Shown here: positions 1 to 64,000 of the stretch, in pieces
Layout of the letters: each line of letters begins with the position of its first letter
Numbering within the stretch: the stretch's first letter is position 1
Assembly: GCA_018436595.1 (NCBI GenBank)
Contig: JAHDLC010000010.1
Span: 1 to 64,000 of the forward strand
Length of the DNA stretch: 64,000 nt
DNA from: Synergistaceae bacterium
GTDB lineage: Bacteria > Synergistota > Synergistia > Synergistales > Aminobacteriaceae
Direction: 5' to 3'
Notes under the pieces: generated by a model
What the model was told of the DNA's origin: nothing
Seen by the model: the letters and a program-made list of their open reading frames with translations, nothing else
Databases searched by the model: none
Translations under genes and position numbers: made by a program

Positions 1-663
1 GAGCACGATGTTTGCCGCCGTGATGGTGGGGTCGATGCAGAGTTCGGGCGTGGAGCCGTGGCCGCCCTTGCCCTTCAGGGTGAGGTACCAGCCGTCGGCC
101 GCCGCCATGATGGGGCCGGAGCGGTAGAGGACCGTCCCGGTGGGGGCGGAGGACCAGCAGTGGATGCCCGCCACGGCGTCAACTCCTTCGAGGGCTCCTT
201 CCTCCACCATGGCTTTGGCGCCGGATTTCAGGCCGCTCTCCTCGGCGGGCTGGAACAGGAAGCGCACCGTGCCCGGTATGTCATCCCTGATTTCCGACAG
301 CACTTTCGCCGCCCCGAGGAGCATGGCCGTGTGGGCATCGTGGCCGCAGGCGTGCATGACGCCGTCCTTCTGCGACCTGTAGGGAAGGTCGTTGTCCTCG
401 TTCATGGGAAGGGCGTCCATGTCGCCCCGGAGGGCCACCCGCTTTCCCGGCTTTCCGCCCCTGAGGTCGGCCACCACGCCGCATTCGGTGCCGCCGAAGC
501 CGATCTTCACGATGTCGCATCCGATTTTTTTCAATTCTTCGACTACCGCCTTCGTTGTTTCCACTTCCTGCCAGGCGATTTCGGGGTGTGTATGAAGATG
601 ATGTCTGAACGCCGCAGTGTCGCTCTTGGATGATGCCGCTAGCTCCTTGATCTTTTCGAGCAT
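1..663 (-). CDS. M20 family metal-dependent amidohydrolase/peptidase (3' end beyond window)
   Basis: The minus-strand frame stays open from position 663 to the left edge (221 codons), so the C-terminus is missing. M20 metallohydrolases of this group cleave N-acyl amino acids or small peptides in the cytoplasm with a di-metal site. Motifs seen: RGDMDALP (residues 79-86), the metal motif HACGHDAH (104-111) and FQPAEESG with the catalytic Glu pair (137-144). The start ATG has a GAGGTGACC ribosome site (670-678). It is divergent from the TRAP operon at 1024, so it may supply or use related substrates; the exact substrate is unknown. Family call is firm. Confidence 0.93.
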   Translation of the reverse strand, partial: MLEKIKELAASSKSDTAAFRHHLHTHPEIAWQEVETTKAVVEELKKIGCDIVKIGFGGTECGVVADLRGGKPGKRVALRGDMDALPMNEDNDLPYRSQKDGVMHACGHDAHTAMLLGAAKVLSEIRDDIPGTVRFLFQPAEESGLKSGAKAMVEEGALEGVDAVAGIHCWSSAPTGTVLYRSGPIMAAADGWYLTLKGKGGHGSTPELCIDPTITAANIVL

Positions 664-1023
664 TGAAAAGGTCACCTCGTTCACTCAAAGTTGGTCTGAC
701 GAAAATGCAAAATACACACTATCACCCTTTTTGGGGGAAATCAAGAGAATTCTGACGTGCCGCCGTGAATGTTTTTTCATGGAAAGCCTGTGCTGGAAAG
801 CCGCCGCAGGCTTGTGCAATGACGGAAAAGCCTGTTAAGTCAAGTAAGTATTCCCCCGGGGTATTGACAAAGCTTTCGACTTTTACGAAAATTAAGCGGC
901 TATATTTGAAATAATGTTTTATTGGATGAAACATCAGCTCCGGGGCGGGATTTTCCGCCGTTTTGTCCGAAAAGGGCTTTTCCGCGGCCGAGGGCCGCGA
1001 TATGTAACCCGAAGGAGGGGTTT
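664..1023. other. Divergent intergenic region between amidohydrolase and TRAP operon 1
   Basis: This 360-base stretch has no convincing gene. It contains the likely promoter of the rightward TRAP operon (864-892) and, near 783-838, repeated copies of a short AAGCCTG/CAGGCTT motif that could form a weak hairpin. Promoter elements for the leftward amidohydrolase must also lie here, but I cannot single them out. Confidence 0.5.
864..892 (+). promoter_or_regulatory. Putative promoter of TRAP operon 1
   Basis: TTGACA at 864-869, a 17-base spacer, then GAAAAT at 887-892. The -35 is perfect and the -10 is weak. The 5' untranslated region would be about 125 bases before the dctP start at 1024. Confidence 0.4.
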
Positions 1024-2016
1024 GTGTTGAGGCAAAGATGTGCAGTTCTTGCGGTGTTTCTTCTGCTGGGGCTCCTGTTTCTTCCGGCGGCGTGGGGAGC
1101 GGTGGAGCTGAAGCTCGGCCATTTCGGTCCGGAGAATCATCCCGCCACCGTCGCGGCCGCCCGTTTTGCCGAGAACGTGGAAAAGAGGACCAACGGCGAG
1201 GTCAGGATCGTTGTCTACCCGAACAACGCCCTGGGAAGCCCCCCCGAAGTGCTGGAGCAGGTCATCATGGGCGTCATCGACATGAGCCTTTCGGGCCAGG
1301 ACCAGATCGCCAAGCACGTGAAGCTCTTCGACTCGGTGGCCATACCTTTTTCCATGCAGGGGTACGACCACGCCGACAGGATTCTCGACGGTCCCTTCAA
1401 GGAATGGGCCGCCCCGGAGCTCGAAAAGATCGGCCTTGTGTACATCAACAGCTGGGAATGGGGGTTCCGGCAGATCACCAACTCCAAGCGTCCCATCCTG
1501 AGTCCTGACGACGTGAAGGGGCTGAAGATCCGCACTCCGCCGGCCATGGCCTACCAGGCGGCCATCGAGGCCCTTGGCGGCAACGTGCAGACCATTGCCT
1601 TCGGCGAGCTTGTCATGGCCATGCGCCAGGGCGTGGTGGACGGGCAGGAGAACCCCATCGGCGTTATCTACGACCTGAAGCTCTACGAGTCCCAGAAGTT
1701 CATCACCATAGTGAACTACCTCTACAGCTCCATGACCCACGTGGTGAACAAGAAGGTGTTCGACGCCCTCACGGAAGAGCAGCGGAAGATCATCATCGAG
1801 GAGTCCGACAAGTCCCGGCTGCTCATGAGGGAACTCGTCCGGAAGCAGGAGCAGGACCAGATAGCCGACATGAAGGCCAAGGGAATCCGGATCGACACTC
1901 CGGACCTGGCTCCCTTCCAGGCGAAAATGGGCCCTGCCTATGAGAAGATCAGGAAGAACATCGGCGAAGAAAACTTCGACAAGTGGATGGAGATGGCCAA
2001 GGCCACGGCGAAATAA
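1024..2016 (+). CDS. dctP: TRAP transporter solute-binding protein, DctP family (system 1)
   Basis: Periplasmic binding protein of a tripartite ATP-independent (TRAP) importer for organic acids. The likely start is GTG 1024 or TTG 1027, behind AGGAGG at 1013-1018. An upstream ATG at 922 would put about 34 poorly fitting residues before the signal peptide. The signal peptide ends near residue 25 (AAWG-A). Family features: GFRQITNSKRP (about 147-157), the GLKIR segment with the conserved ligand-carboxylate Arg (about 170), and VVDGQENP (about 204-211). Followed by a hairpin (2033-2062) and then the M and Q subunits. Ligand unknown, probably a carboxylate. Confidence 0.93.
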   Translation: MLRQRCAVLAVFLLLGLLFLPAAWGAVELKLGHFGPENHPATVAAARFAENVEKRTNGEVRIVVYPNNALGSPPEVLEQVIMGVIDMSLSGQDQIAKHVKLFDSVAIPFSMQGYDHADRILDGPFKEWAAPELEKIGLVYINSWEWGFRQITNSKRPILSPDDVKGLKIRTPPAMAYQAAIEALGGNVQTIAFGELVMAMRQGVVDGQENPIGVIYDLKLYESQKFITIVNYLYSSMTHVVNKKVFDALTEEQRKIIIEESDKSRLLMRELVRKQEQDQIADMKAKGIRIDTPDLAPFQAKMGPAYEKIRKNIGEENFDKWMEMAKATAK

Positions 2017-2032
2017 CGGAGCGTCCCGCAGC

Positions 2033-2062
2033 GGACCGGGCGTCCGGTGAGGCGCCCGGTCC
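2033..2062 (+). terminator. Hairpin between dctP and dctM (partial terminator or mRNA stabiliser)
   Basis: A perfect 10-bp stem (GGACCGGGCG, 2033-2042, with CGCCCGGTCC, 2053-2062) and a 10-base loop. There is no run of T after it. It sits between the binding-protein gene and the permease gene, where it could protect or attenuate transcripts so that more binding protein than permease is made. Confidence 0.6.
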
Positions 2063-2101
2063 TTCCGCCTGTGCCGGACAGCCCTGACTGGAGGATTTTT
2101 C

Positions 2102-3391
2102 ATGCTGACCTTTTCAATTTTTGCCGTCCTTATCGGCCTGTTGGCCATCAACGTACCGGTGGTCGCAGCGATCGGCCTCACCTCGGTGATTTTCTTCGCC
2201 CTTCTCGGCCAGGGCAGTTTTCTGGCAATGCTGCCCCACAGGATGTACTTCGGCACCACGGGCTTCACCCTCCTGGCCATTCCCTTCTTCATCCTCGCCG
2301 GCAACCTCATGAACACCGGCGGCATCACCAGGCGCATCTTCCGCTTCGCGAGCGCCATGGTGGGGCACATTCCCGGGGGCCTGGGCCAGGTGAACATCGT
2401 CGCCAGCGTCATCTTCTCGGGTATGTCCGGATCCGCCGTGGCCGACGCGGCGGGGCTCGGACAGATCGAGCACAAGGCCATGGTGGACGACGGCTATGAC
2501 CCTGCGGTCTCCGCCTCCCTCGTGGCGGCGTCCTCCGTGATCGGGCCGGTGATCCCGCCGAGCATCCCCTTCGTCCTCTACGGAGCCATCACCGGGGTCT
2601 CCGTGGCCCGGCTCTTCATGGCGGGCTTTCTTCCCGGCATCATCATGAGTCTGGGGATGATGGCCGCCCTCGCCGTTCTGGCCAAGAAGAGACACTATCC
2701 CTGCTCAGCCTGCAGGACTCCCGCCCGGGATGCCTGGGCAAGCTTCCGGGGGGCCTTCTGGGCCCTCATGGCGCCGGTGATCATCATCGGGGGCATCATG
2801 ACCGGCTTCTTCACCCCCACGGAGGCTTCTGTGGCGGTGTGCATCTATGCCGCCATCCTGGGCTTCGCCTACCGGGACCTGAAACTCCGGGACCTTCCGG
2901 GCATTCTCTTCGCGTCGCTCCACCAGTCGGTGAGCCTGCTCTTCATCATCGCGGCGGCCAACTTCTTCGGCTGGCTCATCATTCACCAGAAGATCCCCGA
3001 CAAGATCATCGCGGGACTGGTCGCCCTGGGAGCGAGCCAGGCCCATGTGCTGCTCATCATGATGGGGGTGGTGCTGCTGCTGGGCTGCTTCATCGAGGGC
3101 AACGCCATCTTCCTCATCACCCTGCCCATCTTCATGCCCGTGGCGAACATGTTCGGCATAGATGTCATCAATTTCGGCGTGGTGATGACGCTGCTCATCA
3201 TGATCGGCAACCTGACCCCGCCGGTGGGGATGTGCCTCTTCGCCGTGGACAGCTTCGCCAAAGTGGGGATTCTTCCCCTTTCCCGGGAGGTCCTGCCCTA
3301 CCTGGTGGTGATTTTCGCGGTTACGGTGCTTATCGCCTTCGTGCCGGGCATATCCCTCTTCCTGCCCCGGCTCGTGATGGGAGGCATGTGA
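2102..3391 (+). CDS. dctM: TRAP transporter large permease, DctM family (system 1)
   Basis: Large integral membrane subunit (429 residues, about 12 hydrophobic segments) that carries the sodium-coupled translocation pathway of TRAP importers. Typical features are the family signatures PFFILAGNLM near residue 60, ATG-like GMSGSAVADAAGLG near residue 110, GPVIPPSIPF near residue 150 and a second-half repeat with LLGCFIEGNAI and NLTPPVGMCLF. It precedes the small permease by one base (stop 3391, next start 3393). Operon order P-M-Q is less common than P-Q-M. Confidence 0.95.
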   Translation: MLTFSIFAVLIGLLAINVPVVAAIGLTSVIFFALLGQGSFLAMLPHRMYFGTTGFTLLAIPFFILAGNLMNTGGITRRIFRFASAMVGHIPGGLGQVNIVASVIFSGMSGSAVADAAGLGQIEHKAMVDDGYDPAVSASLVAASSVIGPVIPPSIPFVLYGAITGVSVARLFMAGFLPGIIMSLGMMAALAVLAKKRHYPCSACRTPARDAWASFRGAFWALMAPVIIIGGIMTGFFTPTEASVAVCIYAAILGFAYRDLKLRDLPGILFASLHQSVSLLFIIAAANFFGWLIIHQKIPDKIIAGLVALGASQAHVLLIMMGVVLLLGCFIEGNAIFLITLPIFMPVANMFGIDVINFGVVMTLLIMIGNLTPPVGMCLFAVDSFAKVGILPLSREVLPYLVVIFAVTVLIAFVPGISLFLPRLVMGGM

Positions 3392-3392
3392 C

Positions 3393-3968
3393 ATGGCGGA
3401 CCTCTTCCGTGCAGCGGACCTCCTGGTCCGGCGGCTGCTCCGCATCCTCACCGTGCTGCTGTTCCTTGTGCTCGCCCTGCTCCTGGCCACCAACGTGGCC
3501 CTGAGACTCACCAACGACCTCGCTACGGTGCTCTCGGAAAGAGGGTATTCCATTGCCGCCGAGGCCGTCCGGAGGATCATCCCCATCGGATCCATGCACT
3601 GGTTCGACGAGATCGTGGAGATGTGCTTCGCCGCCATGATCTTTTACGGCTCGGCCTCCCTGTGGGCGGTGAAGGGGCACTTCTGCGTGGGGGACTGGAT
3701 CTCCCCCAGAATCCGGAATTTCAGGGCAGGAAGCGCCTACCGCCTGATGATCGCCCTGTTCGGCGCAGCCTTCATGGCCGTGTTCTTCCGGTATTCCCTG
3801 AGGCTGACCCTCCATTCAACGGAACTGACCACGGTCTTCCAGATTCCCAAGTCGCTGCTGTACTCCTGCATGCCCGTCTCGTCCTTCATCATGCTTGTCT
3901 ATTCTCTCGCCGACTGCCTGCGGGAGGGGAAGGCCCTCCTCCGGGGGAGCGGCGCCGACCCGTCATAA
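3393..3968 (+). CDS. dctQ: TRAP transporter small permease, DctQ family (system 1)
   Basis: Small membrane subunit (191 residues) with four hydrophobic segments, which joins DctM to form the TRAP membrane complex. It is near-contiguous with dctM and is the last gene of the operon, followed by a hairpin at 3978-4012. The sequence between the first and second segments is longer than usual (about residues 40-65), but the pattern of FDEIVEMCFAAMIFYGSA and the C-terminal membrane helix fit DctQ. Confidence 0.88.
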   Translation: MADLFRAADLLVRRLLRILTVLLFLVLALLLATNVALRLTNDLATVLSERGYSIAAEAVRRIIPIGSMHWFDEIVEMCFAAMIFYGSASLWAVKGHFCVGDWISPRIRNFRAGSAYRLMIALFGAAFMAVFFRYSLRLTLHSTELTTVFQIPKSLLYSCMPVSSFIMLVYSLADCLREGKALLRGSGADPS

Positions 3969-3977
3969 CAGGCCCCG

Positions 3978-4020
3978 GCCCTCCGGATCGGGTTCCGGCC
4001 GCTCCGGAGGGCTGTTGTTT
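3978..4020 (+). terminator. Terminator of TRAP operon 1
   Basis: Stem GCCCTCCGGA (3978-3987) with TCCGGAGGGC (4003-4012), 15-base loop, followed by a T-rich tail TGTTGTTTTC. Confidence 0.65.
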
Positions 4021-4073
4021 TCTCCCGTTTTCCCTCCAAAATACTCCAATGCGGGGTTTTCTTCCCTGTGATA

Positions 4074-4079
4074 TAGTTT
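4074..4079 (+). promoter_or_regulatory. Putative extended -10 element for the 4141 gene
   Basis: TGATATAGT (4071-4079) is an extended -10 (TGnTATAGT). If it is used, the transcript starts near 4086, so the ATG at 4084 could not be the start codon and translation from GTG 4141 is favoured. Confidence 0.4.
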
Positions 4080-4140
4080 CGTCATGACCGGGGCTTTTTT
4101 CCGCCCCGGAGTTGCCTGGCGGATGAAAGGGGAGGGTGCC

Positions 4141-4509
4141 GTGGCGGGGAAGAAGATCGGGCTGAAGCCTCCTGCGGGCATGAGAACCGCCGTCCTGGCC
4201 CAGACGGTTCTGGCTGTTCTTTTTCTGCCCGCGGGCGCCTTTTTTGCCTGGATTGCCGAAGGGGAGGCGAAGCCCTTCGCCCTGTTTTTCGGCCTTGTCT
4301 GGACTGCAGGGTGCGGTTTTCTCTTCTTCCGGGGCAGAAGCGCCCTGAAGGCGCTGAAGGAAGGAACCCTTGCCCTGGAGCTTGATTTCGAGGGGGAGGA
4401 TTCCCCCGGTTCACGGCTGAGGGAGCTCGAATCGCTCCGGAAAGACCGTTTCGTCTCGGAAGAGGAGTACGAAAAAAAGCGGGCGGAGATCCTGGAGGAA
4501 AAATGGTGA
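4141..4509 (+). CDS. Small membrane protein with C-terminal SHOCT-like motif
   Basis: 122 residues from GTG 4141, which has an AAGGGGAGGG ribosome site just upstream. An in-frame ATG at 4084 is closer to the probable -10 element and less likely. Two hydrophobic segments (about residues 15-37 and 45-63) are followed by an acidic linker and a C-terminal helix-turn-helix of SHOCT type (about 90-122: RLRELESLRKDRFVSEEEYE). SHOCT motifs are common oligomerisation or tethering tails on bacterial membrane proteins. Its stop overlaps the beginning of the next frame. Function unknown. Confidence 0.7.
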   Translation: MAGKKIGLKPPAGMRTAVLAQTVLAVLFLPAGAFFAWIAEGEAKPFALFFGLVWTAGCGFLFFRGRSALKALKEGTLALELDFEGEDSPGSRLRELESLRKDRFVSEEEYEKKRAEILEEKW

Positions 4510-4559
4510 GCCGGAACTGTCCGATGGGAGCGGCCGGCAGGGGAGAAGGAGGAAGAAGG

Positions 4560-4946
4560 ATGAAGGGTACGGTATGTGTGCTGGCTATGATTCTTGTCTT
4601 TGCGGGAGCATGCTTCGGGCTTTCGTTCCCCGACGGGCAGCGGCAGCTCGGTGAGGCCGTCCTCGGGAGCCTCACGGTGAAGGACGGCGCCGTGGTGGTG
4701 AACGTTGCGTCCGGAGGCTGCACGGCCAGGGAGTCCTTCAAGGTCCATGTCGAAAAGTCCGGGGGAGCGGAGGGAGACATTCCCCACTATGTCCTCACCT
4801 TCGAGCGTATCGCCGCCGACGACTGCAAGGCCTTCCTCCCCGAGGGCGTGGACCTGGTCTTCGACCTTGAGAAGGATCTTGGACTCTCGGGGCGGTACAC
4901 CCTCTCGGTGGCAAACAGGGTCCGCCCGGGGAAAAAACCGCAATAA
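4560..4946 (+). CDS. Secreted hypothetical protein
   Basis: 128 residues from ATG 4560, preceded by a strong GGAGAAGGAGGAAG purine tract. A longer start at 4503 would bury the signal peptide. An N-terminal signal peptide (KGTVCVLAMILVFAGACFG) points to export. The mature part has two cysteines (about residues 52 and 83 of the preprotein region GGCTA and DDCKA) and reads as a small beta-rich domain. I do not recognise a family. It follows the SHOCT-motif gene by about 50 bases and may be cotranscribed with it. Confidence 0.7.
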   Translation: MKGTVCVLAMILVFAGACFGLSFPDGQRQLGEAVLGSLTVKDGAVVVNVASGGCTARESFKVHVEKSGGAEGDIPHYVLTFERIAADDCKAFLPEGVDLVFDLEKDLGLSGRYTLSVANRVRPGKKPQ

Positions 4947-5040
4947 TCCGGCGGATTCCATGACGGCGGCACCGCTCCCCGCCGGCTGCGGAAGGGGCCG
5001 TTCTTTCCGGCGGATGAATTTGGACAGGAGGTTTTAGTAC

Positions 5041-5826
5041 GTGAAAATAGCAGTGCTGATCAAGCAGGTTCCCGATTCCGACGACGTGCGCATGGACCCC
5101 GAGACGGGGACCATGGTGCGGGAAGGGATGGGGGCCATCGTCAACCCTCTCGACCTGAATGCCCTCCAGGCCGCCCTCGACCTCCGGTCGGCGGCGGGCG
5201 GGGAGGTCACGGTGATCACCATGGGGCCTCCCCGGGCCCATGAAGCCCTCCGGGAGTGTCTTTCCATGGGTGCCGACAGGGGGATGCTCCTCACGGACCG
5301 GGCCTTCGCGGGCAGCGATACCTGGGCCACCGCCAAGGTGCTGGCCGCGGCGGTGAAGAAGGCGGGGCCCTTCGACCTCGTCCTGGCGGGCGAGAAGGCC
5401 ACCGACGGCGAGACGGGGCAGGTGGGTCCCGAGACGGCGGCGCTGCTGGGCATGCCCTTCAGCACCTACGTGAGCGCTCTTTCCCTTGCCGACGGAGGAG
5501 TGGAGGTCGCCCGGACGGTGGAGGAGGGCATCCAGAGGCAGTTCCTGCCCTTCCCCTGCCTGCTGACGGTCCTCCACGCCCTGAACGAGCCATCCATGCC
5601 CACCCTCGCGGGAAAGAAGCGGGCCAGGCGGACGGAGATCCCCCTTGAGGGGATTGCCTCCATCGGCATCTCCCCTGAGGAAACGGGCCTCGGAGGGTCG
5701 GCCACCCGGGTGGTGAAGATCTCCTACCCGACCATATCGAGAACGACGGAAATGTTCGACGAGAAGCGGATCGACGAGGGCATCGAACGCCTCGTGGCCG
5801 TCCTCCGGGACATGGCGGTCATTTAG
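5041..5826 (+). CDS. etfB: Electron transfer flavoprotein beta subunit
   Basis: ETF beta (261 residues) starts at GTG 5041. It binds the AMP or second FAD and shuttles electrons between acyl/hydroxy-acid dehydrogenases and other carriers. It shows the N-terminal MKIAVLIKQVPD, the segment EGMGAIVNPLDLNAL (residues 29-43) and DGETGQVGP (122-130), which resemble the bifurcating ETF group. Twelve bases separate it from etfA, and the third gene overlaps etfA by 4 bases, so the three form one unit. Partner is most likely the FAD dehydrogenase at 6837. Confidence 0.95.
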   Translation: MKIAVLIKQVPDSDDVRMDPETGTMVREGMGAIVNPLDLNALQAALDLRSAAGGEVTVITMGPPRAHEALRECLSMGADRGMLLTDRAFAGSDTWATAKVLAAAVKKAGPFDLVLAGEKATDGETGQVGPETAALLGMPFSTYVSALSLADGGVEVARTVEEGIQRQFLPFPCLLTVLHALNEPSMPTLAGKKRARRTEIPLEGIASIGISPEETGLGGSATRVVKISYPTISRTTEMFDEKRIDEGIERLVAVLRDMAVI

Positions 5827-5838
5827 GGGGAACGGCAG

Positions 5839-6840
5839 ATGACGGGAAAACAGTTTTTCGTTCTCGGAGAGGTCCGGGACCGGCACATCCATTCCGTCAC
5901 CTTCGAGCTGACGGGAAAGGCCAGGGAACTGGCGGACACCTGCGGCGGCACGGTGACGGCGGTACTTCTTTCGGGCGGCCTGGACGACGATCCGGAGACC
6001 CTTCTCCGGAGCGGGGCGGACCGGGTCATGACGGTGGAACACCCGGTCCTGTCCATGTACAACCAGGACGCTGAAGTGAAGGTACTGGCCCATCTCCTGC
6101 GGCGGGAGACCCCGGACGTGGTCCTCGCCCCCGCCACAACGTCGGGGCGGACCACCCTGCCCGCACTGGCGGCGGAGCTTGAGACGGGGCTCACCGCAGA
6201 CTGCACCGGGCTGGAAATGGACCCGGAGACGGGGCTGCTGCTCCAGACGCGGCCCGCCATCGGCGGCAACGTGATGGCTACCATCAAGACCCCCGTGCGC
6301 CGCCCCCAGATGGCCACCGTCCGCCCCCGGACCTTCCGGGCTCCGGACCGGAAGGCCGCTGCGGGAGGCGCTGTGATCCGGCCGGAGATCCCGCCGGAGC
6401 TGTTCGTGTCCAGGGTGGTCAACCTGGGCTTTGAACGGGGGGAGGACGGCGGCTCCAATATCCAGGACCTGGACGTGGTGGTCTCCGGGGGCAAAGGGCT
6501 GAAGCGCCCCGAGAGCTTCCGGATACTGGAGGAACTGGCGGCCCTTCTCGGCGGAGGGGTGGGGGCCAGCAGGCCTGCCGTGGAGGCCAAGTGGATGGGC
6601 TACCCCCACCAGGTGGGCCTTTCCGGCAAGGTGGTGGCCCCAAAGGTCTACATCGCCGCAGGCATCTCGGGAGCGGTGCAGCACCTGGCGGGAATGCAGA
6701 CCGCCGGTTTCGTGGTGGCGGTGAACAGGGATCCTGACGCCTCCATCTTCCGGGTGGCCGACCTGGGGCTCTGCGGCGACCTGTTCGACATTCTCCCCCG
6801 GCTTACGGAGCGGATCAGGAAAGAGGTGGGCGCGGAATGA
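5839..6840 (+). CDS. etfA: Electron transfer flavoprotein alpha subunit
   Basis: ETF alpha (333 residues). The C-terminal FAD domain is clear: VGLSGKVVAPKVYIAAGISG and the following QHLAGMQ with VNRDPDASIF (about residues 258-300). There is no N-terminal ferredoxin extension or CxxC cluster, unlike the alpha subunits of some clostridial bifurcating ETFs. The start ATG has AGGGGGAAC upstream. The gene lies between etfB and the FAD-linked dehydrogenase and overlaps the latter (ATGA). Confidence 0.95.
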   Translation: MTGKQFFVLGEVRDRHIHSVTFELTGKARELADTCGGTVTAVLLSGGLDDDPETLLRSGADRVMTVEHPVLSMYNQDAEVKVLAHLLRRETPDVVLAPATTSGRTTLPALAAELETGLTADCTGLEMDPETGLLLQTRPAIGGNVMATIKTPVRRPQMATVRPRTFRAPDRKAAAGGAVIRPEIPPELFVSRVVNLGFERGEDGGSNIQDLDVVVSGGKGLKRPESFRILEELAALLGGGVGASRPAVEAKWMGYPHQVGLSGKVVAPKVYIAAGISGAVQHLAGMQTAGFVVAVNRDPDASIFRVADLGLCGDLFDILPRLTERIRKEVGAE

Positions 6841-8276
6841 CCCCGGCGAAGTACTCTCCCGTGACGGAGCGGACCGTTCTGGATCTGGCGGCCCTGGTGG
6901 GGAAATCCAACGTGGCGGTGGACATGGAGAAGCGCATCGCCTACTCCTACGACGAAGTGCCCCGGTTCTCCTGGGACCGGGAGTACATCGCCGAGGCGGT
7001 GGTCTTTCCCGAGACCACGGAGCACGTGTCGGCGGTGCTTGAGTACGCGAACAGGAACCGCATCCCCGTGACGCCCAGGGGGGCGGGCACGGGGCTTTCC
7101 GGCGGGGCCGTGCCCTTCGCCGGGGGGATCGTCCTTTCCTTCGAGAAGATGCGGCGGATCCTCGAGCTGGACAAGAAGAACCTCACCATCACCGTGGAAC
7201 CGGGGGTTGTGACCGCGGAGATCACGAAAGCCGCCCGGCAGGAGGGGCTGCTCTACGCCGGTGACCCCTGCAGCGGCGACGCCTCTTTTGTAGGCGGCAA
7301 CGTGGCGGAGAACGCAGGGGGCAACAAGGTGGTGAAATACGGCACCACCGGCAATTCCGTGCTGGCCCTGGAGGCCGTGCTGCCCGACGGAACGGTCACA
7401 TGGTTCGGCGGGAAGCGCAGGAAGGACGCCACGGGATACGACTTCGCCCATCTCATCGTGGGGTCCGAGGGGACCCTGGCGGTGGTGACGAAGATCATCC
7501 TGAAGCTCCTTCCCCTGCCCGGCAAGGTGGTGGATCTCCTGGTCCCCTTCCCGGACGTGGCATCGGCCATCGACTTCGCCCCCCGGATCCAGAGCGAGGG
7601 GAAGGTCATCCCGTCCTCCATCGAGTTCATGGACGGCAAGTCCATCCGGCTGGCGGAGCGGTTCCTCAACACGGTCCTCCCCTATGACGACGCCGGTGCC
7701 CACCTCGTCATCCAGCTCGAGGGCAACGACCCGAACGTGCTGGCGGACGACATGGAGCGCATCGGCGACCTGTGCCTTGCCTCCGGGGCTCTGGAGGTCT
7801 TCGTGGCGGACAACAAGACCACCAGCGACAAGCTCTGGAAGGCCCGGAAGTGCCTTGCGGAGGCCATCATGGCCTTTTATCCCAAGTACAGCCTGGAAGA
7901 CCTGGTTGTGCCCACCAGCGAAATCCCGAAGCTCATGGCGGAGACCACCAGGCTCTGCGAAAAATACGGTATCGAGGAGGCCAACTTCGGTCACGTGGGC
8001 GACGGGAATATGCACGTGAACCTTCTCTTCCCCGAGGAGCGGCCGGACTGGCACGACATCATCGACGCCCTTCTCGACGAGCTTTACGACTTCACCGCCT
8101 CCATCGGCGGGACGCTGAGCGGCGAGCACGGCATCGGCCTCAAGCGGCAGAAGTACATGTGCCGGGTTATGGACGGCGCCCAGATGGAGCTCATCCGGAG
8201 GGTGAAGCTCGCCTTCGACCCCAACGAAATCCTGAACCCGGGCAAGATGATTTCCTGTCCCGGACGAGGGGAATAA
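6837..8276 (+). CDS. FAD-linked 2-hydroxyacid dehydrogenase (GlcD/D-lactate dehydrogenase family)
   Basis: 479 residues of the vanillyl-alcohol-oxidase flavoprotein fold. The FAD-binding loop is PRGAGTGLSGG (residues 80-90), and the C-terminal FAD-oxidase domain has the conserved HVGDGNMHVN (about 385-394) and GEHGIGLKR. Enzymes of this type oxidise D-lactate or glycolate. Encoded directly with etfBA it resembles LctD of the ETF-linked lactate dehydrogenase of acetogens, which drives lactate oxidation with NAD by electron confurcation using ferredoxin. Substrate here is inferred, not proven; no lactate permease is adjacent. Confidence 0.88.
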   Translation: MTPAKYSPVTERTVLDLAALVGKSNVAVDMEKRIAYSYDEVPRFSWDREYIAEAVVFPETTEHVSAVLEYANRNRIPVTPRGAGTGLSGGAVPFAGGIVLSFEKMRRILELDKKNLTITVEPGVVTAEITKAARQEGLLYAGDPCSGDASFVGGNVAENAGGNKVVKYGTTGNSVLALEAVLPDGTVTWFGGKRRKDATGYDFAHLIVGSEGTLAVVTKIILKLLPLPGKVVDLLVPFPDVASAIDFAPRIQSEGKVIPSSIEFMDGKSIRLAERFLNTVLPYDDAGAHLVIQLEGNDPNVLADDMERIGDLCLASGALEVFVADNKTTSDKLWKARKCLAEAIMAFYPKYSLEDLVVPTSEIPKLMAETTRLCEKYGIEEANFGHVGDGNMHVNLLFPEERPDWHDIIDALLDELYDFTASIGGTLSGEHGIGLKRQKYMCRVMDGAQMELIRRVKLAFDPNEILNPGKMISCPGRGE

Positions 8277-8283
8277 GCAACGG

Positions 8284-8312
8284 AAGGCGCCCCGGAAGCG
8301 GGGCGCCTTTTT
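8284..8312 (+). terminator. Terminator after the ETF-dehydrogenase operon
   Basis: Stem GGCGCCCC (8286-8293) with GGGGCGCC (8300-8307), extended by AA/TT, followed by five T (8308-8312). It lies between convergent genes; on the minus strand it lacks a T run. Confidence 0.85.
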
Positions 8313-11300
8313 CTACTCTTCTCCCGTCCGGTCGTCCCGGATGAGGGCCGCCATCTCCTCCAGGGAGATCCGGGCCGCCCCCTCGGCCCCCTCCAGGAGG
8401 CTTTCCGCGAGTTCTCTCTTGATCCCGTGAAGGTCCACGATCTTTTCCTCCACCGTGTCTTTCGCCACGATCCTGTACACGGTGACGGGGCGCTCCTGGC
8501 CGATGCGGTGGGCCCGGTCCGAGGCCTGGTCCTCCACGGCGGGGTTCCACCAGGGGTCCATGTGGATCACGTAATCGGCGGCGGTGAGGTTCAGTCCGGT
8601 CCCTCCCGCCCGGAGGCTGATGAGGAAGCATTCCTTTTCTCCCCCCTGGAAGGAGGCGATCTGCCGCTCCCGCTCCCGGGACGGAGTGGAGCCGTCGAGG
8701 TAGGCGTAGGACACTCCGAGCCCGTCGAGGTATTCGCGGATAATGGAGAGATGGTCCACGAACTGGCTGAAGACGAGGCAGCGGTGCCCCCCCGCCCGGA
8801 GTTCTTCCAGGATCTCGCCGAAGGCCTCGAGCCTGGAGGAGGGGAGTCCTGCCTTTTCCGGAAGGACGAGAGAGGGGCTGCAGCAGGCCCTCCGGAGCCT
8901 CATGAGCTCTGCAAGGACCACGAAACGCTTGTCCCGCCCGTCTCCGCCGGACTCGATCTTGCCCGTAGCCTCCCTGCGGACGGCCTCGTAGACCGCCCGC
9001 TCCTCCCGGGTCATCTCCACCCTCAGGACGATCTCCGTCTTGGGAGGAAGCTCGCTGAGCACCTGGTCCTTGGTCCGCCGGAGGAGGAAGGGCCGGACGA
9101 GCTTTTTCAGCCGCGCCGCCGCCCCCTTGTTTCCGTACTTTTCAATGGGCACGGCGAAGCGCCTGGTGAAGCCGTCCAGGGAGCCGAGCAGGCCGGGGTT
9201 GAGAAAGCGGAAGAGGTTCCACAGCTCGCCGAGGTTGTTCTCCACCGGCGTTCCCGTGGTGATGACCCGGAAGTCGCCCCGGAGCTTCATGGCGGCGGCG
9301 GACCGTTTCGTGCCGCTGTTCTTGATGGCCTGGGCCTCGTCCAGGACCACGGTATGCCACCCCACCGACTCGAGGAGGGCACCGTCGTGCTGCAGGAGGC
9401 CGTAGCTGGCCGTCACCACGTCTAAGGGGCCCAGCTCCTCCAGGAGCTTCTTCCTGTCGCCGTTCCGGTACTCCTTCACCGACAGGGAGGGAGCGAACCG
9501 GGCCGCCTCGGCCGCCCAGTTCGGACAGACCGACACGGGGGCCACCACCAGAGCGGGTCCGCCGGGAGCGCGGGCAAGGAGGGCGGCGAGGACCTGGACG
9601 GTCTTGCCGAGGCCCATGTCGTCGGCAAGACAGGCCCCGGCGCCCCAGGCGGCGAGCCGGAGCAGCCACCGGTAGCCGTCGGCCTGGTAGTCCCGGAGCT
9701 CCCCCCGGAAGGCGGCGGGAAGGTCCGGATTCAGCTGTTCCGCCTCCGCGGCGAGGGCCAGCCTCCTGTGCCATTCGCCGTCGCCGGAGAAATCCTCCGC
9801 CCCGGATGTGAGCCGTTCCACCAGGGGGGCGGAGAGGGGAGAGAACCGGAGGTCGGTTCCCTTCCAGTCACCGGCGGCGGCAAGATCCCAGAGCCCTCTG
9901 CGGAGTTCCTCGGTGAGGGCAAGAAATTCACCGTTCCCGAGGGGCAGGAAGCGGCTTCCTCCCTCCGAGATCATGCGGCAGGCCTCCCGGAGGGAGACCA
10001 CCGTCTCCTCGTCCACCCGGATCTCCCCGGTCAGGGCGAACCAGTCCTTCACCGACCGGACCGAAGCCCTGACGGACGAGGCGCCGGCCTTTCCCCGGAT
10101 CGACAGCCTGTCTCCCCGGGGCCATTCGATCACGGCCCGGTCACCGAGCTCTCCGGCCTGGAGGAGGAAGTCGAGGCAGAGCTCGGGGGAGTCGAGGATC
10201 CACCGGTAGTCGTCCGTCTGCTCTCCTTCCCCCAGGGCGGGGCAGAGCAGACGGACCTCGTCGGCCCTCCGGATCTCCTCGTCGAGGGAACGGAGCGCTT
10301 TCATCCTCTTTCCCCCGGAAAGGCCGAACACCGTTTTCCCTCCCGTTCCCGGCCTGCCGGCCGGAGTCCCCGGTCCGAGGGGCCGGACGGAAAAGGCGGC
10401 GGTGAAGCCCTCCCCGCCGGGGGCGAGCTGGATGTAGATCCGCTCGTCCGCAGGAACGCCGGGAAGGTCCCCCGGGCCGTCCAGGCCGGAACTCACGGGA
10501 ACAAGAGGCGCCAGGGCCTCGAGGGCCCGGAGGGCCTCCCCTTTCCCTTCGGGGGGAACGGGGATTCCTTTCTCTCCGAGTATCCGGGCTATCTCCAGGT
10601 GCTTTTCCTCGAATACGACGGCACGGATGCGCTCCGGCCCTTCCTCGACCGCCACAATACCCTGGAAGGGACCCTCGGACGGGTGGGGCGCCATGCGGAG
10701 AAGCACTCCTGAGGGGAGGGGTTCGGTCTCCACCAGGGGAGGTTCGGCCACGATCTCCACCGGCCGGCCGTCGTCAGCCCGGACGACGGCCGGGTGTCCG
10801 GCGAGGGCCTTCAGGATCTTGGCCTGGTCGAACTCGAACCATCGCCTGTAATACCATCCCTCGTATCCGCTCGTCTCCCGGACCGCACCGGCGGCGGCCG
10901 TGTCCTGGCGGGTCATCCAGTCCTCCCGGACGAGGTCGTTCCGAAGGCGCTTCAGGGCCACGGGCCGTCCCTTGCTCCAGTTGCCCGAGGGCTGCAGGAC
11001 CTGCTCCAGGGGAGTGAAGGAGACGGACCGGATGATTCCGTCGTCATCGCTCTCCCAGTCGGCTTCCCACAGAATTCGCCGGGCCCGCTTTTCCTCCCCG
11101 CCCCCGGTCTCTCCGAGGGCCGACAGTGCGGAGAGGGCAAGCATCCAGTTTTCCCTGCGGGGAAGAATTCCGTGGAGGGGGAGATCCCTGGCGACTGGGT
11201 TTTCCACCGGGAGTCCAAGAATTTCTCCGAGCTCCGTGGCCAGGAGGTGCGTTTTGCCCATTTCGCGAAGGCCGTCCAGGGCCTTTTCGAAAAGAGGCCG

Positions 11301-11831
11301 GTACTCGTCCAGCCTTTCGGGGGCACTCCAGGTGACGCAGAGGGCCGCGAAAAAAAGAAAGGAGGGAGAATACCCCTGCTTTTCCAGCACCTTGGGGGAA
11401 TAGACGGAGAAGAAGGAGCCGTTCCCCTTTCCCCTGTAGTCGGCGAGAAAGCGGAAGAGGGCGTACAGAGAGGAGTAGGGGCTCTTCTCCATTCCTGCGG
11501 AAAGAGAGGCCGAGGCCTTTTTGAACTCTCCTCCGGCAAGGAGAAGCAGGGGGTGGAAGACTCCTGAAAAGGTCTCATAGCAGACTTTCCGGGAACGCTG
11601 CTCCTTCCGGAGACGCTTCAGCCCCGTCTCAAAGAGGTCCAGGGCTTCGGCCCGCCTCCCGTCCAGGAAGGCGAGAATTCCACGGACGCTGAAAACCTCC
11701 GGGGAGAGGATATCCCCGGAGGCCATCTCCGCCGCCGCATCCAGCTTTCCGCCCAGGTACGCCTCCTCCGCAGCCCGGATGCGCAGGCCGTCTCCGGAAA
11801 GGACACTGCCGTTCTGTTCGGTCACCGGCAC
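8313..11831 (-). CDS. SNF2/SWI2-family DNA-dependent ATPase (DEAD/DEAH helicase-like)
   Basis: 1172 residues. The C-terminal half is a complete SNF2 motor: LRDYQADGYRWLL, Walker A in DDMGLGKT (about residue 733), DEAQ box (about 832), GTPVENN, and the helicase C domain with GLNLTAADYVIHMDPWWNP and DRAHRIGQ (about 1108). The first ~650 residues are divergent; the N-terminus has TPR-like helices. Bacterial SNF2 proteins act in transcription recycling, DNA repair or defence; no defence partner is seen. It starts at GTG 11831 (or GTG 11825) only 10 bases after the pdxA-like gene and may share its transcript. Confidence 0.93.
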   Translation of the reverse strand: MPVTEQNGSVLSGDGLRIRAAEEAYLGGKLDAAAEMASGDILSPEVFSVRGILAFLDGRRAEALDLFETGLKRLRKEQRSRKVCYETFSGVFHPLLLLAGGEFKKASASLSAGMEKSPYSSLYALFRFLADYRGKGNGSFFSVYSPKVLEKQGYSPSFLFFAALCVTWSAPERLDEYRPLFEKALDGLREMGKTHLLATELGEILGLPVENPVARDLPLHGILPRRENWMLALSALSALGETGGGEEKRARRILWEADWESDDDGIIRSVSFTPLEQVLQPSGNWSKGRPVALKRLRNDLVREDWMTRQDTAAAGAVRETSGYEGWYYRRWFEFDQAKILKALAGHPAVVRADDGRPVEIVAEPPLVETEPLPSGVLLRMAPHPSEGPFQGIVAVEEGPERIRAVVFEEKHLEIARILGEKGIPVPPEGKGEALRALEALAPLVPVSSGLDGPGDLPGVPADERIYIQLAPGGEGFTAAFSVRPLGPGTPAGRPGTGGKTVFGLSGGKRMKALRSLDEEIRRADEVRLLCPALGEGEQTDDYRWILDSPELCLDFLLQAGELGDRAVIEWPRGDRLSIRGKAGASSVRASVRSVKDWFALTGEIRVDEETVVSLREACRMISEGGSRFLPLGNGEFLALTEELRRGLWDLAAAGDWKGTDLRFSPLSAPLVERLTSGAEDFSGDGEWHRRLALAAEAEQLNPDLPAAFRGELRDYQADGYRWLLRLAAWGAGACLADDMGLGKTVQVLAALLARAPGGPALVVAPVSVCPNWAAEAARFAPSLSVKEYRNGDRKKLLEELGPLDVVTASYGLLQHDGALLESVGWHTVVLDEAQAIKNSGTKRSAAAMKLRGDFRVITTGTPVENNLGELWNLFRFLNPGLLGSLDGFTRRFAVPIEKYGNKGAAARLKKLVRPFLLRRTKDQVLSELPPKTEIVLRVEMTREERAVYEAVRREATGKIESGGDGRDKRFVVLAELMRLRRACCSPSLVLPEKAGLPSSRLEAFGEILEELRAGGHRCLVFSQFVDHLSIIREYLDGLGVSYAYLDGSTPSRERERQIASFQGGEKECFLISLRAGGTGLNLTAADYVIHMDPWWNPAVEDQASDRAHRIGQERPVTVYRIVAKDTVEEKIVDLHGIKRELAESLLEGAEGAARISLEEMAALIRDDRTGEE

Positions 11832-11840
11832 GGTCTCCTT

Positions 11841-12845
11841 TTAAAAAGGCCTGTAGAGGGGGGCGATGCGGAAACAGGCGAGCATGGCTTCCTTCATGCT
11901 CACCGGGTTGGCTATGCCCTTCCAGGCGATGTCGAAGGCGGTGCCGTGGTCCACCGAGGTCCGGATGAAGGGGAGCCCGAAGGTGACGCTCACCGTCCGG
12001 TAGAAATCATAGGTCTTTGAGGCGATGTGCCCCTGGTCGTGATAGAGGGAGACCACCACGTCGTACTTTCCCTGGAGGCCGAAGTAGAACACGCTGTCCG
12101 CCGGGACGGGGCCCACCACGTTGATGCCCCGTCTCCTGGCTTCCTCCACGGCGGGGGCGAGAAAGCGGGCCTCCTCGTCGCCGAAGAGCCCGCCGTCGGA
12201 GGCGTGGGGGTTCAGGGCGGCCAGGGCGATGGTGCCGGCGGGAAGCCCTATGGAGGCCAGGCATTTCGCCGCCGTTTCTATGGAGTGGATCACGTTGTCC
12301 GTGGTCAGTCCCTCGATGGCCTGCTTCAGGGAGAGGTGCCGGCTGTGGAAGAGGATGCGGAGCTTGTCCACCAGGAACATGGTGTAGCTTTTGGTCGCCC
12401 CGGACATTTCGGCGAGCATCTCCGTGTGGCCGATGTAGGGCTCCTTCGCCGCCTTGAGGGCTTCCTTGTTGATGGGAGTGGTGGCCACCCCCGCGGCCGC
12501 GCCGGACATGCAGAGTTCCACGGCTTTCCGGATGTAGGCCACCGACGCCTTCCCGGCGAGGGCGGACACATGTCCCACCTGGAGGGATGCCGGGTCTGGG
12601 ACCATGCCGAGGTCCATCACGGGAAGGTCGTCCGGGGACCCGGAAATGTCAGAGGTGTCCTTCACGGTGCGAAGCTTTGCCGGAAGGGAGAGTTTTTCGC
12701 TCACCGCCTCCAGGACGCTGAGGTCGCCGATGAGAAGCGGGACGCCTTCTTTCCAGACGTCCGGGTCGGCCATGGCCCGAAGGGCGATTTCAGGGCCCAC
12801 CCCTGCGGGGTCGCCCATGGGTACCGCGATCACTGTACGTGTCAT
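11841..12845 (-). CDS. pdxA2: PdxA2-type 4-phospho-D-threonate/erythronate dehydrogenase
   Basis: 334 residues from ATG 12845 (MTRTVIAVPMGDPAG); a longer frame to 12875 would overlap the kinase gene. PdxA-family dehydrogenases oxidise and decarboxylate 4-phosphohydroxy acids. Metal and substrate motifs include PYIGHTEMLAEM, HASDGGLFGDEE and YHDQGHIASK. Next to a DUF1537 kinase the PdxA2 group converts 4-phospho-D-threonate or D-erythronate to dihydroxyacetone phosphate, rather than making vitamin B6. Neighbours (kinase 5 bases upstream, TRAP importer before it) support the catabolic role. Confidence 0.88.
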   Translation of the reverse strand: MTRTVIAVPMGDPAGVGPEIALRAMADPDVWKEGVPLLIGDLSVLEAVSEKLSLPAKLRTVKDTSDISGSPDDLPVMDLGMVPDPASLQVGHVSALAGKASVAYIRKAVELCMSGAAAGVATTPINKEALKAAKEPYIGHTEMLAEMSGATKSYTMFLVDKLRILFHSRHLSLKQAIEGLTTDNVIHSIETAAKCLASIGLPAGTIALAALNPHASDGGLFGDEEARFLAPAVEEARRRGINVVGPVPADSVFYFGLQGKYDVVVSLYHDQGHIASKTYDFYRTVSVTFGLPFIRTSVDHGTAFDIAWKGIANPVSMKEAMLACFRIAPLYRPF

Positions 12846-12850
12846 TGCAA

Positions 12851-14059
12851 TCAAGTCCTTTCCTTTTTCAGCCACTGGACGGCCCGGTAGATGCCGTCCT
12901 CCTCGCCGATGAGGCCGCCCTTGGTCACCGCCGCGAGTCCGGCGAACTCCCCGTCGAGAATCCGCCCGCCCATCATCAGGGGCTGGATTTCCTCTCCGGG
13001 GGCAAGGGAGGCCGTTCCGGAACCTTCAAAGAACATGGCGGCGGTATCGCCGCCGGAGAGAAGTATACCGCATATTTTCCTTCCCAGGATCCGGAGAGTC
13101 TCCCGCCCGAGATCGGCCAGCACCGCCGCCGTTGCGGCCTCGGAGCCCCTGACGATCTCCGGGGAGGGGCGGATCAGCAGAAAATCTCCATGGTCGTGGA
13201 GGTCCGCGAGAAAAGCGCGAAGCCTCGGCAGGGCGTCATCGGTCCGCTCACCGGGCAGGAGGGTGAACAGGGAGCAGCGCAGTTTCCCCTCCGTCCAGGC
13301 GATCTGCCGGGCCGTTTTTTCCGAGGTGCTCCCGATGACCGCCAGGGCGGTTCCGGTATTCCTTCCGGGGAGCTTCCGGGCCAGGAATGCGGCGGTGAAG
13401 GGACCGGGATCCACGGGTATGATCTCTGCCGTCACGGAGGCGGAGCCTTCCGCCAGGGTTTCGATGTCCTCGGCCGTCATGGCGTCGGCCGCCACAACCC
13501 TGGTTCCGCCGGCAAGAAGTCCGGAGAGTGCTTCGGTCACGGCCGGGGGACCGAGTTTCACCGTTTCCATGGTGATGAGCCCGCAGGGAAGCGTTCCGGT
13601 GAAATAGCCCGGGACGTAGCTTGACGACACGGGCCAGAGAGGGTCCCGGGCCACTTCGGTCCGCTCGAGGAGGGAGCCCCCCAGGAGATGGTACCCTCCC
13701 ACGGTGGTCCTTCCCGAGGCGGGGTAGGCGGGAACCACCAGGGCGGCGGCTCCGGGGCGGGCGGAGAGGAGTTCCGCCGTCTCGTCGAGGATGTGCCCCC
13801 GCAGAGTGGTGTCGATGCGTTTCCCTATCCCTACCGAAGGAGGAAAGAGGGAGGCGAACCGGCGGAAGATCTGCTGAGCCTCGGCGGGGGAGCGCCTTCG
13901 GGTGTCGCAGTTGATGACAATGGCCTCCCCGTCCTCTGGGACGGGGAGCTCTCCGCCCGGACGGATGATCTGCCGGACGGAGAGCCCCCTGTCCTTCAGG
14001 AGGATGGACTGGACCGACGAGCCGGTGAGATCGTCGCAGAGGGCGGCAAAGGCTCTCAT
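12851..14059 (-). CDS. DUF1537 four-carbon acid sugar kinase
   Basis: 402 residues. The DUF1537 family comprises ATP-dependent kinases that phosphorylate D-threonate, L-threonate, D-erythronate or related acid sugars at O-4. Seen: N-terminal CDDLTGSS (residues 8-15), VVPAYPASGRTT in the N-domain and the C-terminal glycine-rich LLSGGDTAAMF. It starts 4 bases after the TRAP large permease stop and is followed by the PdxA2-type dehydrogenase. The set is a transporter-kinase-dehydrogenase module for a C4 sugar acid. Which stereoisomer is used cannot be read from the sequence. Confidence 0.9.
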   Translation of the reverse strand: MRAFAALCDDLTGSSVQSILLKDRGLSVRQIIRPGGELPVPEDGEAIVINCDTRRRSPAEAQQIFRRFASLFPPSVGIGKRIDTTLRGHILDETAELLSARPGAAALVVPAYPASGRTTVGGYHLLGGSLLERTEVARDPLWPVSSSYVPGYFTGTLPCGLITMETVKLGPPAVTEALSGLLAGGTRVVAADAMTAEDIETLAEGSASVTAEIIPVDPGPFTAAFLARKLPGRNTGTALAVIGSTSEKTARQIAWTEGKLRCSLFTLLPGERTDDALPRLRAFLADLHDHGDFLLIRPSPEIVRGSEAATAAVLADLGRETLRILGRKICGILLSGGDTAAMFFEGSGTASLAPGEEIQPLMMGGRILDGEFAGLAAVTKGGLIGEEDGIYRAVQWLKKERT

Positions 14060-14063
14060 GATC

Positions 14064-15350
14064 CTACTTCACCAGCTCGACGAGTCCCAGGGAGAAGATC
14101 GGGAAATTGCTGATGAACATGACGGCGATGATCTCCGCCACGAGGAAAGCGAAAATCTTCCGGGTGATGTCCTCGAGGCCCACATTGTGATCCTTCACCA
14201 GGGACACGGCAACGAAGAGGTTCACCGCCATGGGAGGCGTGATCATGCCCACGGAGGTGTTCACCACCATGATGATGCCCAGCATCAGCGGGTTCATGCC
14301 GATGGACGCCGTGATGGGAAGGAGCAGGGGCGCCATGAGGAGAATGATGGCCTGGGTCTCGAGAAACACGCCGAGGAAAAGGAGGATCAGGTTGATCAGG
14401 GTGATCAGGACAAAGGGGTTGGAGGAGACGGAGACGATCCAGGCGGCGATCTCCGCCGACACCCTGCTGACGGTGATGAGCCACGACATGGACTGGGACG
14501 TGGCGATGACGAAAAAGACCACCGATGTGCTGATCCCCGCCTTGATGATCACCGTCCGGATGGTCTTCAGGTCCAGTTCCCGGTAGACAAAGGCGCTGAT
14601 CAGGAGGCTGTAGATGACAGCCACGGCGCCGGCCTCGGTGGGGGTGAAAACTCCTCCGTAGATGCCGCCGAGGATGATGAGGGGCATGATGATGGCCAGG
14701 ATGGAATCTTTCACGGCGGCGAAAAGCTGCCCGCGGGTGCGGGGTTCCTCCCTGGGGATGTCGAGCCGGGCGGACTGGACGACCACCACCAGGCTGAGCA
14801 CCACGGCCAGCAGGACGCCGGGGCCGAAGCCCGCGAGGAAGAGGTCGCCGATGGAGACCCCGGCCACCACGCCGAAGGTGATCATGGGAATGGACGGCGG
14901 GATGACCACGCCGAGTGTGCCTCCCGCCGCCGCGATGGAGGCGGCGAAGGCGGGCGGGTAGCCCTTCTTGATCATGGAGGGAACCATGATGCCGCCGATG
15001 GCGGCCACCGTGGCGGGGTTCGATCCGCTGATGGCCCCGAAGAATGCGCTCGCGAGGATGGTGATGAGTCCGAGCCCTCCCCTGTAGCCTCCGACCAGGG
15101 CGGAGGCCAGTTTGACCAGGCGGCGGGAAATGCCCCCGTGCTCCATGAGGCCGCCGGCCAGCATGAAGAAGGGAATGGCCATGAAGGGAAAGGAGTCGGC
15201 GGATGTGAACATGCGCTGGGCCACCACGACGGGGTTGAGGGGGAGGTTCCCGAAGGTTATCCCCGCGATGGAGGCGAGGCCGATGCTCACCGCCACGGGG
15301 ATGTTCAGGAAGATGAGGAGTATGAGGACGGAAAACATGATCGCTGCCAT
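14064..15350 (-). CDS. dctM: TRAP transporter large permease, DctM family (system 2)
   Basis: 428-residue integral membrane subunit with about 12 helices. Signatures: PFMAIPFFMLAGGLMEHGG, GAISGSNPATVAAIGGIMVP, GVVIPPSIPMITFG and NLFVAVSL. It starts one base after dctQ ends (15352/15350) and continues into the sugar-acid kinase gene. Predicted to import a four-carbon acid sugar with the DctP at 15949, judging from the downstream enzymes. Confidence 0.95.
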   Translation of the reverse strand: MAAIMFSVLILLIFLNIPVAVSIGLASIAGITFGNLPLNPVVVAQRMFTSADSFPFMAIPFFMLAGGLMEHGGISRRLVKLASALVGGYRGGLGLITILASAFFGAISGSNPATVAAIGGIMVPSMIKKGYPPAFAASIAAAGGTLGVVIPPSIPMITFGVVAGVSIGDLFLAGFGPGVLLAVVLSLVVVVQSARLDIPREEPRTRGQLFAAVKDSILAIIMPLIILGGIYGGVFTPTEAGAVAVIYSLLISAFVYRELDLKTIRTVIIKAGISTSVVFFVIATSQSMSWLITVSRVSAEIAAWIVSVSSNPFVLITLINLILLFLGVFLETQAIILLMAPLLLPITASIGMNPLMLGIIMVVNTSVGMITPPMAVNLFVAVSLVKDHNVGLEDITRKIFAFLVAEIIAVMFISNFPIFSLGLVELVK

Positions 15351-15351
15351 G

Positions 15352-15846
15352 CTATCTCACCTCCGTCATGTGAGCGGAGGACCGGATGGAAGCCGTCGTC
15401 TCACGGAAGGCCTGAAAAGCCCGGAGGGCCACGAGAAACATCCCGAGGGGAACAGCCGAATAGGGAACCCACATGGGGATGTAGAGGGCGGGAGTGGTCT
15501 GGCCCATGGAAATCTGGTGGACGATGATGCTCCGGTAGTAGTACATGATCATGCCGCAGAAGAAAACGATGATGCCGAGACGGAATCCTTCCAGGAAGAT
15601 CCGGATTTTCACGTTCCGGAACCGGTCGGTGAAGAAGCTGACCCCTACGTGGGCCCCTTTCTTCATGCCGAGCCCCGCACCGATGTAGGCCATGAAGACC
15701 ATGATGTACCTGGCCACCTCCTCGCCCCAGAACATGGGAAAGAGGTTCAGGTACCGGGCGAGGGTGGCGGTGAAGACCACAGCCACCATGAGGGGAAAGA
15801 GCAGAAGAAGGGCGTACTCTTCAAAATTGTCGACAATTTTTCGCAT
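15352..15846 (-). CDS. dctQ: TRAP transporter small permease, DctQ family (system 2)
   Basis: 164 residues with four hydrophobic segments and the typical EEVARYIMVFMAYIGAGLGM and KKGAHVGV stretch in the middle. The start ATG at 15846 has an AGGGGGACC ribosome site. It is separated from dctP by about 100 bases holding a stable hairpin, and abuts dctM. Confidence 0.93.
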   Translation of the reverse strand: MRKIVDNFEEYALLLLFPLMVAVVFTATLARYLNLFPMFWGEEVARYIMVFMAYIGAGLGMKKGAHVGVSFFTDRFRNVKIRIFLEGFRLGIIVFFCGMIMYYYRSIIVHQISMGQTTPALYIPMWVPYSAVPLGMFLVALRAFQAFRETTASIRSSAHMTEVR

Positions 15847-15903
15847 AGCGGTCCCCCTGTCAGAAAACCTCTCCTGTGATGTGCCCGGGAGAGGGCGAAA
15901 AGA

Positions 15904-15930
15904 GCGGGGCGTTCCCGAGGAACGCCCCGC
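15904..15930 (-). terminator. Hairpin between dctP and dctQ (system 2), probable attenuator
   Basis: A perfect 12-bp stem (GCGGGGCGTTCC, 15904-15915, with GGAACGCCCCGC, 15919-15930) and a 3-base loop. On the minus strand it is followed by CTCTTTTCGCC, a short T-rich tail, so partial termination is plausible. The binding protein would then be made in excess over the membrane subunits. Confidence 0.75.
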
Positions 15931-15948
15931 GGTATGCCGCCGGAACGG

Positions 15949-16929
15949 TTATTTCTGGGCGTCCACGAGCTTCTGTATGGCTTCCTTGCCGACTTTCTCC
16001 TCGAATTCCTTGTAGACGGGCTGAACTGCCTCGAAGAACTTCGCCTTGTCGGGCTCGGTCACTACCATGCCCTGGGCCTTGAGGTCGCCCACGAGCTGCT
16101 TCTCGATTTCGATGCAGAACTCCCGCTCCCAGTGGCGTGCCTTCAGCTCAGCCTCGGTGAAAATTTTCCGCTGTTCCTCCGTGAGGGTTTTCTCCCAGAA
16201 GTCCTTGTTGATCAGCAGAATGGCGGGGGCGTAGAAATGTCCCGTCAGGGAGAGGTGTTTCTGTACCTCGGCGAACTTGGAGGTGGAGATGATGATCAGC
16301 GGATTTTCCTGGCCGTCCACGGTGCTCTGCTGCAGGGCGGTGAAGAGCTCGCCGAAGGGCATGGGAACGGGATACGCGCCGAGGGTCTTGAAGGTGCCCA
16401 CGTGGATGGGGTTCTCCATGAGGCGGATCTTGAGGCCCTTGAGATCATCGGGAACGGCCACGGGCTTCTTGGAGTTGGTGAGCATCCGGAAGCCGTTCTC
16501 CCAGATCCCGAGGCCGACCATGCCCTTGGAGAGGACGGAGTCGAGGATCTTTCTTCCCTCGGGGCCGTCCATCCAGGCGTAGGCCTTCTGGCGGTCCTGG
16601 ATGATGAAGGGAAGGTCGAAGACGAGGAAGGCGTTGGTGAAGTTCGCAAGGGGAGCGGAGGAGACGAGGGTCATCTCCAGGGTGCCCATGGAGACGCCTT
16701 CGATGGCGTCCCGCTCCGATCCGAGCTGGGACGAATGGAAAATCTGGAGTTCGATCTGTCCCTTCGTCGCCTCGTCGAGGAGCTTTCCGAGGTGTTCGAG
16801 ACCCTTGTTGTAATGGGAGTCGGGGGCGATGGTGTGGGCCACCCGGACGACGATCTTCTCGGCGGCAAGGGCGGTTCCGGCGGCGAACAGGACCAGGCAG
16901 ACGGCGACAAGACACAGAAGCTTCTTCAT
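15949..16929 (-). CDS. dctP: TRAP transporter solute-binding protein, DctP family (system 2)
   Basis: 326 residues from ATG 16929, chosen because AAGGAGG lies 9 bases upstream (16939-16945) and the signal peptide (KKLLCLVAVCLVLFAAGTALA) follows directly. A longer frame to 17040 lacks these. Family features: ENGFRMLTNSKKPV, GLKIRLMENP with the ligand-binding Arg, and TVDGQENPL. Downstream kinase and dehydrogenase genes suggest it binds a C4 acid sugar such as D-threonate or D-erythronate; DUF1537 kinases were functionally assigned through such TRAP binding proteins. Confidence 0.94.
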   Translation of the reverse strand: MKKLLCLVAVCLVLFAAGTALAAEKIVVRVAHTIAPDSHYNKGLEHLGKLLDEATKGQIELQIFHSSQLGSERDAIEGVSMGTLEMTLVSSAPLANFTNAFLVFDLPFIIQDRQKAYAWMDGPEGRKILDSVLSKGMVGLGIWENGFRMLTNSKKPVAVPDDLKGLKIRLMENPIHVGTFKTLGAYPVPMPFGELFTALQQSTVDGQENPLIIISTSKFAEVQKHLSLTGHFYAPAILLINKDFWEKTLTEEQRKIFTEAELKARHWEREFCIEIEKQLVGDLKAQGMVVTEPDKAKFFEAVQPVYKEFEEKVGKEAIQKLVDAQK

Positions 16930-17221
16930 GGGTTTATTCCTCCTTGTGTACGGATCTTTTCGGTGGGATACGGAACAAAGCTGAAGGAACAGGACGGGCT
17001 TCTCTTTTCTGATACGGCTGTCATCCCCTTTCCGCAGCATCCGGCATCAGCGGGCGTCCCGTTCGTAAACTGCCCTTCACAACACCGGACAATGTGAAAA
17101 GAATAATACTCCGAAAAAAGATTCGATGCTATATTATTAATATATTCACAATTAAGGCGAACATCCTGTGAAGCCGGTGGTGGTTCCTGGACGACGCTTC
17201 CCCCCGTATTCTTCCGGCGGG
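16930..17221. other. Divergent intergenic region between TRAP operon 2 and the pyr leader
   Basis: About 290 bases without a gene. AT-rich around 17097-17155, in contrast to the flanks, and holding a perfect 7+1+7 inverted repeat at 17130-17144. The leftward TRAP promoter is expected here, but I cannot fix its -10 and -35. Confidence 0.5.
17130..17144. promoter_or_regulatory. Putative operator upstream of TRAP operon 2
   Basis: TATATTA-T-TAATATA is a perfect palindrome in an AT-rich island about 200 bases upstream of the dctP start at 16929. Its form suits a dimeric repressor or activator site. No regulator gene is adjacent. Confidence 0.35.
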
Positions 17222-17253
17222 CCCCGGTGACGCTCTCCGCTGCCCGTGGATTC
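17222..17253 (+). repeat. Remnant of the GGA-hairpin repeat (copy D)
   Basis: CCGGTGACGCTCTCCGCTGCC (17224-17244) followed by CGTGGATTCAGG matches the 3' arm of the three full repeat copies at 23320, 35330 and 40533. The 5' arm and both GGA hairpins are not recognisable, so this is a truncated or decayed copy. The pyr promoter begins 18 bases after it. Confidence 0.65.
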
Positions 17254-17270
17254 AGGTTTCCTGCAACCGC

Positions 17271-17299
17271 TTGCATTATTTCGGGTTTCGTGGTATCCT
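17271..17299 (+). promoter_or_regulatory. Putative promoter of the pyrimidine operon
   Basis: TTGCAT (17271-17276), 17-base spacer, TATCCT (17294-17299), with an extended -10 TG at 17291-17292. Transcription would start near 17306, about 25 bases before the leader ORF and 90 bases before the terminator hairpin. Confidence 0.55.
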
Positions 17300-17330
17300 C
17301 CTCCCAGACCAGGAAAAGGAGGCGGGCGCC

Positions 17331-18955
<1,625 letters not shown>

Positions 18956-20260
18956 ATGATTCTGCTGAAGAATGCCACAATTTTCGACGGCGAAAACCTC
19001 GGGACGGCATACGAGGATCTTCTCCTGAAGGACGGCGTGGTCGCCCGCAGGGGCACGGACCTCTCCGCGGAGGGGGCCGAGGTGTTCGACCTCGGAGGGA
19101 AGCTGGTATGCCCCGGATTCATTGATCTTCACGTTCATTTCCGGGATCCCGGCTATGAATGGCGGGAGAATACGGAAAGCGGAGCCCGGGCGGCCGCCGG
19201 GGGCGGCTACACCACGGTGGTGACCATGCCCAATACCGAACCTGCGGTGGACAATCCCGTCACCGTTGAATACCTTGTGGCCAGGGGAAAAAAGGCCGGG
19301 GCTTCGAGGGTGCTTCCGGCGGGGTGCGTCAGCAAGGGACGCCAGGGAAAGCAGCTCGCGGAACTTGCCCTGATGGCCGAGTCGGGGGCGGTTTTTTTCA
19401 CCGATGACGGCGCCCCGGTGTCGGACGCGAAACTGCTGAAGACGGCCCTTCTCTATTCGAGGGACCTGGACGTGAGGATAATGGAGCACCCGGAGGAACC
19501 GTCCCTGAGCGCGAAATCCCAGGTGAACGAAGGGGCTGTCTCAGCCGCCAGCGGCATGAAAGGATGTCCCGCCTCGGCAGAGGTCATCGACATCCAGCGG
19601 GGGATAATCCTGAGCCGGGAGACGGACAGCCCGATCCATTTCACCCACGTCAGCACGGAGCTCGGCATAGACGCCATCCGGCAGGCAAAGAAAGAAGGGC
19701 TTCCCGTTACCTGTGACGTGACGCCCCACCACCTCTCCCTCGACGAGACGTACGTCCTTGTCAGCCGGTTCTCCTCGGCTTACAAGGTGAATCCCCCCCT
19801 CAGGGCGAGGAAGGACGTCAAGGCGCTGTGGGACGCCGTCGCCGACGGCACGGTGGACGCCATAGTCACCGACCACGCGCCTTATCACCTGGACGACAAG
19901 GACGTCCCATTCCAGGAGGCCCTGAGCGGCATCGCCTCCCTGGAGTGCTCCGTCGCGGTGGTCCTGGACACCTGGGCCAAGACCGGCAAGCCTGTCCCGC
20001 TGGAGCGCCTTCTGGAGCTTTTCACCTCCGGGCCGGCGGCCCTGCTCTCCCGTCCGTGGCGTTCCCTGGGGTCGCTGAAGGAAGGAGCCCCCGGGGACGT
20101 CACGGTGCTCGACCTCGAAGCGATTCAGAGGGTGGACGTGAACCAGTGGAAGAGCAAGGCCCGCGTCTGCCCCTGGGACGGCGAGATGCTGCAGGGATGG
20201 CCCGTCATGGCGCTGGTGGAGGGCCGTGTCGTCATGAACAGGCTGAAGGATCCGGAATGA
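18956..20260 (+). CDS. pyrC: Dihydroorotase
   Basis: 434 residues; cyclises carbamoyl aspartate to dihydroorotate. The zinc motif DLHVHFRDPG is at residues 57-66 (His59, His61), with the downstream metal residues in the segment ending DHAPYH (about 304-309). Length and motifs fit class I (PyrC-like, Bacillus type) dihydroorotases. Its ATG follows the pyrB stop with no gap, and its TGA overlaps the pyrK ATG. Confidence 0.97.
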   Translation: MILLKNATIFDGENLGTAYEDLLLKDGVVARRGTDLSAEGAEVFDLGGKLVCPGFIDLHVHFRDPGYEWRENTESGARAAAGGGYTTVVTMPNTEPAVDNPVTVEYLVARGKKAGASRVLPAGCVSKGRQGKQLAELALMAESGAVFFTDDGAPVSDAKLLKTALLYSRDLDVRIMEHPEEPSLSAKSQVNEGAVSAASGMKGCPASAEVIDIQRGIILSRETDSPIHFTHVSTELGIDAIRQAKKEGLPVTCDVTPHHLSLDETYVLVSRFSSAYKVNPPLRARKDVKALWDAVADGTVDAIVTDHAPYHLDDKDVPFQEALSGIASLECSVAVVLDTWAKTGKPVPLERLLELFTSGPAALLSRPWRSLGSLKEGAPGDVTVLDLEAIQRVDVNQWKSKARVCPWDGEMLQGWPVMALVEGRVVMNRLKDPE

Positions 20261-21063
20261 GCTGCGGCGGCGGTTCCCCCCGTGATTATGCGGCGGCGGT
20301 CCTCGGGCATCGTCCTCTCGGCGACGGTTCCGGGCTGCTCGCGGTGAGGTGCGGGGAGATAGCGTCGTGCGCGGAGCCGGGGCAGTTCGTCCTGCTGCGG
20401 CCGGGAACGGGAAACGACCCCTTTCTGGGACGCCCGCTCGCGGTGGCTGACGCCGCAGGGGATGTGTTCAAAGTGGTATACAGGATAGTCGGGAGAGGAA
20501 CCGCTCTCCTGGCTTCAAAGCGGCAGGGGGACCCCGTCACGGTGCGGGGTCCCATAGGAAGAGGCTTCTTTTCCGCCAGGGGAGAGAAGCCCCTTCCCCG
20601 GAAGGTGATCCTCGCCGGGGGGGCAGTGGGGGCGGCCCCCCTGCTCTTTGCCGCCCGCAGGCTGGGTTTGTCCCGGATTGAAAAGACGGTCATGGGGGTG
20701 GCGGGGAAAGGGTGGGAAGGATTTGCCGAATGGCTGAAAGAGGCCTTTCCGGGCGTGGATCTCTTCTCCGGCGACGGCACCCTCGGGACAAAAGGAACGG
20801 TGCTGGCCGGCCTTCCCGGCACGCTGCCCGCAGACTCGGAACTCTGGGCCTGCGGCCCCCAGGCCATGCTCAGTGCCATAGCCGCGCACTATCCCCGGGA
20901 CGGGGGCCGGATACTGGCAGCCCTGGAATCGAGGATGGCCTGCGGCATGGGCGGGTGCCTGGGGTGCGTCATCCCCACCGTTTCGGGAAACCGGAGGGTG
21001 TGCGTGGACGGGCCCGTCTTTACGGCCGAGGAGGTGATGTGGAATGAACTCTCTTCGTGCTGA
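20257..21063 (+). CDS. pyrK: Dihydroorotate dehydrogenase B, electron transfer subunit
   Basis: 268 residues from ATG 20257 (ATGA overlap with pyrC). The FAD/2Fe-2S subunit that passes electrons from PyrD to NAD. N-terminal flavin domain with the conserved PGQFVLLRP; C-terminal 2Fe-2S cysteines CGMGGCLGC and a fourth in RRVCVDGP (about residues 229-252). It pairs with pyrD, whose start lies within its last 20 bases. An upstream extension in the same frame is a shadow of pyrC. Confidence 0.95.
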   Translation: MSCGGGSPRDYAAAVLGHRPLGDGSGLLAVRCGEIASCAEPGQFVLLRPGTGNDPFLGRPLAVADAAGDVFKVVYRIVGRGTALLASKRQGDPVTVRGPIGRGFFSARGEKPLPRKVILAGGAVGAAPLLFAARRLGLSRIEKTVMGVAGKGWEGFAEWLKEAFPGVDLFSGDGTLGTKGTVLAGLPGTLPADSELWACGPQAMLSAIAAHYPRDGGRILAALESRMACGMGGCLGCVIPTVSGNRRVCVDGPVFTAEEVMWNELSSC

Positions 21064-22003
21064 TCTTTCAATCGCCGTGGGCGGGCTGAATCTTGAAACC
21101 CCGGTGGTGATCGCCTCGGGGGTGTGGCCCTACGACCCGGTCCTCTGGTCGCCGGAGCGGCTGGAGGGAGTGGGCGCCCTCTGCACCAAGGCCGTGAGCC
21201 TTCAGCCCCGGGAGGGGAACCGGGGAGTGCGGGTCTGGGAAACGCCCTGCGGCATGCTGAACAGCATCGGGCTGCAGAATTCCGGCGTCCGCGGCTTTCT
21301 GAAGGAGTATCTCCCCATTGCCGGCAAATCCGGCATCCCCTTTCTTGTGAACCTGGTGATGGAGTCCGAGCGTGAAGTTCGGGAAAACCTTTCGATTCTC
21401 AGGGAGTCGGGAGACGCAATTCCTGCGGTAGAGCTGAACATCTCCTGCCCCAACGCGGACTGTGACGGCATGGCCTGGGGCATTTCCCCGGAGAGCGCCG
21501 CCCGGGCGGCGGCCATCGCGAGGAGTGAGTGGAAGGGGCCCTTGTGGGTCAAGCTCACCCCCCAGGCTCCCGATCTTCCCGCCGTGGCGAAGGCCGTGGA
21601 GTCGGAGGGCGCGGATGCTCTTGTGTGCGGCAATACCTGGCTCGGCATGGCCATGGACCTGAAAAGGAAGCAGCCCGTTTTCCGCAGGGTGACGGCCGGC
21701 CTTTCGGGGCCGGCGGTGTTCCCCCTGGCTCTCCGGACCGTGTGGCAGGTCTGCGGGGCCGTGTCAATCCCGGTGGTGGGGTGCGGCGGCGTGTCCCGGT
21801 GGGAGGACGCTGCGGCCATGATCCTTGCCGGGGCCTCCGCGGTGGAGGTCGGAAGCTCCCTGTTCGCCGACTTCGACCTTCCCCGGAAGATTTCGGAAGG
21901 CCTTGCGGACTATCTGGCTGACGCGGAAATTCCCAACCTTGCAGGCCTCGTGGGCCTCGGACGGAAAGAGAAAGAGGGAGGAAGACCATGGGCACAGGAC
22001 TGA
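21044..22003 (+). CDS. pyrD: Dihydroorotate dehydrogenase B, catalytic subunit
   Basis: 319 residues. FMN enzyme oxidising dihydroorotate to orotate with the PyrK partner (class 1B, NAD-linked). Seen: NISCPNADC with the catalytic Cys (about residues 132-140), the substrate Asn/Ser motif LNSIGLQNSG (about 70-79) and the FMN phosphate loop VGCGGVSRWEDA. Overlaps pyrK upstream and pyrF (21988) downstream. Confidence 0.97.
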   Translation: MNSLRADLSIAVGGLNLETPVVIASGVWPYDPVLWSPERLEGVGALCTKAVSLQPREGNRGVRVWETPCGMLNSIGLQNSGVRGFLKEYLPIAGKSGIPFLVNLVMESEREVRENLSILRESGDAIPAVELNISCPNADCDGMAWGISPESAARAAAIARSEWKGPLWVKLTPQAPDLPAVAKAVESEGADALVCGNTWLGMAMDLKRKQPVFRRVTAGLSGPAVFPLALRTVWQVCGAVSIPVVGCGGVSRWEDAAAMILAGASAVEVGSSLFADFDLPRKISEGLADYLADAEIPNLAGLVGLGRKEKEGGRPWAQD

Positions 22004-22704
22004 ACCATCTCATTCTCGCCCTGGACGTGGAACGGGTGGAGGAAGGCAGGGATCTGCTCTCCGCCCTCAGGGGAGAACTGAAATACGTGAAAATCGGCCA
22101 CCAGCTCTATGCCCGGGGAGGAATTCCCTTCCTGAAGGAGATTATGGCCATGGACTATGCCGTTTTTCTGGACATCAAGGTCCACGACATTCCCAACACC
22201 GTGTTCATGGCGGTGGACGCCCTGGCGTCGGAGGGGCTGTGGGCCCTTACCCTCCACTGCGGCGGTGGACGGAAGATGCTCGAGGAGGCCCGGAGGGCGA
22301 AGGACAAGGCGGGTTCCGGCACGAACCTCCTTGGGGTGACGGTGCTCACCAGCTTCGATGATGCCTCCTGGGAAGAGGTTGCACCGGGGTGCTCCATGGC
22401 CCTGGCCCTGGAGAAACGGGCTTCCCTCTGCAGGGAGACGGGCATGGACGGCATCGTCTGCTCCCCCCTGGACCTTCTCGTGGTCACCGCCGCGGGGAAG
22501 GGCCTGTTCACCGTGGTGCCCGGCGTCCGCCCGGCGTCCGTGAACGACGACCAGGCCCGGACGGCAACCCCCCAGAAGACCATAGGCGGCGGAGCCGATT
22601 ATATCGTGGTTGGGCGTCCCATAGTGAACGCTCCCGACAGGATCGCGGCGGTGAGGAACATCGCCGCTGCCGTGGAGGAGGGATTGTCTTGGAAGAACAG
22701 GTGA
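21988..22704 (+). CDS. pyrF: Orotidine 5'-phosphate decarboxylase
   Basis: 238 residues; makes UMP from OMP. The catalytic DxKxxD motif appears as DIKVHDIPN (residues 62-70). The phosphate-binding C-terminal part has VVPGVRPAS and IGGGADYIVVGRPI. Start ATG overlaps the end of pyrD by 16 bases; its TGA overlaps the pyrE ATG (TGATG). Confidence 0.97.
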   Translation: MGTGLNHLILALDVERVEEGRDLLSALRGELKYVKIGHQLYARGGIPFLKEIMAMDYAVFLDIKVHDIPNTVFMAVDALASEGLWALTLHCGGGRKMLEEARRAKDKAGSGTNLLGVTVLTSFDDASWEEVAPGCSMALALEKRASLCRETGMDGIVCSPLDLLVVTAAGKGLFTVVPGVRPASVNDDQARTATPQKTIGGGADYIVVGRPIVNAPDRIAAVRNIAAAVEEGLSWKNR

Positions 22705-23276
22705 TGCTTGAAAGGCTCCGGGAAATGATGAAGGAGAGCGGGGCCCACCTGGAGGGGCATTTTCTGCTCACTTCCGGAAATCACAGCAGCGACTACATGC
22801 AGTGCGCCCTGCTGCTCCGCTTCCCCCGGTACGCCGCTTTCGCCGGGGAAGCCCTGGCGAAAAAGGTGAGGAAATACTCGCCGGATATCATTGCCTCCCC
22901 GGCCCTCGGCGGACTCATCATCGGCCATGAAACGGCCAGGGCCCTGGACATTCCCTTTATCTTCTGCGAACGGCAGGACGGCGCCATGGCCCTCCGGCGT
23001 TTCCCTTTCCCGGAGGGCCAACGGGTAGTGGTCATCGAGGATGTGGTCACCACGGGCGTCTCCAGCGGAGAAGTCGGGGCCGTGCTTGCCGCCGGAGGGG
23101 CGGAATGGGTCGGAACGGGAGCGGTTATCGACCGGAGCGGGGGAAAATCCTCCCTGCCTTCGGCGCCCGAGTCCCTGTGGAAGGTGGACTTCCCTCTCTG
23201 GAAGCCGGAGGAGTGCCCTCTCTGCGCGAAGGGAATCCCCCTGGTGAAGCCCGGCAGCAGGCCGAAAAAAGGCTGA
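22704..23276 (+). CDS. pyrE: Orotate phosphoribosyltransferase
   Basis: 190 residues from ATG 22704; forms OMP from orotate and PRPP. N-terminal GHFLLTSGNHSSDYMQCALL and the PRPP loop VVVIEDVVTTG (about residues 110-120) are diagnostic. A TTG at 22689 with a stronger GGAGGAGGGA ribosome site would add five residues and is a real alternative. Last gene of the operon. No ordinary terminator follows; the next element is a copy of the GGA-hairpin repeat. With pyrB-F it completes carbamoyl phosphate to UMP. Confidence 0.96.
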   Translation: MLERLREMMKESGAHLEGHFLLTSGNHSSDYMQCALLLRFPRYAAFAGEALAKKVRKYSPDIIASPALGGLIIGHETARALDIPFIFCERQDGAMALRRFPFPEGQRVVVIEDVVTTGVSSGEVGAVLAAGGAEWVGTGAVIDRSGGKSSLPSAPESLWKVDFPLWKPEECPLCAKGIPLVKPGSRPKKG

Positions 23277-23319
23277 AGCGCCTCTTTCCCAGGTACTGAG
23301 GATCACGTTCCCTTTCTCC

Positions 23320-23483
23320 AAATCCGCGGTTTTCCTGGCAGAGGGAGTGTCGCCGGGCGCAGAGCCAAGGCCGAAAAACCGACAGGGATGTCGGTTTAAG
23401 GCGCAGTTGTCAGGGATGACAATGCGCGCCGACGGCCCAAACGGGCACCGGTGACGCTCCCCGCTGCCTCCGGATTCGGATTT
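23320..23483 (+). repeat. GGA-hairpin intergenic repeat, copy A
   Basis: About 164 bases, bounded by AAATCCG and CGGATTT. The 5' arm (GGCAGAGGGAGTGTCGCCGG, 23337-23356) pairs with the 3' arm (23448-23468) as a long imperfect stem. Inside are hairpin 1 (AAACCGACA-GGGA-TGTCGGTTT, 23376-23397, 9 bp) and hairpin 2 (TTGTCA-GGGA-TGACAA, 23407-23422, extended by GCGCA/TGCGC). It follows pyrE and precedes the 23548 gene. Hairpin 1 contains ACAGGGAUGU, the core of the CsrA RNA consensus. Confidence 0.85.
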
Positions 23484-23514
23484 CAGGGGCTTTTTTCTTT
23501 CCTTTCCTCTGCGG

Positions 23515-23523
23515 TGATACAAT
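23515..23523 (+). promoter_or_regulatory. Putative extended -10 for the 23548 gene
   Basis: TGATACAAT (extended -10), with T-rich sequence but no good -35 upstream, 25 bases before the start codon. It separates this pair of genes from the pyr operon. Confidence 0.4.
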
Positions 23524-23547
23524 GGGCATTTAAAAGGAGCGGGGCGG

Positions 23548-23940
23548 ATGAAAAAGAGAGCGGCAGTTTTCTTTCTCGCTGCGGCGGCGGTTGGGGTGCT
23601 CCTCGTCCTGGCCCTTGGAGGCCGAAACGGCGGAGACGGGCAGACCGGCGGGAACCCCGGGGCGGAACGGGCATTGCGGGCAGCGGCCATCGCCGGGGAA
23701 CTCGCTTTAGTGGCCCGGTCCCAGCTTGACGCTCTTTCCGGGGATGCCCGGAAGGACGTGGAGACGGTTGTCCGGGAGCTGGAAGACGGGGCGGAGCGGG
23801 TACGGAAGCTTATCGCCGGCTCCGCACCGGGAGAATCCCTCGACGAGGCCGCTGAAACCCTCGAAAAACTGCTCTCCGGCATCATCGCCGATTACCGCCC
23901 CGAACCTCCACACCAAAGGGAAGGGAGCCCATCACCGTGA
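23548..23940 (+). CDS. Hypothetical protein with N-terminal membrane anchor
   Basis: 130 residues with a single N-terminal hydrophobic segment (about 5-25) that may be a signal anchor, a low-complexity Gly-rich linker and a helical, Glu/Arg-rich region (about 40-110) suggesting a coiled coil. Ribosome site AAAAGGAG before ATG 23548. The last 4 bases overlap the next start (GTGA), so the two genes are translationally coupled. No family recognised. Confidence 0.7.
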   Translation: MKKRAAVFFLAAAAVGVLLVLALGGRNGGDGQTGGNPGAERALRAAAIAGELALVARSQLDALSGDARKDVETVVRELEDGAERVRKLIAGSAPGESLDEAAETLEKLLSGIIADYRPEPPHQREGSPSP

Positions 23941-24422
23941 CGACGAACGAGGAAACGGTCCGTCTCGCCCAGAGGGTGAACGGAATGGTGAAAGCCTACA
24001 TGGCAGTCCAGGACGACCTCTTCCGGCCGTCCCTCCGGAAGATTCTCAGGATTCCCGGAATTTACAGGCCCGTGGACTACGAAAAAAACGGAGAGATACT
24101 CCAGGGGCTGCTGGATGAGCTTGCCGGGGTCAAGTCGGCCATACGGCACGACGTCCCCGACTCGTCCCCTGAGGAAACCCGGTTTCTCGGGGCGCTGCGG
24201 GGGTATGTTTCCCTCATGGGAAGCGCTGCGGAGAAGCTTTGTTTCATCTGCGGCAGGCTCGGCGAGCGGAGCAGGGGGGCAGCCTACGGAAAAGAGGACT
24301 ACAGGAGCGACATGACGGAGCTCAGGGTCATCCAGAAGAAGCATCTCGAAGCGGGACTGAAGCTGAACGGCATGATGAAGGAACTTACGGCGGCTCCGAA
24401 GAATGAAGAAGGGGAAAGCTGA
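23937..24422 (+). CDS. Hypothetical helical protein
   Basis: 161 residues from GTG 23937, overlapping the stop of the membrane-anchored upstream gene by four bases. It is predicted mostly helical and soluble, with two cysteines in KLCFICGR (about residues 100-107) and no signal peptide. I do not recognise a family. The coupling suggests a partner of the anchored protein. A strong terminator follows. Confidence 0.7.
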   Translation: MTTNEETVRLAQRVNGMVKAYMAVQDDLFRPSLRKILRIPGIYRPVDYEKNGEILQGLLDELAGVKSAIRHDVPDSSPEETRFLGALRGYVSLMGSAAEKLCFICGRLGERSRGAAYGKEDYRSDMTELRVIQKKHLEAGLKLNGMMKELTAAPKNEEGES

Positions 24423-24447
24423 AGCCTTCCCTCACATTGGAGAAGAA

Positions 24448-24485
24448 AAAAGTCCCTTTCCGGAAACTCCCGGAAAGGGACTTTT
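24448..24485 (+). terminator. Terminator after the 23548-24422 pair
   Basis: A 16-bp perfect stem (AAAAGTCCCTTTCCGG, 24448-24463, with CCGGAAAGGGACTTTT, 24470-24485) and a short loop; the stem ends in T4. Good in either direction. Confidence 0.9.
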
Positions 24486-24506
24486 AGTTCATTTTTCTTT
24501 TTGAGC

Positions 24507-24536
24507 TTGACATTTTTATTCTTATGAGGGTATCCT
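24507..24536 (+). promoter_or_regulatory. Putative promoter of the gntR gene
   Basis: TTGACA (24507-24512), 18-base spacer, TATCCT (24531-24536). Start of transcription would fall at the inverted repeat at 24543. Confidence 0.55.
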
Positions 24537-24542
24537 ATCAAA

Positions 24543-24572
24543 TGTATGTAGGTTGTATTTTACCTGCATACA
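24543..24572. promoter_or_regulatory. Putative GntR operator (inverted repeat)
   Basis: TGTATGTAGGT (24543-24553) and ACCTGCATACA (24562-24572) form an inverted repeat matching at 10 of 11 positions. It overlaps the expected transcription start and lies 40 bases before the gntR start, a usual place for autorepression. Confidence 0.5.
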
Positions 24573-24611
24573 AGAAAGAGCGGTCCCATATCCGCGAGAG
24601 GAGCGTTCCGA

Positions 24612-25265
24612 GTGCGCAAAAAAAAGAAAGACCAGGCGTATGAAGAAATCCGGAAACTGGTCCTCCAGAGACGGTCCACCGACCGGTTCTCTTTTTCCGA
24701 GAATTCCCTGGCGGCGGAAATGCGCATGAGCCGCACTCCCATCCGGGAAGCCCTGCAGCGCCTTCAGATGGAAGGCTTCATCGAGATTCACCCGAACCGG
24801 GGCGTGGTTATCCCCGAAGTTTCCGTGGTGGAAGTGAACGAGACCTTCGCCCTCCGAATGGCCGTGGAGGAATTCGTCATCCGGGAGATGACCCCCCAGA
24901 TGACCCCGGAAAACATCGGCGAGATGGACCTGTACCTTTCCCGCCAGAAGGAAGCCATGGAACGGAACGATGTCCTGGAATACCTCAGGCACGACAAGGA
25001 TTTTCATGACCTCTTCTTCCGTTTATACGCCAATTCCCTGATTTTCAACACCATACAGCGTGTCCTCGACCGGTTTTACTCCATGGGAACCAACGTGCTG
25101 AGGCGGCCGGGGAGCGTCCAGCGCTCCTTCGCGGAACACTGTGCCGTCGCCGATGCCGTTCGGAACGGCGACGGTGAAAAGGCTGCCTCGGCCATGCATG
25201 CCCACCTGATCACGGGAAAAAACAATGTTCTTTCCATTCCGGGAAATATCGAGAGCGTCGTGTGA
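24612..25265 (+). CDS. GntR-family regulator, FadR/FCD subfamily
   Basis: 217 residues from GTG 24612. N-terminal winged helix (about residues 5-72) with ENSLAAEMRMSRTPIREALQRL and FIEIHPNRGVVI; C-terminal helical FCD ligand domain (about 80-205) with metal-type residues in DKDFHDLFFR and AEHCAVADAV. FCD regulators sense carboxylates and sugar acids. It is the first gene before the E1-E2-E3 and TRAP cluster and is probably its local regulator. The operator at 24543 suggests autoregulation. Confidence 0.92.
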   Translation: MRKKKKDQAYEEIRKLVLQRRSTDRFSFSENSLAAEMRMSRTPIREALQRLQMEGFIEIHPNRGVVIPEVSVVEVNETFALRMAVEEFVIREMTPQMTPENIGEMDLYLSRQKEAMERNDVLEYLRHDKDFHDLFFRLYANSLIFNTIQRVLDRFYSMGTNVLRRPGSVQRSFAEHCAVADAVRNGDGEKAASAMHAHLITGKNNVLSIPGNIESVV

Positions 25266-25347
25266 CGGTCCCGTTGTTTTAACGCTGTGGCATCGAGTTT
25301 TCTACTGATAGCATTTCAATTCCGGGTTCAGCTTCAGAAAGGGGGGT

Positions 25348-25416
25348 GCTTTTCGCCGCTCCGTACTCCTGCGGTGAGCGGCGCGCGGCGGAGCCTGTCC
25401 GCCGGGGGCAGAGGAA
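25348..25416 (+). promoter_or_regulatory. Structured leader before the 2-oxoacid dehydrogenase genes
   Basis: CGCCGCTC pairs with GAGCGGCG, and GGCGGA pairs with TCCGCC just after it. GCTCCG in the first arm can instead pair with CGGAGC in the second hairpin, so the two folds exclude each other. No T run follows. It may be a 5' regulatory structure or only GC-rich chance. Confidence 0.3.
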
Positions 25417-25447
25417 CCAAGACCAGAATTCTGACGAGGTGATCTTC

Positions 25448-26452
25448 ATGTGTGCAATGCCGGTACGGAAAGAGGCGACTCTTCCTCTTGCACGGTACGA
25501 TAAAGAAACGCTGAAGTTTTTCTATGAGACCATGGTGAAGATCCGCAATTTCGAACTCACCGTGGAGAAATTTTTCTTTGACGGAGAGATCCCCGGGTTC
25601 GTCCACCTGTACATCGGCGAGGAAGCCACTGCCACGGGCGTCATGGCGAACCTGAGAAAGACCGACTATATCCAGAGCACCCACAGGGGGCACGGCCACA
25701 CCATCGCCAAGGGCGCCGACCTGAAGCACATGATGGCCGAGCTGTTCGGAAAGAGCACGGGAAGCTGCAAGGGCAAGGGCGGCTCCATGCACATCGCCGA
25801 CTTCAGCGTGGGCATGCTGGGCGCCAACGGCATCGTGGGCGGCGGTTTCACCATGGCCACCGGCGCGGCGCTCGCCCAGAAGATGCAGAAGACCGACGGC
25901 GTCGCCGTGGCCTTTTTCGGCGACGGCGCCTCCAACAGGGGAACCTTCCACGAGGCCGCCAACATGGCCGCGGCATGGAAACTTCCCGTGATCTTCCTCT
26001 GCGAGAACAACCAGTGGGCCTCCACCACCCCCTACCGGACCACCACCTCGGTGGACGACATCGCCGACCGGGCCCAGGGCTACGGCATGCCAGGCGTGAT
26101 CGTGGACGGCAACGACGTGTTCGCCGTGTACGAGGCCGCGAAGGAGCTCATCGAGCGGGCCCGCAGGGGAGAAGGGCCTGCGATCCTCGAGTGCAAGACC
26201 TACAGGATCAAGGGCCATTTCGTTGGCGACCCCGAGATGTACCGCACCAAGGAAGAGGTCCAGAAGGTCCTCGAAGAGACGGACCCCATCCCCCGGTTCG
26301 AGGCCAAGGTTCTCAAGGCCAAGGCCATGACGAAAAAAGAGCTCGAGACCATCAGGACCAGGGTGGAGAAGGAGCTTGCCGAGGCGCTGGAGTTCGCCCG
26401 TACCTCTCCGGAACCCGAAGTGTCTGCCCTGTATGAAGGGCTCTATGTGTAA
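25448..26452 (+). CDS. Thiamine-PP-dependent 2-oxoacid dehydrogenase E1 alpha
   Basis: 334 residues from ATG 25448 (GAGGTGATC ribosome site). E1 alpha decarboxylates the 2-oxo substrate with TPP and passes the acyl group to E2. TPP motif GDGASNRG (158-165) to NN (187-188); HRGHGH at 79-84. Similar in size to pyruvate and acetoin dehydrogenase E1 alpha subunits. E1 beta follows 13 bases later. Pyruvate, acetoin or a branched-chain oxoacid are all possible; pyruvate or acetoin favoured. Confidence 0.93.
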   Translation: MCAMPVRKEATLPLARYDKETLKFFYETMVKIRNFELTVEKFFFDGEIPGFVHLYIGEEATATGVMANLRKTDYIQSTHRGHGHTIAKGADLKHMMAELFGKSTGSCKGKGGSMHIADFSVGMLGANGIVGGGFTMATGAALAQKMQKTDGVAVAFFGDGASNRGTFHEAANMAAAWKLPVIFLCENNQWASTTPYRTTTSVDDIADRAQGYGMPGVIVDGNDVFAVYEAAKELIERARRGEGPAILECKTYRIKGHFVGDPEMYRTKEEVQKVLEETDPIPRFEAKVLKAKAMTKKELETIRTRVEKELAEALEFARTSPEPEVSALYEGLYV

Positions 26453-26465
26453 GGCGGTGGACAGA

Positions 26466-27437
26466 ATGAAGACAATCACTTTTTCCCAGGCAACCCTTGA
26501 AGCCATGCAGGAGGAGATGGCCCGGGACGAACGGGTGTTCGTCATGGGCGAGGATATCGCCCGCCAGGGCGGAATTTTCGGCCAGTTCAAGGGCCTTCCC
26601 GCCCAGTTCGGAACCGGACGGATCATGGACACCCCCATCAGCGAGACGGCCATCGTCGGTGCCTGCATCGGCGCCGCTCTTGCGGGAATGCGTCCCGTGG
26701 CGGACATGCACTTCGCCGACTTTGCCGGGGTCTGCTTCGACGAGATTTACAACCAGATGGCCAAGATCTACTACATGTTCGGCGGCCAGAAGCCCGTCTC
26801 CATGGTGCTCCGGGCCCCGGACGGCCTCGTGAACCAGGCCGCTGCCCAGCACTCCCAGTCCCTCGAGGCCTTTTTCTGCCACATTCCCGGCCTGAAAGTG
26901 GTCATCCCCTCCAACCCGGCGGATGCCAAGGGCCTCCTGAAGGCAGCCATCAGGGACGACAACCCCGTCATCTACTTCGAGCACAAGGCTCTCTTCTCCA
27001 TGAAGGGGGAGGTTCCCGAGGAGGAGTATGTCACTCCCATCGGCAAGGCGAAGGTGGTCCGGGAAGGCAAAGATGTTACCCTCGTGTCCTATTCCATGAC
27101 CATGAATCTTGCGGTCAAGGCGGCCGACATGCTTGAAAAAGAGGGGATCAGCGTGGAGCTCATCGACCTGAGGACCATTTCTCCCATCGATAAAGAGACG
27201 ATCCTCAATTCTGTGGCAAAGACGTCCCGGCTCGCCATCGCCCATGAAGCGGTGAAGCAGGGCGGCGTGGGCGCCGAAATATCGGCCATTGTCGCCGAAG
27301 AGGCCATCGACTGCCTCGACGCCCCCATCGTCCGGGTGGGCGCTCCCTTCACCCCGGTGCCCTTTGCCCGGCCGCTGGAGCAGGCCTACCGCATCACCCC
27401 CGACAAGATCGCTGCGGCGGTCCGGGGAATGATGTAA
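26466..27437 (+). CDS. Thiamine-PP-dependent 2-oxoacid dehydrogenase E1 beta
   Basis: 323 residues from ATG 26466. Transketolase-like E1 beta, with the conserved MGEDIARQGG near residue 27, the RIMDTPISE segment with the catalytic Glu near 60, and the C-terminal domain containing DLRTISPID. It forms the alpha2beta2 E1 with the upstream gene. The downstream PPC-domain gene starts 15 bases after the stop. Confidence 0.95.
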   Translation: MKTITFSQATLEAMQEEMARDERVFVMGEDIARQGGIFGQFKGLPAQFGTGRIMDTPISETAIVGACIGAALAGMRPVADMHFADFAGVCFDEIYNQMAKIYYMFGGQKPVSMVLRAPDGLVNQAAAQHSQSLEAFFCHIPGLKVVIPSNPADAKGLLKAAIRDDNPVIYFEHKALFSMKGEVPEEEYVTPIGKAKVVREGKDVTLVSYSMTMNLAVKAADMLEKEGISVELIDLRTISPIDKETILNSVAKTSRLAIAHEAVKQGGVGAEISAIVAEEAIDCLDAPIVRVGAPFTPVPFARPLEQAYRITPDKIAAAVRGMM

Positions 27438-27452
27438 GAGGGGGAAACAAAC

Positions 27453-27944
27453 GTGTCAGCGGAGAGAGTCTCCTCGGCCCCGGGCACCATCTCGGCGACG
27501 GTTCTCGGGAGAATCGCCCCGGGTGAGGACCTTTTTGCCGCCGTCAGGGAAATCTGCACCCGCCACGGTATCCGGTCGGGGCATATCGCCACCATGATCG
27601 GCAGCCTCCGGTCGGCGGACGTGGTCTGTGTGACTCCCGACCCCGATAATCCCGGGAGGGCGGTCTACCTCGAACCGCTCCGCATGGAGGGCTGCATCGA
27701 ACTGATCACCGTCGCGGGCATTATCGGTGAGGATGACAGGGGAGAACTCTCCGTCCACCTGCACGGCGTTCTCGCGGGAAGCGACATGAAACCCGTGGCG
27801 GGACATCTCGCCGACAGGGGAGAAAACCGGGTGCTTGCCACCGCGGAAGTTGTGATCAATGGTTTTTCCGGAGCGGAATTCGTCCGCTCTTTCGACGAAG
27901 AAACAGGGTTCGTGCTGTTCAAGGTCCGCCCCACCGGTCCCTGA
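27453..27944 (+). CDS. PPC-domain (DUF296) protein
   Basis: 163 residues from GTG 27453. The PPC/DUF296 fold is clear from GRIAPGEDLFAAVREI, IATMIGSLRSADVV and the metal-type HLHG (about residues 102-105). Members in bacteria are small trimers of unknown function, often placed beside carbohydrate or carboxylate catabolism genes; plant members bind DNA via another motif, absent here. It sits between E1 beta and the TRAP genes. Possible ligand sensor or enzyme for the transported acid. Confidence 0.8.
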   Translation: MSAERVSSAPGTISATVLGRIAPGEDLFAAVREICTRHGIRSGHIATMIGSLRSADVVCVTPDPDNPGRAVYLEPLRMEGCIELITVAGIIGEDDRGELSVHLHGVLAGSDMKPVAGHLADRGENRVLATAEVVINGFSGAEFVRSFDEETGFVLFKVRPTGP

Positions 27945-28066
27945 GCGGGCCGGGCGGGGGTCATCCTGTTGCGGCGGGAGGTGATCGGTCCCGTAGGGCG
28001 AACAAGCACCACAACGCGCTGTAGTCAAGAGAAGGTTTCATACCACATACTCAGGAGGTTGAGGGA

Positions 28067-29143
28067 ATGAAAAAGATCGTAGCACTGCTTATCGCTGTTG
28101 CAGTCCTGTGTTCGGTGTCCGTGCCGGCGTTTGCCGCCTACAAGGACGAGTACAAGCTCGACATCGTGCCGAGCCTGACCACCGCATGGGGAATGGGCGC
28201 CCAGTACTTCGCCGATCTCGTGAAAGAGAGAAGCGGCGGCAAGATCAACATCAAGGTCTATCCCGGATCCCAGCTCACCACCGGAAAGCAGACCAACGCT
28301 TTCCTCCTCGTCCGGAACGGCACCATCGACTTCGCCGTCCAGTCTTCCATCAACTATTCGCCCCAGCTTGTCGAGCTGAACCTCTTCGCCCTTCCCTTCT
28401 TCATCGCCAACCAGCCCGACCGGTATGCCGCCCTTGACGCCGTCAAGGCTGGAAAAGCCGGCGAAATGGTCATCAAGGCCATCGAGGACAAAGGCGTGAA
28501 GTTCCTTGCCTTCGGCGAGAACGGATTCCGTGAGCTCACCAATTCCAAGAAGGCAATCAGGACCCCCGACGACCTCACCGGAATGAAGATCCGGGTTGTG
28601 GGCAGCCCCCTGTTCCTCGATACCTTCAGGGCTCTCGGCGCCAACCCCGTGAACATGAACTGGAGCGATACCATGGCGGCCATCCAGCAGGGCGTCGTTG
28701 ACGGCCAGGAGAACCCCATCAGCACCTTCTATCCCGTGAAGATGCACGACTACCACAAGTTCATGACCGACTGGCACTACGTGGTCGATCCCACCCTGTA
28801 CGTTGTGAATCCCGCCGTATGGAAGTCCTTCTCCGCCGAGGACCAGAAGATGATCCAGGCTGCCGCCGTGGAAGCGGGCAAGTACATGATCGGCCTCGCC
28901 CGCATCGGTCTCGACGACGGCACTGCCCAGAAGTACCTCGAGAGCATCGGCAAGGTTCCCGAGATCACCGACTGGTACGGCACCCTGAAGAGCGTCGGCA
29001 TGGAAGTGGCCATCCTGACCCCCGAAGAGACGAAGGCTTTTGCCGACAAGACCGCTCCCGTGCTTGAAGCATGGAAGTCCAAGGTGGGCGAGGAACTCGT
29101 CAAGGCCGCCGAGGCCGATATGGCCTCCGTGGTCAAGAAGTAA
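28067..29143 (+). CDS. dctP: TRAP transporter solute-binding protein, DctP family (system 3)
   Basis: 358 residues with a signal peptide (KKIVALLIAVAVLCSVSVPAFA). AGGAGG lies 9 bases before ATG 28067. Family signatures: ENGFRELTNSKKAI, GMKIRVVGSP with the conserved Arg, and VVDGQENPIS. It lies inside a 2-oxoacid dehydrogenase cluster, so the ligand is probably a 2-oxoacid or a precursor such as pyruvate or acetoin-type compounds. This is inference from context. A hairpin follows at 29163. Confidence 0.94.
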   Translation: MKKIVALLIAVAVLCSVSVPAFAAYKDEYKLDIVPSLTTAWGMGAQYFADLVKERSGGKINIKVYPGSQLTTGKQTNAFLLVRNGTIDFAVQSSINYSPQLVELNLFALPFFIANQPDRYAALDAVKAGKAGEMVIKAIEDKGVKFLAFGENGFRELTNSKKAIRTPDDLTGMKIRVVGSPLFLDTFRALGANPVNMNWSDTMAAIQQGVVDGQENPISTFYPVKMHDYHKFMTDWHYVVDPTLYVVNPAVWKSFSAEDQKMIQAAAVEAGKYMIGLARIGLDDGTAQKYLESIGKVPEITDWYGTLKSVGMEVAILTPEETKAFADKTAPVLEAWKSKVGEELVKAAEADMASVVKK

Positions 29144-29162
29144 GCGGAAGCAGATGAGACTT

Positions 29163-29187
29163 CCGGGGGGAGATTTCCTCCCCCCGG
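29163..29187 (+). terminator. Hairpin between dctP and dctQ (system 3)
   Basis: Perfect 10-bp stem (CCGGGGGGAG, 29163-29172, with CTCCCCCCGG, 29178-29187), 5-base loop, then a second short CCCCGCGGGG palindrome and a pyrimidine tract. A partial terminator or 3'-end stabiliser for the binding-protein message. Confidence 0.65.
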
Positions 29188-29267
29188 GTCCCCGCGGGGG
29201 CTTTCTCTTCTCCTTTCAGGAGAAATGGGGAATTCTCCTTGTCTTTTTCCAGAAGGGATTGTCCGAT

Positions 29268-29738
29268 ATGGCCAAGAAAATTTTCGATCATTTTGAAGAG
29301 ATTCTCGGATCGCTGATCCTCATGGTGATGGCGGTGATCACCTTCGCAAACGTCATCACCAGGTATTTTATCTTCCAGGCGCTGGCGTTCACCGAGGAAG
29401 TCACCATCAACCTCTTCGTCTGGCTTGTCATGCTGGGCACGGCCATCGCCTTCAAAAAGGGAACGAACCTCAGCATGACCTTCATCTACGACCTTCTTCC
29501 CCGAAAAGGGAAAAAAGTCTGCTTCTTCATCGGCACGATCATGTCCCTGGTGTTTTTCGCCCTTCTTGCCTATCTCGGGTATCTCGAGGTCGTTGATGAA
29601 ATCGATCTGGAAGTCACCACTGAATCACTTGCGATTCCCGTATATTACTACACCATCGCCCTGCCGGTCTTTTCCGTCCTGATCTTCGTGCGCATCGTGC
29701 AGGCGGCTCTTGCGACAATCCGCAGGAACGAATACTAG
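29268..29738 (+). CDS. dctQ: TRAP transporter small permease, DctQ family (system 3)
   Basis: 156 residues from ATG 29268 (AGAAGGGAT upstream). Four hydrophobic segments and the family-typical FTEEVTINLFVWLVMLGTAI and KKGTNLSM. A longer reading frame to 29040 overlaps dctP and reads through the intergenic hairpin, so it is rejected. dctM follows 12 bases after the stop. Confidence 0.92.
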   Translation: MAKKIFDHFEEILGSLILMVMAVITFANVITRYFIFQALAFTEEVTINLFVWLVMLGTAIAFKKGTNLSMTFIYDLLPRKGKKVCFFIGTIMSLVFFALLAYLGYLEVVDEIDLEVTTESLAIPVYYYTIALPVFSVLIFVRIVQAALATIRRNEY

Positions 29739-29750
29739 GAGGGACGAGAG

Positions 29751-31049
29751 ATGGAGTCTTTGCTTCACGAACCCGCATTCTGGACGATCGTCCTTTTCAT
29801 CGTGCCGCTCCTGCTCAGGGTTCCCATTGCGGTAGCCCTCGGCATGGGAACGATTTTTGTTGTCTGGAACTGGGACATGGGATACCAGATGCTGTCCTAC
29901 AGCTTTTTCGCCGGCATCGCGAAATTCCCTCTCCTGGCGATCCCTTTCTTCATCCTCGCCGGAGTCATCATGGAAAAAGTCGGCATCGCCGAGCGGATCA
30001 TCAACCTCATCAAGCAGCTTGTGGGTGACATGACCGGAGGCCTTGCCGTGGCAACAGTCATAGTGGCCGCTTTCTGGGGCGCCGTCAGCGGTTCGGGCCC
30101 CGCAACCGTGGCGGCTCTCGGTCTCATTCTCATTCCCGGCATGGCCGAAGCCGGGTACGACAAGGCCTTCGCCGCCGCCACGGTCTCCGTGGCATCGGGC
30201 CTCGCCATCATCATTCCCCCGAGCATCTCTTTCATCGTGTACGGCGACATCATGCAGCAGTCGGTGGGAACCCTCTTCGCGGCGGGCGTGCTTCCGGGTA
30301 TCGTCGTGGCGGGCTGTCTCTGCGTGGCCGTCTACCTGGTCAGCAGGAAGCGGGGCTACCGGGGAGAACCCAGGGGGAGCGCATCCGTTGTATTGAAGTC
30401 TCTCCGGGATGCCTTCTGGGGCCTGTTTACTCCCGTCATCATCCTCGGCGGCATTTACGGCGGCGTTTTCACCCCCACCGAGGCGGCGGCGGTGGCGGTC
30501 TTCTACGGCCTTTTCGTCGGCGTCTTCATCTACCGGACGCTCACCTTCCGGGTGCTCTACGAGATCCTCGCCGAGACCGTGGCCGGAACTTCCGTGGTCA
30601 TGATCGTGGTCACCTGCGCCGGCCTCTATTCCTGGCTCGGCGCCACGGTGGGCCTTATCGACAAGGTTGCCGCCCTGCTCCTCGGCATATCGGAAAACCC
30701 CGTGGTCATCCTGCTCATGATCAACATCATCCTGCTCTTCGCGGGCATGCTCCTTGACGCAATTTCCATCGCCTATGTCTTCCTGCCGATCCTGGCTCCC
30801 ATCATCGTTGCCTTCGGATGGGATCCCATCTGGTTCGGCGTCATGATGACCATCAACATGGCCATCGGGCAGGTGACGCCTCCGGTGGCGGTCAATCTCT
30901 TCGTGGGAGCCCGGATCAGCGGACTGACCATGGAGCAGATCAGCAGACCGGCGGTGCCCATGCTTATCGCATCAGTCATCGCACTCGTCATCATCACCGC
31001 GTTCCCGGGAATCACGCTCTTCCTTCCCAGGCTCATGGGGATGATGTAG
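29751..31049 (+). CDS. dctM: TRAP transporter large permease, DctM family (system 3)
   Basis: 432 residues, about 12 hydrophobic segments. Signatures: LLAIPFFILAGVIMEKVG, GAVSGSGPATVAALGLI, IIIPPSISFIVYG, and the second-half LFAGMLLDAIS. Operon order P-Q-M, followed 67 bases later by the E2 gene. This places the importer between the E1 and E2 genes of the dehydrogenase complex. Confidence 0.95.
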   Translation: MESLLHEPAFWTIVLFIVPLLLRVPIAVALGMGTIFVVWNWDMGYQMLSYSFFAGIAKFPLLAIPFFILAGVIMEKVGIAERIINLIKQLVGDMTGGLAVATVIVAAFWGAVSGSGPATVAALGLILIPGMAEAGYDKAFAAATVSVASGLAIIIPPSISFIVYGDIMQQSVGTLFAAGVLPGIVVAGCLCVAVYLVSRKRGYRGEPRGSASVVLKSLRDAFWGLFTPVIILGGIYGGVFTPTEAAAVAVFYGLFVGVFIYRTLTFRVLYEILAETVAGTSVVMIVVTCAGLYSWLGATVGLIDKVAALLLGISENPVVILLMINIILLFAGMLLDAISIAYVFLPILAPIIVAFGWDPIWFGVMMTINMAIGQVTPPVAVNLFVGARISGLTMEQISRPAVPMLIASVIALVIITAFPGITLFLPRLMGMM

Positions 31050-31116
31050 GCAATGCGTACGCACCAGGCGTTTTGATCTGCGCGCTTAGCGCCGTTCTCC
31101 AGAAGGAGGGTTCAAC

Positions 31117-32430
31117 ATGGCAACACCGGTAACCATGCCCAAGCTCGGGCTGACAATGAACACGGGGGCAATCTCCCGGTGGAACAAGAAGGAGGGGGAA
31201 TCCGTCGCGAAGGGCGAGATTCTCATGGTGGTCGCCACGGACAAGCTGACCTTCGACGTGGAGTCCCCCGAAGGGGGAACGCTGCTGAAGATCCTTGTTC
31301 CTGAAGGAAAGGACGTTCCGGTAGGGGAGCTTCTCGCCTACCTCGGACAGTCCGGTGAGGCCGTTCCCGGAGCGTCCGCACCTGAGCCGGCCGGGGCCGT
31401 CCCGGCTCAGGCCGTTCCTGCGGAGGGGGCGGAAAAGCCTTCTTCCCGGAGCGCCGCCCTGCCCGCGGGGCTGAGGGCGACACCCCTGGCACGGAAGATC
31501 GCCAGGGACGAGGGGATTGACCTTTCATCCGTGCCGGGATCGGGACCGGAGGGCAGGATCGTCCGGAAGGACGTGGAATCCTTCGCGGCCTCCGCCCCGG
31601 AGACCAGAAAGGTCAAGACCAGCCCGGCGGCAGCGAAAGCCGCTGCGGATCTTGGAGTGGTCGTTTCGTCGATTGCAGCGGACGGCCGGGTTATGAAGGC
31701 CGACGTGCTCAAGGCCGCGTCTTCCGCCGCAAGGCCGGCTCCACAGGATATCCGCCTGCCCCTGACCCCCATGCGGAAGGTCATCGCCGAGCGCATGACC
31801 CTGAGCAGGGCCACCATTCCCTCGGTGGCCTACGACATGGACGTGGACTTCACCGCCCTCGCCGAATTCCGGGCGAAGGTGAAGGCCGAAGGAGCAAAGC
31901 GGGGTGTCAAAATCTCCTACAACCATATCCTCATGAAGATCTGCGCGGCGGCAGTGAAGGACGTCCCCCTGGCGAACTCCTCCTTTGACGGAGACGCCAT
32001 CGTTCTTCATGGAAACGTGAACATCGGCCTTGCCGTGGCGGTGGACGGAGGGCTTCTCGTTCCCAACGTGAAGGCGGTGCAGGAGAAGAGCCTCCTCGAG
32101 GTGGCCGAAGAGACCGAACGGCTCGTGGATCAGGCGAGGTCCGGAAAGCTGGCCCTGGAAGACATGCAGGGCGGAACCTTCACCATTACGAATCTCGGCA
32201 TGTTCGGGACGAAAAGCTTCACCCCCATCGTCAACCCGCCGGAGGCGTGCATCCTCGGCGTGAACACCATCACTGAAAAGCCCGTGGCGATGGACGGGGC
32301 AGTGGTCATCCGGCCCATGTCCGTGCTCTCCCTGGTGGCTGACCACAGGATCCTCGACGGTGCCGAAGCCGCCCGGTTCCTCGCCAGGGTCAGGGAACTG
32401 GCGGAAAACCCCTGGCTTCTTCTTCTGTAG
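31117..32430 (+). CDS. Dihydrolipoamide acyltransferase (E2)
   Basis: 437 residues. Order: one lipoyl domain (1-77; lipoylated Lys43 in TDKLTF), Ala/Pro linker, a peripheral-subunit-binding domain (about 121-155, PLARKIARDEG with GSGPEGRI), a second degenerate one (about 168-202, SPAAAKAAADLG with ADGRV), linker, and the catalytic acyltransferase domain from about 213, with the active-site DHRILDG (409-415). Two binding domains are unusual. AGAAGGAGG precedes ATG 31117. A terminator-like hairpin separates it from E3. Confidence 0.95.
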   Translation: MATPVTMPKLGLTMNTGAISRWNKKEGESVAKGEILMVVATDKLTFDVESPEGGTLLKILVPEGKDVPVGELLAYLGQSGEAVPGASAPEPAGAVPAQAVPAEGAEKPSSRSAALPAGLRATPLARKIARDEGIDLSSVPGSGPEGRIVRKDVESFAASAPETRKVKTSPAAAKAAADLGVVVSSIAADGRVMKADVLKAASSAARPAPQDIRLPLTPMRKVIAERMTLSRATIPSVAYDMDVDFTALAEFRAKVKAEGAKRGVKISYNHILMKICAAAVKDVPLANSSFDGDAIVLHGNVNIGLAVAVDGGLLVPNVKAVQEKSLLEVAEETERLVDQARSGKLALEDMQGGTFTITNLGMFGTKSFTPIVNPPEACILGVNTITEKPVAMDGAVVIRPMSVLSLVADHRILDGAEAARFLARVRELAENPWLLLL

Positions 32431-32454
32431 GCCGGGAGGACGAAATGCGGATTG

Positions 32455-32489
32455 CCCGGCGGGAGATATAGCGTCCCGCCGGGTTTTTT
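32455..32489 (+). terminator. Intrinsic terminator between E2 and E3 genes
   Basis: 10-bp stem (CCCGGCGGGA, 32455-32464, with TCCCGCCGGG, 32474-32483), 9-base loop, six T (32484-32489). It lies 28 bases before the E3 start, so E3 is either expressed by readthrough at lower level or from its own promoter. Confidence 0.9.
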
Positions 32490-32516
32490 ATTGAACAGAA
32501 CGGGAGGTTTTTAGAA

Positions 32517-34244
32517 ATGGCTGTTGTGACGATGCCCAAGCTGGGCCTGACGATGAACGAAGGGACGGTCTCCCGGTGGAACAAAAAGGTTGGGGACCGG
32601 GTGGAGAAGGGGGAAATCCTTCTCGTGGTGGCGACGGACAAGCTGACCTTTGAGGTGGAGGCCAACGAGTCCGGTGTGCTGTCCGAGATACTGGTCGGGG
32701 AAGGGGACGCCGCCGCCGTGTCGGCTCCCATAGCCCGGATCGGCGAAGGGGAGACGGGAGATGTTCCGGTGACCGATCCCCACTCTCCCGATGAGGAAAA
32801 AACACTTCCGAAGGCCGTTCCGGCCGCTGCACAGGCTGCCCCCGCCGGCACGAAGAGGGTGGCGGTCATCGGCGGCGGTCCTGGAGGGTATGTGGCGGCC
32901 ATCCGGGCGGCCCAGCTCGGTGCCGAGGTCACCCTCATCGAAAAAGGCGCCCTCGGCGGCGTGTGCCTCAACGTGGGGTGCATTCCCACCAAGGTGCTCC
33001 TCCATACGGCGGAAGCCTACACAGCGGCGAAGGAAGGAGCCCTCATAGGGCTCCGGGCGGAGAACGTATCCGTGGACTGGAGCGGTCTCATGGCGCGAAA
33101 GAAGGCCGTGGTGGAAACCCTTGTAGGCGGCGTGGGCACCCTCATGGCGAGCAACGGGATCACCGTCCTCCGGGGAACGGCCTCCTTCGCCTCCGCCAAA
33201 GAGATCGACGTGGCCCTCAACGATGGCGGGAAGATGACGGTCAGGGCGGACGCAGTCATTGTCGCCACCGGTTCCGAACCTGCGGTTCCCCCCATTCCGG
33301 GCTTCGACCTGGAGGGGGTCATCACGAGCAACGAAGCCCTCTCCCTCGACGGTCTGCCGGAATCGGTGGTCCTCGTGGGCGGCGGCGTCATCGGCATGGA
33401 GTTCGCCTCCATCTTTTCCACCTTCGGGGTGAAGGTCACCGTGGTGGAGATGCTCCCCGAGATTCTTCCCATGATCGACGGCGAGATAGTTTCGATCCTG
33501 AAAGGGGTCCTTTTGAGGAAGGGCGTTGTCTTCCACACCTCCTCGAAGGTCACCGCCGTGGAAAAGAAGGGAAAAAAACTGGCTGTCTCAGTGGAGACCC
33601 CCGAAGGCAAGACGGTCCTTGAGGCGCAGAAGGTGCTCGTTTCCGTGGGCCGGCGGCCCGTGACGAAGGGGCTCGGACTGGAGGCGTTGGGCGTCGCCGT
33701 GGAGCGGGGACGGATACAGACGGACAAGAAAATGGAGACGGCCGTTAAGGGCGTGTATGCCATAGGGGACTGCGCCTCGCCTATCATGCTCGCCCACGTG
33801 GCCTCCCGGGAGGGAGAGGTGGCGGCGGAGAACATTATGGGGCACGGGGTGGAAATGGATTACAAGACCGTCCCGAGTGCAGTCTACACCGCTCCGGAAA
33901 TCGCTTCAGTGGGACTTTCCGAGAAGGAGGCCCTGGAGAAGGGATTCCGGGTGAAGGTCGGCCGGTTCCCCCTCATGGCCAACGGAAAGAGCCTTATCAT
34001 GAACGAGACCGACGGCATGGTGAAGTACGTGGTGGACGAAAAATACGACGAGATCCTCGGGGTGCACCTCATCGGGCCCAGGGCCACGGACCTCATCGTG
34101 GAGGGAGCCCTGGCACTCCGTCTCGAGGCCACCGTGGAGGAAATCCTGACCACAGTCCACGCCCACCCCACCGTGGGGGAGGCCCTGCTCGAAGGGGCCA
34201 TGGCGGTCCGGGGGCAGGCCCTGTCGCTGCCGAAAAAGGCATAA
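32517..34244 (+). CDS. lpdA: Dihydrolipoamide dehydrogenase (E3) with N-terminal lipoyl domain
   Basis: 575 residues, about 100 more than plain E3. N-terminal lipoyl domain (1-78, Lys42 in TDKLTF), Pro/Ala linker, FAD site VIGGGPGGYVAA (118-129), redox cysteines CLNVGC (150, 155) and the C-terminal HAHPTVGE (about 547-554) with the catalytic His-Glu pair. Its lipoyl domain is very like that of the adjacent E2, so the two may have arisen by domain duplication. It reoxidises lipoyl groups of the complex and makes NADH. Confidence 0.95.
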   Translation: MAVVTMPKLGLTMNEGTVSRWNKKVGDRVEKGEILLVVATDKLTFEVEANESGVLSEILVGEGDAAAVSAPIARIGEGETGDVPVTDPHSPDEEKTLPKAVPAAAQAAPAGTKRVAVIGGGPGGYVAAIRAAQLGAEVTLIEKGALGGVCLNVGCIPTKVLLHTAEAYTAAKEGALIGLRAENVSVDWSGLMARKKAVVETLVGGVGTLMASNGITVLRGTASFASAKEIDVALNDGGKMTVRADAVIVATGSEPAVPPIPGFDLEGVITSNEALSLDGLPESVVLVGGGVIGMEFASIFSTFGVKVTVVEMLPEILPMIDGEIVSILKGVLLRKGVVFHTSSKVTAVEKKGKKLAVSVETPEGKTVLEAQKVLVSVGRRPVTKGLGLEALGVAVERGRIQTDKKMETAVKGVYAIGDCASPIMLAHVASREGEVAAENIMGHGVEMDYKTVPSAVYTAPEIASVGLSEKEALEKGFRVKVGRFPLMANGKSLIMNETDGMVKYVVDEKYDEILGVHLIGPRATDLIVEGALALRLEATVEEILTTVHAHPTVGEALLEGAMAVRGQALSLPKKA

Positions 34245-34248
34245 GCCG

Positions 34249-34277
34249 CTGGGGCGGCCCGTCAGGGGCCGCCCCAG
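34249..34277. terminator. Hairpin between convergent E3 and lipoate ligase genes
   Basis: 11-bp perfect stem (CTGGGGCGGCC, 34249-34259, with GGCCGCCCCAG, 34267-34277). Weak T-rich tail on both sides; likely shared by the two convergent genes. Confidence 0.7.
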
Positions 34278-34306
34278 TTCTCAAAATCTGCCCGCAGTTT
34301 TTCGCC

Positions 34307-35287
34307 TTACCCGAAAAGAAAGGCCAGGAATTCCTCCAGGTCCGCTCCCCGGAAGAACCGGTCAAGCTGAACGGCGGAAAGGCGCTCCCGGAGGTCCTCC
34401 TTCCGGAACGGACAGCCTGCCAGAAGTGTTTCCAGCTCCTCCCGGTTTTCCACCCCGAAAAAGTCGCCGAAGAACCGTGCTTCGGCTAGAATTCCGTCCT
34501 TCACGTTCAGCAGCGCCTCCACCTTTCCCCAGGTGAAGCGGCGGACCTTCCTCTCGGTGTACTCCGGGGACTCTCCCCAGTTCCATTCCCAGGTGGCGTA
34601 CTTCGTATCCCTGAGCGTTCCGACGGCCCCTATCTCGTCCGGGGAGAGGGGGCGCTGTTCCGTTCCCGACAGGGAGTCCCGGAGGGCGGCGATGAACTCC
34701 GCCATGGAGAGTTTCACCGGGAGATGGGGGAGGATGTTGGTCACGCGGCTCCTCACGGACTTGAACCCCTTGGAGGTGAACTTCTCCTCGTCCACGGCGA
34801 GGGCCTGACCGAGAACTGAAAGGTCCGAGTCGAAGAGGAGAGTTCCGTGGTGGAGGAGCCGCCGTTTGTCCATGTGCTGGGCGCTCCCCGAAAACTTCTG
34901 CCCGTCGATGGCCAGGTCGTTCCTGCTGTTGAACTCGGCCGTCACGCCGAGTTTTTCCAGGGCCCGAACCACGGGCATGGCGTGCCGGGCGAAGTCGAAG
35001 GGGGTGCCTTCGTCGTTGGGGACGATGAAGGTGTAATTCAGGTTTCCCAGGTCGTGGTAGACCGCCCCTCCGCCGGAGATCCTCCGGACGACCCGGATTC
35101 CCCGCTCCTCCACGAAGGCCCGGTTCACCTCCTGGGCGGTGTTCTGGAACCGCCCCACGATGATGGAAGGTTCGTTTTGCCAGAGCAGGAAGTAGCCGGG
35201 GTGTCCCCCGTCCACGGTCCGGTAGAGGTGCTCCTCCATGGCCAGGTTGAATGCGGGGTCGTGGCTCTGCCCCTCGATGTAGTACAT
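34307..35287 (-). CDS. lplA: Lipoate-protein ligase A
   Basis: 326 residues. Activates free lipoate with ATP and attaches it to lipoyl lysines. Shows the lipoate site RRISGGGAVYHD (68-79), the segment NLNYTFI (about 82-88), and the Lys motif KFSGSAQ near residue 132. A full-length LplA with the C-terminal accessory domain. Its placement next to lipoyl-bearing E2 and E3 suggests it lipoylates them from scavenged lipoate. The upstream (right) region carries repeat copy B. Confidence 0.95.
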   Translation of the reverse strand: MYYIEGQSHDPAFNLAMEEHLYRTVDGGHPGYFLLWQNEPSIIVGRFQNTAQEVNRAFVEERGIRVVRRISGGGAVYHDLGNLNYTFIVPNDEGTPFDFARHAMPVVRALEKLGVTAEFNSRNDLAIDGQKFSGSAQHMDKRRLLHHGTLLFDSDLSVLGQALAVDEEKFTSKGFKSVRSRVTNILPHLPVKLSMAEFIAALRDSLSGTEQRPLSPDEIGAVGTLRDTKYATWEWNWGESPEYTERKVRRFTWGKVEALLNVKDGILAEARFFGDFFGVENREELETLLAGCPFRKEDLRERLSAVQLDRFFRGADLEEFLAFLFG

Positions 35288-35329
35288 TCGATTCTCTCCT
35301 CTCGTCCATTCCTATTTTCCAGCATGGAA

Positions 35330-35463
35330 GCTGAGGGAGGGTTGCCGGGCACAGCGCCCGGGGCAGGAAACCGACAGGGATGTCGGTTTCAGGCGCAGTT
35401 GTCACGGATGACAATGTGCGCCGTCGGCCCAAGCGAGCACCGGTAACGCTCCCCGCAGCCCGG
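35330..35463 (+). repeat. GGA-hairpin intergenic repeat, copy B
   Basis: Closing stem: GCTGAGGGAGGGTTGCCGG (35330-35348) with CCGGTAACGCTCCCCGCAGC (35440-35459). Hairpin 1 is GAAACCGACA-GGGA-TGTCGGTTTC (35367-35390, 10 bp). Hairpin 2 is TTGTCA-CGGA-TGACAA (35399-35414) with outer GGCGCA/TGCGCC pairing. Within the closing stem the C-G pair of copy A is T-A here, a compensatory change. Located between lplA and the 35546 gene, both reading away from it. Confidence 0.85.
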
Positions 35464-35545
35464 TGGTTCTGATGAAAAAACCTCTTGCCAGAAAGGCCGG
35501 CAGGCTTCATTATACAAAATATCCTGCAATGGAGGTGGTGCCGAA

Positions 35546-36418
35546 ATGCTTGATTCCCTTGAAATTCTCACGCTGGTGGAGGATTCCGTGCCCATGCACG
35601 GTCCCTTCGTCGCCGAACACGGCCTGTCCTTCCTTCTGACCGGAAAGAAGAACGGCACAATCGTCCGGGGGCTTCTGGACGTGGGGCAGAGCCCCGAGGT
35701 GCTCTCCCACAACATGAAGGGCCTCGGGATCCGCCCCGAATCCATAGATTTCCTCGTCCTCTCCCACTGCCATTACGACCATACCGGCGGTGTGGCGAAG
35801 TTCGTCGCCTCCACCGGAAAGGCCAATTTTCCCGTGGTGGCCCACCCGGCCCTGTTCCGCCCCCATTTCAAGGCGGATCCCGTCCTGTCCTCCAAGGGGA
35901 TCCAGACCGGTGACGAGCGGGAAGCCATCGAGAAGGCCGGAGGCCGGCTGTTTCTCTCCTCCGACCCCTTTCCCCTGGCCGATGGCCTGGCCACTACGGG
36001 GCAGATTCCCCGGGTGACCGGCTATGAAGGTCCCGGAAAGGCCTTTCTCACCCTGGAGGACGGCAGGGTTGCCCCTGACTCCCTTCCCGACGACATGGGC
36101 ATCACCGCACTGGTGAAGGGAAAGGGGGTGGTGGTGGTGGCCGGCTGCAGCCACTCGGGGATCGTGAACATTCTCAAACGGGTCCGGGAGCTGTACCCCA
36201 ACGAACCGGTGGAAGGCGTCATCGGAGGCCTTCACCTGGTCAACGGCTCCGAGGAGAAGATGGAGAAGACCCTGGAGGGCATCCGGGATATCGGTCCGAA
36301 GTGGATCGCAGCGGGGCACTGCACGGGATTCCCCATGCAGGTCAAGCTTTTCCAGGCCTTCGGGACGGCCTTTTCCCCCCTGTGCGTGGGAAAGAAGTTC
36401 GTGGTCGAAGGAGTGTAG
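35546..36418 (+). CDS. Metallo-beta-lactamase-fold hydrolase
   Basis: 290 residues. Metal motif HCHYDHTGG (His74, His76, Asp78, His79), then a distal GCSHSGIVN with a metal-binding His and AAGHCTGFP near the C-terminus. This arrangement matches the subgroup often annotated as dihydropterin/methanopterin-type beta-ribofuranosyl phosphate synthase-like hydrolases. The true substrate is not known. It stands alone, between repeat copy B and a terminator shared with the convergent exonuclease. Confidence 0.88.
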   Translation: MLDSLEILTLVEDSVPMHGPFVAEHGLSFLLTGKKNGTIVRGLLDVGQSPEVLSHNMKGLGIRPESIDFLVLSHCHYDHTGGVAKFVASTGKANFPVVAHPALFRPHFKADPVLSSKGIQTGDEREAIEKAGGRLFLSSDPFPLADGLATTGQIPRVTGYEGPGKAFLTLEDGRVAPDSLPDDMGITALVKGKGVVVVAGCSHSGIVNILKRVRELYPNEPVEGVIGGLHLVNGSEEKMEKTLEGIRDIGPKWIAAGHCTGFPMQVKLFQAFGTAFSPLCVGKKFVVEGV

Positions 36419-36454
36419 TGCAGAAAGCGGGCTGTCTCTCCGGTGTGAAAACCT

Positions 36455-36516
36455 CCGGTGCCGGCGGGAACCGCAGGACGTCGCTCCCCGCCGGCACCGG
36501 CAGACTGGTGTTTTTT
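36455..36516. terminator. Bidirectional terminator between convergent genes
   Basis: 14-bp perfect stem (CCGGTGCCGGCGGG, 36455-36468, with CCCGCCGGCACCGG, 36487-36500), T6 at 36511-36516 for the plus strand, and TTTT on the minus strand just past the stem. Confidence 0.8.
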
Positions 36517-36517
36517 G

Positions 36518-37288
36518 TCAGGCGAGGCCCAGGAGCTTTTCCTCCCGTTCCCTGGATCCAGAGGCGGCGGCGAGTCGTGCGGCGTATGCCAGCCGCTCGG
36601 CCGTGAACCTGTCCCTCAGGGGCGACGGCAGAAGGTAGGGCTGTCTCCGGGGAGGAAGAAAGGGAGCGGATGCGGCCCGGAAACGGACCTGCCCGGGAAT
36701 GGCGTTCCACACCCTGCTGAAGATGCCGTAGAGCTCGAAACAGTCGCTGAGTCCGAAGTGAGCCAGGGGGGGGCCAAGCAGCTCTTCCGTCTCAGCCGTG
36801 GCACCCGTGGGTGCGAGATCTTCCTTCACCCGGGCGGAAGCTTCCCCGAGCTTCGGCCACTTCCAGCGGCCTCCCCGCTCCGGGCTTCCCGGAATCCGGC
36901 AGAATTCCGTGAGCCCCCTCATGGAGCACCACCATTTTCTTCCCCGGACCGCTTCGGGGGGAAGAAAGGAGATGTCGAAGGAGAGGTTGTGGACCACGAT
37001 CCCCTCGGGGTTCCAGCCGTCCCAGAAGGCGGCGAGACTCGGCCAGTCCTCCAGGAAATGGGGGCCGTACTCCTCCTCCCTGCGGAAGTGGCCGATTCTG
37101 CCCGGTGTGAGCCCGTGAACCGATTCCGTCCGTGGATCTGGGCGCTCCTCGGGGTAATAGAAACGGTTGAAAAAATCCAGGATCCGGCCGTCCCCCGTGA
37201 AGACGATGGATGACGCCGAAACTGCGGAAGCAGCCCGAAAGCCGTTGGTCTCGAGGTCAAAGACGGCAAATCTTCTGTCGGATGCCAT
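36518..37288 (-). CDS. DEDD-family 3'-5' exonuclease (DnaQ-like)
   Basis: 256 residues from ATG 37288, which has AAGGAGAGG upstream; an ATG at 37333 is less well placed. RNase T/DnaQ fold: Exo I DLETNG (Asp11, Glu13), Exo II region VVHNLSFDISFL, Exo III-like LAHFGLSDCFELYG with His and Asp spaced as in DEDDh enzymes. Such proteins are either proofreading-type nucleases or stand-alone RNA/DNA exonucleases. Divergent from the uracil-DNA glycosylase gene, so a DNA repair pairing is possible. Confidence 0.85.
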   Translation of the reverse strand: MASDRRFAVFDLETNGFRAASAVSASSIVFTGDGRILDFFNRFYYPEERPDPRTESVHGLTPGRIGHFRREEEYGPHFLEDWPSLAAFWDGWNPEGIVVHNLSFDISFLPPEAVRGRKWWCSMRGLTEFCRIPGSPERGGRWKWPKLGEASARVKEDLAPTGATAETEELLGPPLAHFGLSDCFELYGIFSRVWNAIPGQVRFRAASAPFLPPRRQPYLLPSPLRDRFTAERLAYAARLAAASGSREREEKLLGLA

Positions 37289-37385
37289 GGATGATCCTCT
37301 CCTTGCGTGCCACCGAATACAATTCTCCCGCAACGCTTGCGGTGAGAAAAACCAACTCTCCCGGCAGAGAGAAAGGAATGACTTG

Positions 37386-37982
37386 ATGTTTCAGGAATCC
37401 TTCGAAGAACTGCGGCGGAAAGCCTCCGCCTGCACCCTGTGCCCTCTCTCCGGAACACGCGCCAGGGCTGTTTTCGGCGAGGGGCCGGAAAACGCTCCGG
37501 TGATGCTCGTGGGGGAAGCCCCGGGCGCCACCGAAGACCGGACGGGGAGTCCCTTTACCGGGCGCTCCGGAAAGCTCCTGACGGCTCTTCTGGATGGGGA
37601 GGGGCTGCCCCGGGAGAAGATCTTCATCACCAACATGGTGAAATGCCGTCCTCCCGAAAACCGCCTCCCCGCGAAGGGCGAGCTGGCGGCCTGCAGGCCC
37701 TTCCTGGCTGCCCAGGTGGCCAGGCTCCGGCCCAGGCTTCTTCTTTCCGTGGGGAATGTTCCGACACGGGATTTTCTCTCCTCCAGGGAGGGGATCACCA
37801 CCCTCCGGGGAAGGTTCCATACCTGTCTGTGGCAGGGAATTCCCCTGACGGTACGCCCCCTCTTTCATCCCAGCTATCTCCTCAGAAACAGGAGTTTTGC
37901 CGAGGGCACGCCTGGGCACCAGACAGTGCGGGATATCCGGGAGATCCTCCGTTTTCTCATGGAGGCTATCCCCGGATTCTGA
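37386..37982 (+). CDS. Type-4 uracil-DNA glycosylase (4Fe-4S)
   Basis: 198 residues from ATG 37386. Excises uracil from DNA. The four iron-sulfur cysteines are seen at C16, C19, C87 and C103 (ACTLC, VKCRPP, AACRP). Active-site motif GEAPG (43-47), F-TGRSGKLL (about 57-65) and the HPSYLL motif near residue 167 are typical of family 4. Its 3' end overlaps the convergent activase gene by 17 bases. Confidence 0.94.
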   Translation: MFQESFEELRRKASACTLCPLSGTRARAVFGEGPENAPVMLVGEAPGATEDRTGSPFTGRSGKLLTALLDGEGLPREKIFITNMVKCRPPENRLPAKGELAACRPFLAAQVARLRPRLLLSVGNVPTRDFLSSREGITTLRGRFHTCLWQGIPLTVRPLFHPSYLLRNRSFAEGTPGHQTVRDIREILRFLMEAIPGF

Positions 37983-38667
37983 CCTCTTTCGCGAAGGGGA
38001 GGACCCGTTCCCTGAAGGCTTCCGCAAACCAGGCCGGCAGGGAGGACGTCTCCGCGAATGCGGGATCGAGAGTGTTTCCCGGACGAAAACGCTGCAGCAC
38101 ATACAGGGGAGCTCCCCGGATCATGTCACCGATTCCGGGGGCGTCCTCCAGCCCGTGGATGCCCGGAACCAGGGTGGTCCGGAACTCGAAGGGGATGTTC
38201 GAGCCGAGGAGGAGGGAGATGCTTTTTTCCACAAGGGAAAGATCTCCGTTCCATCCCGAGGCCAGGGGGTATTTCTCCCTGGAGGCTTTGATGTCCATTG
38301 CGGCGTAGTCTGCCAGATTCCGGTCAAGGATGTGCTCCAGCACACCGGGGCGGGCGCCGTTGGTGTCGATCTTGATCTTCAGCCCGAGGGAACGAAGATC
38401 CCCGAGAAAGGAAATGAGCCCCTCCTGGATCGTCGGCTCCCCGCCGGTGATGCAGACGCCGTCGAGAAAGTTCTTCCGCCTCTCAAGGTCGCCGAGGATG
38501 TCCCGCCATTCGAAGGAATCGCCTCCCATCCCGGGGATGACCAGTTCCGGGTTGTGGCAGAACGGGCAGCGGAAAGGGCAGCCCCTGAAAAAAACCACCG
38601 CCGCGGCCGACCCGGGATAATCGAGAAAACTCGTCTGGATGTATCCTCCTATGGAGACAGGGTTCAT
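37966..38667 (-). CDS. Radical-SAM activating enzyme (NrdG/PflA-like)
   Basis: 233 residues from ATG 38667 with AGGAGGGGAAG upstream. The radical SAM motif is CPFRCPFC-type (C30, C34, C37). GITGGEPT-like CITGGEPTIQ follows at about residue 91. It resembles the class of anaerobic ribonucleotide reductase activating proteins; a role in making a glycyl radical is inferred. No glycyl-radical enzyme gene is near. A much longer frame extends upstream to 39450 but it is an antisense shadow. Confidence 0.9.
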   Translation of the reverse strand: MNPVSIGGYIQTSFLDYPGSAAAVVFFRGCPFRCPFCHNPELVIPGMGGDSFEWRDILGDLERRKNFLDGVCITGGEPTIQEGLISFLGDLRSLGLKIKIDTNGARPGVLEHILDRNLADYAAMDIKASREKYPLASGWNGDLSLVEKSISLLLGSNIPFEFRTTLVPGIHGLEDAPGIGDMIRGAPLYVLQRFRPGNTLDPAFAETSSLPAWFAEAFRERVLPFAKEVRIRG

Positions 38668-38744
38668 GGCCCTTCCCCTCCTTTTCCGCTCCATGATACC
38701 ACCCCTTCGGGAAGAGAGAAATCTCCGCCGGAAAGAAAAAGTAT

Positions 38745-38784
38745 TATAATATAACGTTACAGGCGGAAGCGTCGGCCTGTAACG
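38745..38784 (+). promoter_or_regulatory. Promoter and overlapping inverted repeat before the 38836 gene
   Basis: TATAAT at 38745-38750, then CGTTACAGGC (38755-38764) and GCCTGTAACG (38775-38784), a perfect 10-bp inverted repeat with a 10-base centre starting at the predicted transcription start. It may be an operator or a 5' stem-loop. No clear -35. Confidence 0.5.
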
Positions 38785-38835
38785 ATTCCCCCGCCCGGTG
38801 CGGCGGCAGAGAGAGCACGGAGAGGAGAAACGGCA

Positions 38836-40110
38836 ATGGGGCACCCGATCAGTCCCCTTTCGGGAAGAGGCGGCACCGCCGGGAGGATTCCGGCGGAAAG
38901 AGAAGAGAGAGGCTCCAGAAGCCCCGCAAGAGGTGCTGCCGGGACTCTTTTTCTTTTGTTCGCCTGCGCCGTGGTCCTGTATCTCCTCTTTCATCCCCAT
39001 CAGGGCCTCTCTCCGTCCGGGGCGCTGCAGATCGCCAAAAGCTCCAGGGATCTTTCTCCTCTTCTGAGCAACGAGGAATTCATCAAGACCTACGAGGATG
39101 CGGCCAACGCTCCGGAAACCATAGGGTGGCTGGTGGACCGGACCCGGGCGGGCGGCTTCCTTGTATCCTACATCTATCTCGACGGGAAGGGCGATTTCAA
39201 GGGATGGTTTTTCGAGGTCCCGGCAGGGAGCGGCGTGGCAAGAAGGGTCACCCGGTCCATGGGGGAGCATTACGCCGCCCTGATTGACGACCGGTTCGAG
39301 AGAAGCACTCCGGATGTTTCCGAAAAGGACAGGGTCACCCGGTGGGTGAAGGAAGCAAAGGCCCCATCCGGCGACGGCACCGTTATGGAGGCGATTTCCA
39401 GGGAGGTCGGCAGGACCGGGGTCAGGAAGGAGTACGGCTGGATGGCCCACCCTCTCGGAAACGGAAAATGGCTGGTCGGCTTCGTGTACGAACCGGCAGG
39501 GGCGGGAGACGGCGAAAAGAGAGGGTGGGTCTTTCAGGTCAACACCAGGGAGATACCTCCTCTTCCTGGGAGAGGGCTTCCCCTTGGAACGGGATCGGTG
39601 GATGATCTCCTCCGCCTTTTCGGAGGCATGGGGGAGGCGCCCCTGCCTCCGCTGTCCATACCGGCTGACGGAACGGATTGTATCCCTCTCCGGTCTTTTC
39701 TCGAGTCCACCCTCCGGCGCTTCGGCGGTTCTCCTTCGGAGGCAAGGGATCGGTTGGGCGAGCCTGGGGCAGTGAGGCGCAGGTCCGTCAGGCAGCCTTC
39801 ACATCCCGTGGAGGGAAAGCCGGTGCTCACCATGATGTGGCCCGGACTTTCCCTGGACTTTTCCGGGGTGCCCGGCAGCGAGCGCCTGGTGGCTGCCGTG
39901 GTGAAGGGGGGGGATCACCCTTTCGGTCCTGATCCGGGAATTCGCGTGGGGGATCCCTTTGTCAGGGTGTCGGAACTTCTCGGACAGCCGGACGGCAAAA
40001 GTTCACAATCGATGGTCTATACCGGCCGGGACGTTTCCTGCGATCTCATTTTCAACCTGAGGAAGGACGGCCGGATCGCCGGAATGTTCTTCTCCGTCGC
40101 GGCGGAATGA
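38836..40110 (+). CDS. Membrane-anchored hypothetical protein
   Basis: 424 residues. One hydrophobic segment near residues 36-54 after a basic N-terminus (residues 1-35, many Arg), the rest probably extracytoplasmic. The C-terminal half has two similar LSLDFSG and IRVGDPFVRVSELLG-like segments. GDPFVRVSELLGQPDG resembles the start of small beta-lactamase-inhibitor-like (SmpA/BLIP fold) repeats, but I cannot assign a family. The J-domain gene follows 31 bases after it and may be cotranscribed. Confidence 0.7.
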   Translation: MGHPISPLSGRGGTAGRIPAEREERGSRSPARGAAGTLFLLFACAVVLYLLFHPHQGLSPSGALQIAKSSRDLSPLLSNEEFIKTYEDAANAPETIGWLVDRTRAGGFLVSYIYLDGKGDFKGWFFEVPAGSGVARRVTRSMGEHYAALIDDRFERSTPDVSEKDRVTRWVKEAKAPSGDGTVMEAISREVGRTGVRKEYGWMAHPLGNGKWLVGFVYEPAGAGDGEKRGWVFQVNTREIPPLPGRGLPLGTGSVDDLLRLFGGMGEAPLPPLSIPADGTDCIPLRSFLESTLRRFGGSPSEARDRLGEPGAVRRRSVRQPSHPVEGKPVLTMMWPGLSLDFSGVPGSERLVAAVVKGGDHPFGPDPGIRVGDPFVRVSELLGQPDGKSSQSMVYTGRDVSCDLIFNLRKDGRIAGMFFSVAAE

Positions 40111-40141
40111 GCCGAAGACGGACAATTTCAAGGAGGTTCCC

Positions 40142-40519
40142 ATGTCCCTGTTGCTGAGGCTGCTGCTGAAAGCGGCGCCGCTCCTTCTGTTCCTTCTCCT
40201 GTCCCGGGCTGTCCGGGACCTCTTCCGGTCCTACCAGGCGGGGGAAAGAGCCTATGACCGGCCCCCCCATGGAGGATCGGGGCCGGGTGCATCCGCGGCC
40301 GGCCGGAATTCCCGGAGGGACCCCTACAGCGTCCTTGGCTGCTCACCCTCCGCGACGGACGGAGAGATAAAAAAAAGGTACCGGGAGCTTCTCGGGAAAT
40401 ATCATCCCGACAAGTTCATCGGCCAGGATCTGGACGCCGACTTTGTGGATCTGGCGTCAAAAAAGTTCCAGGAGATCCAGGAAGCCTACGATGCAATCCG
40501 GTCACGGAGAGGATTCTGA
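40142..40519 (+). CDS. Membrane-anchored J-domain (DnaJ-like) protein
   Basis: 125 residues: N-terminal hydrophobic segment (about 3-22), a Gly/Ala linker and a C-terminal J domain (about 60-124) with the HPD motif at residues 88-90. It lacks the Gly/Phe, zinc-finger and substrate domains of DnaJ, so it would recruit Hsp70 to the membrane (compare DjlA-type proteins). Ribosome site AAGGAGG is before ATG 40142. Followed by repeat copy C rather than a terminator. Confidence 0.88.
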   Translation: MSLLLRLLLKAAPLLLFLLLSRAVRDLFRSYQAGERAYDRPPHGGSGPGASAAGRNSRRDPYSVLGCSPSATDGEIKKRYRELLGKYHPDKFIGQDLDADFVDLASKKFQEIQEAYDAIRSRRGF

Positions 40520-40532
40520 CGCTATGGAACCT

Positions 40533-40781
40533 AAATCCGCGGCTTTTCCTGGCAGAGGGAGTGTCGCTGGGCATAAGGTGAATTCGCCCCGCCAGGGGCG
40601 AAGAGATCATCCCCTGGGGGACAGCGCCCGGGCCGAGAAACCGACAAGGATGTCGGTTTCACAGGCAGGCAACCGGCGAACGCAGGGAGCCGAGTTGATC
40701 GCCTGGGCAGTTGTCAAGGACGACAATCTGCACCGGCGGACCAAGCGAGCACCGGTGACGCTCCCCGCTGCCTGCGGATTT
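40533..40781 (+). repeat. GGA-hairpin intergenic repeat, copy C (expanded)
   Basis: 249 bases, starting with AAATCCGCGG (as copy A) and ending GCTGCCTGCGGATTT. Closing stem GGCAGAGGGAGTGTCGCTGG (40551-40570) with CCGGTGACGCTCCCCGCTGCC (40752-40772). Hairpin 1 is GAAACCGACA-AGGA-TGTCGGTTTC (40637-40660); hairpin 2 is TTGTC-AAGGAC-GACAA (40711-40726). Two insertions, about 60 bases on the 5' side and about 45 between the hairpins, expand it compared with copies A and B. Confidence 0.85.
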
Positions 40782-40861
40782 AGGTGGAAGCATCTGAGGT
40801 TATTTTTCATAATAATCTTATAAGAGAGCTTCATTTTCGTTTCGTTCAGTGGTACGGCCCA

Positions 40862-40870
40862 TGGTACAAT
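40862..40870 (+). promoter_or_regulatory. Putative extended -10 for pckA
   Basis: TGGTACAAT is an extended -10; TTCGTT lies 18 bases upstream as a weak -35. About 65 bases before the pckA start. Confidence 0.4.
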
Positions 40871-40937
40871 GACCCCGTCCGGCGACGGTGCCGGACAAAA
40901 ATTTCCGTCCCCGGCCCGAGGGAGAAGGAGAGTCGCC

Positions 40938-42599
40938 ATGTCAACTCTGGAGTTCTACAAGGATCCCGATAGCTTCTCTTCCATAAAGTCCCAGGCGCGA
41001 ACCACCATTGAGACCGCGTTTTACGGAAACAACGTGGTTCCCGTCGCCAATCTCCGCGAAGCGTACGATCTTGCCCGGACCAGTCCCGGAACAGTGGAGC
41101 TTACGGGCATGCCGGTGTACCGTCCCGAAGGGCAGGGACTGCCTTCCGGGAGCAACGTCCTGCTGATGAACGACGGTTCCGTGGTGGGCCGGTGCGCCGC
41201 CGCACGGAAGATTGTGGGGGAACCGGGGGTGAATATGGGAGAACTTGCGCCCGTTCTCAGGGAGGCGGTGTATGGAAGCCGGTTCCGCACCTTTTACGCG
41301 GCCGAGGCCTATATCGGCCTCGAAAAAGATTTCATGGTCAAGGCCCATCTCCTCGCCCCGAAAAACCACGAGAACCTGGTGTACAACTGGATGCTGAACT
41401 TCCAGTACCTGAACAAAACCTATATCGACATGTACAGGGAATCCCGGGCGCTTCCCGACGGCGACATCTTCATGTTCGCCGATCCCGACTGGACGAGCCC
41501 CGAGTACCCCCTCGGCCTTGCCTTTTTCGATCCCGTCCACAACTGTGCCGCCGTCCTCGGCATGCGCTATTTCGGCGAGCTGAAAAAGGGAACCCTCACC
41601 CTCGCCTGGGGCACCGCCGTGCGGAACGGCTTTGCATCCTGCCACGGGGGACTGAAGCGGTACAACTTGAAAAGCGGACGGTCCTTCGTCTCCGCCGTGT
41701 TCGGCCTCTCCGGCTCGGGAAAGTCCACCCTGACCCACGCCCGCCACGGGGGGAAGTATGATATCACCGTCCTCCACGACGACGCCTTCATCATCAACGT
41801 GAAGGAAAAGTATGCTATAGCCCTGGAGCCTTCCTACTTCGACAAGGTTCAGGATTATCCCATGGGGTGCGAGGACAACAAGTTCATCATCTCCCTGCAG
41901 AACTGCGGCGTGACCAGGGGAGAGGACGGGCTGCTCTATCCCGTGACCGAGGACCTGCGGAACGGAAACGGCAGGGCCATCAAGTCGAAGCTCTGGTCGC
42001 CCGTGCGGGTGGACCGCATCGACGAGCCCATCAACGCCGTCTTCTGGCTAATGAAGGACCAGTCCCTGCCGCCTGTCCTTCGGCTCAAGGGACCCGACCT
42101 CGCCGCCGTCATGGGGGCCACCCTGGCCACCAAGCGGACCACCGCCGAGCGGCTCGCCCCGGGCATCGACCCCAATGCGCTGGTGATCGAGTGCTATGCC
42201 AACCCCTTCCGGACCTATCCCCTCGCCCTCGATTACGAACGGTTCCGGACCCTCTTCCGGGACGGGGTGGACTGCTATATCCTCAACACGGGAGATTTCA
42301 TGGGAAAGAAGGTCACTCCCGCCGACACCCTGGGGATCCTCGAGGCCATCATCGAGGAGAAGGCCCGTTTCGTTCCCTTCGGTCCCTTCAGCGACATGGA
42401 GACCCTCGAGCTCGAGCGTTTTCCCGTGGATTTTTCGGACGAAAAGTACAGGCGGGAGTTCTTCGCCCGGTTCAGGGACCGTCTCGCTTTCGTGACGTCG
42501 AGGGAGACGGAGAAAGGCGGCATGGACAAACTCCCGCCCGAGGCCGAAGCCGCTTTGCGGAAGGCCCTGGACGAGATCGGCTACCCGGTGCAGGACTAG
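40938..42599 (+). CDS. pckA: Phosphoenolpyruvate carboxykinase (ATP type)
   Basis: 553 residues from ATG 40938 (AGAAGGAGAG upstream). Interconverts oxaloacetate and PEP with ATP/ADP; in anaerobes it can run in the ATP-forming direction. The P-loop is GLSGSGKST (about 256-264), followed by the metal and substrate motif LHDDAFII. This is a divergent member of the family, in which the usual loop is GLSGTGKTT. Residues flanking the P-loop and the large C-domain are conserved in position. Repeat copy C precedes it; a terminator follows. Confidence 0.88.
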   Translation: MSTLEFYKDPDSFSSIKSQARTTIETAFYGNNVVPVANLREAYDLARTSPGTVELTGMPVYRPEGQGLPSGSNVLLMNDGSVVGRCAAARKIVGEPGVNMGELAPVLREAVYGSRFRTFYAAEAYIGLEKDFMVKAHLLAPKNHENLVYNWMLNFQYLNKTYIDMYRESRALPDGDIFMFADPDWTSPEYPLGLAFFDPVHNCAAVLGMRYFGELKKGTLTLAWGTAVRNGFASCHGGLKRYNLKSGRSFVSAVFGLSGSGKSTLTHARHGGKYDITVLHDDAFIINVKEKYAIALEPSYFDKVQDYPMGCEDNKFIISLQNCGVTRGEDGLLYPVTEDLRNGNGRAIKSKLWSPVRVDRIDEPINAVFWLMKDQSLPPVLRLKGPDLAAVMGATLATKRTTAERLAPGIDPNALVIECYANPFRTYPLALDYERFRTLFRDGVDCYILNTGDFMGKKVTPADTLGILEAIIEEKARFVPFGPFSDMETLELERFPVDFSDEKYRREFFARFRDRLAFVTSRETEKGGMDKLPPEAEAALRKALDEIGYPVQD

Positions 42600-42611
42600 G
42601 CGGAAAGGAAG

Positions 42612-43193
42612 CTATGGCGGGCCGGGGGGTTCCCCGGCCCCCGTTTTTTCCGGGCGGGCGAAATATTCCTTCACCAGGCATTCCCCCCGGAAAAGGCGGA
42701 CTCTTGAAATGATCCGCCTTCTGCAGACCCAGTCAAACCCCTCCCCGGCTTTTTCTTCCGTTGTCCTGTCCCGTTCCATGGCGGAGGGCTCTTTCGCGGC
42801 CCCCGGCCATGAGCGCCACTCGCCCGACAGGGGCTCCTGGTACAGGACGAGCCAGGAATAGTCCGACCAGAGCCCCGGAATGCGGTAGCGCCTCCGTCCT
42901 TCCCCTTCGGCGTGGATCAGGATGCTCAGTTCGTCCCGGAACCTGGTGGCGGTCCCCCGGTATTCTCTGCCCCCGCGGCGGCCGCTGAAAGAGACGCTTC
43001 CGCCGTGGCCGCCGATGCCGGAGGCTTCGCACCACTGCCGTATCTCCTCCAGCAATTCGTCGTACTTCAGGGGAATTCCCCGGGCGGCGGCATAGATTTC
43101 GGCGAAGCGCCGCTCCAGGAGATATTCGCCCGGCCTGGGAGCGGGGGCGCAGAAGTCCTGGAGCCGTTCGGGGAAAAGGGGCATGATGTTCAT
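42612..43193 (-). CDS. Hypothetical protein
   Basis: 193 residues from ATG 43193 (AAGGAGACCCC upstream). Contains no signal peptide or membrane segment. It is rich in Arg, Glu and Trp/Tyr, with PGLWSDYSWLVLYQEPL near the middle and no motif I recognise. Coding potential is supported by the ribosome site and by the lack of a better frame. Its 3' end overlaps the stem of the pckA terminator (42619-42648). The C-terminal 15 residues are a Pro/Gly tail. Confidence 0.6.
   Translation of the reverse strand: MNIMPLFPERLQDFCAPAPRPGEYLLERRFAEIYAAARGIPLKYDELLEEIRQWCEASGIGGHGGSVSFSGRRGGREYRGTATRFRDELSILIHAEGEGRRRYRIPGLWSDYSWLVLYQEPLSGEWRSWPGAAKEPSAMERDRTTEEKAGEGFDWVCRRRIISRVRLFRGECLVKEYFARPEKTGAGEPPGPP
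42619..42648 (+). terminator. Terminator of pckA
   Basis: 9-bp stem (GGGCCGGGG, 42619-42627, with CCCCGGCCC, 42632-42640), GGTT loop, then CCG and six T (from 42644). It overlaps the 3' end of the minus-strand gene. Confidence 0.85.
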
Positions 43194-43289
43194 GGGGTCT
43201 CCTTCGGATAAACGTGCCGGTCCAAAACCGGGGGCATCTTGCCGGGTCCGGCGTTTTCTGTTTCGGCTTTACTATATTATTCTTTTCCC

Positions 43290-43295
43290 TATAAT
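43290..43295 (+). promoter_or_regulatory. Putative -10 of the MATE gene
   Basis: TATAAT at 43290-43295 in a short AT-rich island, with TTTACT 16 bases upstream as a weak -35. About 38 bases before the start codon. Confidence 0.4.
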
Positions 43296-43332
43296 CATAC
43301 TCCTGACGGACATCACTTCGGAGGCTTCGATT

Positions 43333-44742
43333 ATGGCACAATCGCAGGACAGAACGCACTTTATGGGGACCGATTCCATTCCCCGCCTGATGATCCGGTT
43401 TTCCCTGCCGGCCATCGGCGGGATGCTGGCCAACGCCCTGTACAACATCGTGGACCGCATCTTCGTCGGGCGCACCGTGGGGCCGGCGGGAATCGGCGCC
43501 ATCAGTGTGGCGTTTCCCTTCATGCTGCTGGTCATCGCTTACGGGCTGCTCATCGGTGTAGGGGCTGGAGCCCTGGTGTCCATTTCCCTCGGCGAAAAGC
43601 GGCGTGCCCGGGCTGAAAAAACCATGGGGAACGCACTCCTTTTCCTCGCGGGGGGCAGCATTGTCATCGCTGCGGCGGGGGGAATGCTCAGCACCCCGGT
43701 CCTGGAGCTTTCGGGCGCGAGTCCCACCATGCTGCCCCTGTCAAAGGAATATCTCGACATCATCGTCTGGGGCATCCCTTTTTCGACCCTTGCCTTCGGG
43801 CTCAACTATTTCATCCGGGCGGAGGGGAACCCCCGGTATGCCATGTACACCCTCTTCGTGGGCGCCTTCGCCAACATCGTCCTGGACGCTGTCTTCATTC
43901 TGAAGCTCGGCATGGGCATCAGGGGTGCGGCCCTGGCCACTGTGGCTTCCCAGCTCCTCTCCCTGGGGTGGGCCGCCGCCTATTACCTTCGCCGACGGGG
44001 CGTTCTCCGGTTCCGGAGAAAAAATCTCCGTCCCGACAGGGTGATCGTCGGAAGGATGCTGGCCATCGGGACCGCCCCGTTCCTGACGGAATTCAGCTTC
44101 ACCTTCATCATGGCGCTCTTCAACCGTTTCCTCCGGACCTACGGGGGAGATCTTGCCATCTCCGCCATGGGAATCTTCTTCAGCCTCGACAGCCTCCTTT
44201 TCCTCCCGGTCCTCGGGCTTGCGGAGGGAGTTCAGCCCCTCATCGGGTACAACTACGGCGCGAAGGACTACGGCCGGGTGATTGCCGCCGTCCGTTCCGC
44301 CATACTGATGGGGCTCGCTTTCTTCGCGGGGAGCTTTCTGCTCATCATGTCGGTGCCTGAACCGCTGATCCGCATCTTCAACGACACCGATCCCGAGCTG
44401 CTGGCCCTTTCCGTGCGGGGGATGCGGATCGGCTACAGCGGGGTCATGTTCGCCTCGGTGAGCATTATTGCCTCCCATACCTTTCAGGCCATCGGGAAGC
44501 CCAAAAAAGGGCTGTTTCTCACCCTTTCCCGGCACTTTCTCTTCATTCTCCCGCCGCTCTACTTCCTTCCCCCTCTCCTGGGGACGGACGGCGTCTGGAT
44601 GGCTCTCCCCCTGTCGGACCTGGGAGGAGGGCTCCTGGGAGCCTGGTTCCTGAAGCGGGAGTTCGCCGTCATGCGGCGAAACCAGCGGATCGACGGGATG
44701 TTGCCCCTCCCGGAATGTACGCCCCCTCCGGATTCTGTATAA
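43333..44742 (+). CDS. MATE-family multidrug/sodium antiporter
   Basis: 469 residues from ATG 43333 (GGAGG 8-12 bases upstream), about 12 hydrophobic segments. MATE signatures appear in each half: LPAIGGMLANALYNIVDRIFVG near residues 23-44 and EGVQPLIGYNYGAKDYGRV in the second half. MATE proteins export cationic drugs or metabolites in exchange for Na+ or H+. Substrate unknown. A TATAAT just before its stop (44736-44741) may drive the next gene. Confidence 0.94.
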   Translation: MAQSQDRTHFMGTDSIPRLMIRFSLPAIGGMLANALYNIVDRIFVGRTVGPAGIGAISVAFPFMLLVIAYGLLIGVGAGALVSISLGEKRRARAEKTMGNALLFLAGGSIVIAAAGGMLSTPVLELSGASPTMLPLSKEYLDIIVWGIPFSTLAFGLNYFIRAEGNPRYAMYTLFVGAFANIVLDAVFILKLGMGIRGAALATVASQLLSLGWAAAYYLRRRGVLRFRRKNLRPDRVIVGRMLAIGTAPFLTEFSFTFIMALFNRFLRTYGGDLAISAMGIFFSLDSLLFLPVLGLAEGVQPLIGYNYGAKDYGRVIAAVRSAILMGLAFFAGSFLLIMSVPEPLIRIFNDTDPELLALSVRGMRIGYSGVMFASVSIIASHTFQAIGKPKKGLFLTLSRHFLFILPPLYFLPPLLGTDGVWMALPLSDLGGGLLGAWFLKREFAVMRRNQRIDGMLPLPECTPPPDSV

Positions 44743-44868
44743 TGGAGGAACAGACGCTGTCCCCCTGGAAATCCCGGAGGTGAAATACATGGAGAGAAGA
44801 GCAGGCCCCATAGGCAGGGGCGGAGTGAAACCGGCCGGCGAAATGATCCCGGAGAAAAGGTTTTCTGC

Positions 44869-46146
44869 ATGAAAGCCTCGGGAAAAATCGGATTCGAAAA
44901 GGCTCTCGTCGGTGAAAGAGGAAAAGCGGCGTTTCTTTTTTCCTTCGGAATAGCCCTCTGCATTTTCGGCCTCACAAGGGATTCCCTGCAGGGTATCCTG
45001 TCGGGCCTGTGGAGGATTCTTGTCGAACCGGACTACCTCATTTCGGACTACATGGACGTGGGGGGCATGGGGGCGGCCTTCATCAACAGCGGGCTGCTCA
45101 CGGTGATCTTCACGTCCATCCTTGTATTTCTCAGGGTCCACATCAGGGGGATTTCCATCGCAGCGGTTTTTACCGTGGCGGGGTTCTCCTTTTTCGGGAA
45201 GAATCTGCTGAACGTCTGGTTTATCATGGCCGGAGTCTGGCTCTACGCGAGAAGCCGGAAAGAACCCTTTCTCAATTACGTGTACGTCGCCTTTTTCAGC
45301 ACCGCCCTTGCGCCCCTTGTGAGCCAGCTCATGTTCGGCTTTCACTTTCCTCCCTACCTGAGGATTGTTCTCGGCGCAGCGGCAGGGGTTTCGGCCGGTT
45401 TTCTGCTTCCCCCTCTCGCCACCTCCTTCCTGTCGGTCCACCACGGATTCAACCTGTACAATATGGGATTCACCGCCGGAATGGTGGGAACCCTGTATGT
45501 GTCCGTCTTCCGTTCCCACGGCTTCATCACGGCGAGCCGCGTCATCTGGTCTACGGGACACAACGGCCTTCTGTGGCCTCTGTGCGCCGCCTTTTTTCTT
45601 TTTCTCGCTGCTGCCGGACTGCTTCTCGGCGGCCTTTCGCAGGGCGGCCTGAGAGAGCTCTGGAAGCATCCCGGACGCCTCATAGCCGATTTCGTCGACC
45701 TGTATGATTTTCCCGCCACGCTCATGAACATGGGGCTGACGGGCCTTGCGGCCACAGCCTATCTCCGGCTGAGCGGGGGCGACTTCAACGGGCCGACCCT
45801 GGGCGGGCTTCTTACCATCGCCGGTTTCAGCGCCATGGGGAAAACACCCCGCAATATCGTTCCCATCCTGCTCGGCGTTGTGTTGGGCAGCATAACGAAA
45901 GACTGGAGCCTGACAGATCCGGCTATCCAGCTTGCCGCCCTTTTCGGGACCACCCTGGCCCCCATCGCCGGGGAATTCGGGGCGGCCGCCGGTGTCCTGG
46001 CGGGCTACATCCACTCGTCTGTGGTGCTGAACGTGGGAGTGCTCCACGCAGGTTTCAACCTGTACAACAACGGCTTTGCGGGGGGACTGGTGGCCGCCAT
46101 CCTTGTTCCCCTCATCGAGGCTTTTCGGAGGAGGGAGAAACGATGA
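44869..46146 (+). CDS. DUF1576 membrane protein
   Basis: 425 residues with about 10-12 hydrophobic segments, made of two similar halves (SVHHGFNLYNMGFTAGMVGTL and LHAGFNLYNNGFAGGLVAAI), a hallmark of DUF1576. The HGFNLYN and HAGFNLYN repeats carry His and Asn that could line a transport path. Function unknown; probably a transporter or channel. The following gene starts within its stop (ATGA), suggesting partnership with the 116-residue protein. Confidence 0.8.
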   Translation: MKASGKIGFEKALVGERGKAAFLFSFGIALCIFGLTRDSLQGILSGLWRILVEPDYLISDYMDVGGMGAAFINSGLLTVIFTSILVFLRVHIRGISIAAVFTVAGFSFFGKNLLNVWFIMAGVWLYARSRKEPFLNYVYVAFFSTALAPLVSQLMFGFHFPPYLRIVLGAAAGVSAGFLLPPLATSFLSVHHGFNLYNMGFTAGMVGTLYVSVFRSHGFITASRVIWSTGHNGLLWPLCAAFFLFLAAAGLLLGGLSQGGLRELWKHPGRLIADFVDLYDFPATLMNMGLTGLAATAYLRLSGGDFNGPTLGGLLTIAGFSAMGKTPRNIVPILLGVVLGSITKDWSLTDPAIQLAALFGTTLAPIAGEFGAAAGVLAGYIHSSVVLNVGVLHAGFNLYNNGFAGGLVAAILVPLIEAFRRREKR

Positions 46147-46493
46147 GGCACGAGCGTCTCGTGGTGTCCCGCATCGTGGGCGAACTGATGAACTTTTTTT
46201 TCTCCATGGGCGCCAGGGATTTCCAGGCCCGGGTCGCCAGGAGCGACGAGGGGCACGAGATCGTCATCGAGTCGGATTACGCCGGGAACCAGGGGAGCAA
46301 GCTCCGGGAGATGACCCGGCTGCTGCGGATGCCCCGGGCCCGGGAGATGGAGCAATATTCATGGTCGCTGTCGGGGGACATCAGTACGGGCCAGGAGATC
46401 TACCTCGTGGGCATCCTGACTGATACCGTCTCGGTGGACCACGACGAACAGGCGGGAAAGGTACGTATCGTCCTGTTCCGGAAGTGGAACTGA
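46143..46493 (+). CDS. Hypothetical protein coupled to DUF1576
   Basis: 116 residues, ATGA overlap with the DUF1576 gene. Soluble, no signal peptide, alpha/beta pattern with RHERLVVSRIVGELMNFFFS at the N-terminus and a C-terminal beta run ending VRIVLFRKWN. I do not recognise a family. Its tight coupling to a membrane protein on one side and a DUF917 protein on the other suggests a shared function. Confidence 0.65.
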   Translation: MRHERLVVSRIVGELMNFFFSMGARDFQARVARSDEGHEIVIESDYAGNQGSKLREMTRLLRMPRAREMEQYSWSLSGDISTGQEIYLVGILTDTVSVDHDEQAGKVRIVLFRKWN

Positions 46494-46510
46494 ACGGAAG
46501 GGAGAAAATC

Positions 46511-47587
46511 ATGGCACAGACGGAACTCACCCGGGAACTGCTGGAAGCCGCCGTCCTCGGCGCCTCGCTGCTCGGAGGAGGAGGAGGAGGAACGGTGGAG
46601 GAAGCTCTTGAAGTGGGAGAAATGGCCCTGAAGATCGGTCCCCTTCACCTTGTGGACCCGGACGACCTCGCCCCCTCGGGAACGGTTCTCACCTGCTCTA
46701 CGGTCACCTGTCCCCACCGGAAGGATCCCTGCATTACCCCGAGGGCGAGGGTGCGCTCGGTGGAGCTGCTTCTCGAGAGCGGCGGGCCCAGGCCTTCCGG
46801 CCTTATTCCCAACGAGTGCGGAACCACGGGCATGGTGAACGGCTGGATCGAGGGTGCCATTCTCGGAATCCCCCTGGTGGATGCCCCCTGCAACGGCCGG
46901 GCTCACCCCACCCCCGAAATGGGCTCCATGGGGCTGCACCTCGTGGAGGGATATATTTCCTCCCAGTCCTTCGCCGGAGGCAGCCCTGCAAAGGGAGCTT
47001 ATATAGAAGGGATCCTCAGGGGCTCAGTGGATACTGTATCGAATATGATCCGCCAGGATGCCTGCGTTGTAGGGGGTATCCTGGCAGTGGCGCGAAACCC
47101 GGTGAACGCCGTTTACGTGAAAGAAAACGGAGCGCCGGGCGCGGTGAAGCAGGCCATTCGCCTCGGAACGGCCATGAAAGGGGCAGCGGAGAAAAGCGCC
47201 GGAGCTGTCATTGAAGCAGCGGCGGAGATGCTCTCAGCCACGGTGATACGCTGCGGGGCCGTGGATGCGGTGGACCGGTTCACCGCCGGGGGCATCGACA
47301 CCGGGACGGCATTTCTCGGCGGATACGAGGTGACCTTCTGGAAGGAGTACATGACCCTGGAAAAGGACGGGGAACGGCTGGCCACTTTTCCCGATCTCAT
47401 CACTCTTTTCGACGGCGATACCGGACGGATCATCCCCAGCGACAGCCTCCAGCCGGGGATGAATGCCGTGATCTTCATCGCCTCCAGGAGGGAGCTGGTT
47501 CTCGGGGGAGGCATGCGCTCTCCCGGGCTCTTTGAGCCGGCGGAGAAAATCCTCGGGAAACCCATTCTTCCCTTCCTTCATATCTGA
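46511..47587 (+). CDS. DUF917 family protein
   Basis: 358 residues from ATG 46511 (GAAGGGAG upstream). DUF917 members are related to hydantoinase/oxoprolinase-type proteins. The N-terminal Gly-rich LLGGGGGG (about residues 19-27) replaces the usual LGTGGGG; central RPSGLIPNECGTTGMVNGW and HPTPEMGSMG fit the family. Coding DNA for the glycines is a GGA trinucleotide run. Third of a likely operon with DUF1576; a strong terminator follows. Function unknown. Confidence 0.75.
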   Translation: MAQTELTRELLEAAVLGASLLGGGGGGTVEEALEVGEMALKIGPLHLVDPDDLAPSGTVLTCSTVTCPHRKDPCITPRARVRSVELLLESGGPRPSGLIPNECGTTGMVNGWIEGAILGIPLVDAPCNGRAHPTPEMGSMGLHLVEGYISSQSFAGGSPAKGAYIEGILRGSVDTVSNMIRQDACVVGGILAVARNPVNAVYVKENGAPGAVKQAIRLGTAMKGAAEKSAGAVIEAAAEMLSATVIRCGAVDAVDRFTAGGIDTGTAFLGGYEVTFWKEYMTLEKDGERLATFPDLITLFDGDTGRIIPSDSLQPGMNAVIFIASRRELVLGGGMRSPGLFEPAEKILGKPILPFLHI

Positions 47588-47606
47588 TCGTGGTCATATC
47601 CTCCGG

Positions 47607-47629
47607 GGCGGCCTTCGGGCCGCCTTTTT
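47607..47629 (+). terminator. Terminator after the DUF917 gene
   Basis: 7-bp stem (GGCGGCC, 47607-47613, with GGCCGCC, 47618-47624), TTCG tetraloop, five T. Confidence 0.9.
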
Positions 47630-47683
47630 CCTGCCGCTGCAGGAGGAAAGCCGGACCTTCCTGCCCGGCTGCTGGTCTGATAT

Positions 47684-47712
47684 TTGACATAATATAATAT
47701 GCGTGGTAATCT
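47684..47712 (+). promoter_or_regulatory. Promoter of the kor-suc operon
   Basis: TTGACA (47684-47689), 17-base spacer, TAATCT (47707-47712), with an extended TGG before the -10. The 5' untranslated region contains a small TGCCCGG/CCGGGCA hairpin around 47734-47754. The strongest-looking promoter in the window. Confidence 0.65.
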
Positions 47713-47770
47713 CTCCTCATGGTGTATTCTGCCCGGATTTTGCCCGGGCATACAAAATGGAGGTGTATGA

Positions 47771-48916
47771 ATGGGACTTGAAGACCGGGTTTTGACCGGC
47801 GTCCATTTCATGCAGGGAAACTATGCTGCAGTCGAAGGCGCCATTGCGGCGGGATGCGACTTTTTCGCCGGGTATCCCATCACCCCTGCGAACGAGGTCT
47901 CCGAAGGGATGGCCAGGAGGCTCCCCGCCGTCGGGGGCGTCTTCTTCCAGGGAGAGGACGAACTGTGTTCCATCTATGCCATATCCGCGGCGTCCCTTGC
48001 CGGGGCGAAGGCCATGACGGCCACAGCCAGTGCAGGATATGACTACATGCAGGAGGGTATCGAGTACGCCGTGGCCGTGGAGGCCCCCATCGTGGTGGTT
48101 GACGTGATGCGCTGCCGGGGCGAAAACTTCGCCACCCAGTCGGACATCATGCAGGTCCGGTGGGCCGCCGCCGGCGACCATGAGATGATCGTGCTGGCTC
48201 CTTCAACGGTCCAGGAGACCTTCGACTTCACCGTCCGGGCCTTCAATCTCGCCGAGGAGTACCGTACCCCCGTGGTCGTTGTGTCCGAGATGTCCCTCGC
48301 CCTCATGAGAGAGCGCCTCGAGATTCCCGCTGCCTCGGCCATTCCGGTGGTGAACCGGAAACGGACCGCCAAGTCCCCCGCCGACTACCTTCCTTTCCAC
48401 GCCGATTCAGAGTACGGGGTTCCGGACTTCGCGGAGCTCGGCACGGGCTACCGGGTCATCCACTCCATCAACCCCCACGACGAGCGGGGAGACATCGAGT
48501 GGGAGCCCCACGCCTTCGATCGCCTCTACAAGAGGATTACCGGCAAGGTCCGGGAGAACCGCACAAAGATTTCCACGGTCCAGCGGTTCGGCCTCGATGA
48601 CGCCGACATTGCCCTGGTTGCCTTCGGCAGCGAGGTGCGCCCCGCTCTCGACGCCATGGAGATGGCCCGGGAGAAAGGGATCAGGGCCGGCGTGATGAAG
48701 CTCGACGCCCCGTGGCCCTTCCCGGAGGAGGCGATCCGGGACCTGGCTTCCAACGTGGGGGCCGTGGTCACCGTGGAGATGAACATGGGCAAGTACGCCG
48801 GAGAGGTCGAGCGGGCGGTGTGCGGAAAGTGCCGTACCGCGAGGGCGACGAAGAACCTCGGGACGCCCCACACTCCGGACGAGATTCTTTCCGTCATCGA
48901 GGAGGTGCGGGCATGA
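47771..48916 (+). CDS. korA: 2-oxoacid:ferredoxin oxidoreductase, alpha subunit
   Basis: 381 residues. Pyrimidine and core domains of a TPP enzyme oxidising 2-oxoacids to acyl-CoA with reduced ferredoxin. GYPITPANEVSE (about residues 34-45) and QGEDELCSIYAI are typical; the C-terminal part has AFGSEVRPALDAM. Ribosome site TGGAGGTG precedes ATG 47771. Its stop overlaps korB (ATGA). Kor/Vor type; 2-oxoglutarate, branched-chain or 2-oxobutyrate could be substrates. Confidence 0.93.
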   Translation: MGLEDRVLTGVHFMQGNYAAVEGAIAAGCDFFAGYPITPANEVSEGMARRLPAVGGVFFQGEDELCSIYAISAASLAGAKAMTATASAGYDYMQEGIEYAVAVEAPIVVVDVMRCRGENFATQSDIMQVRWAAAGDHEMIVLAPSTVQETFDFTVRAFNLAEEYRTPVVVVSEMSLALMRERLEIPAASAIPVVNRKRTAKSPADYLPFHADSEYGVPDFAELGTGYRVIHSINPHDERGDIEWEPHAFDRLYKRITGKVRENRTKISTVQRFGLDDADIALVAFGSEVRPALDAMEMAREKGIRAGVMKLDAPWPFPEEAIRDLASNVGAVVTVEMNMGKYAGEVERAVCGKCRTARATKNLGTPHTPDEILSVIEEVRA

Positions 48917-49770
48917 GCGCTCCCGAACTGTACACAAACGGCAATCCCCTGCTGAAATACATGAGGCAGGACAAGCTGCCCCATTTCTTCTGCCCCGGCT
49001 GCGGCTGCGGCCAGGTTGTGAGCGCCTTTCTCCGGGCCGTGGAAGCCCTCGGCCTCGACCTCGGCTCCATGGTGGGCATCGGCGGCGTGGGCTGCACTGC
49101 CCGGATTCCCGTCTACATCAACATGGACTGCCTCCACGGCGTCCACGGCAGGACCCTCGCATGGGCGACGGGGATCAAGCTCCACAAGCCCGACACCAAG
49201 GTAGTGGTCTTCGCCGGGGACGGCGACGCCCTCTCCATCGGCGGAAACCATTTCATCCACGCCGCCCGGCGCAACCTCGACGTGACCTTCGTGGTGGTGA
49301 ACAACTTCAACTTCGCCATGACCGGCGGCCAGGTGGCGCCCATGACTCCCGACGGCTCTGTCACCATGACCACCCCTTACGGAAGCAGCGAGCCTCCCTT
49401 TGATATGTGCAAGCTGGCGGTAACGGCGGGTGCGACCTACGTGGCCAGGACCCTGACCTCCAATCCCGCCCAGATGACCACCTTCCTGAAGAATGCCCTG
49501 AACCACAAGGGATTCTCCGTGGTTGAAATTCTGTCCCAGTGCCCGACCCATTTCGGCCGGTACGCCCTCGGAAGCGGCAGCCCCAAGGGCCTGGTGGAGT
49601 GGATCAAGAGCCATACCGTTCCGGCGTCCGCCGCCGAAAAAATGTCTCCCGAGGAAACGGCAGGGAAGTACCTTGTGGGCGAGTTTGTCAACGTTGAAAA
49701 ACCCGTCTTCCGGGGAAGCACCGTGTACACCCCGTCGACCTGCGGCTGCGGCGGGAAGGAGGCCAAGTAA
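48913..49770 (+). CDS. korB: 2-oxoacid:ferredoxin oxidoreductase, beta subunit
   Basis: 285 residues from ATG 48913. Carries the TPP site (GDGDALSIGGNH, about residues 98-109) and iron-sulfur cysteines CPGCGC (C27, C30, C32 and distal Cys). NNFNFAMTGGQ follows. A longer frame extending left is a shadow of korA. Overlaps the gamma gene (TAATG). Confidence 0.94.
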   Translation: MSAPELYTNGNPLLKYMRQDKLPHFFCPGCGCGQVVSAFLRAVEALGLDLGSMVGIGGVGCTARIPVYINMDCLHGVHGRTLAWATGIKLHKPDTKVVVFAGDGDALSIGGNHFIHAARRNLDVTFVVVNNFNFAMTGGQVAPMTPDGSVTMTTPYGSSEPPFDMCKLAVTAGATYVARTLTSNPAQMTTFLKNALNHKGFSVVEILSQCPTHFGRYALGSGSPKGLVEWIKSHTVPASAAEKMSPEETAGKYLVGEFVNVEKPVFRGSTVYTPSTCGCGGKEAK

Positions 49771-50327
49771 TGAACACGAAACAGACGAGCATCCGGTTCT
49801 GCGGCTTCGGCGGCCAGGGGATCATCCTGTCCTCCGTCATTCTCGGCGAGGCGGCGGTGACCAAGGAAGGCATCTATGCCGCCCAGTCCCAGTCCTACGG
49901 CTCCGAGGCCCGGGGCGGCCAGTGCCAGTCCGAGGTGGTCCTGTCGAAGAACCCCATCGGCACCCCCACCAACGAGCAGAACGACATCCTCGTGGCCATG
50001 TTCCAGGCGGCCTACATGAGCCACAAACATGAACTGAAGAAGGGCGGCGTCCTTTTCGTGGACAGCGGCCTCGTACCCGACCTCGGCGACGTGGATCCCT
50101 CCGTCACCGTGTGGAAGGTTCCCGCCACAGAGACGGCCATCCGTCTCGGCAGCAAGATGGCGGGCAACATGGTCATGCTGGGCTTCATCCAGGAAAAAAC
50201 GGGCCTCGTCTCCAGGGACAGTCTCCTGGCTGCCATCCGGGAGTCGGTGAAGGAGAAGTACGTGGAGATGAACACCGCCGCCTTTGAAGAGGGCATCCGC
50301 ATGGCGAAAGAGGACACGGGGGCATGA
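49770..50327 (+). CDS. korC: 2-oxoacid:ferredoxin oxidoreductase, gamma subunit
   Basis: 185 residues. FCGFGGQGIILSSVILGEAA at residues 10-29 is the typical gamma motif, with SYGSEARGGQCQSEVV (about 49-64). It completes the catalytic core of the complex. Overlaps the next gene sucC by 4 bases (ATGA), joining the oxidoreductase and the ligase translationally. Confidence 0.95.
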   Translation: MNTKQTSIRFCGFGGQGIILSSVILGEAAVTKEGIYAAQSQSYGSEARGGQCQSEVVLSKNPIGTPTNEQNDILVAMFQAAYMSHKHELKKGGVLFVDSGLVPDLGDVDPSVTVWKVPATETAIRLGSKMAGNMVMLGFIQEKTGLVSRDSLLAAIRESVKEKYVEMNTAAFEEGIRMAKEDTGA

Positions 50328-51448
50328 AGCTCTACGAATTCCAGGGCAAGGCTCTGTTCCGCGAAGCGGGCATACCGGTACCCCGGGGCGCCGTGGTCAC
50401 CGCCTCCGACCGGTCGGGTCTCTTCGCCCCCTCTGCGGTGAAGGCCCAGGTTCTCTCCGGGGGGCGGGGAAAGGCGGGCGGCGTTCTGCTCGTCTCCACC
50501 CAGGCGGAAGCTGAAAAGGCCGCCGGCTCCATCCTTTCCATGGAACTGAAGGGAGAGCCGGTCAGAGCTCTTCTCGTGGAGGAGAAGATGAACATCCGGG
50601 CGGAATACTACCTCGCCGTCACTTTCGACGGTGAGGCCGGCACGCCCCTGTTCATGGCCAGCGCCTCCGGCGGAATGGATATCGAGTCGGTGGCGGAGCA
50701 CAGCCCCGAGAAGATTCTCAAGCTTCCCGTGGATCCCCTGTGGGGCCTCACGGACTACAAGCTGCGCGCCATGGCCGATTTCCTCGGCTATGAGAACAAG
50801 AAGGAGTTCGCCTCCTTCGCCCGGAAGGTCTGGACCCTCTTCAGGGAAAAAAATGCCGTCCTGGTGGAGATCAACCCCCTGGTGGTCACCGATTCGGGCC
50901 TCGTGGCCCTCGACTCGAAGATCGAGATCGACGACGACGCCAGGCCCAGGCTGAAGGACCTCTTCGAAAAAAATCTCGCCGAGCAGGCGGCTCTCACCGG
51001 AGTGGAAGGGGAGGCGGACCACGGCACCATCACCTACGTTCCCCTCGAGGGGAACGTGGGCCTCATTTCTGACGGTGCAGGCACAGGGATGCTCACCCTC
51101 GACCTCATCCGGGACCTCGGCGGCGAGGCGGCGGACTTCTGCGAAATGGGCGGCCTGACGAGCCCCGAAGTGATGTACTCCGCCATGGACCAGGTCTTCT
51201 CGGACAAGAAAGACATCAAGAGCCTGCTCGTGGTCCTCATCGGCGGCTTCAACCGCATGGACGAAATGGCCGAGGGCATAACGGCCTATCTTCGGGAGCA
51301 CAAGGTCTCCATTCCCCTGGTGGTGCGCCTCTGCGGCACCATGGAGGAAGAGGGCAAGGCCATTATGAAAGAGGCGGGCCTTCCCGTCTATGACGATCTT
51401 CGGACCGCCGTCGCCGACGCCGTGCGGTTCGCCGCGGGAGGGAACTGA
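50324..51448 (+). CDS. sucC: Succinyl-CoA synthetase-type ligase, beta subunit (ADP-forming)
   Basis: 374 residues, ATP-grasp subunit binding ADP and the acyl phosphate/CoA side. N-terminal LYEFQGKALFREAGIPVP and EINPLVV (about residue 184) with VLSGGRGKAGG fit. In context it takes the acyl-CoA produced by the Kor subunits and makes ATP. The region around the nucleotide loop reads GGNVGLISDGAGTGM-like LEGNVGLISDGAG. Start overlaps korC; stop abuts the alpha subunit start region. Confidence 0.93.
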   Translation: MKLYEFQGKALFREAGIPVPRGAVVTASDRSGLFAPSAVKAQVLSGGRGKAGGVLLVSTQAEAEKAAGSILSMELKGEPVRALLVEEKMNIRAEYYLAVTFDGEAGTPLFMASASGGMDIESVAEHSPEKILKLPVDPLWGLTDYKLRAMADFLGYENKKEFASFARKVWTLFREKNAVLVEINPLVVTDSGLVALDSKIEIDDDARPRLKDLFEKNLAEQAALTGVEGEADHGTITYVPLEGNVGLISDGAGTGMLTLDLIRDLGGEAADFCEMGGLTSPEVMYSAMDQVFSDKKDIKSLLVVLIGGFNRMDEMAEGITAYLREHKVSIPLVVRLCGTMEEEGKAIMKEAGLPVYDDLRTAVADAVRFAAGGN

Positions 51449-51449
51449 C

Positions 51450-52316
51450 ATGGCCATACTTGTGGATCGCGATACCCGGGTTCTCGTCCAGGGAATCACC
51501 GGAAAATCGGGCATTCTCCAGACCAAATCCCTGATTGACTACGGCACGGCGGTGGTCGCCGGTGTCACCCCGGGAAAGGCCGGCACGGCCGTGGAGGGTG
51601 TTCCCGTGTTCAACTCCGTGGCGGACGCCGTCAGGGAAGTGTCTCCCAACGCGGCCATCAGCTTCGTTCCTCCCCTGTTCGCCAAGGATGCCGCCATGGA
51701 GGCCATGGAGGCCGGAATCAAACTTCTCGTCCTCACCATGGAAGGGATTCCGAAGCATGACGTGCTGGACATCCTCTCCTATGCCTCCGGCAGGGGAGTG
51801 CGGGTTCTCGGTCCAGGAACCGCAGGGGTCATCTCCCCGGGCAAGTGCAAGCTGGGCGCCCATCCCGCCCGGATGTTCAGGGAGGGGAAGGTCGGCGTGG
51901 TGTCGAAGAGCGGCGCCCTGTCCTACGAGGTGGGGAAGACCCTCACCGACGCCGGCATCGGCCAGTCCACCGTTGTCGCTCTCGGCGGCGGCCCCATCTG
52001 GGGAACCACCCAGCGGGACATCGTGAAACTCTTCAACGAGGATCCCGAGACGGAGATCATCGTTCTCCTCGGCGAGATCGGCGGAGGAACCGAGATTGCC
52101 GCGGCGGAATACATCGCCGAATCGGTCCGCAAGCCCGTGGTCTCCCTGATCGTGGGCCGGGCGGCTCCGGAGGGAAAATCCCTGGGCCACGCCGGTGCGA
52201 TCATCCGGGGAAACAAGGGAACGGCGGCGTCGAAAATGGAAGCCCTGGAAAAAGCGGGAGCCTGTCTGGCTACGTCTCCCGCCCAGGTGGTGGAATTAAT
52301 CCGGAAGCTGGGGTGA
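51450..52316 (+). CDS. sucD: Succinyl-CoA synthetase-type ligase, alpha subunit
   Basis: 288 residues from ATG 51450. CoA-binding Rossmann domain with QGITGKSG (about 14-21), and the catalytic phosphohistidine in KSLGHAGAI (about residue 247). The partner of sucC. A longer frame to 51390 overlaps sucC and lacks a ribosome site. The ferredoxin gene follows 7 bases after. Confidence 0.94.
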   Translation: MAILVDRDTRVLVQGITGKSGILQTKSLIDYGTAVVAGVTPGKAGTAVEGVPVFNSVADAVREVSPNAAISFVPPLFAKDAAMEAMEAGIKLLVLTMEGIPKHDVLDILSYASGRGVRVLGPGTAGVISPGKCKLGAHPARMFREGKVGVVSKSGALSYEVGKTLTDAGIGQSTVVALGGGPIWGTTQRDIVKLFNEDPETEIIVLLGEIGGGTEIAAAEYIAESVRKPVVSLIVGRAAPEGKSLGHAGAIIRGNKGTAASKMEALEKAGACLATSPAQVVELIRKLG

Positions 52317-52323
52317 TGAGATC

Positions 52324-52524
52324 ATGGCTGTGCATGTAAACAAGCGGCTCTGCAAGGGATGCGGCCTGTGCATTTCCGTCTGCCCGAAGAACGTGTACGA
52401 AATTTCTTCCGAGACGAACCAGAAGGGGTTCACCGTCGTCGCGGCAGTCCGGGAGTCGGACTGCATCAAGTGCAGACGGTGCGAGATCACCTGCCCCGAT
52501 ATGGCGCTGTGGATCGAGGAATAG
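52324..52524 (+). CDS. korD: 2-oxoacid oxidoreductase delta subunit, two-cluster ferredoxin
   Basis: 66 residues with two 4Fe-4S motifs: C10, C13, C16, C20 and C47, C50, C53, C57. Likely the delta (KorD) subunit that passes electrons from the KorABC core to soluble ferredoxin. Its place after sucCD, not beside korA, is unusual. Confidence 0.93.
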   Translation: MAVHVNKRLCKGCGLCISVCPKNVYEISSETNQKGFTVVAAVRESDCIKCRRCEITCPDMALWIEE

Positions 52525-52625
52525 AATAAGCGGACTGGCGGCGGGGCGGCGGAAGAAATTCCGGCCGCCCCTGTCCCGTTGACAATGAACGCCCGAAAAG
52601 GGCACAAGGAGGCTGAAGCAGTACA

Positions 52626-53600
52626 ATGACACGGATTATCGGACTTCAGGACATAAAAAACGCGGCCGGGAGAATCGCCGGCAAGGTGCGGCGGACCCCC
52701 ATCCTGCGGGGAGACAAGCTTGACGCCCTGTGGGGCGCGGAGGTCTACTTCAAGCCGGAGAATCTCCAGCTTACGGGATCCTTCAAGATCCGTGGAGCTA
52801 CCAACAAGATCCTCTCCCTCACCGACGAGGAGCGGGCGAAGGGCATCATCGCCTCGTCCTCCGGGAACCACGCCCAGGGCGTGGCCTACGCGGCGAAGAT
52901 GCTCGGCATCAAGGCCACCCTCGTCCTTCCCGAGAACGCCCCCAAGTCGAAGATCGAGGGAACGAAGGCCCTCGGCGCTGAAGTGGTCCTGTACGGCTTC
53001 GACTCCATTCAGCGCTACAAGAAGCTCTACGAGATCAAGGCGGAAAAGGGCTACACCCTTGTCCACTCATACAACGACCCGGAACTCATCGCGGGCCAGG
53101 GCACGTCGGGCCTCGAGATCATTGAAGACCTTCCCGACGTGGACACCGTGGTGGTTCCCCTCGGCGGCGGCGGTCTCCTCGCCGGCGTAGCCGCGGCCAT
53201 CAAGGAGACACGGCCCTCCGTGAGGGTGGTCGCCGTGGAACCCGCCGGGATCCAGCGCTACGCCGAGAGCCGGAAGGCCGGGAAGCCCGTGGAGGTCCCC
53301 ATGGGCGCCACCCTCGCCGACGGTCTTATGATCACCATGACCGGCGAACACAACTATCCCCTCATCGACAAGTACGTGGACGAGATCGTTCCCGCCTCCG
53401 ACGAGTTCATTTACAAGGCTCTCATGGAGATTGTCTTCAAGAGCAAGCTGCTCGTGGAACCCTCCGCATCTGTGGGCGTGGCGGCGGCCCTCGAAGGCAG
53501 CTTCAAGGTGAAGCCGGGCGAAAAGATCTGCTTCTTCCTGTCCGGCGGCAACATCGACCCTGACAAGCTCGCGTCGTTCATAGCCCACGAAACGGCCTGA
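52626..53600 (+). CDS. tdcB: Threonine/serine ammonia-lyase (catabolic type)
   Basis: 324 residues. PLP enzyme converting threonine to 2-oxobutyrate and ammonia. PLP Lys54 in GSFKIRGATN, substrate loop SSGNHAQG (78-85), and the Gly-rich PLGGGGLLAG near residue 180. No C-terminal regulatory ACT domain, so it fits the shorter catabolic group rather than feedback-inhibited IlvA. It lies downstream of the Kor-Suc operon, which can use 2-oxobutyrate; a terminator follows. Confidence 0.94.
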   Translation: MTRIIGLQDIKNAAGRIAGKVRRTPILRGDKLDALWGAEVYFKPENLQLTGSFKIRGATNKILSLTDEERAKGIIASSSGNHAQGVAYAAKMLGIKATLVLPENAPKSKIEGTKALGAEVVLYGFDSIQRYKKLYEIKAEKGYTLVHSYNDPELIAGQGTSGLEIIEDLPDVDTVVVPLGGGGLLAGVAAAIKETRPSVRVVAVEPAGIQRYAESRKAGKPVEVPMGATLADGLMITMTGEHNYPLIDKYVDEIVPASDEFIYKALMEIVFKSKLLVEPSASVGVAAALEGSFKVKPGEKICFFLSGGNIDPDKLASFIAHETA

Positions 53601-53614
53601 GACTGAAAAGGACA

Positions 53615-53644
53615 AAAAAAGCCCGGGATTTCCCGGGCTTTTTT
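53615..53644 (+). terminator. Terminator after the threonine dehydratase gene
   Basis: AAAAAAGCCCGGGA (53615-53628) and TCCCGGGCTTTTTT (53631-53644), a 14-bp stem with a TT loop and T6 tail. Confidence 0.92.
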
Positions 53645-53680
53645 CTGTCCCGTGCTGTACGCCATGTCTGATATATCCGG

Positions 53681-53709
53681 TTGACGGAATCCCCAAAACA
53701 AATTACGAT
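53681..53709 (+). promoter_or_regulatory. Promoter of TAXI-TRAP system 1
   Basis: TTGACG (53681-53686), 17-base spacer, TACGAT (53704-53709), then a strong ribosome site AAGGAGGG before ATG 53750. Confidence 0.5.
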
Positions 53710-53749
53710 GTATATGCACCGGAAAACACTATCTGAAGGAGGGAATTTC

Positions 53750-54709
53750 ATGAAAAAGTTGTCCAAGATACTGGCGTTTCTTTCCATCGCGGCCCTTTTC
53801 GCCGCAGGCGCGGCCTTTGCGGCGCCCATGCAGCTCACCATGGGAACAGGCGGAACGGCTGGAACCTATTATCCCCTAGGCGGAGCCCTTTCCCAGATCA
53901 TCAGCGATAATTCAGGCGGTACCGTCAACATTACCGCCCAGTCCACAGGAGCCTCCATCGAAAACATCAACCTTCTTGCCGCAGGGGACGTGGACCTCAT
54001 CATCGTCCAGAACGACATGTCCGACTACGCCTACAACGGGACCGAGTTCTTCAAGGACCGGAAGATCGAAAACATCACCGCCATCGCCAGGCTCTATCCC
54101 GAGCACATCCAGGTCATCGCCTCCAAGGACAGCGGCATCAAGTCCATCGCCGACTTCAAGGGAAAGAATATCTCCGTGGGCGCTCCGGGAAGCGGAAACG
54201 AAGCCAACGTCCGCCAGATTCTTGACGCGTACGGTATCACCTATAATGACTTCAAGGCCCATTTCATTTCCTACGCCGAGACAACCGACCACTTCAAGGA
54301 CCGCCTCGTGGACGCCTTTTCCTACACCACCGGCGCTCCCAACCCCTCGATCCAGGACATCAGCACCCTTCAGGACCTCGTCTTCGTTCCCATCGACGGC
54401 GAGATAAGGGACAAGCTCATCGCGAAGTACCCCTTCCTCGCGAAGGAAGTCATTCCCGGAAACACCTACCGGGGACAGGACCAGCCCGTGGAGACCGTTG
54501 CTGTCCAGGCGATCCTGGCGGTGCGGAAGGAACTTCCCGAGGATGTGGTCTACACCATGACGAAGGCCCTTTTCCAGAACCTTGAGGCTGTCGGCAATGC
54601 TCACCACAAGGGCAAGAGCATCCTTCTGAGCAAGGCTCTTGACGGCATTTCCATTCCCGTGCATCCGGGCGCTGCCAAGTTCTTCAAGGAAGCGGGGCTT
54701 ATGAAATAG
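53750..54709 (+). CDS. TAXI-family TRAP solute-binding protein (system 1)
   Basis: 319 residues from ATG 53750. Signal peptide KKLSKILAFLSIAALFAAGAAFA. The TAXI signature (TMGTGGTAGTYYPLGGALS) begins the mature chain; later residues include SPGSGNEANVRQIL-like APGSGNE. TAXI proteins feed fused TRAP permeases and bind glutamate, 2-oxoglutarate or related acids where known. Followed by a hairpin (54726-54753), then a DUF1850 gene and a fused permease. Confidence 0.94.
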   Translation: MKKLSKILAFLSIAALFAAGAAFAAPMQLTMGTGGTAGTYYPLGGALSQIISDNSGGTVNITAQSTGASIENINLLAAGDVDLIIVQNDMSDYAYNGTEFFKDRKIENITAIARLYPEHIQVIASKDSGIKSIADFKGKNISVGAPGSGNEANVRQILDAYGITYNDFKAHFISYAETTDHFKDRLVDAFSYTTGAPNPSIQDISTLQDLVFVPIDGEIRDKLIAKYPFLAKEVIPGNTYRGQDQPVETVAVQAILAVRKELPEDVVYTMTKALFQNLEAVGNAHHKGKSILLSKALDGISIPVHPGAAKFFKEAGLMK

Positions 54710-54725
54710 GCTGAGAACCATTTTC

Positions 54726-54753
54726 GGGAGGCCTTCCTGAGCGGAGGCCTCCC
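54726..54753 (+). terminator. Hairpin between TAXI binding protein and DUF1850 genes
   Basis: GGGAGGCC (54726-54733) pairs with GGCCTCCC (54746-54753), 8 bp, with an extra inner TCC/GGA pairing, then TTCGTGCTTTTCC. A partial terminator is plausible. Its place mirrors the hairpins after dctP genes at 2033, 15904 and 29163. Confidence 0.65.
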
Positions 54754-54780
54754 TTCGTGCTTTTCCTGAGGGGGGAGTGG

Positions 54781-55269
54781 GTGTTGAACAGAAAAATCCT
54801 CTTGTACTGCTTTTTTCTCCTTTCCTTTCTTGTCCTGTTCTGTTCCCCGGCCCACTTTCTCATGATCAGAAGCGCAGACGGCTCCCTTCTCGCCGCATAT
54901 CCCTTGAGAGTCGGCGAGACGTTTTCGGTGAGGTACATTCATTCCGTACAGAAAACGCCCGTGCTGGAAGTGTTCCGTCTTGATTTCCGGGAGGGCATCG
55001 AGCTGAGAGAAACTGTCTACACGGATTTCGGGGCGGGGCTGCCGTATCTTCTGGAAGGAAACGAGGTTTTTGAGAGCGGGGGGGGGAAATTCCGGATATA
55101 CGGAATAGGAAGGCATCTTCCGGACATTGTTTTCCGTGTCGGCCGGTTCGCGGATTACCGTCTTCTGTTCCGCGAAAGGGACATTCCTTTCACTCAATTT
55201 GAAGAGCCGGGAAAACCTCTTCGTTTCACAGGAGGGAAAGGTCCTTATATTTTTTCTTTTTTTTATTGA
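54781..55269 (+). CDS. DUF1850 protein (TAXI-TRAP accessory)
   Basis: 162 residues from GTG 54781 (GGGGGGAG upstream). N-terminal membrane anchor (about residues 5-24). The DUF1850 core is RYIHSVQKTPVLEVFRL (about 52-68) and ETVYTDFGAGLP (about 78-89). DUF1850 genes typically lie between TAXI binding proteins and fused TRAP permeases, but the function is not established; an extracytoplasmic helper is likely. Only system 1 here has it. Confidence 0.85.
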   Translation: MLNRKILLYCFFLLSFLVLFCSPAHFLMIRSADGSLLAAYPLRVGETFSVRYIHSVQKTPVLEVFRLDFREGIELRETVYTDFGAGLPYLLEGNEVFESGGGKFRIYGIGRHLPDIVFRVGRFADYRLLFRERDIPFTQFEEPGKPLRFTGGKGPYIFSFFY

Positions 55270-55289
55270 TTCCCTGAGGAGGAACGGTC

Positions 55290-57275
55290 ATGGTGGAAAA
55301 CAACGATGTGAAACCGCAGCAGGAAATTTTTGATTCAACAGCGGCGGAAAAGGCAGCGGAGACAATTGATGTCGAAAAGATTCTCGAAAAATATGACCGG
55401 GAGTCGACTACCCGGACGCTCACCCCGTCCTGGACGGGCATCGTCAAGATTATCTGCATTCTTTTCTCCCTCTTCCAGCTCTATACCGCGGCTTTCGGGG
55501 TATACGAGGCCCAGATCCAGCGTTCCGTGCACCTTGCCTTTGTTCTCGTCCTCGTGTACCTTCTGTACCCGGCCAGGCTGAGCCAGAGAAAAACGGGCCT
55601 GAAGGTGACCGACGTGATTTTCGCAGCCCTCGGGCTGGCGGTTGGTGCCTACGTCGTCATCGAATACACCGACCTCATGATGAGGGCGGGACTTCCCACC
55701 ACAGGAGACATCGTGTTCGGCGGCATCTGCATCCTGCTGGTGCTCGAAGCGTCCCGCAGGGTTGTCGGGCTCCCCATCACGATTGTCGGCATAGTCTTCC
55801 TCGCCTATGCCTACTTCGGGCCCTATTTCCCCGGGATGTTCGCCCACAGGGGATTCTCCTACACCAGGATCATCACCCACATGTACGTGACCACCGAGGG
55901 AATCCTGGGAATGCCCCTGGGAGTCGCCTCCACCTTCGTGTACCTCTTCATCCTCTTCGGCGCTTTCCTGCATAAAACCGGCCTGGGCAAATTCTTCATC
56001 GACCTCGCCCTGGCGGCCACGGGCCACAGGATAGGAGGTCCGGCAAAAGTCGCGGTTATGGCGAGCGGCCTTTTCGGCACCATATCGGGCAGCTCCGTGG
56101 CAAACGTCGTCACCACCGGCACATTCACCATCCCCCTCATGAAGAGCATCGGATACAAGGCAGAATTCGCCGGTGCCGTGGAGGCCGCGGCATCCACGGG
56201 AGGGCAGCTCATGCCCCCCATCATGGGAGCGGCCGCTTTCGTCATGTCCCAGTTCATCGGAATCAGCTATATCGAAATAGCCATCGCGGCAGCCCTTCCG
56301 GCAATTCTCTACTACCTCGCGGTGGGGCTCATGGTTCATTTCGAGGCAAAGCGGCTCGGTCTCAAGGGGATACCCAAGGAAAATCTTCCCCAGGTGAAAA
56401 AGGTTTTCGCCGAAGGATGGCACCTTCTTCTTCCGCTCTTTGTCATCGTCTATCTTCTCGTCAAGGGGTACACCCCCCTGAGAGCTGCTCTCGTCTGCAT
56501 CATAGTGACGGTCGCCATCGCCATGCTGCGAAAGAACACCAGGCTCAATGGAAAGGACATCCTCGATGCCCTTGAGAACGGCGCCCGGTCGGCCATAGGC
56601 GTTTCGGCGGCCTGCGCATGCGCCGGGATCATCATCGGCGTGGTCACCCTTACCGGCGTCGGGCTCAAGATCGCCAACGGCATCGTGGTGCTCTCCGGCG
56701 GCAGCTTTTTCTTCACCCTTGTCCTCACCATGATCGCTTCCATCATCCTCGGCATGGGGCTTCCCACCACGGCGAAGTACATCGTGCTGGCGTCCATGGC
56801 GGCTCCCGCCATCATGAAGTTCGGCGTGCCCATACTGGCGGCCCATCTCTTCATCTTCTACTTCGGCATCGTCGCCGACCTCACTCCCCCTGTCGCCCTG
56901 GCGGCCTACGCCGGAGCGGGGGTGGCGGGAGGAGATCCCGTAAAAACCGGCTTCAACGGTCTGAAGCTTGCCCTGGCAGGCTTCATGATTCCTTACATCT
57001 TCGTCTACAACCCGGGGCTTCTCCTCATCGACACCACCCTCCCCGAAATTATCCTGATGATCGGGACCTCCCTGCTCGGGGCCTTTGCTCTCGCCCTTGG
57101 CGGCTCAGGATACTGGATGAGGAACCTCAACATTCTCGAGCGGATCATCTTCTTCGGAGCGGCGGTCACGCTCATTTTCCCGGGAGTTGTGACTGACTCC
57201 GTCGGAGTCGGGATAATGGCCGTCATGTGGTTCCTGCAGAAGCGTTCGGTGAAAAATCTGCCGCAGCAGTCCTGA
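55290..57275 (+). CDS. TRAP transporter fused permease, 4TM/12TM (system 1)
   Basis: 661 residues. A fusion of a Q-like 4-helix part (about residues 50-170) and an M-like 12-helix part (about 180-655), as usual for TAXI systems. The DctM-like signature region includes SGSSVANVVTTGTFTIPLMK, with STGGQLMPPIMGA and a second-half GLPTTAKYIVLA and LTPPVALAAYAGAG. The first 45 residues are soluble and acidic. A strong terminator follows, so system 2 is transcribed separately. Confidence 0.95.
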   Translation: MVENNDVKPQQEIFDSTAAEKAAETIDVEKILEKYDRESTTRTLTPSWTGIVKIICILFSLFQLYTAAFGVYEAQIQRSVHLAFVLVLVYLLYPARLSQRKTGLKVTDVIFAALGLAVGAYVVIEYTDLMMRAGLPTTGDIVFGGICILLVLEASRRVVGLPITIVGIVFLAYAYFGPYFPGMFAHRGFSYTRIITHMYVTTEGILGMPLGVASTFVYLFILFGAFLHKTGLGKFFIDLALAATGHRIGGPAKVAVMASGLFGTISGSSVANVVTTGTFTIPLMKSIGYKAEFAGAVEAAASTGGQLMPPIMGAAAFVMSQFIGISYIEIAIAAALPAILYYLAVGLMVHFEAKRLGLKGIPKENLPQVKKVFAEGWHLLLPLFVIVYLLVKGYTPLRAALVCIIVTVAIAMLRKNTRLNGKDILDALENGARSAIGVSAACACAGIIIGVVTLTGVGLKIANGIVVLSGGSFFFTLVLTMIASIILGMGLPTTAKYIVLASMAAPAIMKFGVPILAAHLFIFYFGIVADLTPPVALAAYAGAGVAGGDPVKTGFNGLKLALAGFMIPYIFVYNPGLLLIDTTLPEIILMIGTSLLGAFALALGGSGYWMRNLNILERIIFFGAAVTLIFPGVVTDSVGVGIMAVMWFLQKRSVKNLPQQS

Positions 57276-57297
57276 TCTTCCGTTTTCTGCCTATGCA

Positions 57298-57330
57298 GCA
57301 GGTCCTGTTTGCAGGACCTGCTTTTTTTTT
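57298..57330 (+). terminator. Terminator of TAXI-TRAP system 1
   Basis: 10-bp perfect stem (GCAGGTCCTG, 57298-57307, with CAGGACCTGC, 57312-57321), TTTG loop, nine T. Confidence 0.95.
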
Positions 57331-57364
57331 GGGAGGGAGCCAAAATCAGGATACATTATACATA

Positions 57365-57393
57365 TTGCTTTTCCCGGAGAGTACGTATAGAAT
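57365..57393 (+). promoter_or_regulatory. Promoter of TAXI-TRAP system 2
   Basis: TTGCTT (57365-57370), 17-base spacer, TAGAAT (57388-57393). About 65 bases before ATG 57460, which has GGAGGG upstream. Confidence 0.5.
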
Positions 57394-57459
57394 ATATTAT
57401 GCATCAAATATAAGGGGCACTCTGTCAACATTTTAGTTCATCATTTTGGAGGGAATCGA

Positions 57460-59433
57460 ATGGCAAGGGAATTCGGCGTCACCGAGTGCGAACCGGCAAC
57501 CCAGGGAGAGGCGGTCCTGCGGAAAGCCACCAAGGAGTGCAGCTACCGTACGGAACTGGCTCCATTCTGGACCACGGCGATTATCGTGCTGTCCTGCGTT
57601 TTCATCCTGTACCACCTGATCACCTCGCGGTTCGGCATGCCGCCCATGTTCAAGCACAGGGCCATCCATCTCGGCTTCATCCTCTGCCTTGTCTGGATGT
57701 ACTACCCCGCGTCGAAACGGTCGATCCAGTCAAGGCCCAGCGCCGTCGACATGGTGCTTATCGCGGCTTCCATCGCCGTCTGCGGCTACACGGTCTTCAA
57801 CGTCGACGCCTTCGCTCTCCGGGGGGGCGTGGCTCTCCAGAGGGACTACTATTTCGGTGCGGTGGCCATTCTCCTCGTTCTGGAGGCCTGCCGGAGAGTC
57901 GCGGGAAAGGGCCTGCTTATCCTGGCCATCGTTTTCCTTCTCTATGCCCTTCTCGGGCGGCATATCCCAGGGGTTCTTTCTCACAGAGGATATACCATAG
58001 AGAGAATCATCTACCAGATGTACCTGACCACGGAAGGGATCTACGGCCTCCCCATCGGCATCGCGGCCACTTACCTGGTCCTTTTCATCGTCTTTTCCTC
58101 CTTCCTTGAGAAGAGCGGGCTCGGTACCCTCTTCAACGACGTCTCCCTCGCCCTCGGCGGCAGGCTCGTCGGCGGTCCCGCCAAGGTGGCCGTCATCGGC
58201 AGCGGCCTCGTGGGCATGATCAGCGGCAGCGCGGCCACCAACGTCGCGACTTCCGGAGCTTTTACCATCCCTCTCATGAAAAAGATCGGCTACAAGCCCT
58301 ATTTCGCAGGGGCCATCGAAGCCGCTGCCTCCACGGGCGGCCAGATCATGCCCCCCATCATGGGCACAGGAGCCTTCATCATGGCGGAATTCCTGGGTGT
58401 CCCATACATCTCCATAGCGGCGGCGGCCATCATTCCCGCCGTTCTGTACTTCGCCGCCGTCTTCTTCCAGGTCGACCTCAGGGCGAGGAAAATCGGCCTG
58501 AAGGGCATGGCCAAGGAAGATCTTCCCGACGTGAAGAAGACCGTCCTGCGGTACGGCCACATGTTCCTGCCCATCGTCATTCTCGTCGTCCTGCTCATGC
58601 AGCATTTCACGCCTCTCTACGCCGCTTTTTATTCGATTCTCGTGACCTGGATCCTTTCCTTTCTGAGGAAGGAAACCCGCATGGGCGTCGACAAGCTCAT
58701 TCCGCTCGCGGTTTCGTCGGCAAGGTCCTGCCTGAGCCTCAGCGTGGCCATGGCCAATGCGGGGTTCGTGGTGGCCGTCCTGTCCATGACCGGAATAGGC
58801 ATCATCCTCGCAGACAACATCGTCGCCCTTTCACACGGAAGCCTCTTCGTCACCCTGGTGCTCTGCATGGTGGTCTCCATCGTCCTCGGCATGGGGCTCC
58901 CGACGAGCGCATGCTACATTATCGCCGCCACCATCGCGGTCCCCATTCTTCACGAGATGAAGGTTCCCGGTCTCCAGGCCCACTTCTTTGTCTTCTACTT
59001 CGCCTGCCTTTCGACGGTTACCCCTCCGGTGGCCCTGGCCTCCTACGTCGCGGCCGGCATGTCCGGCGCCGGGACAAACGAAGTCGGCTGGGCAGCCTTC
59101 AAGCTGGCCCTCGCAGGGTTCATCGTCCCCTTTTTCTTCATCTACGCGCCTGCCATCCTGCTTATCGCTGACAGCGCCGCGGTTATCGCCTGGGCAGCCG
59201 TATCCGGCCTTCTGGGGGCAGCCCTGCTTTCGGTCGCCGTGGAGGGATTCCTGTTTATCCGGCTTCCGTGGCTGCTCCGCATCGTCTTTTTTGCGGCGGC
59301 ATTGTCCCTCATCGCCCCCGGTCTCAACTCGGACCTGATCGGTTTCGGCCTTACCGCGACAGGGCTTGCGGGAACCCTTATTCTTCGGAAGAAATACGGA
59401 GGCACCCGGGATAATGAACCCGGTACAATGTAA
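57460..59433 (+). CDS. TRAP transporter fused permease, 4TM/12TM (system 2)
   Basis: 657 residues with the same 4+12 helix plan as the upstream permease and clear similarity (SGSAATNVATSGAFTIPLMK, STGGQIMPPIMGTGAF, GLPTSACYIIAA, VTPPVALASYVAAG). The order is permease then binding protein, the reverse of system 1. No DUF1850 gene accompanies it. Probably an old tandem duplication with rearrangement and a different ligand. Confidence 0.95.
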   Translation: MAREFGVTECEPATQGEAVLRKATKECSYRTELAPFWTTAIIVLSCVFILYHLITSRFGMPPMFKHRAIHLGFILCLVWMYYPASKRSIQSRPSAVDMVLIAASIAVCGYTVFNVDAFALRGGVALQRDYYFGAVAILLVLEACRRVAGKGLLILAIVFLLYALLGRHIPGVLSHRGYTIERIIYQMYLTTEGIYGLPIGIAATYLVLFIVFSSFLEKSGLGTLFNDVSLALGGRLVGGPAKVAVIGSGLVGMISGSAATNVATSGAFTIPLMKKIGYKPYFAGAIEAAASTGGQIMPPIMGTGAFIMAEFLGVPYISIAAAAIIPAVLYFAAVFFQVDLRARKIGLKGMAKEDLPDVKKTVLRYGHMFLPIVILVVLLMQHFTPLYAAFYSILVTWILSFLRKETRMGVDKLIPLAVSSARSCLSLSVAMANAGFVVAVLSMTGIGIILADNIVALSHGSLFVTLVLCMVVSIVLGMGLPTSACYIIAATIAVPILHEMKVPGLQAHFFVFYFACLSTVTPPVALASYVAAGMSGAGTNEVGWAAFKLALAGFIVPFFFIYAPAILLIADSAAVIAWAAVSGLLGAALLSVAVEGFLFIRLPWLLRIVFFAAALSLIAPGLNSDLIGFGLTATGLAGTLILRKKYGGTRDNEPGTM

Positions 59434-59506
59434 CAGACAGCAGCAAATGCACAAAAATGTGGGGTAACCCCACAAAGACGGGCAAAGCCCAAAAGGAGGA
59501 TGAAAC

Positions 59507-60475
59507 ATGTTGAAAGGAAGAAAGATGATTCTGGCGGTTGGGGTTCTTGCGCTGTTCCTGTTCAGCGGCGCCGCGTTTGCCGTAACCCATATCACCATGG
59601 GAACGGCCGGCGTGGGCGGAATGAACTATCCCGTCGGGATGGCCATGGCCAAGATCTGGAATGCCAACATCAAGGACATGAAAGCCGTCGCCATCGCTAC
59701 CGCAGGCGCCGTCCAGAACATCGACATGATCCGGACGAAGGACATCGAAGTGGCGGTCTGCAGGGCCAACGAGGCCTACCGTGCCTTCAACGGCATCGAG
59801 AAGTACGAGGGCAAGCCCCATTCCTGGCTCCGTGCCCTTACCGGCGGCGTCATGTTCGACGCCAAGACGGTGGTGGCCCTGAAGGACGAGGGCATCACGT
59901 CCATTAAGGACTTCAAGGGCAAGAGAGTCGCCGTCGGACCCGTTGGAAGCGGCGGCGAGCTTGACGCCCGGGAAATCCTCGCGGCCTACGGCCTGACCTA
60001 CAAGGACATCACCCCCGAGTACGTGGAAGCCAGCCAGGCCGTCGACATGATGTCCGACGGTCTGATCCAGGGCGCCATCCTCGGCTTCACTCCCGGCGCC
60101 TCCGCCATCAGCGAACTCATGGTCACCGGCAAGGTCATCATTCTTCCCATCGAGGAAGAGGGATACCAGGCCCTGAAGAAGATAAACCCCCTCATCGACA
60201 AGAGAGTCCTGAAGGCCGGAACCTACCCGAACCAGGACTACGACGTGGAAACCTGCGGCGATCCCGCCGACCTCATCATCACCAGGGAAGATATCCCCGA
60301 GGACCTCGTTTACCAGATGACCAAGTCCCTCTATGAGAACCTCGATGGAGTCCGCAGCGTGGCGGCGGCAGTCCGCGGCTTCGGTCCCGATCTTGTGGCC
60401 GAACCCGACAAGATGCTGATTCCCTATCATCCCGGCGCTCTCCGCTACTTCAAGGAAGCCGGAATCCTGAAGTAA
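59507..60475 (+). CDS. TAXI-family TRAP solute-binding protein (system 2)
   Basis: 322 residues, AAAAGGAGG before ATG 59507. Signal peptide ends near FSGAAFA. The mature chain starts THITMGTAGVGGMNYPVGM, a variant of the TAXI motif (GTGGxxGxYYP), so the binding pocket lining differs from system 1. Later YVEASQAVDMMSDGLI and YHPGALRYF match the family. Last gene of its transcript; a terminator follows. Confidence 0.93.
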   Translation: MLKGRKMILAVGVLALFLFSGAAFAVTHITMGTAGVGGMNYPVGMAMAKIWNANIKDMKAVAIATAGAVQNIDMIRTKDIEVAVCRANEAYRAFNGIEKYEGKPHSWLRALTGGVMFDAKTVVALKDEGITSIKDFKGKRVAVGPVGSGGELDAREILAAYGLTYKDITPEYVEASQAVDMMSDGLIQGAILGFTPGASAISELMVTGKVIILPIEEEGYQALKKINPLIDKRVLKAGTYPNQDYDVETCGDPADLIITREDIPEDLVYQMTKSLYENLDGVRSVAAAVRGFGPDLVAEPDKMLIPYHPGALRYFKEAGILK

Positions 60476-60492
60476 GACAGACCTGCTTCAAG

Positions 60493-60538
60493 GGATGCGA
60501 AAAACCCCGGGGGGAATCTCCGGGGTTTTTTTGCATCC
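60493..60538 (+). terminator. Terminator of TAXI-TRAP system 2
   Basis: AAAAACCCCGG (60500-60510) with CCGGGGTTTTT (60520-60530), inside an outer GGATGC/GCATCC pairing; T7 run. Confidence 0.92.
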
Positions 60539-60584
60539 CCATGCCCCGTAGTTCCCCCGGGATGGTCTCCTGCCGGAAACGGGT

Positions 60585-60590
60585 ATAATC
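60585..60590 (+). promoter_or_regulatory. Putative -10 of the DUF523 gene
   Basis: TATAAT in GGGTATAATCAA, about 45 bases before the start. No good -35. Confidence 0.35.
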
Positions 60591-60632
60591 AATACACGGT
60601 CCTGCGGAACAACGGAAAGGGGAGACCAGTGC

Positions 60633-61058
60633 TTGAAAATACTTGTCAGTGCGTGCCTTCTGGGCGTGAACTGCAGATATGACGGAGGAGGCGCGTTGAA
60701 TAACAGCGTTCTTGCTCTGATGGAACGGCATGAGCTGATTCCCGTCTGCCCGGAACTTCTGGGGGGGCTTCCCACGCCGAGGGAGCCTGCGGAAATATCC
60801 GTCGGCAGGGTCCGGACCATCAGCGGAATTGACGTGACGGAGCAGTACGGGAGAGGAGCCGCCGAGTCGCTTCGTCTTGCGCTCCTGTTCGGTTGCTCCG
60901 CCGCCCTTCTGAAGGAGAGAAGCCCGTCCTGCGGAGCGGGCATGGTCTATGACGGAACCTTCTCCGGAAAACTGGTGCCCGGCGACGGTTTCACGGCCAG
61001 GCTGCTCCGGAGCAGGGGAATACGGGTTATTCCGGAAAGCGGGATCGGGGAGCTGTAG
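60633..61058 (+). CDS. DUF523 protein
   Basis: 141 residues starting at TTG 60633, with AAAGGGGAG upstream. DUF523 motifs: SACLLGVNCRYDG (about residues 6-18), PVCPELLGGLPTPR (about 37-50) and KERSPSCGAGMVYDG (about 93-107), each with a conserved Cys. Function unknown; metal or thiol chemistry is suggested by the cysteines. A 12-base sequence is tandemly repeated across its stop codon (61046-61070). Not obviously linked to the ABC transporter that follows on the other strand. Confidence 0.93.
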   Translation: MKILVSACLLGVNCRYDGGGALNNSVLALMERHELIPVCPELLGGLPTPREPAEISVGRVRTISGIDVTEQYGRGAAESLRLALLFGCSAALLKERSPSCGAGMVYDGTFSGKLVPGDGFTARLLRSRGIRVIPESGIGEL

Positions 61059-61070
61059 CGGGGAGCTGTA
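61046..61070. repeat. Tandem duplication at the DUF523 stop
   Basis: CGGGGAGCTGTA occurs at 61046-61057 and again at 61059-61070, a 13-base period. The stop codon TAG is within the first copy's end. Confidence 0.7.
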
Positions 61071-61077
61071 CCGTCAG

Positions 61078-61118
61078 GTCAAGGGGGATAGGGACCGGGT
61101 GTCCCCATCCCCCTTGAC
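61078..61118. terminator. Hairpin between convergent DUF523 and ABC genes
   Basis: 12-bp stem (GTCAAGGGGGAT, 61078-61089, with ATCCCCCTTGAC, 61107-61118) with an inner GGGAC/GTCCC stem. Weak T run. Likely shared terminator. Confidence 0.7.
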
Positions 61119-61150
61119 GTTTCTGGACCCGGGGCTTCTTTTTCCTCCTT

Positions 61151-62245
61151 TTATTCCTCGGGCGGAAGGGCCTTGGTGAGTTCCGGAATGAAGGAGACCG
61201 AGACGGGCTCTCCCTCGGCGAAGATCTGCCGGGCGTCCGGGTTGTCCACCTGGACGAGGATTTCCCCCATCTCGGTGGAGACGAAGGATTCAATGCTGTG
61301 TCCCAGGTACACGTTGGTGGTTACCTTTCCGTCGAGGATGCCTTCTCCCGGAGGAAGAAGGGTCAGCGACTCCGGGCGGCACATGACCAGGGCGGAATCT
61401 CCGGCTTTGAGGTCCGGGGAGAACCGGGGAAGAGTGAAGGTTCTCCCCCGCACCCTGACGGTGCAGTGTTCGTCCACGCCGGCCACCTCGGCGGGAAGGA
61501 AGGCCACCTTGCCGATGAAGCCCGCCACGAAGGCGCTTGCAGGATCGCGGTAGACCTGGTGGGGCGATCCGATCTGCACGATTTTTCCTTTGTTCATGAC
61601 GATGATCCTGTCGGAAAGGCTCATGGCCTCCACCCGGTCGTGGGTCACGTAGGCGGCGGTGATGCCGAGGGATTTCTGGATGCGGCGGATCTCCACCCGC
61701 ATCTGCTCCCGGAGCAGGGCGTCCAGGTTCGACAAGGGTTCGTCCAGCAGGAGGACCGCCGGCTCAACGATGAGGGACCGGGCCAGGGCGACCCGCTGCT
61801 GCTGACCTCCCGAAAGGCGGGAAGGGGGGCGTTTGGCAAGGGTGTCGAGGCCCACCATGCCGAGAAAGCGCATGACCTTTTCGCTGATCTCCTTCTCCGG
61901 CATTTTTCTGAGCCGGAGACCGTAGGCCACGTTGTCGAAGACGTTCATGTGGGGGAAGAGCCCGTAGCTCTGGAAGACCATGGCGGTGTCCCGCCTGTTG
62001 GGAGGAAGGTAGGTGATGTCCTCGCTCCCTATGAGGACCCGGCCCCTGGTGGGCAGCTCGAACCCGGCGATCATGCGCAGCGTGGTGGTCTTGCCGCACC
62101 CCGAGGGTCCGAGAAGGGTGACCAGCTCGCCGGGGGCGATGACGAAGTCCGCCTGCTCCACGGCGGTGATGTCCTTTCCGGACTGGGGATCCTGGAACAC
62201 CTTCCACACGTTTTCAAGGGTGACTGATTTCGAAATGTTTTCCAT
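61151..62245 (-). CDS. ABC transporter ATP-binding protein, Fe3+/spermidine (FbpC/PotA) type
   Basis: 364 residues from ATG 62245, which has GAGGTGG 8 bases upstream; a start 12 bases further up is possible. Walker A GPSGCGKTTT (about 47-56), signature LSGGQQQRV (about 147-155), Walker B LLLDEPLSNLDA, and a C-terminal TOBE domain (about 265-355). Powers the permease encoded just upstream. The TOBE region suggests regulation or iron/phosphonate-type importer. The binding protein must lie beyond the window. Confidence 0.93.
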   Translation of the reverse strand: MENISKSVTLENVWKVFQDPQSGKDITAVEQADFVIAPGELVTLLGPSGCGKTTTLRMIAGFELPTRGRVLIGSEDITYLPPNRRDTAMVFQSYGLFPHMNVFDNVAYGLRLRKMPEKEISEKVMRFLGMVGLDTLAKRPPSRLSGGQQQRVALARSLIVEPAVLLLDEPLSNLDALLREQMRVEIRRIQKSLGITAAYVTHDRVEAMSLSDRIIVMNKGKIVQIGSPHQVYRDPASAFVAGFIGKVAFLPAEVAGVDEHCTVRVRGRTFTLPRFSPDLKAGDSALVMCRPESLTLLPPGEGILDGKVTTNVYLGHSIESFVSTEMGEILVQVDNPDARQIFAEGEPVSVSFIPELTKALPPEE

Positions 62246-62258
62246 GGTTTGTCCCACC

Positions 62259-64000
62259 TCAGATGCTCATGGTCTTTGCGAGATTTTCGTTCTTTCTGAC
62301 CACCAGCCGGAGAAGCCCGAAAGTCAGAAGGACGATCACGATGAGCGTCGTCGCGAGGACGCTCGCCAAACCGAACCGCAGGTTTTCCGAGAAGTTGTAG
62401 ATGAGGACGGTCAGGTGGTACCACTTGGCGGAGATGAGGAAGATGACGGCGCTCACGGCCGTCATGGAGCGGACGAAGGTGTAGGAGAGGCTCGAGATGA
62501 AGGCCGGCCGTATGAGCGGGAGGACGATGGTCCGGAACACCGTGGGGGTATCCGCGCCTAGGTCCGAGGCCGCCTCCTCGATGGCCGGGTCGATCTGCTT
62601 CAGTGAGGCGAGCCCTCCCTCCACGCCCACGGGAAGTTCCCTGATGACGTAGTTGATCACGATGATGGCCGCCGTGCCCACAAGGATGAGGGGGGCCTTG
62701 TTGAAGGCCAGGATGTAGCTGATGCCCACCAGTGTACCGGGGAGGGCGAATGGGGTCAGGATGAGCATGTCGAGCAGCCGCTTGCAGGGAAATTTCTTCC
62801 TGGCCAGCACGAGGGCGGCGATCATGGCCAGAATGCCCGCTATGGGCGTGGCGGCCCCGGCGAGGGTCAGGGTGTCAAGGAGCACCCTCCATCCCCGTTC
62901 GAAGGCCTCCCTGAAGTTGGCCAGGCTGAATGTGTAGTCGATGCCCCAGTTCTTCACGAAACACCCGGCGATGATGGTTCCGTAGAGGCTGAAGAGGAAG
63001 AGGACGATGAGGACCATCAGGGTGACCAGGATGCGCTTCACTCCCGGCGACACGAGCTCCGTCATGCGGCCTGAGGGTTTTCCCGTGACGGTGACGTAGG
63101 ATTTGCGGCTCACCCAGTACCGTTGGGCCAGAAAGGCCGACAGGGTGGGCAGGAGGAGCAGAAGGGAAAGGGCGGCCCCGTGCCCCAGGCGGTTCATTCC
63201 CGTGACCTCCATATAGGATTCCACGGAAAGGACCCGGAAGCTCCCGGAGAGGATCAGGGGATTCGCGAAATCCGCCAGGGAGTTGGTGAAGACCAGGAGC
63301 CAGGAGCTGAGCAGCCCGGGCACCGAGAGGGGGAGGGTCACCGTTTTGAAGGTCTCCCACCGGGTGGCCCGGAGGTTCAGCGCCGCGTCCTCCAGAGTGG
63401 AATCGATGGCTTCGAGGATGCCCACCATGGTGAGGAAGGCGATGGGGAACATGCCCATGGTCTGGACAAGGGTCAGCCCCCCGAGGCCGTAGATGGTGAA
63501 GTTCTCCAGGCCGAGGATCTGTTTCGTGATAAGGCCGTTGTTGCCGAAGAGCAGGATGATGGACAGGGTGAGGGAGAAGGGGGGCGAGATGATGGGGAGG
63601 GTCGCCATGGCTGAGAAGAATTTCTTCCCCCGTACTTTTGTCCTCGAAATGACGAAGGCGAAGAGAAATCCCACCATGGTGGAAGCTGTGGCGGTGAAGG
63701 CCCCCAGGGTGATGCTGCCCTTCAGGGCGGTGACGTACTGCCTCGTGGTGAGGATGGATTTCCACGTTTCCAGGGAGAATTTTCCGTCCTGCAGGAAGGT
63801 CAGCCGGACCGCCTCGAAGAGGGGATAGGCCACGAAGACGCCCACGAGAGTGAACAGGCCGAGGATGACATAGCCGGTGATGGGGTCCCTGCTGTAGCCT
63901 GCCACGGCGAAGACCGCGGCGAAGAGGACCAGGGCGAGGAGAAAGAGTCCCCGCAGAAGGAAAAGAAACCGGTCGAACCCCCCGGGAGAGAAGAGAAACA
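62259..64000 (-). CDS. ABC transporter fused permease, Fe3+ (FbpB) type (5' end beyond window)
   Basis: The minus-strand frame is open from 62259 to the right edge; an internal GTG at 63905 gives 548 residues, but the frame continues upstream with a hydrophobic run, so the gene probably starts outside. Two permease domains in one chain, each with the EAA-type loop: near the middle of the first (SIDSTLEDAALNLRA) and in the second (IDPAIEEAASDLGADTP). The C-terminus is 13 bases from the ATPase start, so the two are cotranscribed. Iron(III), spermidine/putrescine or phosphonate are possible substrates. Confidence 0.9.
   Translation of the reverse strand, partial: FLFSPGGFDRFLFLLRGLFLLALVLFAAVFAVAGYSRDPITGYVILGLFTLVGVFVAYPLFEAVRLTFLQDGKFSLETWKSILTTRQYVTALKGSITLGAFTATASTMVGFLFAFVISRTKVRGKKFFSAMATLPIISPPFSLTLSIILLFGNNGLITKQILGLENFTIYGLGGLTLVQTMGMFPIAFLTMVGILEAIDSTLEDAALNLRATRWETFKTVTLPLSVPGLLSSWLLVFTNSLADFANPLILSGSFRVLSVESYMEVTGMNRLGHGAALSLLLLLPTLSAFLAQRYWVSRKSYVTVTGKPSGRMTELVSPGVKRILVTLMVLIVLFLFSLYGTIIAGCFVKNWGIDYTFSLANFREAFERGWRVLLDTLTLAGAATPIAGILAMIAALVLARKKFPCKRLLDMLILTPFALPGTLVGISYILAFNKAPLILVGTAAIIVINYVIRELPVGVEGGLASLKQIDPAIEEAASDLGADTPTVFRTIVLPLIRPAFISSLSYTFVRSMTAVSAVIFLISAKWYHLTVLIYNFSENLRFGLASVLATTLIVIVLLTFGLLRLVVRKNENLAKTMSI

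Follow-up and report, generated by a model that had tools for sequence, protein, structure and literature searches.

The window, by which we mean the whole 64,000-nucleotide stretch of the Synergistaceae contig that was analyzed, contains three copies of a structured repeat, A, B, and C, all on the + strand, together with a remnant of a further one. Their coordinates and parts are as follows.

17217-17252, + strand: right-arm remnant of the MITE, without the GGA core (86% identity over 36 bases)
23318-23479, + strand: copy A, a short-type MITE with decayed ends (predicted RNA core 23337-23468; ortholog in genome G001, deletion remnant in G004)
35304-35474, + strand: copy B, the entire insertion, with decayed terminal repeats (bounds from the empty site in G004:C58)
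35329-35460, + strand: predicted RNA core of copy B, with outer stem, inner stem, and two GGA hairpins (from fold and Rfam)
35343-35445, + strand: pair of 35343 with 35445, which is T-A in copy B but C-G in the other two copies
35367-35390, + strand: hairpin 1 of copy B, loop G-GGA at 35377-35380 (ACAGGGATGT, exact CsrA SELEX core)
35392-35422, + strand: hairpin 2 of copy B, loop C-GGA at 35405-35408 (TCACGGATGA)
40525-40529, no strand: left target duplication TGGAA of copy C (from empty-site comparison)
40530-40784, + strand: copy C, a 255-bp full-length MITE with 13-bp terminal inverted repeats at 40530-40542 and 40772-40784 (empty sites in G001:C1 and G004:C86)
40574-40621, + strand: left-arm hairpin module of copy C, 48 nt, not in A or B
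40662-40705, + strand: inter-hairpin module of copy C, between the GGA hairpins, about 44 nt, not in A or B
40785-40789, no strand: right target duplication TGGAA of copy C (from empty-site comparison)

Several lines of evidence identify the repeat, as judged from its ends and flanks, as a non-autonomous MITE with IS1380-type ends. First, its copies are bounded by 13-bp terminal repeats (CCTAAATCCGCAG) that lie 154-282 bp apart, and between them there is neither a transposase nor any coding capacity; beside a 165-bp form we find forms of about 205, 212, and 255 bp that carry the left-arm module, the inter-hairpin module, or both. Second, among the 109 copies with both flanks and recognizable ends, 67 have an exact 5-bp target duplication and 76 have one that matches in at least four of five positions, compared with 3.4 when the flanks were shuffled, and the length of the duplication peaks at 5 bp and at no other value. 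Third, the site of copy C is empty in G001:C1 and in G004:C86, with the piece missing from G001 being exactly 255 bp plus one TGGAA, and the site of copy B is empty in G004:C58. Finally, a 549-residue open frame in G004:C76 matches PF13701 (IS1380-type transposase) and belongs to an element whose ends are nearly identical to those of the MITE and which is flanked by the 5-bp duplication CGGTC. The ends of this IS (CCTAAATCCACA and CCCAAATCCGCAGG) have 1-3 mismatches to those of the MITE, and exact ends are present on other IS copies; deleted versions of the element are found in G003, and its end lies at contig ends of G000, the window genome, and of G001. The CCTAAATCCGCAG sequence occurs 7, 35, 0, 3, and 135 times in G000 to G004, respectively, and its reversed control zero times. 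Because the MITE and the IS have both their ends and their duplication length in common, we infer that the MITE is mobilized in trans by an IS1380-family transposase, which would recognize the CCTAAATCCGCAG ends, move the element, and duplicate 5 bp of the target.

The repeat thus resembles bacterial MITEs that are moved by a parent IS, and the IS1380 family itself, in being short and non-coding, with terminal inverted repeats, a 5-bp duplication, and the ends of a full IS. It differs from other IS-derived MITEs in that its interior is unrelated to the IS and bears a conserved double hairpin of a protein-binding type. ERIC, REP/BIME, and similar sequences are intergenic palindromes that are likewise dispersed and highly structured; their ends, target duplication, and GGA loops set them apart from the MITE. 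One relative of the MITE, L200:373-818 (G001:C1:179372-179817), carries the 48-nt left-arm hairpin module several times in tandem and has lost the GGA core.

In the window genome we count 19 copies that have the two-hairpin core, as well as fragments. When 83 genomes of the family were searched with a covariance model of 14 window-genome copies, there were 18 matches in this genome, 27 in G001, 40 in G004, and none in the two other members of the genus, with a single match outside the genus, in another genus; a DNA search recovered further full-length copies in G004. The 121 copies that we assembled occupy 106 distinct insertion sites (more than 100 of them in three species), about nine of which (e.g., L063/L103 and L013/L117) are common to more than one species, and this small number implies that the MITE turns over fast. 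One 4.4-kb contig, G004:C9 (L136), is 99% identical to the window within an otherwise more distant genome that has the empty site at C86, which probably means that the assembly is contaminated or contains a second strain.

In a preliminary description of this locus, a paired base change in the outer stem was taken as a sign of selection on an RNA structure. The changes themselves are real. The outer arms are as quoted there, GTGTCGCCGG and CCGGTGAC in copy A, GGGTTGCCGG and CCGGTAAC in copy B, where they pair, and GTGTCGCTGG and CCGGTGAC in copy C; the pair 35343-35445 does differ between C-G and T-A, the C-to-T change reported for copy C does leave a G-T pair (arm GTGTCGCTGG against CCGGTGAC), and hairpin 1 is indeed constant across the three copies over at least 9 bp. 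The extra modules of copy C, the terminal inverted repeats, the target duplications, and the ANGGAY motif in both loops go beyond that description. The interpretation that it drew from the paired change stands in part. Among the 14 copies of the window genome, double changes are found at 4 of 53 pairs, compared with 1.4 in shuffles, and 2 of 500 shuffles reach 4. For the 121 copies, nearly all of which come from the same genus, we used an independent MAFFT alignment that ignores structure and mapped the changes on a tree; 12 double-change events were counted, against a mean of 2.6 (range 0-8) in 30 deals in which partners were assigned at random. Double changes therefore exceed chance, but the stems do not point to a strand or to selection on RNA: the C-G to T-A change goes back to one event, which 7 copies have inherited, there are 189 pair-breaking events, and wobble asymmetry, which would be a sign of selection on the sense RNA, is absent (64 G-U on the sense strand versus 73 A-C, that is, G-U on the antisense strand; p = 0.49). 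Given this lack of wobble bias and the number of pair-breaking events, stem covariation alone is no proof of selection on the sense RNA, and it could have its source in DNA hairpins or in gene conversion among copies. Gene conversion, which would weaken the tree-based counts, is likely, since copy A differs by a whole module between G000 and G001 at the same site.

An alignment of all matches by the covariance model was dropped because it mixed sense and antisense matches. A comparison of orthologs as a test for purifying selection also failed: copy B is identical in G000 and G001 but lies inside a patchwork, 74-99.8% identical, that suggests recombination, and the orthologs of copy A appear to be gene-converted. 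Along window positions 24442-40530, identity to G001:C1 changes abruptly from one block to the next, between 74% and 99.8%, which suggests recent recombination.

An RNA fold of the repeat is nevertheless likely, on grounds other than those first put forward. The sense transcript is predicted to adopt a Y shape in which the outer stem is topped by two hairpins, with a folding energy of -77 kcal/mol for copy B (z = -5.7 versus shuffles) and z = -7.6 versus shuffles for full-length copy C. The antisense strand of copy B folds almost as well (z = -5.7), and stability therefore does not identify the functional strand. The loops, in which one base is free and the adjacent GGA nearly fixed, are a stronger sign of RNA-level selection than the stems. 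The loop of hairpin 1 has the form ACA-N-GGA-UGU, where N is C in 70, A in 21, T in 18, and G in 9 copies and each GGA position is kept in 117 of 118; the loop of hairpin 2 has the form UCA-N-GGA-Y-GA, where N is A in 78, C in 24, T in 12, and G in 5 of the 119 copies. On the tree N changed 19 times in hairpin 1 and 17 times in hairpin 2, among the highest counts of all columns, whereas the three GGA columns changed 1, 1, and 1 times in hairpin 1 and 1, 8, and 1 times in hairpin 2. The second G of hairpin 2 is replaced by A (GAA for GGA) in 12 of 119 copies, mostly as TCACGAACGA; about 12 copies would thus keep a single CsrA-type loop.

At the level of sequence, a free N beside a nearly fixed GGA gives both loops the signature of CsrA sites. 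The SELEX consensus for CsrA is RUACARGGAUGU, in which ACA and GGA are invariant and the GGA lies in a hairpin loop (PMC7652899). An exact ACA[AG]GGAUGU is present in 29 of 118 hairpin-1 loops, and ACANGGAUGU in 108. The stems of the MITE are longer than the short ones favored by SELEX, in which very stable structure seemed to be a disadvantage (PMC7652899). The window genome has one copy of csrA, beside a FliW-like frame, and its product scores 85.9 bits to PF02599 and has kept the RNA-contact residues L4 and R44. Within the genus, csrA is present in G000, G001, and G004, which have many MITE copies, and is missing along with the MITE from G002 and G003, yet G002 has an IS1380 transposase and G003 has deleted IS copies. 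This association covers five genomes, two of them fragmented, and is suggestive only. Across the family it is uninformative, since csrA is common (66 of 83 genomes, nearly all without the MITE) and the MITE is essentially limited to one genus.

The only Rfam match in the window, at 35323-35466, is to TwoAYGGAY (RF01731), with 45.2 bits against a gathering threshold of 43; neither another Rfam family, the CsrB/Rsm type included, nor a tRNA was matched in the window. The gathering score is also exceeded by G000:C38 and by several copies of G001 and G004, and most other copies fall just under it, at 38-43 bits. TwoAYGGAY was proposed as a CsrA-binding sRNA in a motif study (PMC4333381), and its type in Rfam is Cis-reg. 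Like its members, the MITE has an outer stem and two adjacent hairpins with CANGGAYG loops; the loops are ANGGAY, as in the AYGGAY type, but N is any base and not a pyrimidine alone. Plain membership of the repeat in this family, with an ancestry in common with the clostridial and gammaproteobacterial RNAs, would account for the copies that reach the gathering score, copy B among them, and is possible, if somewhat doubtful. The scores above threshold are marginal (43-47 bits versus 110-138 for the best Lachnospiraceae copies), and most local copies match at the two-hairpin center only, which makes convergence as likely. The MITE differs from the family in its extra modules and its IS1380-type carrier, and its outer stem is unrelated in sequence to that of RF01731 members: the two are not alignable, have nothing evident in common, and are bridged by no sequence in the 83 family genomes.

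The double hairpin is also found in distantly related bacteria. The pattern GACANGGATGTC followed by YCANGGAYGR is present in at least 119 stretches in GTDB genomes, and in many of these a long outer stem encloses two hairpins; hosts among the matches listed include Pseudomonas, Xanthomonas, Stenotrophomonas, Cellvibrio, Shewanella, Lachnospiraceae, and others, and some matches in seemingly coding sequence are probably due to chance. All 15 of the distant genomes with the pattern that were searched for csrA carry it. RF01731 matches number 32, 14, 10, and 3 in four Lachnospiraceae/Eubacterium genomes, 26 in Pseudomonas argentinensis, and 10 in a Pantoea. The copies in Pseudomonas and Lachnospiraceae resemble one another over about 250-450 bp, which places the motif within dispersed repeats of these genomes as well. 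By such counts and alignments, TwoAYGGAY occurs as a dispersed repeat of many copies in Lachnospiraceae, Pseudomonas, and Pantoea. In the literature, subscription papers aside, we found no mention of a mobile or high-copy nature of TwoAYGGAY and no earlier account of repeats that both move and bind CsrA, whether as MITE, transposable element, or REP. RF01731 copies in Lachnospiraceae, Ruminiclostridium, and Pseudomonas (L229, L221, L365, L366, and G083/G094/G095) often form divergent pairs 200-400 bp apart, and in several cases there are terminator-like hairpins at the outer ends of these pairs.

We favor, with some reservation, the hypothesis that the repeat is an IS1380-moved MITE that carries a CsrA-binding double hairpin and acts as a decoy or a local switch. 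The sense transcript of its inner module would fold into the outer stem and the two ANGGAY hairpins, and the two loops most likely bind CsrA, with each element taking up roughly one dimer. Transcription of the module probably comes from read-through or from promoters close by, because the copies are intergenic, lie preferentially beside gene starts, and are somewhat more often co-directional with their flanking genes. Relative to the GGA strand, both neighbors run in the same direction at 32 sites and in the opposite direction at 15 (p = 0.02 with shared sites removed), a bias that varies between p = 0.013 and p = 0.07 with the threshold of our home-made open-frame gene caller, the stricter setting giving 0.07. 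Once transcribed, the element may titrate CsrA as a decoy, the more strongly the more copies there are, or it may form a leader or tail through which the host mRNA responds locally to CsrA; the two roles are not separable here. As in CsrB/CsrC and RsmX/Y/Z, the sponge sRNAs, there are repeated GGA hairpin loops that fit the CsrA consensus. Those sRNAs are encoded by a small number of dedicated genes, each with many GGA sites, whereas the MITE offers two per copy, in tens of copies spread by transposition.

That each insertion merely places its host gene under CsrA, through a 5' leader or a 3' tail and with no global titration, seems rather unlikely to us. The Cis-reg type of TwoAYGGAY would agree with such a role, as would a preference for gene starts: 37 copies lie between divergent genes versus 5 between convergent ones, in addition to the 32 co-directional sites, where the median distance is 53 nt from the stop of the gene upstream and 91 nt to the start of the gene downstream. 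Several copies, however, lie outside a leader, either upstream of promoter-like sequence or just past terminators (by eye), and the few insertions common to species make a conserved regulon unlikely.

We consider it unlikely, and a little more so, that the element is a purely selfish MITE, in which the palindrome has a role in transposition or is carried along neutrally as DNA and the GGA loops persist by descent with no current function. The decay-like changes in the stems, with their many pair-breaking events and no strand-specific wobble bias, the equal folding of the antisense strand, and the existence of relatives without the GGA core (L200, with its tandem left-arm modules, and G000:C44) are all what such an element would display. 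However, a DNA palindrome requires no specific loop, and here N varies in both loops while the adjacent GGA does not; in addition, unrelated dispersed repeats of distant bacteria bear the same two loops. That the element has its own promoter and makes from it a separate sRNA that acts in trans, as CsrB and RsmY do, would be in keeping with the paired GGA hairpin architecture and with the sRNA proposal for TwoAYGGAY, but it is improbable given that no conserved promoter or terminator was seen by eye in the 165-bp form and that a T-run within 45 nt downstream is present in only 22 of 121 copies.

What is new in the favored reading, a MITE with a putative CsrA-binding cargo, is the union of a mobile element with a CsrA-type module, together with a sign that this union recurs. 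We tentatively raise the further hypothesis, to which we give low confidence, that the double GGA-loop module was acquired separately, in several phyla, by short dispersed elements that are unrelated to one another and act as mobile decoys of CsrA; candidate carriers are the IS1380-type MITE described here and the long-stem repeats present at 10-32 per genome in some Lachnospiraceae, Pseudomonas, and Pantoea. If this is true, the copy number of a transposon would determine the level of a regulator that acts globally after transcription, and would do so even in bacteria that are believed to control CsrA solely via FliW. If CsrA does bind these loops, a burst of transposition would rewire or titrate a global regulator in a single step, RNA antagonists of CsrA would extend past the Gammaproteobacteria to bacteria whose known antagonist is the protein FliW (PMC7652899), and the uncharacterized TwoAYGGAY would gain an identity, as dispersed repeats, and a testable function.
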